In this document: piece by piece, positions 1 to 28,703 of the stretch
Layout: each line of letters starts with the position of its first letter
Numbering within the stretch: the stretch's first letter is position 1
Program-made: the position numbers and the translations under genes
Origin: a virus
Direction: 5' to 3' (one strand)
Virus record (IMG/VR): IMGVR_UViG_3300038962_000081
Location: 1-28,703 of that record
DNA length: 28,703 nucleotides
Notes under the pieces: model-generated
Told to the model about the DNA's origin: nothing
What the model saw: the letters and a program-made list of their open reading frames with translations, nothing else
Database searches by the model: none

Positions 1-55
1 AATTATTATAATGATATTCCTTTTCCAAATTATTATGATATTCATTATGCTAAAA
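1..55. repeat. Terminal direct repeat, left copy (circular closure)
   Basis: These 55 bases are identical to 28649-28703. A gene reads through the joined ends without a break, so the window is a closed circle or a circularly permuted genome. The length of exactly 55 equals a common assembler k-mer, which suggests an assembly overlap and not a biological terminal repeat. Confidence 0.95.
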
Positions 56-168
56 GAATAGAGCAAGATGTTAATAAAACTCAAGAATACCATAAACACC
101 TAGAATCATTAGGGTATGTTAAAGAATTAAATAATTATAATGGTCAAACTAAATGGATTAAAAAATGA
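1..168 (+). CDS. DUF4373 (Lin1244/Lin1753-like) protein, C-terminal part
   Basis: This is the 3' end of the gene that starts at 28232 and crosses the closure; position 1 is the first base of a codon. It supplies the last 55 residues, rich in Asn, Tyr and Lys, and ends at the TGA at 166-168. The stop overlaps the ATG of the VRR-NUC gene at 165 (ATGA), so the two are probably translationally coupled. The C-terminal part has no motif I can name; in such proteins this region is variable while the N-terminal winged-helix-like domain is conserved. See the entry at 28232 for the domain call. Confidence 0.85.
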   Translation, partial: NYYNDIPFPNYYDIHYAKRIEQDVNKTQEYHKHLESLGYVKELNNYNGQTKWIKK

Positions 169-500
169 AAGAATATCAACTACAAAAAGCGGTATGTAAA
201 TATTTAGATTTAAATAATATTCTTTATTGTGGATCCATGGGAGGACAGTATCAGCAACATTTTAGTCAGAGAATTAAAAGCCGCAATTCTGGTTATAAAA
301 GGGGGTTTCCCGATTTATTTTTATATGAACCTCGTGGAGCTTATCACGGGCTAGCAATAGAATTAAAGGTAGGATATAATAAGCCAACAGTAGAGCAATT
401 AACTTGGTTAAATAAATTAACAGAAAGAGGTTATTTGGCTGTGACAAGCAATGGATTAGATCAAACCATAGAAATAATAGATAAATATTTAAAATTATGA
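165..500 (+). CDS. VRR-NUC domain nuclease
   Basis: A 111-residue protein, the usual length of a stand-alone VRR-NUC domain of the PD-(D/E)XK nuclease superfamily. The visible active-site pattern is GFPDLFLY near residues 47-54 (catalytic Asp) followed by AIELK near 64-68 (Glu and Lys), with a downstream Gln (EQLTWL) typical of the family. Stand-alone VRR-NUC proteins are common in phage replication and recombination modules and are thought to act on DNA junctions or flaps. It overlaps DUF4373 upstream and the next gene downstream by 4 nt each, placing it in the early DNA-metabolism operon. The family call is good; the substrate is unknown. Confidence 0.85.
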   Translation: MKEYQLQKAVCKYLDLNNILYCGSMGGQYQQHFSQRIKSRNSGYKRGFPDLFLYEPRGAYHGLAIELKVGYNKPTVEQLTWLNKLTERGYLAVTSNGLDQTIEIIDKYLKL

Positions 501-706
501 GCAAAATAAATTTAACAGAAAAAGAATTAGACGAAAGAATTAATTTAATTCATAAAATGATGCAAATAGAGTATTATTTAAAACAAGATAAAGATAAAGA
601 GCTAGAATGGTATCGTTCTTATGGTTCTTATATAAATACTTATCATAATAAAGTAGATGCCGAAGCATGTGAATATGCAGACCAAGAACAAAATAATGAA
701 AGTTAA
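497..706 (+). CDS. Hypothetical protein, 69 aa
   Basis: A short hydrophilic protein with an N-terminal helix rich in Glu, Lys and Ile and a Tyr-rich middle, ending in an acidic, Gln/Asn-rich tail. No family was recognised and no signal peptide or membrane segment is visible. The start overlaps the VRR-NUC stop by 4 nt (ATGA) and the end overlaps the next gene by 11 nt, so it is a member of the early operon. It is supported mainly by this tight packing and continuous reading frame. Confidence 0.65.
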   Translation: MSKINLTEKELDERINLIHKMMQIEYYLKQDKDKELEWYRSYGSYINTYHNKVDAEACEYADQEQNNES

Positions 707-977
707 ACCAACATTTTTTAACACTAGAACAGAACGACTGCATTGGGATTATGTTGATACTAACAATCGACTGTTTATAATTTTATTTGATAGCGGAGCA
801 GAATTAAGTTTTATTTTACGAGATTTAAAAAAAGATGATAGTATCATAAATTATATTTATAAAAAACTACATCAAAGATTTGGAAATATAATTGAAGTTC
901 AAACAAACAGAATCTCCAATGTAGAATATAATTTAATGAAGCAAATAAATATACCCTCTATAACAAAGATATGTTAA
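696..977 (+). CDS. Hypothetical protein, 93 aa
   Basis: The frame is open from 657, but ATG 696 is preferred because it limits the overlap with the previous gene to 11 nt, in line with the packing of its neighbours. The protein starts MKVKPTFFNTRTERLHW and contains a predicted beta-hairpin-like stretch (LFIILFDSGAELSFIL) followed by charged helices. It has no membrane segment, and I do not recognise the family. It overlaps the sigma-like gene by 7 nt. Confidence 0.65.
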   Translation: MKVKPTFFNTRTERLHWDYVDTNNRLFIILFDSGAELSFILRDLKKDDSIINYIYKKLHQRFGNIIEVQTNRISNVEYNLMKQINIPSITKIC

Positions 978-1477
978 ACAAATACCTGACTGAGAACTAT
1001 GATAAGCTAAAAGATATGGCTTACAATATAGCAGGTGAAAAAGGAAAAGATGATTTATTGAGTTTTGTAATTGAAGAATTATACAAATGTGACCAAGACA
1101 GAATTGTAGAAATAATAGAAAAAAAGAAAATGATCTTTTATATTGTCCGTGTTATGATAAATCAATACCACTCTAAAACAAGCAGATACTATTACAAATA
1201 CAATAAATATTACGAATACCATACCACAACCACAATCGAGAGTTTGACGGCAGATAGTGTTGATTATACAATTAAGGATAAAGAGCTTGTTGAAGAACGA
1301 TTAGAATGGATTGAAGAAAAATTAAAAGATTGTTATTGGTTTGATTCGCAGGTATTCAATATATATTATATGGAAAACCATTCGCTTAATAGCATGGCTA
1401 AGGCAACAGGAATCAATCGTAACACCCTGTTTAAAGCAATTAGTAATGTAAAAAAGTATTTAAAAAATGAGAGATAA
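971..1477 (+). CDS. Sigma-70-like (region 4) HTH protein
   Basis: A 168-residue protein arranged like a small ECF-type sigma factor. An N-terminal helical part (about 1-75, with AYNIAGEKGKDDLLSFVIEE resembling sigma region 2) is joined by a Tyr/Lys-rich linker to a C-terminal helix-turn-helix at about 125-165. There, LNSMAKATGINRNTLFKAIS fits region 4. Many Bacteroidota phages encode such a protein, usually annotated as an RNA polymerase sigma factor. If active, it would direct host RNA polymerase to phage promoters, and the four bipartite motifs at 5730, 14234, 15267 and 17705 are obvious candidate targets. It might instead be a simple DNA-binding regulator. Confidence 0.65.
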   Translation: MLNKYLTENYDKLKDMAYNIAGEKGKDDLLSFVIEELYKCDQDRIVEIIEKKKMIFYIVRVMINQYHSKTSRYYYKYNKYYEYHTTTTIESLTADSVDYTIKDKELVEERLEWIEEKLKDCYWFDSQVFNIYYMENHSLNSMAKATGINRNTLFKAISNVKKYLKNER

Positions 1478-1556
1478 AGAAGATTTAATTGCAGACATTA
1501 TTGTTGGAGCAATAACGGTGATAGTATTAACCTTATTTATATTTGCAATAATATGA
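1467..1556 (+). CDS. Small single-pass membrane protein, 29 aa
   Basis: A 29-residue reading frame, MRDKEDLIADIIVGAITVIV followed by more hydrophobic residues: a short charged head and one membrane helix (about 8-29). It starts inside the last codons of the sigma-like gene (11-nt overlap) and its TGA overlaps the next ATG at 1553 (ATGA). That exact fit into an otherwise empty 75-nt gap is the main evidence. The function is unknown; a membrane-targeted microprotein is a reasonable description. Confidence 0.55.
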   Translation: MRDKEDLIADIIVGAITVIVLTLFIFAII

Positions 1557-1792
1557 AAAAAAGCAGAATAATGAGAGCTATTAAAAAAGCTGACACATCA
1601 TTAATTAAAAAGTATAACATGGTTTCCTTTAGTGATGAAAAGGGACAAACCTATGTATTAGGAACACAAGAAGGATTTAATACTAAAATAAATGAAGCGG
1701 TTAACTTCACTATTCATCAAGTATTAGATAAAATAGATGATGACAAAGTAAAAGATAAATTATTAAACTCATTAAAAAATGACAAAAAGTAA
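1553..1792 (+). CDS. Hypothetical protein, 79 aa
   Basis: A lysine-rich small protein with a basic N-terminus (MKKSRIMRAIKKAD), a short central beta-like stretch and an acidic-basic C-terminal helix (DDDKVKDKLLNSLKND). No family was recognised. It overlaps the membrane microprotein upstream by 4 nt and the next gene by 14 nt, so it is part of the same operon. No signal peptide or membrane segment is seen. Confidence 0.65.
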   Translation: MKKSRIMRAIKKADTSLIKKYNMVSFSDEKGQTYVLGTQEGFNTKINEAVNFTIHQVLDKIDDDKVKDKLLNSLKNDKK

Positions 1793-2144
1793 GTCAAAAG
1801 GTCTTGGCGATAGCATTTCTAAAATAACAGAAGCCACAGGAATAAAAAAGGTTGTAGACAAAATAAGTGAGGTCACAGGGGTTGACTGTGGCTGTGAAGA
1901 AAGAAAAAAGCTACTAAATAAGATTATGCCTTATGCAAGACAATTTACAGCAGATGAAATGTCTATTTATGAGTCAGTTTTACCAAGAATAAAAGGAGCA
2001 ATAACAAGAGACGATCAAGCAATATTAGTTAAGCTATACAATAAAGTTTTTAATGCTAAGAAAAAAACTAGCAGCTGTGGTAGTTGTGTAAAAGCAACAT
2101 TAGCACAATTAGATAAGGTTTATAAAAACAGTTGTAAGGTTTGA
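1779..2144 (+). CDS. Cys-containing conserved Bacteroidota-phage protein, 121 aa
   Basis: The N-terminus (KGLGDSISKITEATGIKKVV) followed by GVDCGCEERKK resembles a family I have seen repeatedly in Bacteroidota phages and prophages, always without assigned function. Cysteines occur as CGC near residues 37-39 and as CGSC near 99-102, with a last Cys near the C-terminus, which suggests metal binding or disulfides. The middle is helical. It ends in TTGA, which overlaps a TTG-started basic microprotein. The family is plausible; the role is unknown. Confidence 0.75.
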   Translation: MTKSKSKGLGDSISKITEATGIKKVVDKISEVTGVDCGCEERKKLLNKIMPYARQFTADEMSIYESVLPRIKGAITRDDQAILVKLYNKVFNAKKKTSSCGSCVKATLAQLDKVYKNSCKV

Positions 2145-2248
2145 AACGAGTTATATTTATACATAGAGAAAAGAAACGAAAGAAACGAAAAGGAATTCAC
2201 TCAAAGAATAATAAACCAATTAAAAAATATAGAGGTCAAGGAAGATGA
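2141..2248 (+). CDS. Basic microprotein, 35 aa, TTG start
   Basis: The reading frame begins with TTG overlapping the previous stop (TTGA) and ends with TGA overlapping the next ATG (ATGA at 2245). It encodes an extremely basic peptide (KRVIFIHREKKRKKRKGIHS) ending in KKYRGQGR. The G-I/V-H-S-K core and YRGQGR ending recall short basic proteins found at the same place in other Bacteroidota phages. The double stop-start overlap supports it; the non-ATG start lowers confidence. Nucleic-acid binding is a guess from charge alone. Confidence 0.55.
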   Translation: MKRVIFIHREKKRKKRKGIHSKNNKPIKKYRGQGR

Positions 2249-2409
2249 AAAAAGATAGTCAAATATTTAGATTCTGTTGCAGGTGTGTCAGAATGAGCTT
2301 AATAACAGCAGAAGATGGTTGTCACTTTTGCGGTGGTAAATTTATAGTGTCATCATTAAAAGATGATTTAAAGCTAAGAAAAAGAAAAGAGCTTGCAGAA
2401 TCATACTAA
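2245..2409 (+). CDS. Zinc-ribbon-like small protein, 54 aa
   Basis: The protein has two cysteine knuckles, FCCRC near residues 10-14 and CHFC near 26-29 followed by GGK, arranged as a short zinc ribbon. A Lys/Arg-rich C-terminal helix follows. It starts by ATGA overlap with the basic microprotein and ends 7 nt before the HNH gene. Such small zinc-ribbon proteins in phage operons are often DNA- or RNA-binding accessory factors, but nothing here fixes a function. Confidence 0.7.
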   Translation: MKKDSQIFRFCCRCVRMSLITAEDGCHFCGGKFIVSSLKDDLKLRKRKELAESY

Positions 2410-2416
2410 GGTATAT

Positions 2417-2704
2417 ATGCAATTCTTCAATTATGAGGAACAGGATTTTATACCTTGCGAAATGTGTGGAGCAAGAGCTGTTGATGTCCACCATTTAGAA
2501 AAAAGGAATAAGACAAAAAACGACTTTATTGAAAATCTAATTGGGGTTTGTAGATCGTGTCACATAAAGGCAGAAAATGATGGAATGTTCAATATGTTCT
2601 GTAGAATAAAACACTTGGAGAATGTCTGTGTTCAAGTTTATAGTTTAATTGAATTAAATAAAAGATTAAAAAAATATGCAAATAAAAAAGATAAAAATAA
2701 ATAA
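2417..2704 (+). CDS. HNH endonuclease family protein
   Basis: Counting from the ATG at 2417, the 95-residue protein shows CEMCG (Cys14, Cys17), DVHHLEKRNKT (His25-His26) and NLIGVCRSCH (Asn40, Cys45, Cys48, His49). This is a classical zinc-stabilised HNH / His-Me finger core. The frame is open further upstream to a TTG at 2393, but that would overlap the zinc-ribbon gene, so the ATG is preferred. It could be a terminase-associated HNH needed for packaging or a free nuclease; it lies about 1.5 kb before the small terminase. It overlaps ParB by 29 nt. Confidence 0.85.
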   Translation: MQFFNYEEQDFIPCEMCGARAVDVHHLEKRNKTKNDFIENLIGVCRSCHIKAENDGMFNMFCRIKHLENVCVQVYSLIELNKRLKKYANKKDKNK

Positions 2705-3182
2705 ATTAAAACCTGCTTTTTATAATCCAAGACAAATAAGCACAAAGCAATACAAAGATTTAAAAGAGTCAATAGAGAGGTTTGGCTTGGTTGATCCTAT
2801 TATCGTAAACAAAGATTTTACCGTGATTGGCGGTCATCAAAGATTAAAGATATGTAAGGAATTAAGATATACAGAAATAGATTGTGTAGTATTAGACTTA
2901 ACAAAAGAACAAGAAAAAGAATTAAATATTAGGCTTAATAAAAGTGGTGGAGATTGGGATATGGATATTCTAGCTAATGAATTTGAAATTGAAGAACTAA
3001 AAGATTGGGGTTTTAAAGAAATAGAGTTAGGATTAAATATAGATAAAATTCAAGATGATTTATCTGATAGCATAGAACTTCAATACAAAATAGAAGTAGA
3101 AGTTAATTCAGAAAAAGAACAAGAAAAATTATATAATCAATTAACTAAAGATGGATATGTATGCCGAATTTTAACATTGTAA
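2676..3182 (+). CDS. ParB/Srx-fold domain protein
   Basis: A 168-residue protein with the ParB N-terminal fold: KLKPAFYNPRQI near residues 10-21, a helix LKESIERFGLVDPIIV at about 29-44, and the signature VIGGHQRLKI at about 50-59 (GGH-x-R box). The C-terminal half lacks the DNA-binding HTH of chromosomal ParB. Phage ParB-like domains are often paired with DNA methylases or other DNA modifiers; here the partner is the ABC-ATPase/GNAT fusion, which overlaps by 22 nt. The domain call is strong. A CTPase or nuclease activity is inferred from family knowledge only. Confidence 0.85.
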   Translation: MQIKKIKINKLKPAFYNPRQISTKQYKDLKESIERFGLVDPIIVNKDFTVIGGHQRLKICKELRYTEIDCVVLDLTKEQEKELNIRLNKSGGDWDMDILANEFEIEELKDWGFKEIELGLNIDKIQDDLSDSIELQYKIEVEVNSEKEQEKLYNQLTKDGYVCRILTL

Positions 3183-4237
3183 AAGAAGTAAAACCAAAAA
3201 AGAGTTTTAGGGTAAGTTCTGTTATTGGTAAATTTGACTTACAAACTGAACATATAAAAGAACATTTTGAGGGAAGTATAGATTTAGATAATAATTGGCA
3301 AATAGGTATAATTGTTGGTAGTAGTGGTAGTGGAAAAACAACAATAGCAAAAGAATTATTTCCTGATAGTTATATAACAGATTTTAAATATAATGCTGAA
3401 ACTATTTTAGATGATATGCCTAAAAATAAAAGTGTTGATGAAATTACAAGAACTTTTAATAGTGTAGGTTTTTCTTCTCCACCAAGTTGGTTAAAACCTT
3501 ATTCAGTATTATCTAATGGACAAAAAATGCGGGTTGATTTAGCTAATGGATTATTGCAAGATAATAAATTAATGGTATTTGATGAATTTACAAGTGTAGT
3601 AGATAGAAATGTAGCACAGATTGGAAGTTATGCAGTTCAAAAGGCAATTAGAAAAACAAAAAGAAAATTTATTGCTGTTAGTTGTCATAATGATATAGTC
3701 GATTGGCTATTGCCCGATTGGATATTTAATACTGATTCTATGACCTTTCAAAAACTTGAAGGGCAAAAAAAAAATAGACCAAAAATTAAATTTGAAATAT
3801 ACAATACAAGAGATAAAACAATTTGGAAAATGTTTGCTAAACATCACTATTTAAGCCATACACATAACAATGCTGCAAATGTATATGTAGCTTTTGTTAA
3901 TAAACAATTAGCAGGGTTTATTAGTATATTACATTTTCCACACCCAAAAGTTAAAAACATAAAAAGAGTTCACCGAGTTGTGGTTATGCCTGATTTTCAA
4001 GGAATTGGAATTGGTGTTAGATTGTTAGAATACATAGGTAAAAAATATATTAATAATAAATTTAGATATAGAATTACAACTTCAGCACCAAGTTTAATAA
4101 ATTACTTTAAAAAGAGTTTGCAATGGAAATGTTGTTCTTTTGGAAGAAAAAAGAATCACGGTGGAACATTGAAGGTGGGAAAGTTTGGAAGCGAAAATAG
4201 AATAACCACAAGTTGGGAGTATAAATTAACGGTTTAA
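3161..4237 (+). CDS. ABC-type ATPase fused to GNAT/Mom-like acyltransferase
   Basis: The N-terminal half is an ABC ATPase: Walker A GSSGSGKTT at residues 53-61, signature LSNGQ at 117-121, Walker B KLMVFDE at 136-142 and an H-loop His at 176. It has no membrane domain, so it is not a transporter. The C-terminal half (about 212-335) is a GNAT-type acyltransferase with HHYLSH near 228-233, RVHRVVVMPDFQGIGIGVRL near 269-288 and SAPSLINYFKKS downstream. This resembles phage Mom-like transferases, a family that modifies adenine in DNA. A run of ten A (3765-3774) lies between the two domains. With ParB next door, a DNA-modification role is the best hypothesis, but acylation of a protein or small molecule is not excluded. 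Confidence 0.75.
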   Translation: MPNFNIVKEVKPKKSFRVSSVIGKFDLQTEHIKEHFEGSIDLDNNWQIGIIVGSSGSGKTTIAKELFPDSYITDFKYNAETILDDMPKNKSVDEITRTFNSVGFSSPPSWLKPYSVLSNGQKMRVDLANGLLQDNKLMVFDEFTSVVDRNVAQIGSYAVQKAIRKTKRKFIAVSCHNDIVDWLLPDWIFNTDSMTFQKLEGQKKNRPKIKFEIYNTRDKTIWKMFAKHHYLSHTHNNAANVYVAFVNKQLAGFISILHFPHPKVKNIKRVHRVVVMPDFQGIGIGVRLLEYIGKKYINNKFRYRITTSAPSLINYFKKSLQWKCCSFGRKKNHGGTLKVGKFGSENRITTSWEYKLTV

Positions 4238-4249
4238 AAACGGAATGAT

Positions 4250-4588
4250 ATGAATAAATTTCCAAACAAAGCAACACAGTTCAGCTCTACTAATCAACCA
4301 AAAAAGAATGGTAGACCAAAAGGCAGAAGAAATGTTGCAACAGTATTAAAAGAATTATTATCTACACAAGATACTAATATGGGTGGTGAAGGTGACTTTG
4401 GTTCACCAATAGCTAAGATGTTAATACAAATAGCATTCCATAAGGATAGTAATAACAATGAAAAATTAAAAGCAATAAAAGAAATTTTAGACAGGATTGA
4501 GGGATTGCCTGACCAGAATGTTAATGTAAGTGCAGCACCACCATCTTGGATTAATGATGATGACGAAACAAGCGAAACCATATTATGA
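4250..4588 (+). CDS. terS: Probable small terminase subunit / DNA-binding protein
   Basis: A 112-residue protein starting with KFPNKATQFS and NQPKKNGRPKGRRN, the DUF5681-like basic N-terminus common in phage proteins upstream of the large terminase. The C-terminal half is an amphipathic helix region followed by an acidic tail. It lies 12 nt after the ABC-GNAT gene and overlaps the large terminase. Position and domain favour the packaging-recognition (small terminase) role, but no classical HTH is visible, so the assignment is mostly contextual. Confidence 0.65.
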   Translation: MNKFPNKATQFSSTNQPKKNGRPKGRRNVATVLKELLSTQDTNMGGEGDFGSPIAKMLIQIAFHKDSNNNEKLKAIKEILDRIEGLPDQNVNVSAAPPSWINDDDETSETIL

Positions 4589-5729
4589 TGTAAAACAATC
4601 AACTAAGCGGATATGTGTTTTACAGGGTGGAACTAGAAGCGGAAAAACATATTCAATTCTATTAGCATTGATTGAGTTTGCATATAAGAATAAGGGCAAA
4701 GGATTGTATATTACAATAGCTAGAAAGACATTCCCAGCATTAAGGGGAACAGCTATGAGAGATTTCTTTGAAATACTAAAGAAAGAAAATTTATATGATG
4801 AAAGATTACACAATAAGTCAAGTGCCTTATATCACCTCTATGGTAACATTGTTGAATTTATAAGTGTTGATCAACCACAAAGGGTGCGAGGTCGTAAAAG
4901 GTCTATTCTGTTTTTAAATGAATGCAATGAATTTGGATTTGAAGATTACACACAGTTAGCATTAAGAACTACATATAAGATAATTATTGACTTTAATCCA
5001 TCAGAAGAGTATCATTGGCTATACACACACATTATTGATGCTGACAGAGAAGATGTTGATTTTTATGTTTCAACATACAAAGACAATCCATTTCTGGAAC
5101 AAGCTACAATAGCAGAGATTGAAAGACTGCAAGAAGTTGATGAGAATTTATGGCGGGTTTTTGGTCAAGGGGAGCGGGGGGTCGCAACCGAAACTATATT
5201 CCCGTCATTTAATATAATTGATAGTATTCCAGATAATGCAAAACAGATTGCATTGGGATTAGATTTTGGATTCTCAGCTGATCCAACATCATTAGTAAAA
5301 GTATATAAACACGACCTTGATTTATATATTGATGAATTACTTTATGAAAGAGGTTTAACCAATCAAGACATTGCACACAAGATTAAGGAATTAGGAATTG
5401 ACAGAAGCATAGAAATTTATGCAGATAGTGCTGAGCCAAAGAGTATAGAAGAAATCTTTAGAATGGGCGGTATTAATATCAAACCCGCTAAAAAAGGAGC
5501 TGATTCTATTCGTATTGGAATTGATGTTCTAAAAAGGCACAAGCTAAATATCACAAAAAGAAGTGTTAATGCTATCAAAGAATTTAGAAATTATAAATGG
5601 ATTAAGAATAAGAATAACGAAATAACAAACAAACCAATAGATGCTTTTAACCATGCAATAGATTCTGTTCGTTATGTTGCATTAAATAAATTAATGGTGT
5701 CTTATTCAGGTAAGTATTATATATCGTAA
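4560..5729 (+). CDS. terL: Large terminase subunit (Terminase_3-like)
   Basis: A packaging ATPase-nuclease of 389 residues, typical for the PBSX/SPP1-like family. Walker A is LQGGTRSGKT at about 21-30, Walker B RSILFLNE in the first half. The nuclease domain shows LGLDFGFSADPTS (first Asp), IYADSAEP (second acid) and DAFNHAIDSVRY (last Asp) near the C-terminus. ATG codons at 4554, 4557 and 4560 are equivalent candidates; 4560 is chosen to keep overlap with the small subunit low. An upstream frame extension to 4530 adds a His-rich leader that does not look conserved. Confidence 0.95.
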   Translation: MTKQAKPYYDVKQSTKRICVLQGGTRSGKTYSILLALIEFAYKNKGKGLYITIARKTFPALRGTAMRDFFEILKKENLYDERLHNKSSALYHLYGNIVEFISVDQPQRVRGRKRSILFLNECNEFGFEDYTQLALRTTYKIIIDFNPSEEYHWLYTHIIDADREDVDFYVSTYKDNPFLEQATIAEIERLQEVDENLWRVFGQGERGVATETIFPSFNIIDSIPDNAKQIALGLDFGFSADPTSLVKVYKHDLDLYIDELLYERGLTNQDIAHKIKELGIDRSIEIYADSAEPKSIEEIFRMGGINIKPAKKGADSIRIGIDVLKRHKLNITKRSVNAIKEFRNYKWIKNKNNEITNKPIDAFNHAIDSVRYVALNKLMVSYSGKYYIS

Positions 5730-5758
5730 AAACAAATAGTAACAATTTATATTTATAA
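5730..5758 (+). promoter_or_regulatory. Bipartite late-promoter candidate, copy 1
   Basis: AAACA at 5730-5734 is followed by 11 nt and then TTTATATTTATAA at 5746-5758, three bases before the tail-chaperone ATG at 5762. The same two boxes with identical 11-nt spacing recur at 14234, 15267 and 17705. It fills the 32-nt gap after the large terminase gene. The spacing does not match the host TTG-N17-23-TAnnTTTG promoter. Confidence 0.6.
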
Positions 5759-5761
5759 GTA

Positions 5762-6343
5762 ATGAAAGAGATTAAATTAACAATCCCTGACAGGTGGTCT
5801 GATATAACAATAGAAACATATCAGAAATATATAGAAATACAAGAAAGCAAAGGAAGTGAGAAAAACAAGGTTATAAAGAGTTTAGCCCTATTGTGTAGCA
5901 CAACACCCTTTGTGGTAAAGAAAATGGCTTACAAGGACTTATTAGAGATAATGGGTATAATTAAAAAGATGATTGACACAGAGCCGAAGGAAGAGGAATT
6001 TAGAAAGACATTTATGTTTAAGAATGAGGAATATGGATTCGTTCCAAATCTTTCAAGTATTAGCACGGGAGAATATATTGATCTTGAAACATATTGCAAA
6101 GAACCAATTAAAAACCTACATAATATAATGAGTATATTATACAGGAAGGTGACATTTAAAAGAAATAAAAGATATACTATTGAAACATATAATCCTCAAG
6201 AATTTAAAGAGGAATTATTTAAGGAGTGTCCAATGGATATAGCATTAAGTAGCTTAGGTTTTTTTTTGACTTTAGGCGAAGCATTGGCGAGGACTTCGCA
6301 CAGCTTTTTACAACAACAGGAGAAGAAAGTGCAAAGGGTGTAA
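5762..6343 (+). CDS. Tail assembly chaperone, zero-frame product (gpG-like)
   Basis: A 193-residue protein starting KEIKLTIPDRWSDITIETYQ, an N-terminus I associate with the first tail-chaperone gene of Bacteroidota phages. It is helical and charged without membrane segments. A run of nine T at 6259-6267 near its 3' end creates a -1 slippery heptamer (T TTT TTG in frame). The -1 frame stays open to 6507, giving a longer second product, as in the lambda G/GT pair. It is the first gene after promoter-like copy 1 and leads the tail module. The role is inferred from position and frameshift architecture. Confidence 0.7.
   Translation: MKEIKLTIPDRWSDITIETYQKYIEIQESKGSEKNKVIKSLALLCSTTPFVVKKMAYKDLLEIMGIIKKMIDTEPKEEEFRKTFMFKNEEYGFVPNLSSISTGEYIDLETYCKEPIKNLHNIMSILYRKVTFKRNKRYTIETYNPQEFKEELFKECPMDIALSSLGFFLTLGEALARTSHSFLQQQEKKVQRV
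6259..6268 (+). promoter_or_regulatory. Candidate -1 ribosomal frameshift site
   Basis: The nine-T run is followed by G. In frame the codons read GGT TTT TTT TTG, so T TTT TTG fits the X XXY YYZ slippery rule. A -1 slip continues with GAC at 6268 into an open frame ending at 6507. I did not model a downstream stimulatory structure. Confidence 0.55.
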
Positions 6344-6507
6344 GTATGCAAAGCAAGTGGGGTTGGTATAATGTTTTATACAGTTTATCAAACTCAATAC
6401 TTGACATTGGGAAAATAACTAGAATACCGATAAGAGAAGTGTTGACATATTTAGCATACACTCAAGACTATAACAATAAACAAAGAAACAATTATGATAA
6501 CTTTTAG
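6268..6507 (+). CDS. Tail assembly chaperone, -1 frame extension (gpT-like)
   Basis: In the -1 frame, 79 codons follow the slippery site and end at TAG 6505-6507. The fused product would be about 248 residues. The extension carries KWGWYNVLYSL and then REVLTYLAYTQDYN, a pattern I have seen in the second chaperone reading frame of Bacteroidota phages. It covers the otherwise empty 150-nt gap between the zero-frame stop and the next gene. An ATG at 6346, two bases after the zero-frame stop, could alternatively start a separate 53-residue protein; the sequence cannot exclude this. Confidence 0.65.
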   Translation, partial: DFRRSIGEDFAQLFTTTGEESAKGVSMQSKWGWYNVLYSLSNSILDIGKITRIPIREVLTYLAYTQDYNNKQRNNYDNF

Positions 6508-6988
6508 GAATGTAGTTGAATATTTAGAAACGATAGCTGAAAAACATTTTAACATAAATAGCTTTCATTCAGGAATGCTTGATGAGGTCGATTTAAACAA
6601 ACTTAATGCAAGTGACTACATTATATTATATGCAGAACCAGGAACGGTAGTTGTTGACAAAGGGGTTATGACTTATTCGTTTTCCATATATGTTATGGAT
6701 TTGATTAATGATCAAGAATTGGGTTCATCACCAAACAACCAAAGAACCACAAGGGTTGACACTTATTCTCAAACACTACAAATCATGCAAGATGTTATTA
6801 ATGAGTTTCACCAAAACTTATATTCTACATCTTGGGTAAATGATGATGTTGTTTTAAGTCTGCCTATCAATGCAGAGCCGTTTACAGCTAGATTTGATAA
6901 TACATTAACGGGCTGGTCAGCAACAATTAATGTTCAAGTTCCAAACCAAAACAATCTTTGTATTGTTCCAATAACACCCAATAGCTAA
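6494..6988 (+). CDS. Conserved tail-region protein, possible tail terminator, 164 aa
   Basis: The protein contains FNINSFHSGMLDEVDLNKLN near residues 19-38 and later EPFTARFDNTLTGWSATINV. These blocks are familiar from a conserved Bacteroidota-phage family placed between the chaperone and gp10-like genes. Its length and predicted alternating beta structure fit tail-terminator or head-completion proteins, which is the inferred role. It starts 14 nt inside the -1 frame chaperone extension, and its last base is the first base of the next gene (TAATG). Confidence 0.6.
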   Translation: MITFRNVVEYLETIAEKHFNINSFHSGMLDEVDLNKLNASDYIILYAEPGTVVVDKGVMTYSFSIYVMDLINDQELGSSPNNQRTTRVDTYSQTLQIMQDVINEFHQNLYSTSWVNDDVVLSLPINAEPFTARFDNTLTGWSATINVQVPNQNNLCIVPITPNS

Positions 6989-7527
6989 TGGAATTTAAAA
7001 ACACCATACAAGCAATGCAGAAATTTGGCGGCAATGTTGTCAAGGAGGGAAGGTCTATATTAAAGAAAAAGAAAAAGACAACAAGTCGAAACACATTATA
7101 TAATGACTTTGACTATTTAGTTACAGCAACAAAAGATGAAGTAACATTAGAGTTTGAATTTGGGGGTGCAGAAGATTATTGGGTATTTGTTGACGAGGGT
7201 GTTCGTGGCGCAGGGGGTTTTAAAGGTAGCGGAAAAATGCGGGGACAAGGCAGTCCATTTAAATACTCAACTAAGATGCCGCCAAGACAACCATTGATTA
7301 ATTGGATAAAAAACAAACCAATAAAAGGCAGAGATAAAAAAGGGAGATTTATCACAAACAATAGTTTAGGGTTTTTAATACAAAGAGCAATATATCAAAG
7401 AGGATTAACAAGGACACAATTTTTTAGCAAACCATTTACGCAACAATTAAATAAACAAACAGAAAAAATAACAGAAGCGTTTGCAGATGACTTAATGTTA
7501 TCATTAGACAAACAATTAAAAAATTAA
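6988..7527 (+). CDS. HK97 gp10-like neck/tail-completion protein, 179 aa
   Basis: The protein has a basic N-terminal helix, a central YWVFVDEGVRGAG near residues 64-76, then KMPPRQPLINWIKNKP and LIQRAIYQRGLTRTQFF with a C-terminal helix. This layout (FVDEG, then MPPR, then a final helical segment) is that of gp10-like/neck-type proteins joining head and tail. It follows the previous gene with a 1-nt stop-start overlap and sits 3 nt before the next. The fold assignment rests on motif memory, not a search. Confidence 0.65.
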   Translation: MEFKNTIQAMQKFGGNVVKEGRSILKKKKKTTSRNTLYNDFDYLVTATKDEVTLEFEFGGAEDYWVFVDEGVRGAGGFKGSGKMRGQGSPFKYSTKMPPRQPLINWIKNKPIKGRDKKGRFITNNSLGFLIQRAIYQRGLTRTQFFSKPFTQQLNKQTEKITEAFADDLMLSLDKQLKN

Positions 7528-7530
7528 AAT

Positions 7531-9033
7531 ATGGCTTTAGGAAGTATCACATTAGAGCAAAGACCTGTAGCGTCATCAGACAAAGTGCCTGTAATAACAA
7601 ATTGGACACCAATCGTTGGCTATATGGTTTTGCAAGATGACATTAGTGGATTATTTTATTTTAGATTAATCATGGAGGTTAGATTAGATGATGGCTCAGG
7701 AACATTGTTAGCAAAAATAAAACAACGAAGAAACGGTTATGGCGATGATGTTACAAACAATAGAGCAAGAGCATTTTTTGATTTAAGAGATATTGTTAAT
7801 TCGCAAGTAGTAGACACTGTATTTGACCAAAACCAAACGGGCATTCCTTTTGATTCAATACATACCATTGGACTAAATGTCCCCGCTAAACCATTTTCTG
7901 TAAATGGGGATAATAGAGAAGGAACAACACAAATCCAAACAATATATGTAAAAGCATATCAACAATATAGCGAATCTGCAACAGCAATTCCAGAAGAAGA
8001 AACAGGAACATCTGTTAATCATACATTGGTTTATATGGCTGCATCATTACCATTGCTAACGCCTAGAAGTGTGGTTGCCGCAGGAAGTGTAAATAGCACA
8101 TATTTACAGGGAGCTGCATTTAACAAATATCAAACATCTGATAATAACGATCAATTTTTAAGTGACTTGGAAACAGATGCTGGAGATCATAAGATAACAG
8201 GATATATTAACTATGTTCAATGGAATGACACAACAAATGTTGGCGACTATCACACAGTCGCATTTTTAAATGATACTGCTAAATTTGATAGCGATCTTTT
8301 CCATATGGCTATTCGCTATTATGACAATTCAGGCGCATCTTTGGGGACTGTTGAATACATTGCAAATATAGAGGATAATGGTGGTTGGGAACCAGATGGA
8401 ACAGAAGGAACAACAGAAGACAAGCACAGATTGTTATATTTTGGGTGTGGGCCAGGTAATTTAGAAGCACAAACAGACGAAACAGACGCACGACCTTCTG
8501 ATGCAGCTTTTGATGGTTGGGCGTATTACACAATACAGGGATATAATTCTGCAAAATCAATAGCTAGAACTGCATTATATTATTTTATAAAACAAGACGG
8601 AAGTTGCAAAGGGTTTAAGGTTAGACGGTTAGGTTGGAGAAATAGTGTTGGTGGATATGATTATTTTAATTTCAAAGCAAAATCCACTCAAACAGTAGAT
8701 GTAGAACGAAACACATATAACACATTGACGGGAAGATTTAATGCTTCTAAGTGGTATTATAATGATACTATGAGGGGGAAACAAACAAGACAAACAACGG
8801 CAACATTAAAAGAAACATTAAACACAGAATGGCTAACAGAACCACAAGCAAATTTAATAGAAAAATTAATAATGTCAACAGATGTTTATGTAATACAAAA
8901 TCCTGACTCTGAGTATACAGAACCCGTTATTGTTACTGATAGCTCATTAATTAGAAAAACAGTTGCGAATGATAAACTGATTCAGTATACAATAAAGATA
9001 GAATATTCAAATCCATTAAATACCAATAGCTAA
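7531..9033 (+). CDS. Tail structural protein, 500 aa
   Basis: A 500-residue, beta-rich, Thr/Asn-rich protein without signal peptide. The first 150 residues include a segment ending in RARAFFDLRDIVNSQVVDTV, which I associate with a conserved structural protein found just upstream of the large tail-tip protein in Bacteroidota phages. Its last base is shared with the ATG of the 1144-residue gene. It probably belongs to the tail or baseplate, but I cannot say whether it is a sheath, hub or fibre-base component. Confidence 0.6.
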   Translation: MALGSITLEQRPVASSDKVPVITNWTPIVGYMVLQDDISGLFYFRLIMEVRLDDGSGTLLAKIKQRRNGYGDDVTNNRARAFFDLRDIVNSQVVDTVFDQNQTGIPFDSIHTIGLNVPAKPFSVNGDNREGTTQIQTIYVKAYQQYSESATAIPEEETGTSVNHTLVYMAASLPLLTPRSVVAAGSVNSTYLQGAAFNKYQTSDNNDQFLSDLETDAGDHKITGYINYVQWNDTTNVGDYHTVAFLNDTAKFDSDLFHMAIRYYDNSGASLGTVEYIANIEDNGGWEPDGTEGTTEDKHRLLYFGCGPGNLEAQTDETDARPSDAAFDGWAYYTIQGYNSAKSIARTALYYFIKQDGSCKGFKVRRLGWRNSVGGYDYFNFKAKSTQTVDVERNTYNTLTGRFNASKWYYNDTMRGKQTRQTTATLKETLNTEWLTEPQANLIEKLIMSTDVYVIQNPDSEYTEPVIVTDSSLIRKTVANDKLIQYTIKIEYSNPLNTNS

Positions 9034-12000
9034 TGAAAATTAGATTAGTAGCTTATAGATTAGCAACAACCTCTGCAACAACATATTCCACTTATCAACT
9101 TGATTTGCAGGAAGAACCAAACATCTCTTTAAATTTTCAGTTTAGCGATATTAAAGAACCTGAAACGAGAAAAGCAAGTTATAGTCAAACATTTAAATTA
9201 CCATTTACAGACACAAATAACACATTCTTTGAGCAATGGTATAATGTGAATGCTTCTACTTTAGTATATACTACAAAAGAAAAATTTAATGCTGTTTTAT
9301 ATGTTGGAACTGTCCCACAATTTGAAGGATTTTTACAGCTTAAAAGAGTATATCAAAAAGCACAATATTACGAGGTGGTATTGATGTCCAATACATCTGA
9401 CCTATTTTCTGTAATTGGAGAAAAAAAGTTGCAAGATGTATTTAAAAATGATAACGGGACATATAGCACTGAGCTTAACCATACTTACAATGAAACACAA
9501 TTAGTTAATTCTTGGAATGGTAGTAGTAGTGCCTTTGTAAATGCAGCAGGAACAGCGTTAAGAGATACTGATGTTAATGTTCAAAAGGTCATGTATCCGA
9601 TGTCTGTAACACAGCCCGAATTTTACTTTGAGTCAGGAAGCTCAAAATTCCTTGATATGTCACAAGCAGACATAAACAACACATCAATCTATCCAAGTGG
9701 TGCTGTAGATGCACAAGCATATATGGTTTCTCTGCTTCAATTTAGACCTGCTATTCAAATCAAAACACTATTTCAATTAATTTTTGCAAGAGCGGGATTC
9801 AGATACACCTCTTCATTTATTGATGGTGCATATTTTGGTAAAATCTTTATGACAACAGGAAATGATTTAGGGGCTTCTACATTACCCACGACATCATCTT
9901 CAACAGATTTTTCAGGTAGTGCTAGCGCATATAATGTGGGTAACTTTGGATCTTTTACCGGGCCTTTTCCATTTGATTGTCAAGATACACCTGCAACAAT
10001 AATAAAAGCGGGAACAACAGACTTTGATCCTCAAAATGCGTGGAACACAACAGGTCATTATTTTACAAAAACACACCCAACCCAACTATCTATGAATGTT
10101 CAGCACAGGGTATATGCTAAAAATTTAGAGAGTTGCGAAGATGCTGACGCTGTATTGGATATTTGGTTAGAAGGATTTAATACAACAACAAACACCGACA
10201 CGGGCGATATATGGGGATTGCAAGAAAATCTTGCTGTAACTATGCCTACAATCCAAAACATACCGGAGACAACAAACTTTTATCATACTTTGGATTTAAC
10301 CAATATTCCTCTGGATCAACCTGTTAGAATTAAAGTTAGAGTCAAAAATATAAAACAATCATTCGCTAGTCCCCAAATAACAATTGGTTATAATGGAGGA
10401 TTTGGCCCTTCTGGAATTGATGAAAGTTTTATTTCAGTTAGTTGGGCGGACTATAGTTTAGGAATATATGGTTCAACTATAAATGTTCCTATGTGTATTG
10501 ATGACAGTATTACACAAAAAGCATTTTTAAAAGACATCATTCAAAGGTTTAATTTAATAATATTGTCTGATCCCGAAGATGCTACAAACTTAATTATAGA
10601 ACCATATAATGATTATCTAGCAACAAGCACCATTAAGGATTGGACTCATAAGCTAGACACATCAAAAGAAGTTATTGTAAAAGATACAACATCACTACAA
10701 AAAAAGACAATTAAATTCACGGACTTAGAAGATGACGATTTACACAATAAATCATTTAAACAAGATTATCCAAAAGTAAATGTTTATGGACATTATGATG
10801 GTGAAATTACTCAAAATGAATTTGCAAAAGGAGAATTAAAAAATGAAGCTATATTTAGTCCATATATAAATGACAGGGTTTTCCCAAGCGAGGATCAATG
10901 GAATCCTTCAGAGGTTGCAAATATGACTGTGCAATATGAGTTTAGCTATAATGAAGAAGAAATTGCAACAACAGATTCCACAACTAAACCGAAGTTGTTT
11001 TGGTATAATGGTTCACCAACAACTGTATTATCTCAATCAGGCAATACGGTTACATATTATATGCACAGGCAACCTGTGTCAGGACTAGCTATTAATGCTT
11101 ATAGTTTTACAACATACCCTGTTTGTAGCCCTTTTGACATCACACCATCAAGTAATGAATATACCCTTTCACCAACAAACAAAAGTTTGTATTGGAATGC
11201 AAATCCCCCATTAAGCGCATCAACAATAACCGTGTTTAACTATACAGGCTTTTTTGGGACTTGGTTTGATAACGCTCTTTATGGTTTATATTGGCAATCT
11301 TATCTAAACAACATCTATAGTGATGAAGCGAGGATTATGGAAGCATATATAAACCTAAATGAAGTAGATATATTCGACTTTAAATTCAATGACGAGATAT
11401 TTATAAAAGACACATATTGGAGGGTTTTAACAATTTCAAATTATCAAGTAGGTGGGGAAGTATCAACTAAAGTTACCTTAATAAAGGTTATTGATAGTAT
11501 AAATAATTGTCCTGGTTGTGATTATGTTATTGGATATAATTCAGAAGGAGGAAACCTGCAGGGGGGAATATATTATTTATGGTGTCCTGAAGGTGAACCT
11601 GGTTGTTCGCCACAAACAACAGCACCATTTTTAGGTATTTACACACACCCAGAATGTTGCTATTGTATGGGAGGAACGCCCTGGTTATTCGTCACCGCTT
11701 ATGAAGCTCAAGGCATTTTTCCTTGTGAAGCTAATGATGGAAGTTTACCAATAAGCCAACAAAACACATCTGCCCTAAATAGTTTCTTGGGTAGCGGGAC
11801 ATTAAAAAATGCTGTTTATAAAACGATTGCAGGAAAAAATTTACCTCTAACAACGGGAATGGACACAACGAAATATAGCAGGGGGATATTACCATATTAT
11901 GGTGATGATGTTGTTATTAAATACAAGAATAAAAGAAATTCTACACCTCAAATAAAAGGTGAATCTCATAGACTAGTATTAACAGGAAACACGGAGGGAA

Positions 12001-12467
12001 ATACGAGGGGATATGCTTATCCCGAAGGGACATTAAATAGTAAACCTTTAAAAATACCAGGTAACACTAATATGATTATTAGAGTAAAAGGTATTGCTAC
12101 TGTTATAGGCGGAACAAGTTCAACATATCCTGTTGGAACAACTGAAGCATTTGCTTATTACACAGCATTTAAAAACACCGTAGATGGGATAACACAATTA
12201 GGGACAGTAGGTGGGGACGGAGAATTTGCATTAAGAGAAGGGGCAAACCCAACCACTTGCACCTTATACATAGATATTAACAATGGAATTTTACGATTTG
12301 GTTTAGATGATAGTCAAACAGATACAAGAAGAGTTTGGTCGTTGAGTGTAGATTTAGACATAAACAGCATATTCAATATGAATTTTTCGTATGATGCAAA
12401 TTGGGCGTTATTTCAAAATGGAGATTATATACTATTTCAAGATACACAATTTTTAATATGGAATTAA
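9033..12467 (+). CDS. Large tail-tip / baseplate-like protein, 1144 aa
   Basis: The largest gene of the genome. The N-terminus contains a block (DIKEPETRKASYSQTFKLPF near residues 39-58) typical of a large Bacteroidota-phage tail protein family in which beta domains precede variable C-terminal regions. A Cys-rich insertion lies around residues 825-910 (CPGCDY, then GCSPQ, then ECCYCMGG), likely a disulfide or metal knot. The C-terminal part after about 980 looks like a beta-sandwich. It lies between a tail structural protein and the tape measure, so a tail-tip, host-recognition role is likely. Confidence 0.65.
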   Translation: MKIRLVAYRLATTSATTYSTYQLDLQEEPNISLNFQFSDIKEPETRKASYSQTFKLPFTDTNNTFFEQWYNVNASTLVYTTKEKFNAVLYVGTVPQFEGFLQLKRVYQKAQYYEVVLMSNTSDLFSVIGEKKLQDVFKNDNGTYSTELNHTYNETQLVNSWNGSSSAFVNAAGTALRDTDVNVQKVMYPMSVTQPEFYFESGSSKFLDMSQADINNTSIYPSGAVDAQAYMVSLLQFRPAIQIKTLFQLIFARAGFRYTSSFIDGAYFGKIFMTTGNDLGASTLPTTSSSTDFSGSASAYNVGNFGSFTGPFPFDCQDTPATIIKAGTTDFDPQNAWNTTGHYFTKTHPTQLSMNVQHRVYAKNLESCEDADAVLDIWLEGFNTTTNTDTGDIWGLQENLAVTMPTIQNIPETTNFYHTLDLTNIPLDQPVRIKVRVKNIKQSFASPQITIGYNGGFGPSGIDESFISVSWADYSLGIYGSTINVPMCIDDSITQKAFLKDIIQRFNLIILSDPEDATNLIIEPYNDYLATSTIKDWTHKLDTSKEVIVKDTTSLQKKTIKFTDLEDDDLHNKSFKQDYPKVNVYGHYDGEITQNEFAKGELKNEAIFSPYINDRVFPSEDQWNPSEVANMTVQYEFSYNEEEIATTDSTTKPKLFWYNGSPTTVLSQSGNTVTYYMHRQPVSGLAINAYSFTTYPVCSPFDITPSSNEYTLSPTNKSLYWNANPPLSASTITVFNYTGFFGTWFDNALYGLYWQSYLNNIYSDEARIMEAYINLNEVDIFDFKFNDEIFIKDTYWRVLTISNYQVGGEVSTKVTLIKVIDSINNCPGCDYVIGYNSEGGNLQGGIYYLWCPEGEPGCSPQTTAPFLGIYTHPECCYCMGGTPWLFVTAYEAQGIFPCEANDGSLPISQQNTSALNSFLGSGTLKNAVYKTIAGKNLPLTTGMDTTKYSRGILPYYGDDVVIKYKNKRNSTPQIKGESHRLVLTGNTEGNTRGYAYPEGTLNSKPLKIPGNTNMIIRVKGIATVIGGTSSTYPVGTTEAFAYYTAFKNTVDGITQLGTVGGDGEFALREGANPTTCTLYIDINNGILRFGLDDSQTDTRRVWSLSVDLDINSIFNMNFSYDANWALFQNGDYILFQDTQFLIWN

Positions 12468-12631
12468 AAAGATACATAGAAAGCACAGCGAAATTAATAA
12501 CACCGACAATTGACCACTTACAATTAGTTGAGCATAAAAACAAAGATTTAGATTTTGCTTATGGTATGCAAGAATATCATACAAGCTTTAAAAGAATGAT
12601 AAAACAAATAATAAGATTATTATGGCGATAG
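12458..12631 (+). CDS. Small protein before the tape measure, 57 aa
   Basis: The ATG at 12458 overlaps the end of the tail-tip gene by 10 nt, and the stop overlaps the tape-measure start by 10 nt. The protein is helical and ends in a basic, hydrophobic tail (RMIKQIIRLLWR). An upstream extension to 12401 would lie wholly inside the tail-tip gene and is rejected. No family was recognised; packing on both sides is the main support. Confidence 0.6.
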   Translation: MELKRYIESTAKLITPTIDHLQLVEHKNKDLDFAYGMQEYHTSFKRMIKQIIRLLWR

Positions 12632-14235
12632 AACATACAGTTAAATTAAATGTAGATGCAAAAGACGGCATTCAACAAGTAGATAAGCTAAAAAAGGGTG
12701 TAAAAGACACATCATCAGCAGCTAAAGGAAGTGAGGGGTCATTTAGCAAAATGAAAGCAGGGGTTCAGGGCTTGGGTGTTGCATTTAAGGCATTAGGAAT
12801 TGGCTTAGTAGTAGCTGCCCTTATGAAATTAAAAGATATATTTAGTGGTAACATAGAAACAGCTAGAAGATTTGAAAGAATATCAGCCCAATTAAGTGCT
12901 GCTTTTGATGTTATAAGAGATAGGGCAGAAAATTTTATCAAATCACTAATAGCATTAAAAAACCCATTCAAGGCATTTAAAGAAGCATTTACAGGAACAA
13001 CTGCAGAGATAAAAGAAGAGGTCAAAGCTATTGATACATTAACAGTAGCATTACAAAAAGTTAGAGATGAAGAAAGAGATATGCTATTGGTCAGAGCAAA
13101 AGCAAATAAAATAATTGCTGAATCTAGATTATTAGCTGAAGATGATAATCTTAGTATGCAAGAACGATTAGATGCATTAAAAGCGGCGGTTGCAGAAGAA
13201 AAAAGAGTAGCAGACATAGAAGTTGCTACACAAGCTAAAAAGGTAGAAGCAATGCAAGAAATCATTGATTTAGGAAAATCAAGTGAAGAAGATATGCAAA
13301 ATCTAGCGGCAGAAAGAGCTAGATTAATAGAATTACAAACAGCATCAGTATTAAAGCAAAAAAGAGTAGCGGCAGAAATAGGGACTTTTACAAATCAAAT
13401 TGCTAAAGAACAAGAAAGAGTTGAAAAAGAAAGATTAGAAAGAATTGATTTATTGACAAAAGCTAAAGAATTTCAGTTGGAAATAACCAAAGAAATGTCA
13501 AACAAAGAAATAGCCGAATTAATAAAATCAGCAGAAGCAAAAAATAAATTAGATGATGCACAAAAGCTAAAAGATGACGAAACTAAACAAAAGTCATTAG
13601 ATGAATTGAGACAATCATTAATGACTAAAGAAGAATTAGAGCTACATGCAGCACAAGATAAATACGAAAAATTATTAGCAATAGCTAATAAATATGGACA
13701 AGACACAACTGTGTTAACAGAGCAATATAATCAACAAGTCCAAGATATTGAGAACAAATATAACGAAGAAGAATTGGCAAACCAAAAAGCAATAGAAGCA
13801 AATAAAACAGCTATTGTTCTAAATGCTATGAGCAATCTAGCAACAATCGCGGGTCAAGAATCAAGGGCTGGTAAAGCATTAGCTGTAGGTCAAGCATTAA
13901 TTAATACTTATCAGGGTGTGACAAAAGCATTAGCATCAGGTTCTCCACCATGGAACTTTATACAAGCAGCAGCTGTTGGTGTAGCAGGTATGAAGAATGT
14001 TGCTAAAATTAAATCTACAAATCCTGAAAGCGGTGGGAATGATGATCCCCCAGATATTCCATCACCATCTCCAGAGCCTTCAGGTGTTGATGTTGGGGGT
14101 ATGTTACCAAACATGGAAACTATAATTCCAGAAGTAAATGGGGCAACACAACCTATACAAGCTTATGTTATTGAAAATGATATTTCTGATGCTCAAGCAT
14201 TACAAGAAGAACTAGATATACAATCCACATTATAA
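12622..14235 (+). CDS. Tape measure protein
   Basis: A 537-residue, mostly alpha-helical protein. It starts with a short beta-like segment and a Lys-rich helix, then a hydrophobic stretch (GLGVAFKALGIGLVVAALMK at about 51-70). Long Glu/Lys/Ala/Gln coiled coils follow from about 130 to 400. A second hydrophobic block (around 415-460) precedes a Pro-rich tail (PPDIPSPSPEPSG). Coiled coil plus hydrophobic segments in a tail module is the tape-measure pattern. At about 0.15 nm per residue the tail would be near 80 nm, i.e. a modest siphovirus tail (inference). Confidence 0.8.
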   Translation: MAIEHTVKLNVDAKDGIQQVDKLKKGVKDTSSAAKGSEGSFSKMKAGVQGLGVAFKALGIGLVVAALMKLKDIFSGNIETARRFERISAQLSAAFDVIRDRAENFIKSLIALKNPFKAFKEAFTGTTAEIKEEVKAIDTLTVALQKVRDEERDMLLVRAKANKIIAESRLLAEDDNLSMQERLDALKAAVAEEKRVADIEVATQAKKVEAMQEIIDLGKSSEEDMQNLAAERARLIELQTASVLKQKRVAAEIGTFTNQIAKEQERVEKERLERIDLLTKAKEFQLEITKEMSNKEIAELIKSAEAKNKLDDAQKLKDDETKQKSLDELRQSLMTKEELELHAAQDKYEKLLAIANKYGQDTTVLTEQYNQQVQDIENKYNEEELANQKAIEANKTAIVLNAMSNLATIAGQESRAGKALAVGQALINTYQGVTKALASGSPPWNFIQAAAVGVAGMKNVAKIKSTNPESGGNDDPPDIPSPSPEPSGVDVGGMLPNMETIIPEVNGATQPIQAYVIENDISDAQALQEELDIQSTL

Positions 14236-14262
14236 ACAAAATTAAGAACTTTATATTTATAA
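14234..14262 (+). promoter_or_regulatory. Bipartite late-promoter candidate, copy 2
   Basis: AAACA at 14234-14238, 11 nt, then TTTATATTTATAA at 14250-14262, five bases before the protease ATG at 14268. The upstream box begins within the stop codon of the tape measure gene. Spacing is identical to the other three copies. Confidence 0.6.
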
Positions 14263-14267
14263 ATGTT

Positions 14268-15260
14268 ATGGCTAAAAAGAAAAAACTAATAGAACTAATA
14301 ATAGACGAAACAGCAGAACACTTTGGGGTTGATGCTATTTCAGTTGTTAAATTTCCTGCGATAGAAGAAAATTTCGTTTTTTTCAACAATGATTTTTTAT
14401 CACTTGCTAAAGTAGATGAAGAACAAAAACAATTAATTGGTGCGGTGCTTATTCCTGATAAGAAAATTCCTAGACTCGATAAGGAAACAAATGAAGAGTA
14501 TGAGGTTTTCTTTACTAAAGAAACTATAAAACAAGCACAGAAGCTATTTATGTCAAATCTAAGGAACAATAATCACACACTTGAACACAAAGAACCAATT
14601 CAGGGACTAACTGTTGTAGAGTCATGGATTAAAGAAAACAAGAAACATGACAAATCTAATATGTATGGCTTTAATATGCCTGTTGGAACTTGGTTTGTGC
14701 AAGTAAGTGCAGAAAACAATCCTGACATTTGGGAAAAAATCAAGAACAAAGAAGTTCGCGGTTTTTCGATAGAGGGATATTTTACGGACAAATTAATTGA
14801 AGCATCTAGAGAAAAAGATATATTGGACGAGGTATGTGAAGATTGTCCAGATGAGGTTATGATGGGAAAAATCAAAGATGTTATTTTACAAAATGAATTA
14901 AATCCTGTTGGTAGCTTAGACGGTGAACCACTATTTAGAACAAAAGAAGAAGCTGACATATATGCTGAAATGTTCAAGGGCTGTTCAGGTAGTCATACAC
15001 ATAGTGTTGATGGTGTTAAGCTGTATATGCCCTGTGTAGATCATTCTTCAGCTACAATGCGAGAAGAACATGCAGAAACAGGAAGAAAGAAAAGAAAGAG
15101 AAAATACAAAATGCTTGAATATGTTGCTTATGCAAAAAGAAAAGCTATGTTAAAGTATTCGTGGGACGAGTGCATGAGGGATCAAATGAAAGAATACGGA
15201 AATAAAGAAACAGCTGCTAAGGTCTGTGCGGCTATCAAAAACAAGACGGTCAGACGATAA
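14268..15260 (+). CDS. XkdF-like prohead serine protease
   Basis: A 330-residue protein with the XkdF-type head maturation protease domain at about 50-175. QLIGAVLIPDKKIPRL leads the fold, NNHTLEHKEP supplies a candidate catalytic His107, and EVRGFSIEGYF a candidate catalytic Ser167. A C-terminal module contains CSGSHTHSVDG and LYMPC (Cys239 to Cys256, with His243 and His245), possibly metal binding. It ends with a conserved-looking SWDECMRDQMKEYG segment. The gene follows promoter-like copy 2 and precedes scaffold and capsid genes, the expected place for a procapsid protease. Confidence 0.8.
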   Translation: MAKKKKLIELIIDETAEHFGVDAISVVKFPAIEENFVFFNNDFLSLAKVDEEQKQLIGAVLIPDKKIPRLDKETNEEYEVFFTKETIKQAQKLFMSNLRNNNHTLEHKEPIQGLTVVESWIKENKKHDKSNMYGFNMPVGTWFVQVSAENNPDIWEKIKNKEVRGFSIEGYFTDKLIEASREKDILDEVCEDCPDEVMMGKIKDVILQNELNPVGSLDGEPLFRTKEEADIYAEMFKGCSGSHTHSVDGVKLYMPCVDHSSATMREEHAETGRKKRKRKYKMLEYVAYAKRKAMLKYSWDECMRDQMKEYGNKETAAKVCAAIKNKTVRR

Positions 15261-15266
15261 AGAAAT

Positions 15267-15296
15267 AAACAGTTTTAATCCTTTTATATTTATTAA
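15267..15296 (+). promoter_or_regulatory. Bipartite late-promoter candidate, copy 3
   Basis: AAACA at 15267-15271, 11 nt, then TTTATATTTATTAA at 15283-15296, four bases before the scaffold ATG at 15301. The only difference from the other copies is a T for A after TTTATATTTAT. It would drive scaffold and major capsid genes. Confidence 0.6.
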
Positions 15297-15300
15297 TGTT

Positions 15301-15981
15301 ATGGGAACTCTAGAAAAAATTTTAAACATATTGAAAATGAAAAATGAACCTAAATCATATTCTGTAAAATTCTATGCAGAATTAAAACTTGACGATGGCC
15401 GTGTTATTGCTACAGAAGATGAGCAATTTGCTGTTGGATCAAAAGTATTTACAATTTCTGACGACGCGAATGCAGAGGCATTATCTGCAGGAACTTATAG
15501 TCTTGAAAATGGAGATAAAATAGTAATTGACGACACATCTAAGGTGTCACAAATGGGCGAAGTAGAGGTTGCTGAAGATGAAGAAATTGAAGCATCTACA
15601 GAAGAGTTAGCTGAAGAATCAGAAGCAGAAGAAACTGATTGGGCTAAAACTTTTGAGGAAATAAAAGATAGGGTTGCCGAACTAGAAAAAGCGGTTTTTG
15701 GTGAGAAAGCCGAAGAAGAAACTGAGGAATTATCTGAAGAAACTGAGGAATTATCTGAAGAAAAGAAAACTGAAATGAGTTCAGAAGATATTATTGGTGA
15801 ACTTATGTCAGAAGTTGAAGAGCTTAAGAGTAAAGTTGTTGAATTAAGTGGTGAACCTGCAGCGGAAGGTATAACATACAATCCTGAGGGGTCAAACTTT
15901 AATTTAACTACTGACTTGAGTGATATGTCAAAGATGTCGTCTGTAGAGAAGGCAGAATATATAATGAAAAAATATAATTAA
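15301..15981 (+). CDS. Probable capsid scaffolding protein
   Basis: A 226-residue, strongly acidic protein between protease and major capsid genes. It begins with a small beta domain (YSVKFYAELKLDDGRVIATE and after) and continues as a Glu-rich coiled coil (about 90-195) with a tandem EETEELS repeat. It ends with a basic helix (SSVEKAEYIMKKYN), typical of scaffolds that contact the capsid. ATG 15301 is preferred over an upstream start at 15226 that would run through the protease gene and the promoter motif. The role is inferred from position and composition. Confidence 0.7.
   Translation: MGTLEKILNILKMKNEPKSYSVKFYAELKLDDGRVIATEDEQFAVGSKVFTISDDANAEALSAGTYSLENGDKIVIDDTSKVSQMGEVEVAEDEEIEASTEELAEESEAEETDWAKTFEEIKDRVAELEKAVFGEKAEEETEELSEETEELSEEKKTEMSSEDIIGELMSEVEELKSKVVELSGEPAAEGITYNPEGSNFNLTTDLSDMSKMSSVEKAEYIMKKYN
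15715..15756 (+). repeat. Two perfect 21-bp tandem repeats inside the scaffold gene
   Basis: The unit GAAGAAACTGAGGAATTATC plus T occurs at 15715-15735 and 15736-15756 and encodes EETEELS twice. It adds whole heptads to the predicted coiled coil and so keeps the frame and helix register. It looks like a recent local duplication. Confidence 0.9.
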
Positions 15982-16002
15982 AAAAATCTAAAATCAATTG
16001 AA

Positions 16003-16968
16003 ATGAAAAAAGAAATGTTAAACAAAAAATATGATTTTGGAACTGCTACAGTTTCTGGTGACGATTTTATCGGTAAACTTGCACTTCCTTATGTTGCTCC
16101 AGCGGTTAAAAGCCCTACCACTATTGCTAATGGGTTTGTAAGAGAACTTGATGGACTAACTAAATCAGCGGTTGTAAAGGTATTTACACCTGGAACTATG
16201 GTTGAATCGGCAAGTTGCGACTTTAATGATGGTGGTGGTGTTGTTGATATTACACAAAAAACACTTACAATCACAGATGTTCAGGTTAACCAAGAAGTAT
16301 GTCGGAAAACAATTTTTCCTACTTGGATGGCTCAAAATATGAAAAGAAATGACAACCTTCCTGTTGACTTTACTGATTTTCTTGTTCAAACTATTGCAGG
16401 AAAAGTTGGCGAAGAAATAGAAAGAGATATTTGGAGAGGAGATAGCGGGTTAGGAATTACAGGGTTCTGTTCTGCTGATGGTGGTGCTACTTATGGTGGT
16501 GCATTATCAGGATCGAATATAGAAACAATCGACACAATTACTAATTCAAATGTAGATGATGGCTTTGCAACTGTATATAATAGTGCTGTAGAAAATTGTG
16601 CAGGAATACTTACTGCTCCAGGACTTGGTTTTTATGTGAGCCAAAAAACTTACGGAATGTATTTACAATTCTTAACAGGTCTTGGTTCTTTTGGTGGTTT
16701 TAATAACCAAATGTCTAATCAAGGCATTAATGCTGCTACTTATTTGGGTATTCCAATTAGAGTATGTCCAGGACTGTATGACAATTCTATTATCCTTGCA
16801 GACAAAGAGAATCTAGTATATGGAACAAATGTAGGAACCGACTATACTGAAGCCCGTGTTATCCCGACCTATCTTTATGACGGGAGCGATAATGTAAGAA
16901 TTACAATGCACTTTGCATTTGGTGTGCAATGTGCTGTTCCTGGTGATGTTGTTTGGGGAAGAAACTAA
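16003..16968 (+). CDS. Major capsid protein (HK97-like)
   Basis: A 321-residue protein in the size range of HK97-fold capsid proteins without a fused scaffold. It follows the scaffold by 21 nt and ends in a strong terminator. Visible blocks include SPTTIANGFVRELDGLTKSA near residues 37-56, KVGEEIERDIWRGDSG near 131-146 and a C-terminal TMHFAFGVQCAVPGDVVWG. The assignment rests on these blocks, Gly/Thr-rich composition and position between scaffold and tail tube. No N-terminal delta domain is seen; the separate upstream gene would serve that role. Confidence 0.8.
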   Translation: MKKEMLNKKYDFGTATVSGDDFIGKLALPYVAPAVKSPTTIANGFVRELDGLTKSAVVKVFTPGTMVESASCDFNDGGGVVDITQKTLTITDVQVNQEVCRKTIFPTWMAQNMKRNDNLPVDFTDFLVQTIAGKVGEEIERDIWRGDSGLGITGFCSADGGATYGGALSGSNIETIDTITNSNVDDGFATVYNSAVENCAGILTAPGLGFYVSQKTYGMYLQFLTGLGSFGGFNNQMSNQGINAATYLGIPIRVCPGLYDNSIILADKENLVYGTNVGTDYTEARVIPTYLYDGSDNVRITMHFAFGVQCAVPGDVVWGRN

Positions 16969-16982
16969 TAGATACTTTAAAT

Positions 16983-17008
16983 GGGTGGTTGAAATATACC
17001 ACCCTTTT
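16983..17008 (+). terminator. Rho-independent terminator after the major capsid gene
   Basis: GGGTGGT at 16983-16989 pairs with ACCACCC at 16998-17004 around an 8-nt loop, followed by TTTT at 17005-17008. It lies 14 nt after the capsid stop. The T tract is short, so it may let some transcription continue to the tail-tube gene, which has no promoter motif of its own. Confidence 0.75.
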
Positions 17009-17032
17009 ATTAACTTTAAAAATTAAATAATT

Positions 17033-17647
17033 ATGAGCTGTAATTTAAGTGCCGGGAGATTGGTGGATTGTAAAGATCAGATTGGAGGATTGAAAACCCT
17101 CTTTTTCTGTGCTGACTATTCATCTAATATATCACAACACATGACAGTCAATGGAACAGATCCCTTGCAAATAGACACGGCAGGGTTTACAGGTTGGAGT
17201 GCTTACGGAACACCAACGGGTTCTACGATGACACTATATAAATATGATTTAAGACCGAATTTAAGTTCTTTAACTGTAACAACAAATGGCGATCCTGCGA
17301 CAGGAACATCTTTTTGGACTCAAGCATTGTCCGTAACATTGCAAAAAATAGATGTAGCCACAACAAATCAACTAAAATTAATTACATATAATAGAGTTCA
17401 GATTTTCGTTCAAGATAATAACGATAATGTGTTTTTGTTAGGGATTGATAATGGTTGCGATGTAACAGGCGGAAATATTGTTAGTGGCGCAGGAAAAGGC
17501 GATCTAACGGGGTATACTTTAGAATTTACTGCAGAGGAAAAGATACCTTTATATTCAATTAAAAAAACTAATGGAAGTGGAACGGACTATCCGTTTGACC
17601 AATTGGGTGATGCAGATAGTGAGTTAACAATAGTTTCAGGAACATAA
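17033..17647 (+). CDS. Probable major tail tube protein
   Basis: A 204-residue beta-rich protein starting MSCNLSAGRLVDCKDQIGGL, an N-terminus I associate with a conserved structural protein next to the capsid gene in Bacteroidota phages. It continues with FFCADYSS and a C-terminal half containing VTGGNIVSGAGKGDLTGYTL and FTAEEKIPLYS, a pattern common to tail-tube-like folds. It sits alone between two terminators, which fits a highly expressed structural gene. Tube identity is inferred; a head decoration protein is the alternative. Confidence 0.65.
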   Translation: MSCNLSAGRLVDCKDQIGGLKTLFFCADYSSNISQHMTVNGTDPLQIDTAGFTGWSAYGTPTGSTMTLYKYDLRPNLSSLTVTTNGDPATGTSFWTQALSVTLQKIDVATTNQLKLITYNRVQIFVQDNNDNVFLLGIDNGCDVTGGNIVSGAGKGDLTGYTLEFTAEEKIPLYSIKKTNGSGTDYPFDQLGDADSELTIVSGT

Positions 17648-17669
17648 TCGTTACTCTACTTAGCAAATT

Positions 17670-17694
17670 AAAGGGACTATATGTCCCTTTTTTT
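17670..17694 (+). terminator. Rho-independent terminator after the tail tube gene
   Basis: AAAGGGAC at 17670-17677 pairs perfectly with GTCCCTTT at 17683-17690 around a 5-nt loop, and seven T (17688-17694) follow. It is the strongest terminator in the window. Promoter-like copy 4 begins 11 nt later. Confidence 0.9.
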
Positions 17695-17704
17695 GTTTAA
17701 ATAA

Positions 17705-17733
17705 AAACAATTACATAACTTTTATATTTATAA
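17705..17733 (+). promoter_or_regulatory. Bipartite late-promoter candidate, copy 4
   Basis: AAACA at 17705-17709, 11 nt, then TTTATATTTATAA at 17721-17733, ten bases before the ATG at 17744. It lies directly after a strong terminator, where a new transcript must start if the downstream genes are to be expressed at full level. This is the best positional support for the motif being a promoter. Confidence 0.7.
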
Positions 17734-17743
17734 TAAAGATATT

Positions 17744-17920
17744 ATGGCTTGGAAAGTAAAAAAAGAATATGAAGGAAAGACTGTTCCCAATTGCTTGTCA
17801 CCGTTAAATGATTTAACACAACAACAAATTAAAAAATTAGGGGAAAGTGTTCGAAATTCTTATTTCATACAAGATAAACCCAAAAAGAAAAAGAAAGATG
17901 ATACAGTTGTTGCAGACTAA
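17744..17920 (+). CDS. Small Lys-rich protein, 58 aa
   Basis: The protein starts MAWKVKKEYEGKTVPNCLSP, has a Gln/Lys helix and ends in a run of lysines plus an acidic tail (PKKKKKDDTVVAD). Similar short proteins starting MAxKVKKEYEGK occur next to tail-tube genes in other Bacteroidota phages, as far as I recall, with no assigned function. It is the first gene after promoter-like copy 4 and overlaps the next gene by 23 nt. Confidence 0.7.
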   Translation: MAWKVKKEYEGKTVPNCLSPLNDLTQQQIKKLGESVRNSYFIQDKPKKKKKDDTVVAD

Positions 17921-18341
17921 ATCAGCCGTTCCTTTGAACAATCTGTTTTATTTGCCTATATATGATAAAATGACAAACACAGACTATACACCACTATTTG
18001 GGTTTACAAGTCAATTGTCAAAAAAAACACTTTATGCTTGTGCAACATTTGCTACTTATACCGACAAAGATCGTTATGTTAAGCTACAAATGTTTACGGT
18101 TGGTTCAGGAACACCAGATCCCGAAGATGGGATTGTTACAATGGGGACAACTGACTATCCCTATGGATTGTATGACACAACTATTTATCAAAACACGAGT
18201 GATGACAACCTTGATCCAGATGGATTGACTCAGATATGGGCGGGGCTAATGAATTTAGAGCCAGAAGATAATCCCGCTGTTGAATATGAAGAATATGATA
18301 CTAACGATTCAGACACAGAATCTGTATATATAACTTTTTAA
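17898..18341 (+). CDS. Structural-region protein A of a tandem paralogue pair, 147 aa
   Basis: ATG 17898 is preferred over a GTG at 17847, which would lie far inside the preceding gene. The protein has an N-terminal beta segment (NNLFYLPIYDKMTNTDYTPL). Its C-terminal block contains GTTDYPYGLYDTTIYQ and ends AVEYEEYDTNDSDTESVYIT. That block is clearly repeated in the next gene, so the two arose by duplication. It sits between tail tube and portal genes; a head-decoration or neck role is possible but unproven. Confidence 0.75.
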   Translation: MIQLLQTKSAVPLNNLFYLPIYDKMTNTDYTPLFGFTSQLSKKTLYACATFATYTDKDRYVKLQMFTVGSGTPDPEDGIVTMGTTDYPYGLYDTTIYQNTSDDNLDPDGLTQIWAGLMNLEPEDNPAVEYEEYDTNDSDTESVYITF

Positions 18342-18342
18342 T

Positions 18343-18807
18343 ATGTTACAATTAAAAATATATAAAAAAAATGCGGGGACAGTTAGAAATAACTACTTTT
18401 ATTTGAACTTAGAGGATAAATGGATCACACAAGATCCAGACACTAAAGTGGCTAAATATGATGCGGTGAGCCAATTTACAGGAAAAACACAATCAGGATC
18501 ATTTTCAACTATAGCAACTAATGAGAGATATTGGAAACTTAACTTAACAACAACACGGGGAACATCACCTAGCCCTAGTCCCCCAGCCGTTTTAGAATGG
18601 GGAACAACAGATATACCTTTAGGTTTTTATGACCTAACTATTTATCAAGATATAAGCGGTGAAAGAAACATATTATATACAGGCATTCTTAACCTTACAC
18701 AAGATGAAACAACAACAGGGTTTACAGGAACACCAGCCGTAAAATACACAGAATATACAGACAATGACTCAGACACAGAAAGCATTTATTTAACAAATCC
18801 ATTATGA
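18343..18807 (+). CDS. Structural-region protein B of a tandem paralogue pair, 154 aa
   Basis: It starts 1 nt after its paralogue. Shared blocks are GTTDIPLGFYDLTIYQ (against GTTDYPYGLYDTTIYQ in A) and AVKYTEYTDNDSDTESIYLT (against AVEYEEYDTNDSDTESVYIT), while N-terminal parts have diverged more. It contains a Ser/Pro repeat (TSPSPSPPA) absent from A. The stop overlaps the portal start by 4 nt. The pair may form a hetero-oligomer or occupy two sites in the virion. Confidence 0.75.
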   Translation: MLQLKIYKKNAGTVRNNYFYLNLEDKWITQDPDTKVAKYDAVSQFTGKTQSGSFSTIATNERYWKLNLTTTRGTSPSPSPPAVLEWGTTDIPLGFYDLTIYQDISGERNILYTGILNLTQDETTTGFTGTPAVKYTEYTDNDSDTESIYLTNPL

Positions 18808-20609
18808 ATTTAAATTTAGTCAAATTATCGCATTATAATATCCCTCATTTAGTGGAAAAACAAAACCAAGATTGGATTAGTTTTGGCGAGGACAATCTAT
18901 ATCCCAACTATATACTAGACCTATTCTTAGGTAGTGCTATCAATGGTGCATTAATTAAGTCAATAGGTGCTATGATATATGGCGAAGGATTAGCTGCTAC
19001 AAATGCTGATGAAAACACAGACACAAAAGAGTCATATTTGCGACTAACAGAACTATTACACAATTCTGATGATGATGTATTAAAAGACCTAGCAATGGAT
19101 TTAAAACTATTTGGTGGGTGTTATGTTAATGTGATATGGTCAAGAGATAGAAGCAAGATAGCTAAGATGAAACACATACCGGCACAATATATCCGTTCAG
19201 GTAAAATGATTGATGGCGAAATTGATACATACTATTATAGTTCAGATTGGTCTAAATATAAAAAACAAGAACACAGACCGATTCCATACAGGGCATTCTC
19301 TACCGAAGATAGATCAAATGCTAGTCAAATACTAATGATTAGAGATAAAAACCCTGCTTTATTCTATGGTTTCGCACCTGATTATGTTGCCGCTACTGAT
19401 TGGATTCAAATGGAATTAGAGATTGCTCAGTTTCATTTATCTAATATAACAAGCGGAATGACACCAAGTATGCATGTAGGATTTTCCAATGGTGTTCCAA
19501 CCGAGGAAGAAAGACGAACAATAGAGCGACAATTAAATCAAAAATTTGCAGGTAGTGGAAATGCAGGAAAAATACTAATAACATTTAATGATGGAAAAGA
19601 AACAGCCCCAATCATTGAACCTATCCAAATGAATGATGCACAATCTGCTTGGGAAGGAATGAGCAAACAAGCTGTAAATCAAATCTTAGCAGGACATAGA
19701 GTTACATCACCAATCCTTTTTGGAATACGAGCAGAAGGTGGTGGACTTGGAAATAATGCTGACGAACTGCGAGATGCTTTTTCACTTTTTACAAATACTG
19801 TGGTAATCCCCTTCCAAAACACACTTTTAAAGGGTTTAAACAAGATATTTAAAGTTAATGACATAAGCCTTGATTTATACTTTAAATCGCTTAAACCTGC
19901 TGATTTCATTGATTTAGAAGTTACTAAGACACAATCAGAAGAAGATCAAGAAAAAGAAGGTGTTACAAAAGAAGACATTAATTCTGATGATTTTGTAGAA
20001 ATGTCAGATGATGATTTAAACTTAGTGTTTGAAGAGTTGCATGGTGAAAAAATAGATGATGAAGTTTGGGAAATAGTAGATGAACAAGACGAAGGTGTTA
20101 TTGAAGATTATGACGATTGGGCGAATGCTTTAATCCATAAAAAAGAAACATTTGCAGATGAAATAAGAAGCAAAGAAGATTTGCCGAGTCAATTAGATAA
20201 ATCGTTTTATAGAGTTCGTTTTAAGTATATTAAAAAGAGTAGAAAACCAAGCAAATCAACAAGAACATTCTGCAAGAATATGATGCGACTATCTAAAGCA
20301 GGTTTTGTTTATAGATTAGAAGATATTGACAAAGCAAGTCGTGAAGGTGTAAATAAACAATTAGGACATAAAGGGCGACCATACGATTTATTTCGTTTTA
20401 AAGGCGGGGTTTATTGCCGCCATGCCTGGAAGGTTATTCTATATAGATTAAAAGAGGGAACAGAATTAAAAGATGCAGAAAGTATGGACGACTATAAAAA
20501 AACAGATAGTATTCCTAAAACATACACACCAAAACCAAGAGGAATTAAAGATGCGGTAATAGCGCCTGAGAACATGCCTAATAGGGGGCATTATCCTGGT
20601 GTAAAATAA
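18804..20609 (+). CDS. Portal protein with MuF-like C-terminal extension
   Basis: Residues 1-370 carry a phage portal domain: an N-terminal helix, WISFGEDNLYPNYILDLF near 25-42, AINGALIKSIGAMIYGEG at about 45-62, and HRVTSPILFGIRAEGGGLGN near 298-317. The last blocks are typical of Bacteroidota-phage portals. After an acidic linker, residues about 455-550 form a second domain with FCKNMMRLSKAGFVYRLEDI, GHKGRPYDLFRFKGG and CRHAW, resembling MuF/gp7-type minor head C-termini. At 601 residues it is longer than usual portals because of this fusion. It lies unusually far from the terminase genes, after the capsid genes. Confidence 0.8.
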   Translation: MNLNLVKLSHYNIPHLVEKQNQDWISFGEDNLYPNYILDLFLGSAINGALIKSIGAMIYGEGLAATNADENTDTKESYLRLTELLHNSDDDVLKDLAMDLKLFGGCYVNVIWSRDRSKIAKMKHIPAQYIRSGKMIDGEIDTYYYSSDWSKYKKQEHRPIPYRAFSTEDRSNASQILMIRDKNPALFYGFAPDYVAATDWIQMELEIAQFHLSNITSGMTPSMHVGFSNGVPTEEERRTIERQLNQKFAGSGNAGKILITFNDGKETAPIIEPIQMNDAQSAWEGMSKQAVNQILAGHRVTSPILFGIRAEGGGLGNNADELRDAFSLFTNTVVIPFQNTLLKGLNKIFKVNDISLDLYFKSLKPADFIDLEVTKTQSEEDQEKEGVTKEDINSDDFVEMSDDDLNLVFEELHGEKIDDEVWEIVDEQDEGVIEDYDDWANALIHKKETFADEIRSKEDLPSQLDKSFYRVRFKYIKKSRKPSKSTRTFCKNMMRLSKAGFVYRLEDIDKASREGVNKQLGHKGRPYDLFRFKGGVYCRHAWKVILYRLKEGTELKDAESMDDYKKTDSIPKTYTPKPRGIKDAVIAPENMPNRGHYPGVK

Positions 20610-20619
20610 AAATAAAACT

Positions 20620-21207
20620 ATGGCGATACAACATACATTATACATAAGTTCAACACGATTAAAAAAAGATTCAGCTATTGGCGGTTCAGTTTCTGATGAC
20701 TTAATTATGCCGTATATTTTGTTAGCACAAGATATGCACATACTACCAATTCTAGGGACTGACCTTGATACTAAATTAAAATCAGATATTCAGGACGGCA
20801 CATTAACAGGTGATTACAAGACATTAGTTGAAACATATTTACAACCTGCATTAGTTCAGTTCAGCTTCGTTTCCTTAGTTCCATATTTACGACTTAGATT
20901 CGTTAATAATGCGGTGGTGGTGATGGGTGCAACAGATCAATCCTCAAGTGCTACTTATGATGATCTCCGTCCTCTACTCGATACCGCCGAAAATGCCGCA
21001 GAATTTTATCGTCAGAGAATGATAGATTACTTGACTGACAAAGGAACAGCTGCCTTCCCAGAATATGGAAGCAATAATGATGCAGGAGAACTTTCTGCAA
21101 CGACAAATAACTATTTTGCGGGAATTAATTTAGAACCAACAACGCCAATGAGCAATAGATTAAAGAGCTTTTTACAAGGTGCAGATATTACTATTTATGG
21201 CTGTTAA
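20620..21207 (+). CDS. Head-tail connector (DUF6712-like)
   Basis: A 195-residue helical protein with LKKDSAIGGSVSDDLIMPYI, ILPILGTDLDTKL and a later AAEFYRQRMIDYL. This is the pattern I associate with the DUF6712 connector/adaptor family found directly after portals in Bacteroidota phages. Its position, 10 nt after the portal, supports an adaptor role at the portal ring. It ends in GC and overlaps a small basic reading frame by 11 nt. Confidence 0.75.
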   Translation: MAIQHTLYISSTRLKKDSAIGGSVSDDLIMPYILLAQDMHILPILGTDLDTKLKSDIQDGTLTGDYKTLVETYLQPALVQFSFVSLVPYLRLRFVNNAVVVMGATDQSSSATYDDLRPLLDTAENAAEFYRQRMIDYLTDKGTAAFPEYGSNNDAGELSATTNNYFAGINLEPTTPMSNRLKSFLQGADITIYGC

Positions 21208-21316
21208 AAGAAGAACATATCCTTCTAGTAAGGAAAATTTTAAGAAATTAAAAAACTATATAAAAAAATTAACCAAAAAAACTATTAATTATGGCGGGAC
21301 AAAGGTTAACAGATAA
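21197..21316 (+). CDS. Small basic protein, 39 aa
   Basis: An ATG at 21197 begins a 39-residue, very basic frame (MAVKRRTYPSSKENFKKLKN and so on) that overlaps the connector by 11 nt and the next gene by 26 nt. Without it there is an 83-nt gap in a tightly packed region. The lysine bias could simply reflect A-rich intergenic DNA, so support is moderate. Confidence 0.4.
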   Translation: MAVKRRTYPSSKENFKKLKNYIKKLTKKTINYGGTKVNR

Positions 21317-21824
21317 AAATTCCCTCGACGAACAGGCAGGTAGTGGTGATTTATTAATGGTCGTCGACGTGTCAGATTCGAGTGCATCAGCAGAGGGGAC
21401 ATCAAAAAAAATGGATTTTAAATATGTTATTCAAACAGATAAATTTTCATTGAATAATACAGAAGTTCAAGCATTAAACACAACACCAAAAACATTAGTT
21501 GGTGCTTTGAGTGGTTATATGGTGACACCCTATTGCGTTACTGTTATTGTGACCTATGATACAACGGCAGAGAGTTCAAACAGCAACCTTTATTTTGGAT
21601 ATGATCCAACAGTTGATACTACCTATTGGGACTATAGTTCAAGATTTAATGGTCTTTTGGCTACAGATAACACTTATGTTTTTAGTGGCGGAACACCCAG
21701 CAGCAAAGGGGTATTGAGTGCATCAATTTTAAATAAACCTTTTTCTATGTGGTCGAATGCTGCATTTAATGGTGGTTGGTCTTGTGATGTTTATTGCACT
21801 TATGCATATACAAAAATCCTGTAA
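21291..21824 (+). CDS. Minor structural / fibre-like protein, 177 aa
   Basis: The first 45 residues (RLTDKNSLDEQAGSGDLLMV, then EGTSKKMDFKYV) match a block that recurs at the N-terminus of diverse Bacteroidota-phage structural proteins and may be a virion-attachment module. The rest is a Thr/Ser/Asn-rich beta region with aromatic residues, compatible with a small fibre or decoration domain. Its final TAA shares its last base with the ATG of the exported protein at 21824. Confidence 0.55.
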   Translation: MAGQRLTDKNSLDEQAGSGDLLMVVDVSDSSASAEGTSKKMDFKYVIQTDKFSLNNTEVQALNTTPKTLVGALSGYMVTPYCVTVIVTYDTTAESSNSNLYFGYDPTVDTTYWDYSSRFNGLLATDNTYVFSGGTPSSKGVLSASILNKPFSMWSNAAFNGGWSCDVYCTYAYTKIL

Positions 21825-22843
21825 TGATTAGGTTTATATTTCTATTATTACCGTTTCTGTCTTTTGGACAGTTCTATAAGTATTCCACTATTTATGGCGG
21901 TGGTTCTATTAATTCAACTATTGCACCAATCGAAACATACGAATACAATGGACAACTAATAGAAACAACACCTGATGATGGTGCTAACTATCGTTATTTT
22001 GTTGGTGTTAAAAAACTAAGCAGATATTCCTTTGAAAAGAAACCCAAATTTTACTATGATGGAAATGAGGAAAATGCAACCATATTTAGATCATCTGTTG
22101 GTGGCTTTGAATACTTGTTGCAATACGAAAAGATAAAACAGTTTGGAAGGGAATACAACAACCACGATATTTGGCTTAGATACTTAGGCGAAAACACAAG
22201 CACAAAAATACAATCTTCTAACAATGGTTACATTGATTTAAATTATAAATCACTAGATATTCGATTTAAGCACGATTTTAAGCGATTTAGGGCAACTTTG
22301 GGTGGTGTCTTAAGGTATCACCCCGTTTATGGGCTAAATCCCTTTAAAACCGATTTTCCAAATTACAATGATTTTGAAGCGGTTGCTACAGAGCTTGGAT
22401 ATGTTAGTGAATATTGGTTTATTGATAATAATAATAACGGTCATCTAGATAGGTTAGAACAATCATTTTATAGATGGATTTTAAACGGAGATACAGTCGC
22501 ACAAAATACGGCACAATTTCAAGACTATTATGCTACCATTCCTGCAAAATACAATAGAGATAAGTTGGGAGAATTAGGAAATCAATACACCCTTTCAGGT
22601 GTTGTTGGTCTTTCCTACTATATACATTTAGACAATTTCTTTATTCTAGCTTATGGCAATTATTTTTTTATAAATCACAAACTGACCGAATACGGATCAG
22701 ATACTTACGATTATGATTTTGGGCTGATAGGAAATTTGAAGCTGACAAGATCATTTTCTTTATATTCTCAATTAGAATATTTAAACTATTTTGATAGAGA
22801 AAATTACACAATTAACTTAGGAATTAATTTAATACTTATATAA
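21824..22843 (+). CDS. Exported outer-membrane barrel-like protein, 339 aa
   Basis: The N-terminus MIRFIFLLLPFLSFGQ is a short Sec signal peptide with a probable FG|Q cleavage, as in Bacteroidota outer-membrane and secreted proteins. The mature part is dense in Tyr, Phe, Asn and alternating beta strands and ends in a strand-rich block (YTINLGINLILI), consistent with a barrel. A segment DNNNNGHLD fits a DxNxNGxxD calcium-binding loop. The TTG start upstream at 21794 is rejected in favour of the ATG that begins the signal peptide. In a phage, candidate roles are superinfection exclusion, envelope rupture or altering the host surface. Confidence 0.65.
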   Translation: MIRFIFLLLPFLSFGQFYKYSTIYGGGSINSTIAPIETYEYNGQLIETTPDDGANYRYFVGVKKLSRYSFEKKPKFYYDGNEENATIFRSSVGGFEYLLQYEKIKQFGREYNNHDIWLRYLGENTSTKIQSSNNGYIDLNYKSLDIRFKHDFKRFRATLGGVLRYHPVYGLNPFKTDFPNYNDFEAVATELGYVSEYWFIDNNNNGHLDRLEQSFYRWILNGDTVAQNTAQFQDYYATIPAKYNRDKLGELGNQYTLSGVVGLSYYIHLDNFFILAYGNYFFINHKLTEYGSDTYDYDFGLIGNLKLTRSFSLYSQLEYLNYFDRENYTINLGINLILI

Positions 22844-22844
22844 T

Positions 22845-23048
22845 ATGGAAATTTTTAAAAAGATTTTAGACACATTTGAAAAAGCATTTCAATCAAAGAA
22901 GTTTTGGTATGCTATTGGTGCTTTGTTTGTTTTATTTTTTAGTGATTCATTTGGAATCAATGACCAAGAAATTAACAATGTAGTTTTAATAGCCATTGCT
23001 TTACTTGTTAGCCAAGGAATTGCAGACGGTAAAAGTTGTAGCAAATGA
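22845..23048 (+). CDS. Small two-TM membrane protein (holin candidate)
   Basis: A 67-residue protein with an amphipathic N-terminal helix and two membrane segments, WYAIGALFVLFFSDSFG (about 21-37) and NNVVLIAIALLVSQGIAD (about 44-61). Size and topology fit class II holins. However, a second and clearer holin-like protein is encoded at 24183, so one of the two may be an antiholin or unrelated membrane protein. It starts 1 nt after the barrel gene and overlaps the next gene by 4 nt. Confidence 0.55.
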   Translation: MEIFKKILDTFEKAFQSKKFWYAIGALFVLFFSDSFGINDQEINNVVLIAIALLVSQGIADGKSCSK

Positions 23049-23338
23049 AATTAAACGAGAAGTCAGAATTTACAGTTGATTTAAAACTAATCATTTTAGT
23101 TGTTTCTATGGTTATTTCATTGTCTGCAACATACTTTACATTACAAGCAGATATTGAAGAAGCTAAAAAGCTACCAAAAATGCCTATTAGCGAAAAAGAG
23201 TTTGAGCTGAAAGATGCCTTGATTAGGCAGACCATTTTAAATAACGGTCAACAGCTTGAAACACAACAAGAACAATTAAACAAAATTGAAGATAAAATCG
23301 ACAAAATAGATACTAGACTTTACAACCTTAATAAATAG
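23045..23338 (+). CDS. Membrane-anchored coiled-coil protein, 97 aa
   Basis: One N-terminal membrane segment (LKLIILVVSMVISLSATYFT, about 13-32) is followed by a long charged helix with heptad character (TQQEQLNKIEDKIDKIDTRL). This layout resembles inner-membrane spanin-type or holin-accessory proteins in lysis cassettes. No lipobox is present and no partner outer spanin was identified. ATGA overlap with the upstream membrane protein suggests coupled expression. Confidence 0.55.
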   Translation: MKLNEKSEFTVDLKLIILVVSMVISLSATYFTLQADIEEAKKLPKMPISEKEFELKDALIRQTILNNGQQLETQQEQLNKIEDKIDKIDTRLYNLNK

Positions 23339-23341
23339 ATT

Positions 23342-23683
23342 ATGAATATAAGTTATATATTACAAGTTTTAATAGCTATATTTTTTTTCTTTGTTGGTGT
23401 TTGTTTGAGTCAGGTTTCAGTCATTCATTTTAATAGTGAATGGAATGCAGATAATAACTTTGATGTTACAGTCTTAAAAGATTGTGATGTTGATAGTGTT
23501 GTTATTTGTCATAATCCTGAACTGCAAGAAAAACACAATATTAAAGCTGTGCCGACAGTCATTATATTTGATGAGGGAATTGAGATAATTAGATTTGAAG
23601 CTAACATAATGATGCAGTTAGAAGCAACGAGAAAGGATATACAGGGAGAGATCAAGAAAATATACTTAGCTAAATTTGAATAG
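23342..23683 (+). CDS. Exported or membrane-anchored thioredoxin-like protein without CxxC
   Basis: A hydrophobic N-terminus (about 1-23, ILQVLIAIFFFFVGVCLSQ) precedes a thioredoxin-like domain: VSVIHFNSEWNADNNF, then ICHNPELQEKHNIKAVPTVI with the cis-Pro motif AVPT, and a final helix. The redox CxxC expected after the first strand is replaced by EWNADN, so it should not act as a classical oxidoreductase. Similar proteins are common in flavobacterial phages as I recall. It sits in the lysis region 8 nt before the M15 peptidase. Confidence 0.65.
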   Translation: MNISYILQVLIAIFFFFVGVCLSQVSVIHFNSEWNADNNFDVTVLKDCDVDSVVICHNPELQEKHNIKAVPTVIIFDEGIEIIRFEANIMMQLEATRKDIQGEIKKIYLAKFE

Positions 23684-23691
23684 ATTATATT

Positions 23692-24186
23692 ATGTTTTTA
23701 TCTAAAAACTTTACACTAAATGAGCTAACATATTCTGCTACAGCATTACGACTTGGAATAAATAATGACCCCTCTAAGGAAGGAATATATAAATTGACCT
23801 TATTAGCCGCTGAGCTTTTACAACCACTCAGGAATGAAGTGGGTTCTATTCGCATAACTAGCGGCTATAGGTCACCCCAGCTTTCAGAAGCTATTGGATC
23901 GAGTAGTAATTCACAACATTGTCGATATGAAGCAGTGGATATGCAGTTTGTTAAAAGGGGTAAAATGGATAATATTGTTATATACAATGCACTAATAGAA
24001 TTAGATTTAGATTATGATCAATGTATATTAGAATTTGGATCAAGCACCAAATCTATTGACGGCGATCCTGCATGGGTTCACCTTAGTTGGAAGATTAGCG
24101 ACAATAGAAGGCAAACACTGGTTGCTTATAAAGATGAAAACAACCAAACTAAATATAGACCTAAAATCAATTATAATTGTCTATGA
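23692..24186 (+). CDS. Peptidase M15 endolysin
   Basis: A 164-residue Peptidase_M15_3-type protein. Visible elements are ITSGYRSPQL near residues 55-64, the zinc-binding SQHCRYEAVD near 74-83 (His76 and Asp83) and WVHLSW with His130 near 128-133. The family cleaves L-Ala-D-Glu or D-Ala-containing peptidoglycan crosslinks. The usual Gly of SxHxxGxAxD is Tyr79 here. There is no signal peptide, so it would need a holin, consistent with the next gene. Its stop overlaps the holin ATG (ATGA). Confidence 0.9.
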   Translation: MFLSKNFTLNELTYSATALRLGINNDPSKEGIYKLTLLAAELLQPLRNEVGSIRITSGYRSPQLSEAIGSSSNSQHCRYEAVDMQFVKRGKMDNIVIYNALIELDLDYDQCILEFGSSTKSIDGDPAWVHLSWKISDNRRQTLVAYKDENNQTKYRPKINYNCL

Positions 24187-24563
24187 GAATACTTAAAAAA
24201 CTTTTTGGAAATATATCGCTTGATGTTAATAACTTGGTTGATAATGTTGTAACGACTGATGAAGAAAGAAAGACATTAAAGGTTAAATTGAAACAAGTTT
24301 TAGCCCAAGCTGAAAGTTCAGCACAAGAACAGGTTACTAGAAGATGGGAAGCTGACAGCAAAGCAGGTTGGTTACCTGCAAACATAAGACCATTGACATT
24401 GGTATTTTTAACATTAGTGTTTGTTATAATATCTATGTTTGACGGCAATATTGGAGAATTTGCAATATCAGATGCATATATTCCAATATATCAAACTCTA
24501 TTGCTTTGTGTATACTCTGCATATTTTGCGGGTAGGAGCATAGAGAAAATTAAAAATAAATAA
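24183..24563 (+). CDS. 3-TM holin family protein
   Basis: Counting from ATG 24183, the 126-residue protein has a charged helical N-terminal half. A WLPANIRPLTLVFLTLVFVI block (about 61-80) starts the membrane part and matches the 3TM-holin pattern (W-x-x-N-x-R-P-x-T). A further hydrophobic segment (IYQTLLLCVYSAYFAGRSI) precedes a basic tail. Directly after the endolysin, this is the strongest holin candidate. A TTG two codons upstream is in frame but ATG gives the typical ATGA overlap. Confidence 0.8.
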   Translation: MRILKKLFGNISLDVNNLVDNVVTTDEERKTLKVKLKQVLAQAESSAQEQVTRRWEADSKAGWLPANIRPLTLVFLTLVFVIISMFDGNIGEFAISDAYIPIYQTLLLCVYSAYFAGRSIEKIKNK

Positions 24564-24594
24564 AATAGAAAATCAAAAAGAATACCGCCCTAGA

Positions 24595-25311
24595 TTGTCC
24601 GAGTCAGAATATGACTTAATCAAATCTATTAGGTCTACCAAAACCCGCAATATTCTGGTTGTGGGTGATCTTCATTGTCCCTTTGACCTAGACGAATACC
24701 TTGACCATTGTGTAGAACAATATTATAAATGGAATTGTAACCAAGTTATTTTTATAGGTGACATTATTGATTCACACGGATTCAGTTACCATGAGCCAGA
24801 CCCAGACGGACTTAGTGCGGGTGATGAGTTGAAATATGCAATTAAAAGAGTAGCTAGGTGGTATAAAGCATTCAATAACGATACAGTTCCAAATGGTATA
24901 GATGTTTGTGTAGGCAACCATGATAGAATGGCTGCTCGTAAAAGTATGACAGGGGGAATCCCCTCTGCTTGGATTAGAGGTTACAATGAAGTTTTAAATA
25001 CACCTGATTGGAATTGGGTTGAAAGTGTTATATATGATGATGTCTTATATGAACATGGAGAAGGGGGACAGGCATACACAAAAGCAAAAAACAATATGAT
25101 GTCAAGTGTTTGCGGACATACACATACAGAGGGATATGTAAGGTGGTTGGTTGGGAAAAAATTTAGAGTTTTCGCCTGTCAAACAGGTGTAGGAATAAAC
25201 CATAAAAGTTATGCCGCAGCTTATGCTAAAAATTTTAAACGACAAGTGATTGGTTGTGCGGTTGTTTTGAATAATGGAAAATTACCCATATCTTTACTTA
25301 TGCAACTATGA
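24595..25311 (+). CDS. Calcineurin-like metallophosphatase
   Basis: All metallophosphoesterase motifs are present: VVGDLHCPF near 22-30 (Asp25, His27), IGDIIDSHG near 54-62, VGNHDR near 106-111, YEHGEG near 152-157 and CGHTHTEG near 173-180. The substrate is unknown; DNA/RNA ends or nucleotides are possible. No ATG precedes the first motif: the only common start is TTG 24595. The codons just upstream (YRPR, then LSESEYDLI) also look protein-like, so the true start may be a rare codon between 24556 and 24565. It is coupled to the next gene by ATGA. Confidence 0.85.
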   Translation: MSESEYDLIKSIRSTKTRNILVVGDLHCPFDLDEYLDHCVEQYYKWNCNQVIFIGDIIDSHGFSYHEPDPDGLSAGDELKYAIKRVARWYKAFNNDTVPNGIDVCVGNHDRMAARKSMTGGIPSAWIRGYNEVLNTPDWNWVESVIYDDVLYEHGEGGQAYTKAKNNMMSSVCGHTHTEGYVRWLVGKKFRVFACQTGVGINHKSYAAAYAKNFKRQVIGCAVVLNNGKLPISLLMQL

Positions 25312-25532
25312 AAAAATCAATGACAAAATATTACACAAACAAAAGCATTAAAGCAAAGATAGATAGATTATTGCACAGAATGGCTATAATTGTTGCTGAT
25401 AAAGACACAGGAGCTAAAAATGATTTTGGTAAAAAAACTAAAATAGAATTAAAGACAATAGAAAAAAAGATCAAAGAAATTGATGAAAAATTTTATGATC
25501 TGATTTGTCCTTATGGATATTTAGATACTTAA
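25308..25532 (+). CDS. Hypothetical Lys-rich protein, 74 aa
   Basis: A basic, helical small protein (TNKSIKAKIDRLLHRMAIIV early, then a Lys/Glu helix with KTIEKKIKEIDEKFYDL) ending in CPYGYLDT. No family was recognised. It begins by ATGA overlap with the metallophosphatase gene. The heptad-like spacing of Ile and Leu in the second half suggests a short coiled coil. Confidence 0.65.
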   Translation: MKKSMTKYYTNKSIKAKIDRLLHRMAIIVADKDTGAKNDFGKKTKIELKTIEKKIKEIDEKFYDLICPYGYLDT

Positions 25533-25547
25533 TTTTGAAATTAAAAA

Positions 25548-25685
25548 ATGGAAAAGTTGAATAACATATATACAGAGAAACTTCAACTTGGTGCTTATTA
25601 TACTTATGATAAAAATAATAATAGAGTTTATGATATTAAAGGTATAAGAAAGGACTTTAAGAGGTTGATCGACAAATTGAAATAG
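25548..25685 (+). CDS. Hypothetical protein, 45 aa, last gene of the rightward block
   Basis: A short open frame with a Tyr-rich middle (LQLGAYYTYDKNNNRVYDIK) and a basic C-terminus. Its stop lies 1 nt from the stop of the leftward block, making a tight convergent junction. I see no clear stem-and-T-tract terminator in the junction. Position and size support it moderately. Confidence 0.5.
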   Translation: MEKLNNIYTEKLQLGAYYTYDKNNNRVYDIKGIRKDFKRLIDKLK

Positions 25686-25686
25686 A

Positions 25687-26001
25687 TTAATAGGGTTGTA
25701 TTCCGTATTCTTCTTCAAACATTTCTTTTTGAATTTCCAAAAATTCTGCAGAAGTGTATAGGGTAGGTATGCTATCAGCATCAATTATTTCCTTTCCTTT
25801 ATATAGCTTAGTTCTTAGATTTGCAATATAATCTCCCCTTTGTGCTTTATTGATTACCTCTGTCCAATTTTTAAAGTTTCTCATATTGTCAAACAATACT
25901 GTTCTGTAACTTTTTTCACCTTTAAAAAATACATAGAAGATTTGACCGCCATGCTTTGAATTATATGTTTTGCTTATTTTAACAAATTGTAATGTTTTCA
26001 T
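25687..26001 (-). CDS. Hypothetical early protein, 104 aa
   Basis: The last gene of the leftward block. It has an N-terminal beta-rich part (LQFVKISKTYNSKHGGQIFY, then FFKGEKSYRTVLFD) and a C-terminal helix ending in EMFEEEYGIQPY. No signal peptide, membrane segment or known motif is seen. It begins with ATGA overlap with the upstream gene. A single-domain DNA mimic or host-protein inhibitor would be compatible, but nothing specific shows it. Confidence 0.65.
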   Translation of the reverse strand: MKTLQFVKISKTYNSKHGGQIFYVFFKGEKSYRTVLFDNMRNFKNWTEVINKAQRGDYIANLRTKLYKGKEIIDADSIPTLYTSAEFLEIQKEMFEEEYGIQPY

Positions 26002-26180
26002 AATTCTTTAATATATTTAATTGTTTGCTTTTTAACATATTTAATATCTATCCACTGTAATAGTTCAAAAGCATCTAAAACTATTGTGAAATCTTTTCCA
26101 TTTTCATCTTTACCGCTTAATCCTACTTCATTATCTGAGCAATAAAAAGTGTTTATGTCATGTAAATTTTTATATTTCAT
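25998..26180 (-). CDS. Hypothetical early protein, 60 aa
   Basis: A small mixed alpha/beta protein with DNEVGLSGKDENGKDFTIVL followed by a helix (DAFELLQWIDIKYVKKQ) and a basic end. The DFTIVLDAFELLQWID block recalls short phage proteins of Bacteroidota, but I cannot name a family. It overlaps both neighbours by 4 nt, so translation of the block is coupled. Confidence 0.6.
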   Translation of the reverse strand: MKYKNLHDINTFYCSDNEVGLSGKDENGKDFTIVLDAFELLQWIDIKYVKKQTIKYIKEL

Positions 26181-26437
26181 TTTATAAGTTCTTTAAAGTT
26201 AACACCATTAAAATACATTCCATCATCTTCACCTTGTTCGTGGTGTGTTATATATTTAAATGTATTTTCATTATCTATTAGTCTATATATAAATTTATCT
26301 AGCTGTTCTTCTGTTCCTCTAAACTCAATGCGACCATATCTACAAGATAAATCAGATATTTCTATTCCTTTTATGAAGGGATCATCTACTGTTGTATTAA
26401 AATATCCCTTACCTTTTATAATATATTTTTTAATCAT
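26177..26437 (-). CDS. Hypothetical early protein, 86 aa
   Basis: The protein starts MIKKYIIKGKGYFNTTV and has alternating beta-like stretches (ISDLSCRYGRIEFRGTEEQL) and an acidic middle (HHEQGEDDGMYFNG). It may be a single-domain fold related to small phage regulators, but no family was recognised. It overlaps the 49-aa gene upstream by 8 nt and the 60-aa gene downstream by 4 nt. Confidence 0.6.
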   Translation of the reverse strand: MIKKYIIKGKGYFNTTVDDPFIKGIEISDLSCRYGRIEFRGTEEQLDKFIYRLIDNENTFKYITHHEQGEDDGMYFNGVNFKELIK

Positions 26438-26579
26438 TTGTAGTTAATTTTTCAAATATTACTTCAGTTCCTATAGAACCCGTTAGCAGCTTCCAGTCAG
26501 GATTGTTTTTGTATTCTAACCATTTTAAGCGACCATCTTTCGTTGATAGGTCAACTGTTGTTATTTCTATTGTTCTCAT
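26430..26579 (-). CDS. Hypothetical early protein, 49 aa
   Basis: A 49-residue frame (MRTIEITTVDLSTKDGRLKW and so on, ending EVIFEKLTTND) fills the gap between two listed leftward genes. Its start overlaps the upstream stop by ATGA and its end overlaps the next ATG by 8 nt. These matched overlaps on both sides are the evidence. No function is recognised. Confidence 0.6.
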   Translation of the reverse strand: MRTIEITTVDLSTKDGRLKWLEYKNNPDWKLLTGSIGTEVIFEKLTTND

Positions 26580-26761
26580 TGCAAAGTAATTTTAGTTTCA
26601 CCTTCAGTTGATAATTCTTTTTGATACCCCCTAGTTTTTTCTAATAATACATTAATAGAATCAACATCATAAAACATTCCTTCTCTTTTAGCTTCTTGTC
26701 TTTGTTTTATTAGTTTAATTTCTAGAGCATCTAGTGCTAATAATATAATTGATTTATTCAT
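26576..26761 (-). CDS. Hypothetical early protein, 61 aa
   Basis: An alpha-helical protein with a hydrophobic N-terminal helix (IILLALDALEIKLIKQRQEA) and a charged second helix containing GMFYDVDSINVLLEKTRGYQ. No family was recognised. It lies 26 nt after the first gene of the block and is coupled by ATGA to the next one. Confidence 0.6.
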   Translation of the reverse strand: MNKSIILLALDALEIKLIKQRQEAKREGMFYDVDSINVLLEKTRGYQKELSTEGETKITLQ

Positions 26762-26787
26762 TTTTATTTATTTTAAATTAATATTTA

Positions 26788-26976
26788 TTATACTTCAAAC
26801 TCTAAATTTCTCATTTCTAACTCATCCATAAAAGTAAAAAAATGATTTTCTGACTTAAAAGTAAATACATTGCTAAATTCCATTTCAAATGATAATTGTA
26901 AATCGTGTGCTAATCTTGTTGCTTCTAATGTGTCTCTTAATGAAGTCTCGATTTTAAAAAGTTCTAAATTTTCCAT
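26788..26976 (-). CDS. Hypothetical early protein, 62 aa, first of the leftward block
   Basis: A short acidic protein (MENLELFKIETSLRDTLEAT early, then an aromatic-rich FTFKSENHFFTFMDELEMRN end). Net negative charge and small size recall phage inhibitors of host proteins, but this is only a resemblance. It follows the leftward promoter with a leader of about 24 nt. Confidence 0.6.
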   Translation of the reverse strand: MENLELFKIETSLRDTLEATRLAHDLQLSFEMEFSNVFTFKSENHFFTFMDELEMRNLEFEV

Positions 26977-27005
26977 TTTTAATAATTTTTAAATTAATAA
27001 TAATA

Positions 27006-27037
27006 CAAATATATAAAGAATTTTTAATATATAGCTA
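27006..27037 (-). promoter_or_regulatory. Leftward Bacteroidota-type promoter
   Basis: On the minus strand a perfect -7 box, TATATTTG, lies at 27013-27006. A weak -33 box, TAG instead of TTG, lies 21 nt upstream at 27037-27035. The transcript would start near 27000 and reach the first leftward ATG (26976) after about 24 nt. Confidence 0.5.
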
Positions 27038-27053
27038 TTAAATGTAAAAAAAA

Positions 27054-27095
27054 GTTAATAAGTTATTAACATATTGATTGTTAATAAGTATTAAA
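27054..27095. promoter_or_regulatory. Operator pair: palindrome and half-conserved copy
   Basis: GTTAATAAGTTATTAAC at 27054-27070 is a perfect 8-bp inverted repeat with one central base. A second copy sharing its first ten bases, GTTAATAAGT, with a degenerate right half, starts at 27080, 26 bp further on. The pair lies between the divergent promoters, so it is a natural binding site for the HTH protein encoded at 27159. Confidence 0.6.
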
Positions 27096-27100
27096 TTATT

Positions 27101-27133
27101 TTGTTTATATATTAAAAAGATTTATTATGTTTG
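27101..27133 (+). promoter_or_regulatory. Rightward Bacteroidota-type promoter
   Basis: TTG at 27101-27103, a 22-nt spacer, then a perfect -7 box TATGTTTG at 27126-27133. The transcript would start near 27139 and give a leader of about 20 nt before the HTH gene. A weaker alternative (TTG 27074, TTATTTTG 27096-27103) overlaps the second operator copy. Confidence 0.65.
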
Positions 27134-27158
27134 CTTATTAATTATAAATATATATAAT

Positions 27159-27374
27159 ATGACAGCGAATGAAAGAAGGCAGGACATTATTAGTTTTGCT
27201 ATGTATAAAAATAAGATAAATAAATTACAATTAGCAAAAGCACTTGGTTTATCATATCCAACAATGCTAGCTAAATTAAAAAACACAGGTTCATTTAAAC
27301 TAAGTGAATTTGAAAGTCTTTGTAATTATTTAAATATTGGACTAAATGAATTTATAAACCCCTTAAATGATTAA
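27159..27374 (+). CDS. Small HTH DNA-binding protein (Cro-like)
   Basis: Counting from ATG 27159, the 71-residue protein consists almost only of a helix-turn-helix domain: KLQLAKALGLSYPTMLAKLK (about 23-42) is the HTH pair, followed by FKLSEFESLCNYLNIGLNEF. Size and fold match Cro-type repressors. The frame is open upstream to 27078, but that region holds the promoter, so the ATG is used. It directly follows the operator-promoter region and probably controls both divergent transcripts. Confidence 0.75.
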   Translation: MTANERRQDIISFAMYKNKINKLQLAKALGLSYPTMLAKLKNTGSFKLSEFESLCNYLNIGLNEFINPLND

Positions 27375-27375
27375 T

Positions 27376-27765
27376 ATGGAAACAAAAAAAGATATTTTAA
27401 ATAGATTATTTGTAGAAAATAATTTAACAGATGAAGATGTGTTTTCACACAAGTTCTATAATATCATAACAAGGTCTGGAATTGACAAGATTATGGCAGC
27501 AAATGATATAAAAATTTGTTATAATTTAGAGTATAATTCAATAGACTGTAAATGTATTATAATAAAAGCAAAAGCAACAATGGGAGATAAATCTATTGAA
27601 ACCTATGGCGAAGCATCACCATCTAACAATCAAAATAGTTATCCAGTTGCAATGGCTGAGAAAAGAGCAATGAGCAGAGCCTGTTTAAAGTTGGCGGGAT
27701 TCTATGAACATCAAGTCTTTGGCGAAGATGAAGCTGAAGCATTTAAACGAAGTAATAATCAATAA
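27376..27765 (+). CDS. Uncharacterised protein before SSB, possible ssDNA-annealing family
   Basis: The protein starts METKKDILNRLFVENNLTDE and has a core with FYNIITRSGIDKIM, YGEASPSNN and YPVAMAEKRAMSRACLKLAG. The last block (aligned Glu-Lys-Arg-Ala followed by a Leu/Gly helix) loosely recalls ERF/Rad52-type annealing proteins, where a similar A-E-x-R-A-x-x-R-A-L pattern is seen. The similarity is weak and from memory. An ATG at 27367 is in frame, but 27376 avoids overlap with the HTH gene. It lies 11 nt upstream of the SSB-like gene, which supports a DNA-recombination role. Confidence 0.55.
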   Translation: METKKDILNRLFVENNLTDEDVFSHKFYNIITRSGIDKIMAANDIKICYNLEYNSIDCKCIIIKAKATMGDKSIETYGEASPSNNQNSYPVAMAEKRAMSRACLKLAGFYEHQVFGEDEAEAFKRSNNQ

Positions 27766-27776
27766 ATAAATAAGAT

Positions 27777-28139
27777 ATGTATAAAATTAGAGGAAAAATA
27801 ATAAATGTAGAAGATCAAGAAATTAATACACAAAAAGGTAATTTTTTAAAAAAGCTAATAACCATTGAAGAAACTAAAACAGGATTTAATCATGTTCAAC
27901 AGTTTGAAATCTTTGGTGAAGAAAGTATTAAAAAAATAGAACATTCAAAAAAAATAGCTCAAGGACAGTATGTTAATCTAGATTTTTATATAAAAAGCAG
28001 AGAGTATAATGGAAAGTTCTACAATACATTAATGATAATGGATCTTAATATTGAAGAAAATTCAACTATTGAAAATATTGCAGACAATTTAAATAAAGAG
28101 AATGACAAAATGCCTTTTGAGAATATTGCCCCCTTTTAA
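27777..28139 (+). CDS. DUF3127-like single-stranded DNA-binding protein
   Basis: A 120-residue OB-fold protein: YKIRGKIINVEDQEINTQKG at the N-terminus, FLKKLITIEE, FEIFGEESIKKI, then NLDFYIKSREYNGKFYNTLM, the diagnostic SREYNGKxY block of DUF3127. The acidic-hydrophobic C-terminus (MPFENIAPF) resembles the SSB tail that recruits replication proteins. It is the likely phage SSB and the last gene before the long hairpin. Confidence 0.8.
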   Translation: MYKIRGKIINVEDQEINTQKGNFLKKLITIEETKTGFNHVQQFEIFGEESIKKIEHSKKIAQGQYVNLDFYIKSREYNGKFYNTLMIMDLNIEENSTIENIADNLNKENDKMPFENIAPF

Positions 28140-28148
28140 TTAATGTTC

Positions 28149-28216
28149 AGATAGTGCCTATGCTAAGTTTTTTTTTATTATTTAGTTTAAGTTGTTGTTT
28201 AGTATAGGCATTATCT
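28149..28216 (+). ncRNA. Long hairpin with 18-bp stem, RNA element candidate
   Basis: The arm at 28149-28166 (AGATAGTGCCTATGCTAA) pairs along its whole length with 28199-28216. Sixteen pairs are Watson-Crick and two are G-U, across a 32-nt loop. Both wobbles are G-U only if the plus strand is transcribed, so the conserved form would be RNA. A T9 tract sits in the loop, not after the stem, so it is not a standard terminator. A host-like promoter (TTG 28195, TATATTTA 28219-28226) overlaps the 3' arm. Confidence 0.65.
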
Positions 28217-28231
28217 ATTATATTTATATCT

Positions 28232-28703
28232 ATGAAAAAAACCTATTTTAATCACGATTCCTCTGCTAGATTGGATATTAGAGTTATAAAGCTAAGATCA
28301 AAACTATCCTATGAAGGCTATGGTATTTTTTGGGCAATATTAGAATTATTGTTTACAGAAGAAAATAAACTTTGTATTGATGATTATGAAACTATTGCAT
28401 TTGGTTTACAATGTGATGCTAAGATACTAAAACAAGTAATTGAAGACTTTGATTTATTTATTATTGAAGACAATTACTTTTATTCTAAGAGGTTAAATAG
28501 TCACATAGAAGAAATAAATAACAAATCAAAAAAAGCAAAAGAGAATGCTAAAAAAAGATGGAATAATACGACAGCAATACGGCCGCATAGCGACCGCAAT
28601 GCTAGTAAAAGTATAAGTAAAGAAGACAAGAGCAAAGTAAATAAAAGCAATTATTATAATGATATTCCTTTTCCAAATTATTATGATATTCATTATGCTA
28701 AAA
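28232..28703 (+). CDS. DUF4373 (Lin1244/Lin1753-like) protein, N-terminal part; replication initiator candidate
   Basis: The gene starts at ATG 28232 and continues at position 1 after closure, giving 194 residues in total. The N-terminal domain (about 1-90: HDSSARLDIRVIKLRSKLSY, GYGIFWAILELL, then an acidic helix) is the DUF4373 domain found in DnaD-like phage and plasmid replication proteins. A basic segment (KKAKENAKKRW near 101-111) and a linker (about 112-130) follow. With no polymerase, helicase or primase gene seen, it is the best replication-initiator candidate. It lies just downstream of the long hairpin. Confidence 0.8.
   Translation, partial: MKKTYFNHDSSARLDIRVIKLRSKLSYEGYGIFWAILELLFTEENKLCIDDYETIAFGLQCDAKILKQVIEDFDLFIIEDNYFYSKRLNSHIEEINNKSKKAKENAKKRWNNTTAIRPHSDRNASKSISKEDKSKVNKSNYYNDIPFPNYYDIHYAK
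28570..28603. other. GC-rich patch in the DUF4373 linker, origin candidate
   Basis: This 34-nt stretch holds 20 G/C bases in a genome that is about one-third G/C. It contains GCAAT at 28574 and 28596 and CCGCA at 28583 and 28594, 11 bp apart, one helical turn. It encodes the linker TAIRPHSDRNAS of the candidate initiator, comparable to the origin inside lambda gene O. Confidence 0.35.
28649..28703. repeat. Terminal direct repeat, right copy (circular closure)
   Basis: These 55 bases equal 1-55 exactly. Counting from the DUF4373 start at 28232, codon boundaries coincide at 28649 and at position 1, so the frame is kept over the joint. Confidence 0.95.

Follow-up and report, generated by a model that had tools for sequence, protein, structure and literature searches.

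Late genes and a recurrent bipartite motif

The window analysed here is the whole 28,703-nt stretch of IMG/VR record IMGVR_UViG_3300038962_000081, the complete record of an uncultivated phage. It ends with the same 55 bases with which it begins, and the genome, of approximately 28,648 bp and 32% GC, is therefore probably circular or circularly permuted. The host is likely to be a member of the Bacteroidota, since many phages of Bacteroides, Parabacteroides and Flavobacterium are found among the relatives of the terminase, in addition to phages of other hosts. The phage probably belongs to a widespread family of small phages, of which hundreds of members occur in the environment and whose hosts are probably Bacteroidota. 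Neither an RNA polymerase nor a known late activator was seen among the phage proteins searched.

The pattern AAACA-N11-TTTATATTTAT is present in four exact copies, all lying on the coding strand and beginning at 5730, 14234, 15267 and 17705, as an earlier sequence-only reading of the window had located them. Exact copies are absent from the other strand of the window, as is the pattern read backwards. The first copy (candidate late promoter 1, 5730-5756) is composed of a -35 element, AAACA, at 5730-5734, an 11-nt spacer and an extended -10 element, TTTATATTTAT, at 5746-5756. It precedes the ATG at 5762 of the first gene of late unit 1 (5762-6343, + strand), which is tail-chaperone-like by position and matches phrog_32199, of unknown function. 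The second candidate promoter (14234-14260; -35 at 14234-14238, -10 at 14250-14260) lies before the ATG at 14268 of a gene resembling head maturation proteases (14268-15260, +; phrog_24921 and phrog_3017). The third (15267-15293; -35 at 15267-15271, -10 at 15283-15293) stands before the ATG at 15301 of a scaffold-like gene (15301-15981, +) matching the second half of phrog_24921. The unit begun by this third copy continues with the major capsid-like protein (16003-16968, +; phrog_1623, virion structural protein), and a terminator-like hairpin is found 3' of the capsid gene at 16983-17004 (+). The fourth candidate (17705-17731; -35 at 17705-17709, -10 at 17721-17731) directly follows an intrinsic terminator with an 8-pair stem and a T tail (17670-17690, +), so that the strong terminator reported earlier at this place is real, and precedes the ATG at 17744 of the first gene of late unit 4 (17744-17920, +), which encodes 58 amino acids of unknown function. 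All four candidate promoters are on the + strand. The distance from the end of the motif to the ATG is 5, 7, 7 and 12 nt for copies 1 to 4, in agreement with the 3-10 nt given previously once the trailing AA or TAA is counted.

The motif is real. The proposed scan allowing two mismatches returned 5 matches in the window against 0.58 expected, a number reached in none of 100 dinucleotide shuffles. The same motif was recovered by an unsupervised search requiring no prior knowledge of it, in which any 5-mer and 7-mer at fixed spacing were sought upstream of ORFs: AAACA-N11-TTTATATTTAT was the top pair with 4 copies, and shuffled sequences never gave more than 2. One match with 2 mismatches, at 5307-5333 inside the terminase gene, was rejected as coding conservation because its synonymous positions vary between relatives.

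Conservation in related phages

Relatives were gathered by terminase, portal and motif. At up to 4 mismatches, 73/80, 65/69, 57/57 and 55/58 distinct sequences carry the motif before the gene homologous to that of site 1, 2, 3 and 4, respectively. A relaxed motif pattern applied to 27 near-complete genomes showed sites 1 to 4 to be occupied in 27/27, 23/25, 28/28 and 24/25 cases; versions with 1-2 mismatches are present at the two protease sites missed, and the count for site 4 refers to the genomes scored after the homologue of the gene at 17033. The absence of the motif from homologous positions in related phages had been put forward as a means of refutation, and the motif is in fact kept at all four places. 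The relaxed pattern occurs 125 times on the forward strand of these genomes and never on the reverse strand, exclusively with a spacing of 11 or 12. The start codons lie 4-19 nt from the motif across the relatives, and the ATG of the first gene is located 5 nt past it in 25 of 28 counted cases.

The -10 halves have a mean pairwise identity of 0.92-1.00 and the -35 halves one of 0.83-0.99, against 0.53-0.61 for the 11-nt spacer. Conserved halves flanking a drifting spacer bear the signature of two presumed contact points with free sequence between them. The -35 element is AAACA in most copies; at the scaffold site of a second clade it is replaced by GGAACA or GCAACA (core GAACA or CAACA), followed by N11 and TTAATATATAT. 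In this second clade the gene 3' of site 4 is a different one, yet site 4 stays after the 17033 homologue. Kinship inflates the counts of conserved sites, and the strongest controls are the drifting spacer, the lack of reverse-strand matches and the lack of matches at 926 other gene starts described below.

A number of other occurrences were set aside. Many single hits of the collection-wide scan, on sequences without genes of the family, seem to have arisen by chance, the pattern being rich in A and T. Exact copies within the sigma-like gene of one subclade, in the codons for KQLKEFYIYTK, had come up in a search with the motif as query and do not enter the counts. The isolated -10-like sequence at 28218 was considered as a conserved host-type early promoter, TTG-N21-TATATTTA in the window, and was rejected as this arrangement is mostly not kept in relatives.

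A putative ECF-like sigma factor

The ORF at 971-1477 (+, 168 amino acids) has no curated annotation, its sole PHROG match being family 11138, of unknown function. Its homologues align over their whole length. In the AlphaFold model (mean pLDDT 82.8), a disordered linker connects a helical N-terminal domain to a C-terminal domain of four helices. When this model was compared with the PDB using Foldseek, the first 50 hits were almost all sigma factors, mostly of the ECF type, led by SigL, SigK, SigE, AlgU, SigW and SigH. The C-terminal domain alone matched sigma4 in the PDB with a TMt of 0.82 at 1.4 A. No PDB hit of the full model reached an E-value of 0.001, the best being 9e-3, and the whole-chain TM of the matches to sigma factors is low, about 0.3; these modest values reflect a different placement of the two domains. 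A second-clade homologue, 41-46% identical, was modelled as well and gave the same sigma answer, with the sigma factor of an RNA-guided transcription complex (9n9q) as top hit. Among the predicted viral structures of BFVD, several uncultured phage proteins annotated Sigma70-ECF or RpoE were matched at E-values of 1e-6 and below.

Sequence searches gave weaker signals. The window protein matched none of the curated sigma-70 profiles of Pfam above cut-off; within its family, 6 of 43 members showed a match to Sigma70_r2 below threshold (best E 0.02), and the match to a UPF0122/YlxM-like HTH reached E 3e-5 at best. No match at an E-value of 1 was returned by tblastn against 50,697 phage records, and a search for homologues in GTDB genomes gave nothing. 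Both AlphaFold models show the architecture of ECF (group 4) factors, namely sigma2 and sigma4 joined by a linker, with no sigma3. An anti-sigma factor or membrane signalling partner was not seen. Based on the predicted fold, we propose that ORF 971-1477 encodes a putative, highly diverged ECF-like sigma factor, which we regard as the candidate late sigma factor of the phage.

Association of the putative sigma factor with the motif

A homologue of ORF 971 is present in all 27 family genomes, each of which holds the motif as well. Of the records devoid of the motif, G042 and G043 have no sigma gene, and G022 and G024 carry a homologue only 31% identical. A hint of co-evolution comes from the latter two alone, almost all members sharing both gene and motif by descent. 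An independent sample was obtained by fetching 68 loci with the sigma protein alone, the motif playing no part in their choice, although some lie on contigs already seen. In these loci the motif was found upstream of the first late gene (tail-chaperone-like) in 29/29 cases and upstream of 0/926 other gene starts, with 69 forward and 0 reverse occurrences in 715 kb.

The geometry of the motif is also that of an ECF-type promoter, with a -35 resembling GGAAC, a spacer of about 16-17 nt and a T-rich -10. The consensus -35 of sigma-H is GGAACA and its optimum spacer is 17 nt (PMC6411747); the same 17 nt separate AAACA from the final TTTAT (last TTT) of the phage motif. In this register, RNA is predicted to start near motif position 34, which in copies 1 to 3 is within about 2 nt of the ATG and in copy 4 lies 6 nt upstream of it. 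The starts would accordingly fall 5-8 nt past TTTAT, around 5761-5764, 14265-14268, 15298-15301 and 17736-17739. Since initiation would occur within a few nucleotides of the ATG, the late mRNAs are expected to be near-leaderless. The link between sigma factor and motif is inferred from co-occurrence and geometry.

G022 and G024 contain a repeat, TAAAACAACTTAAAGATG, which was weighed as a possible diverged late promoter and which lacks the second half. Two sites in G022, TTTATATATAT-N4-ATG, may be a diverged version of the motif, their number being too small for a claim.

A related sequence lies upstream of the sigma-like gene itself, inside the gene that precedes it. This intragenic fifth candidate (833-860, +) comprises a weak -35, AGATG, at 833-837, a spacer of 12 and a -10, ATTATATTTAT, at 850-860. 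In 23 family genomes this -10 is situated 110-112 nt before the sigma ORF, and 3 more have TATATATAT. The copy at 851 had been described as lacking a spaced AAACA. This holds for the window, whose own -35 is poor, and does not extend to many of its relatives, where AAACA, AGACA or AAACG is found at N12; AAATG and AGATA also occur 12 nt before the -10. The site is in coding DNA, and its codons TAT-ATT-TAT are fixed (97/97, 93/97 and 95/95, the background for ATT being 0.43) while most neighbouring synonymous codons vary. Because other codons of the same gene are fixed too (GAT at 756, AAC at 762), this fixation is suggestive and not a proof. A promoter at 850-860 is probable and, if the site is real, the sigma factor may activate its own gene by positive feedback.

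Proposed late transcription switch and alternatives

The comparative evidence supports the original suggestion of a phage-specific late promoter giving near-leaderless mRNAs. Two elements are added to it here, a proposed recognising factor, encoded by the ECF-like sigma gene (971-1477), and a probable fifth site (850-860). We hold with good confidence that the four motifs are promoters of the late structural units, most likely recognised by the ECF-like sigma factor of the phage together with the host core RNA polymerase. The sigma gene would be expressed together with the genes upstream of the terminase. Judging from fold and geometry, sigma4 would then bind AAACA as the -35, and the -10 melted by sigma2 would be the T-rich end of TTTATATTTAT. 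RNA is predicted to begin a few nucleotides from the ATG, giving near-leaderless mRNAs; in F. johnsoniae, 87% of predicted leaders are longer than 10 nt. The output of the sigma gene may be amplified from the related site that lies 110-112 nt before it, a plausible step with weaker backing. The complete scheme of a self-amplifying late switch, in which a diverged ECF-like sigma factor acts on true bipartite promoters, has its own promoter hidden inside the preceding gene and yields leaderless or near-leaderless structural mRNAs, is given an even chance.

The main alternative is that the motifs are served by the host sigma factor. The Bacteroidota housekeeping promoter is TTG-N17-23-TAnnTTTG, and TATATTTA would be a variant of its -7 element, with AAACA bound by a MotA-like phage activator replacing the -33 contact. 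TATATTTA does resemble the -7 half, shares its TATATTT part and fits TAnnTTTG at every defined position except the G. The TAnnTTTG register likewise predicts near-leaderless starts, and a Cro/C1-type HTH protein is encoded by the phage at 27162-27374. The missing G speaks against this reading: the final G is nearly invariant in F. johnsoniae (PMC6847099), whereas the motif has an A in essentially every copy. By eye, a TTG at host spacing, 17-23 nt upstream of the -7 element, appears to be lacking in the window copies examined, with none in copy 1. A sigma4 contact better accounts for the strict spacing of 11-12 nt and for the occurrence of GGAACA as the -35. Recognition by the host sigma factor is rated as improbable.

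A role of the motif in the mRNA, as a translation-initiation or leader element and no promoter, appears very unlikely. Its location within 4-19 nt of start codons, in Bacteroidota devoid of Shine-Dalgarno signals, would agree with such a role, but it is found only before the four heads of transcription units and at 0/926 other starts, one copy follows a terminator, and its distance to the ATG varies while its internal spacing is constant. Moreover, the A at -3 that Bacteroidota genes prefer (PMC6847099) is present in only one of the four window genes. Least probable of all is another DNA-binding site, for packaging, recombination between modules or a repressor: the motif does lie at module borders, but its occurrence in one orientation only (125 to 0 over all genomes), its fixed short distance to the ATG, its bipartite -35/-10 geometry and its lack of dyad symmetry speak against such a function.

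Little is known of late transcription in phages of Bacteroidota, and the open literature searched yielded no matching paper. Under the sigma-factor reading, a specific putative sigma factor is paired with a specific promoter set whose start sites are predicted to within a few nucleotides, which renders late-gene control in this phage family directly testable in vitro. An annotation would also be gained for a protein family so far unlabelled, whose nearest PHROG is 11138, and the pair may be of use as an orthogonal sigma-promoter system for Bacteroidota genetics.

Relation to known systems

Alternative sigma factors for late genes are encoded by T4 (gp55) and SPO1 (gp28/gp34) and recognise AT-rich -10 elements, the late promoters of T4 consisting of a -10 box only. 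These proteins belong to families different from that of ORF 971, for which no sliding-clamp coupling is known. Bacterial ECF sigma factors (SigH, SigL, SigE, SigW and the sigma factor of 9n9q) have in common with the proposed system the sigma2-linker-sigma4 organization, a GGAACA-like -35 and a 17-nt spacer. They differ from it in that ORF 971 remains below the Pfam cut-off and that the TTTAT-like -10 is embedded in the longer conserved TTTATATTTAT.

The closest known system is that of phiEco32 gp36, likewise a phage ECF-type sigma factor steering the host RNA polymerase to a few promoters before structural genes, a role which is here predicted. Together with the related factors of phages SU10, 7-11 and GAP52, gp36 acts on middle/late promoters (PMC4281155, PMC4331800), and the GAP52 sigma factor is among the weaker BFVD fold hits of ORF 971 (E 0.047). 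The phiEco32-type promoter is an extended -10, tAATGTATAtA, with no recognisable -35 (PMC4281155, PMC5333181), whereas the present motif is different and has a conserved -35, AAACA or GGAACA, at 11-12 nt. The proposed system would work like the phiEco32-type phage ECF sigma factors, minus the -35-less promoter and the sequence homology of the sigma factor, tblastn of ORF 971 having detected none in the 50,697 phage records. The genome is also smaller, about 28 kb compared with 77 kb for SU10, and the host phylum is probably a different one.

Nucleotide-level conservation around the proposed sigma gene

Within the gene at 696-977, certain codons of the segment 738-775 are fixed when compared with background codon use: GAT at 756 and AAC at 762 are each present in 97 of 97 sequences, and TTG at 771 is found in 84%. 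Such fixation hints that the DNA ahead of the gene encoding the proposed late sigma factor (971-1477) holds a second element acting at the nucleotide level.

In one subclade (loci L012, L020, L029, L059, L077, L088, L089 and L117 from related phages), an exact copy of the AAACA-N11-[sequence] motif lies inside the sigma gene itself, where it is encoded by KQLKEFYIYTK. In loci L281 and L282 of related record G022 and in L283 and L284 of G024, three or four genes in a row each have the repeat TAAAACAACTTAAAGATG in front of them; the proposed sigma factor of this clade is 31% identical.

Other features of the genome

The first and last 55 bases of the window are identical (1-55 and 28649-28703). 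This marks the record as a complete genome, with a length of about 28,648 bp and a probably circular or circularly permuted form.

A run of nine T is located at 6258-6270, close to the end of the tail-chaperone-like gene (5762-6343), and by analogy with other siphophage tail chaperones could possibly serve as a frameshift site. The protein encoded at 3161-4237 (phrog_11143) combines an ABC-type ATPase half with a GNAT-like half and is adjoined by a ParB-like protein (2676-3182).

The replication-like gene at 28232 is preceded in many relatives by a retained inverted repeat, for example GCCTGTG...CACAGGC, that flanks a T-rich loop, at the places homologous to 28141-28231 of the window. In the window, TTG-N21-TATATTTA overlaps this inverted-repeat region.
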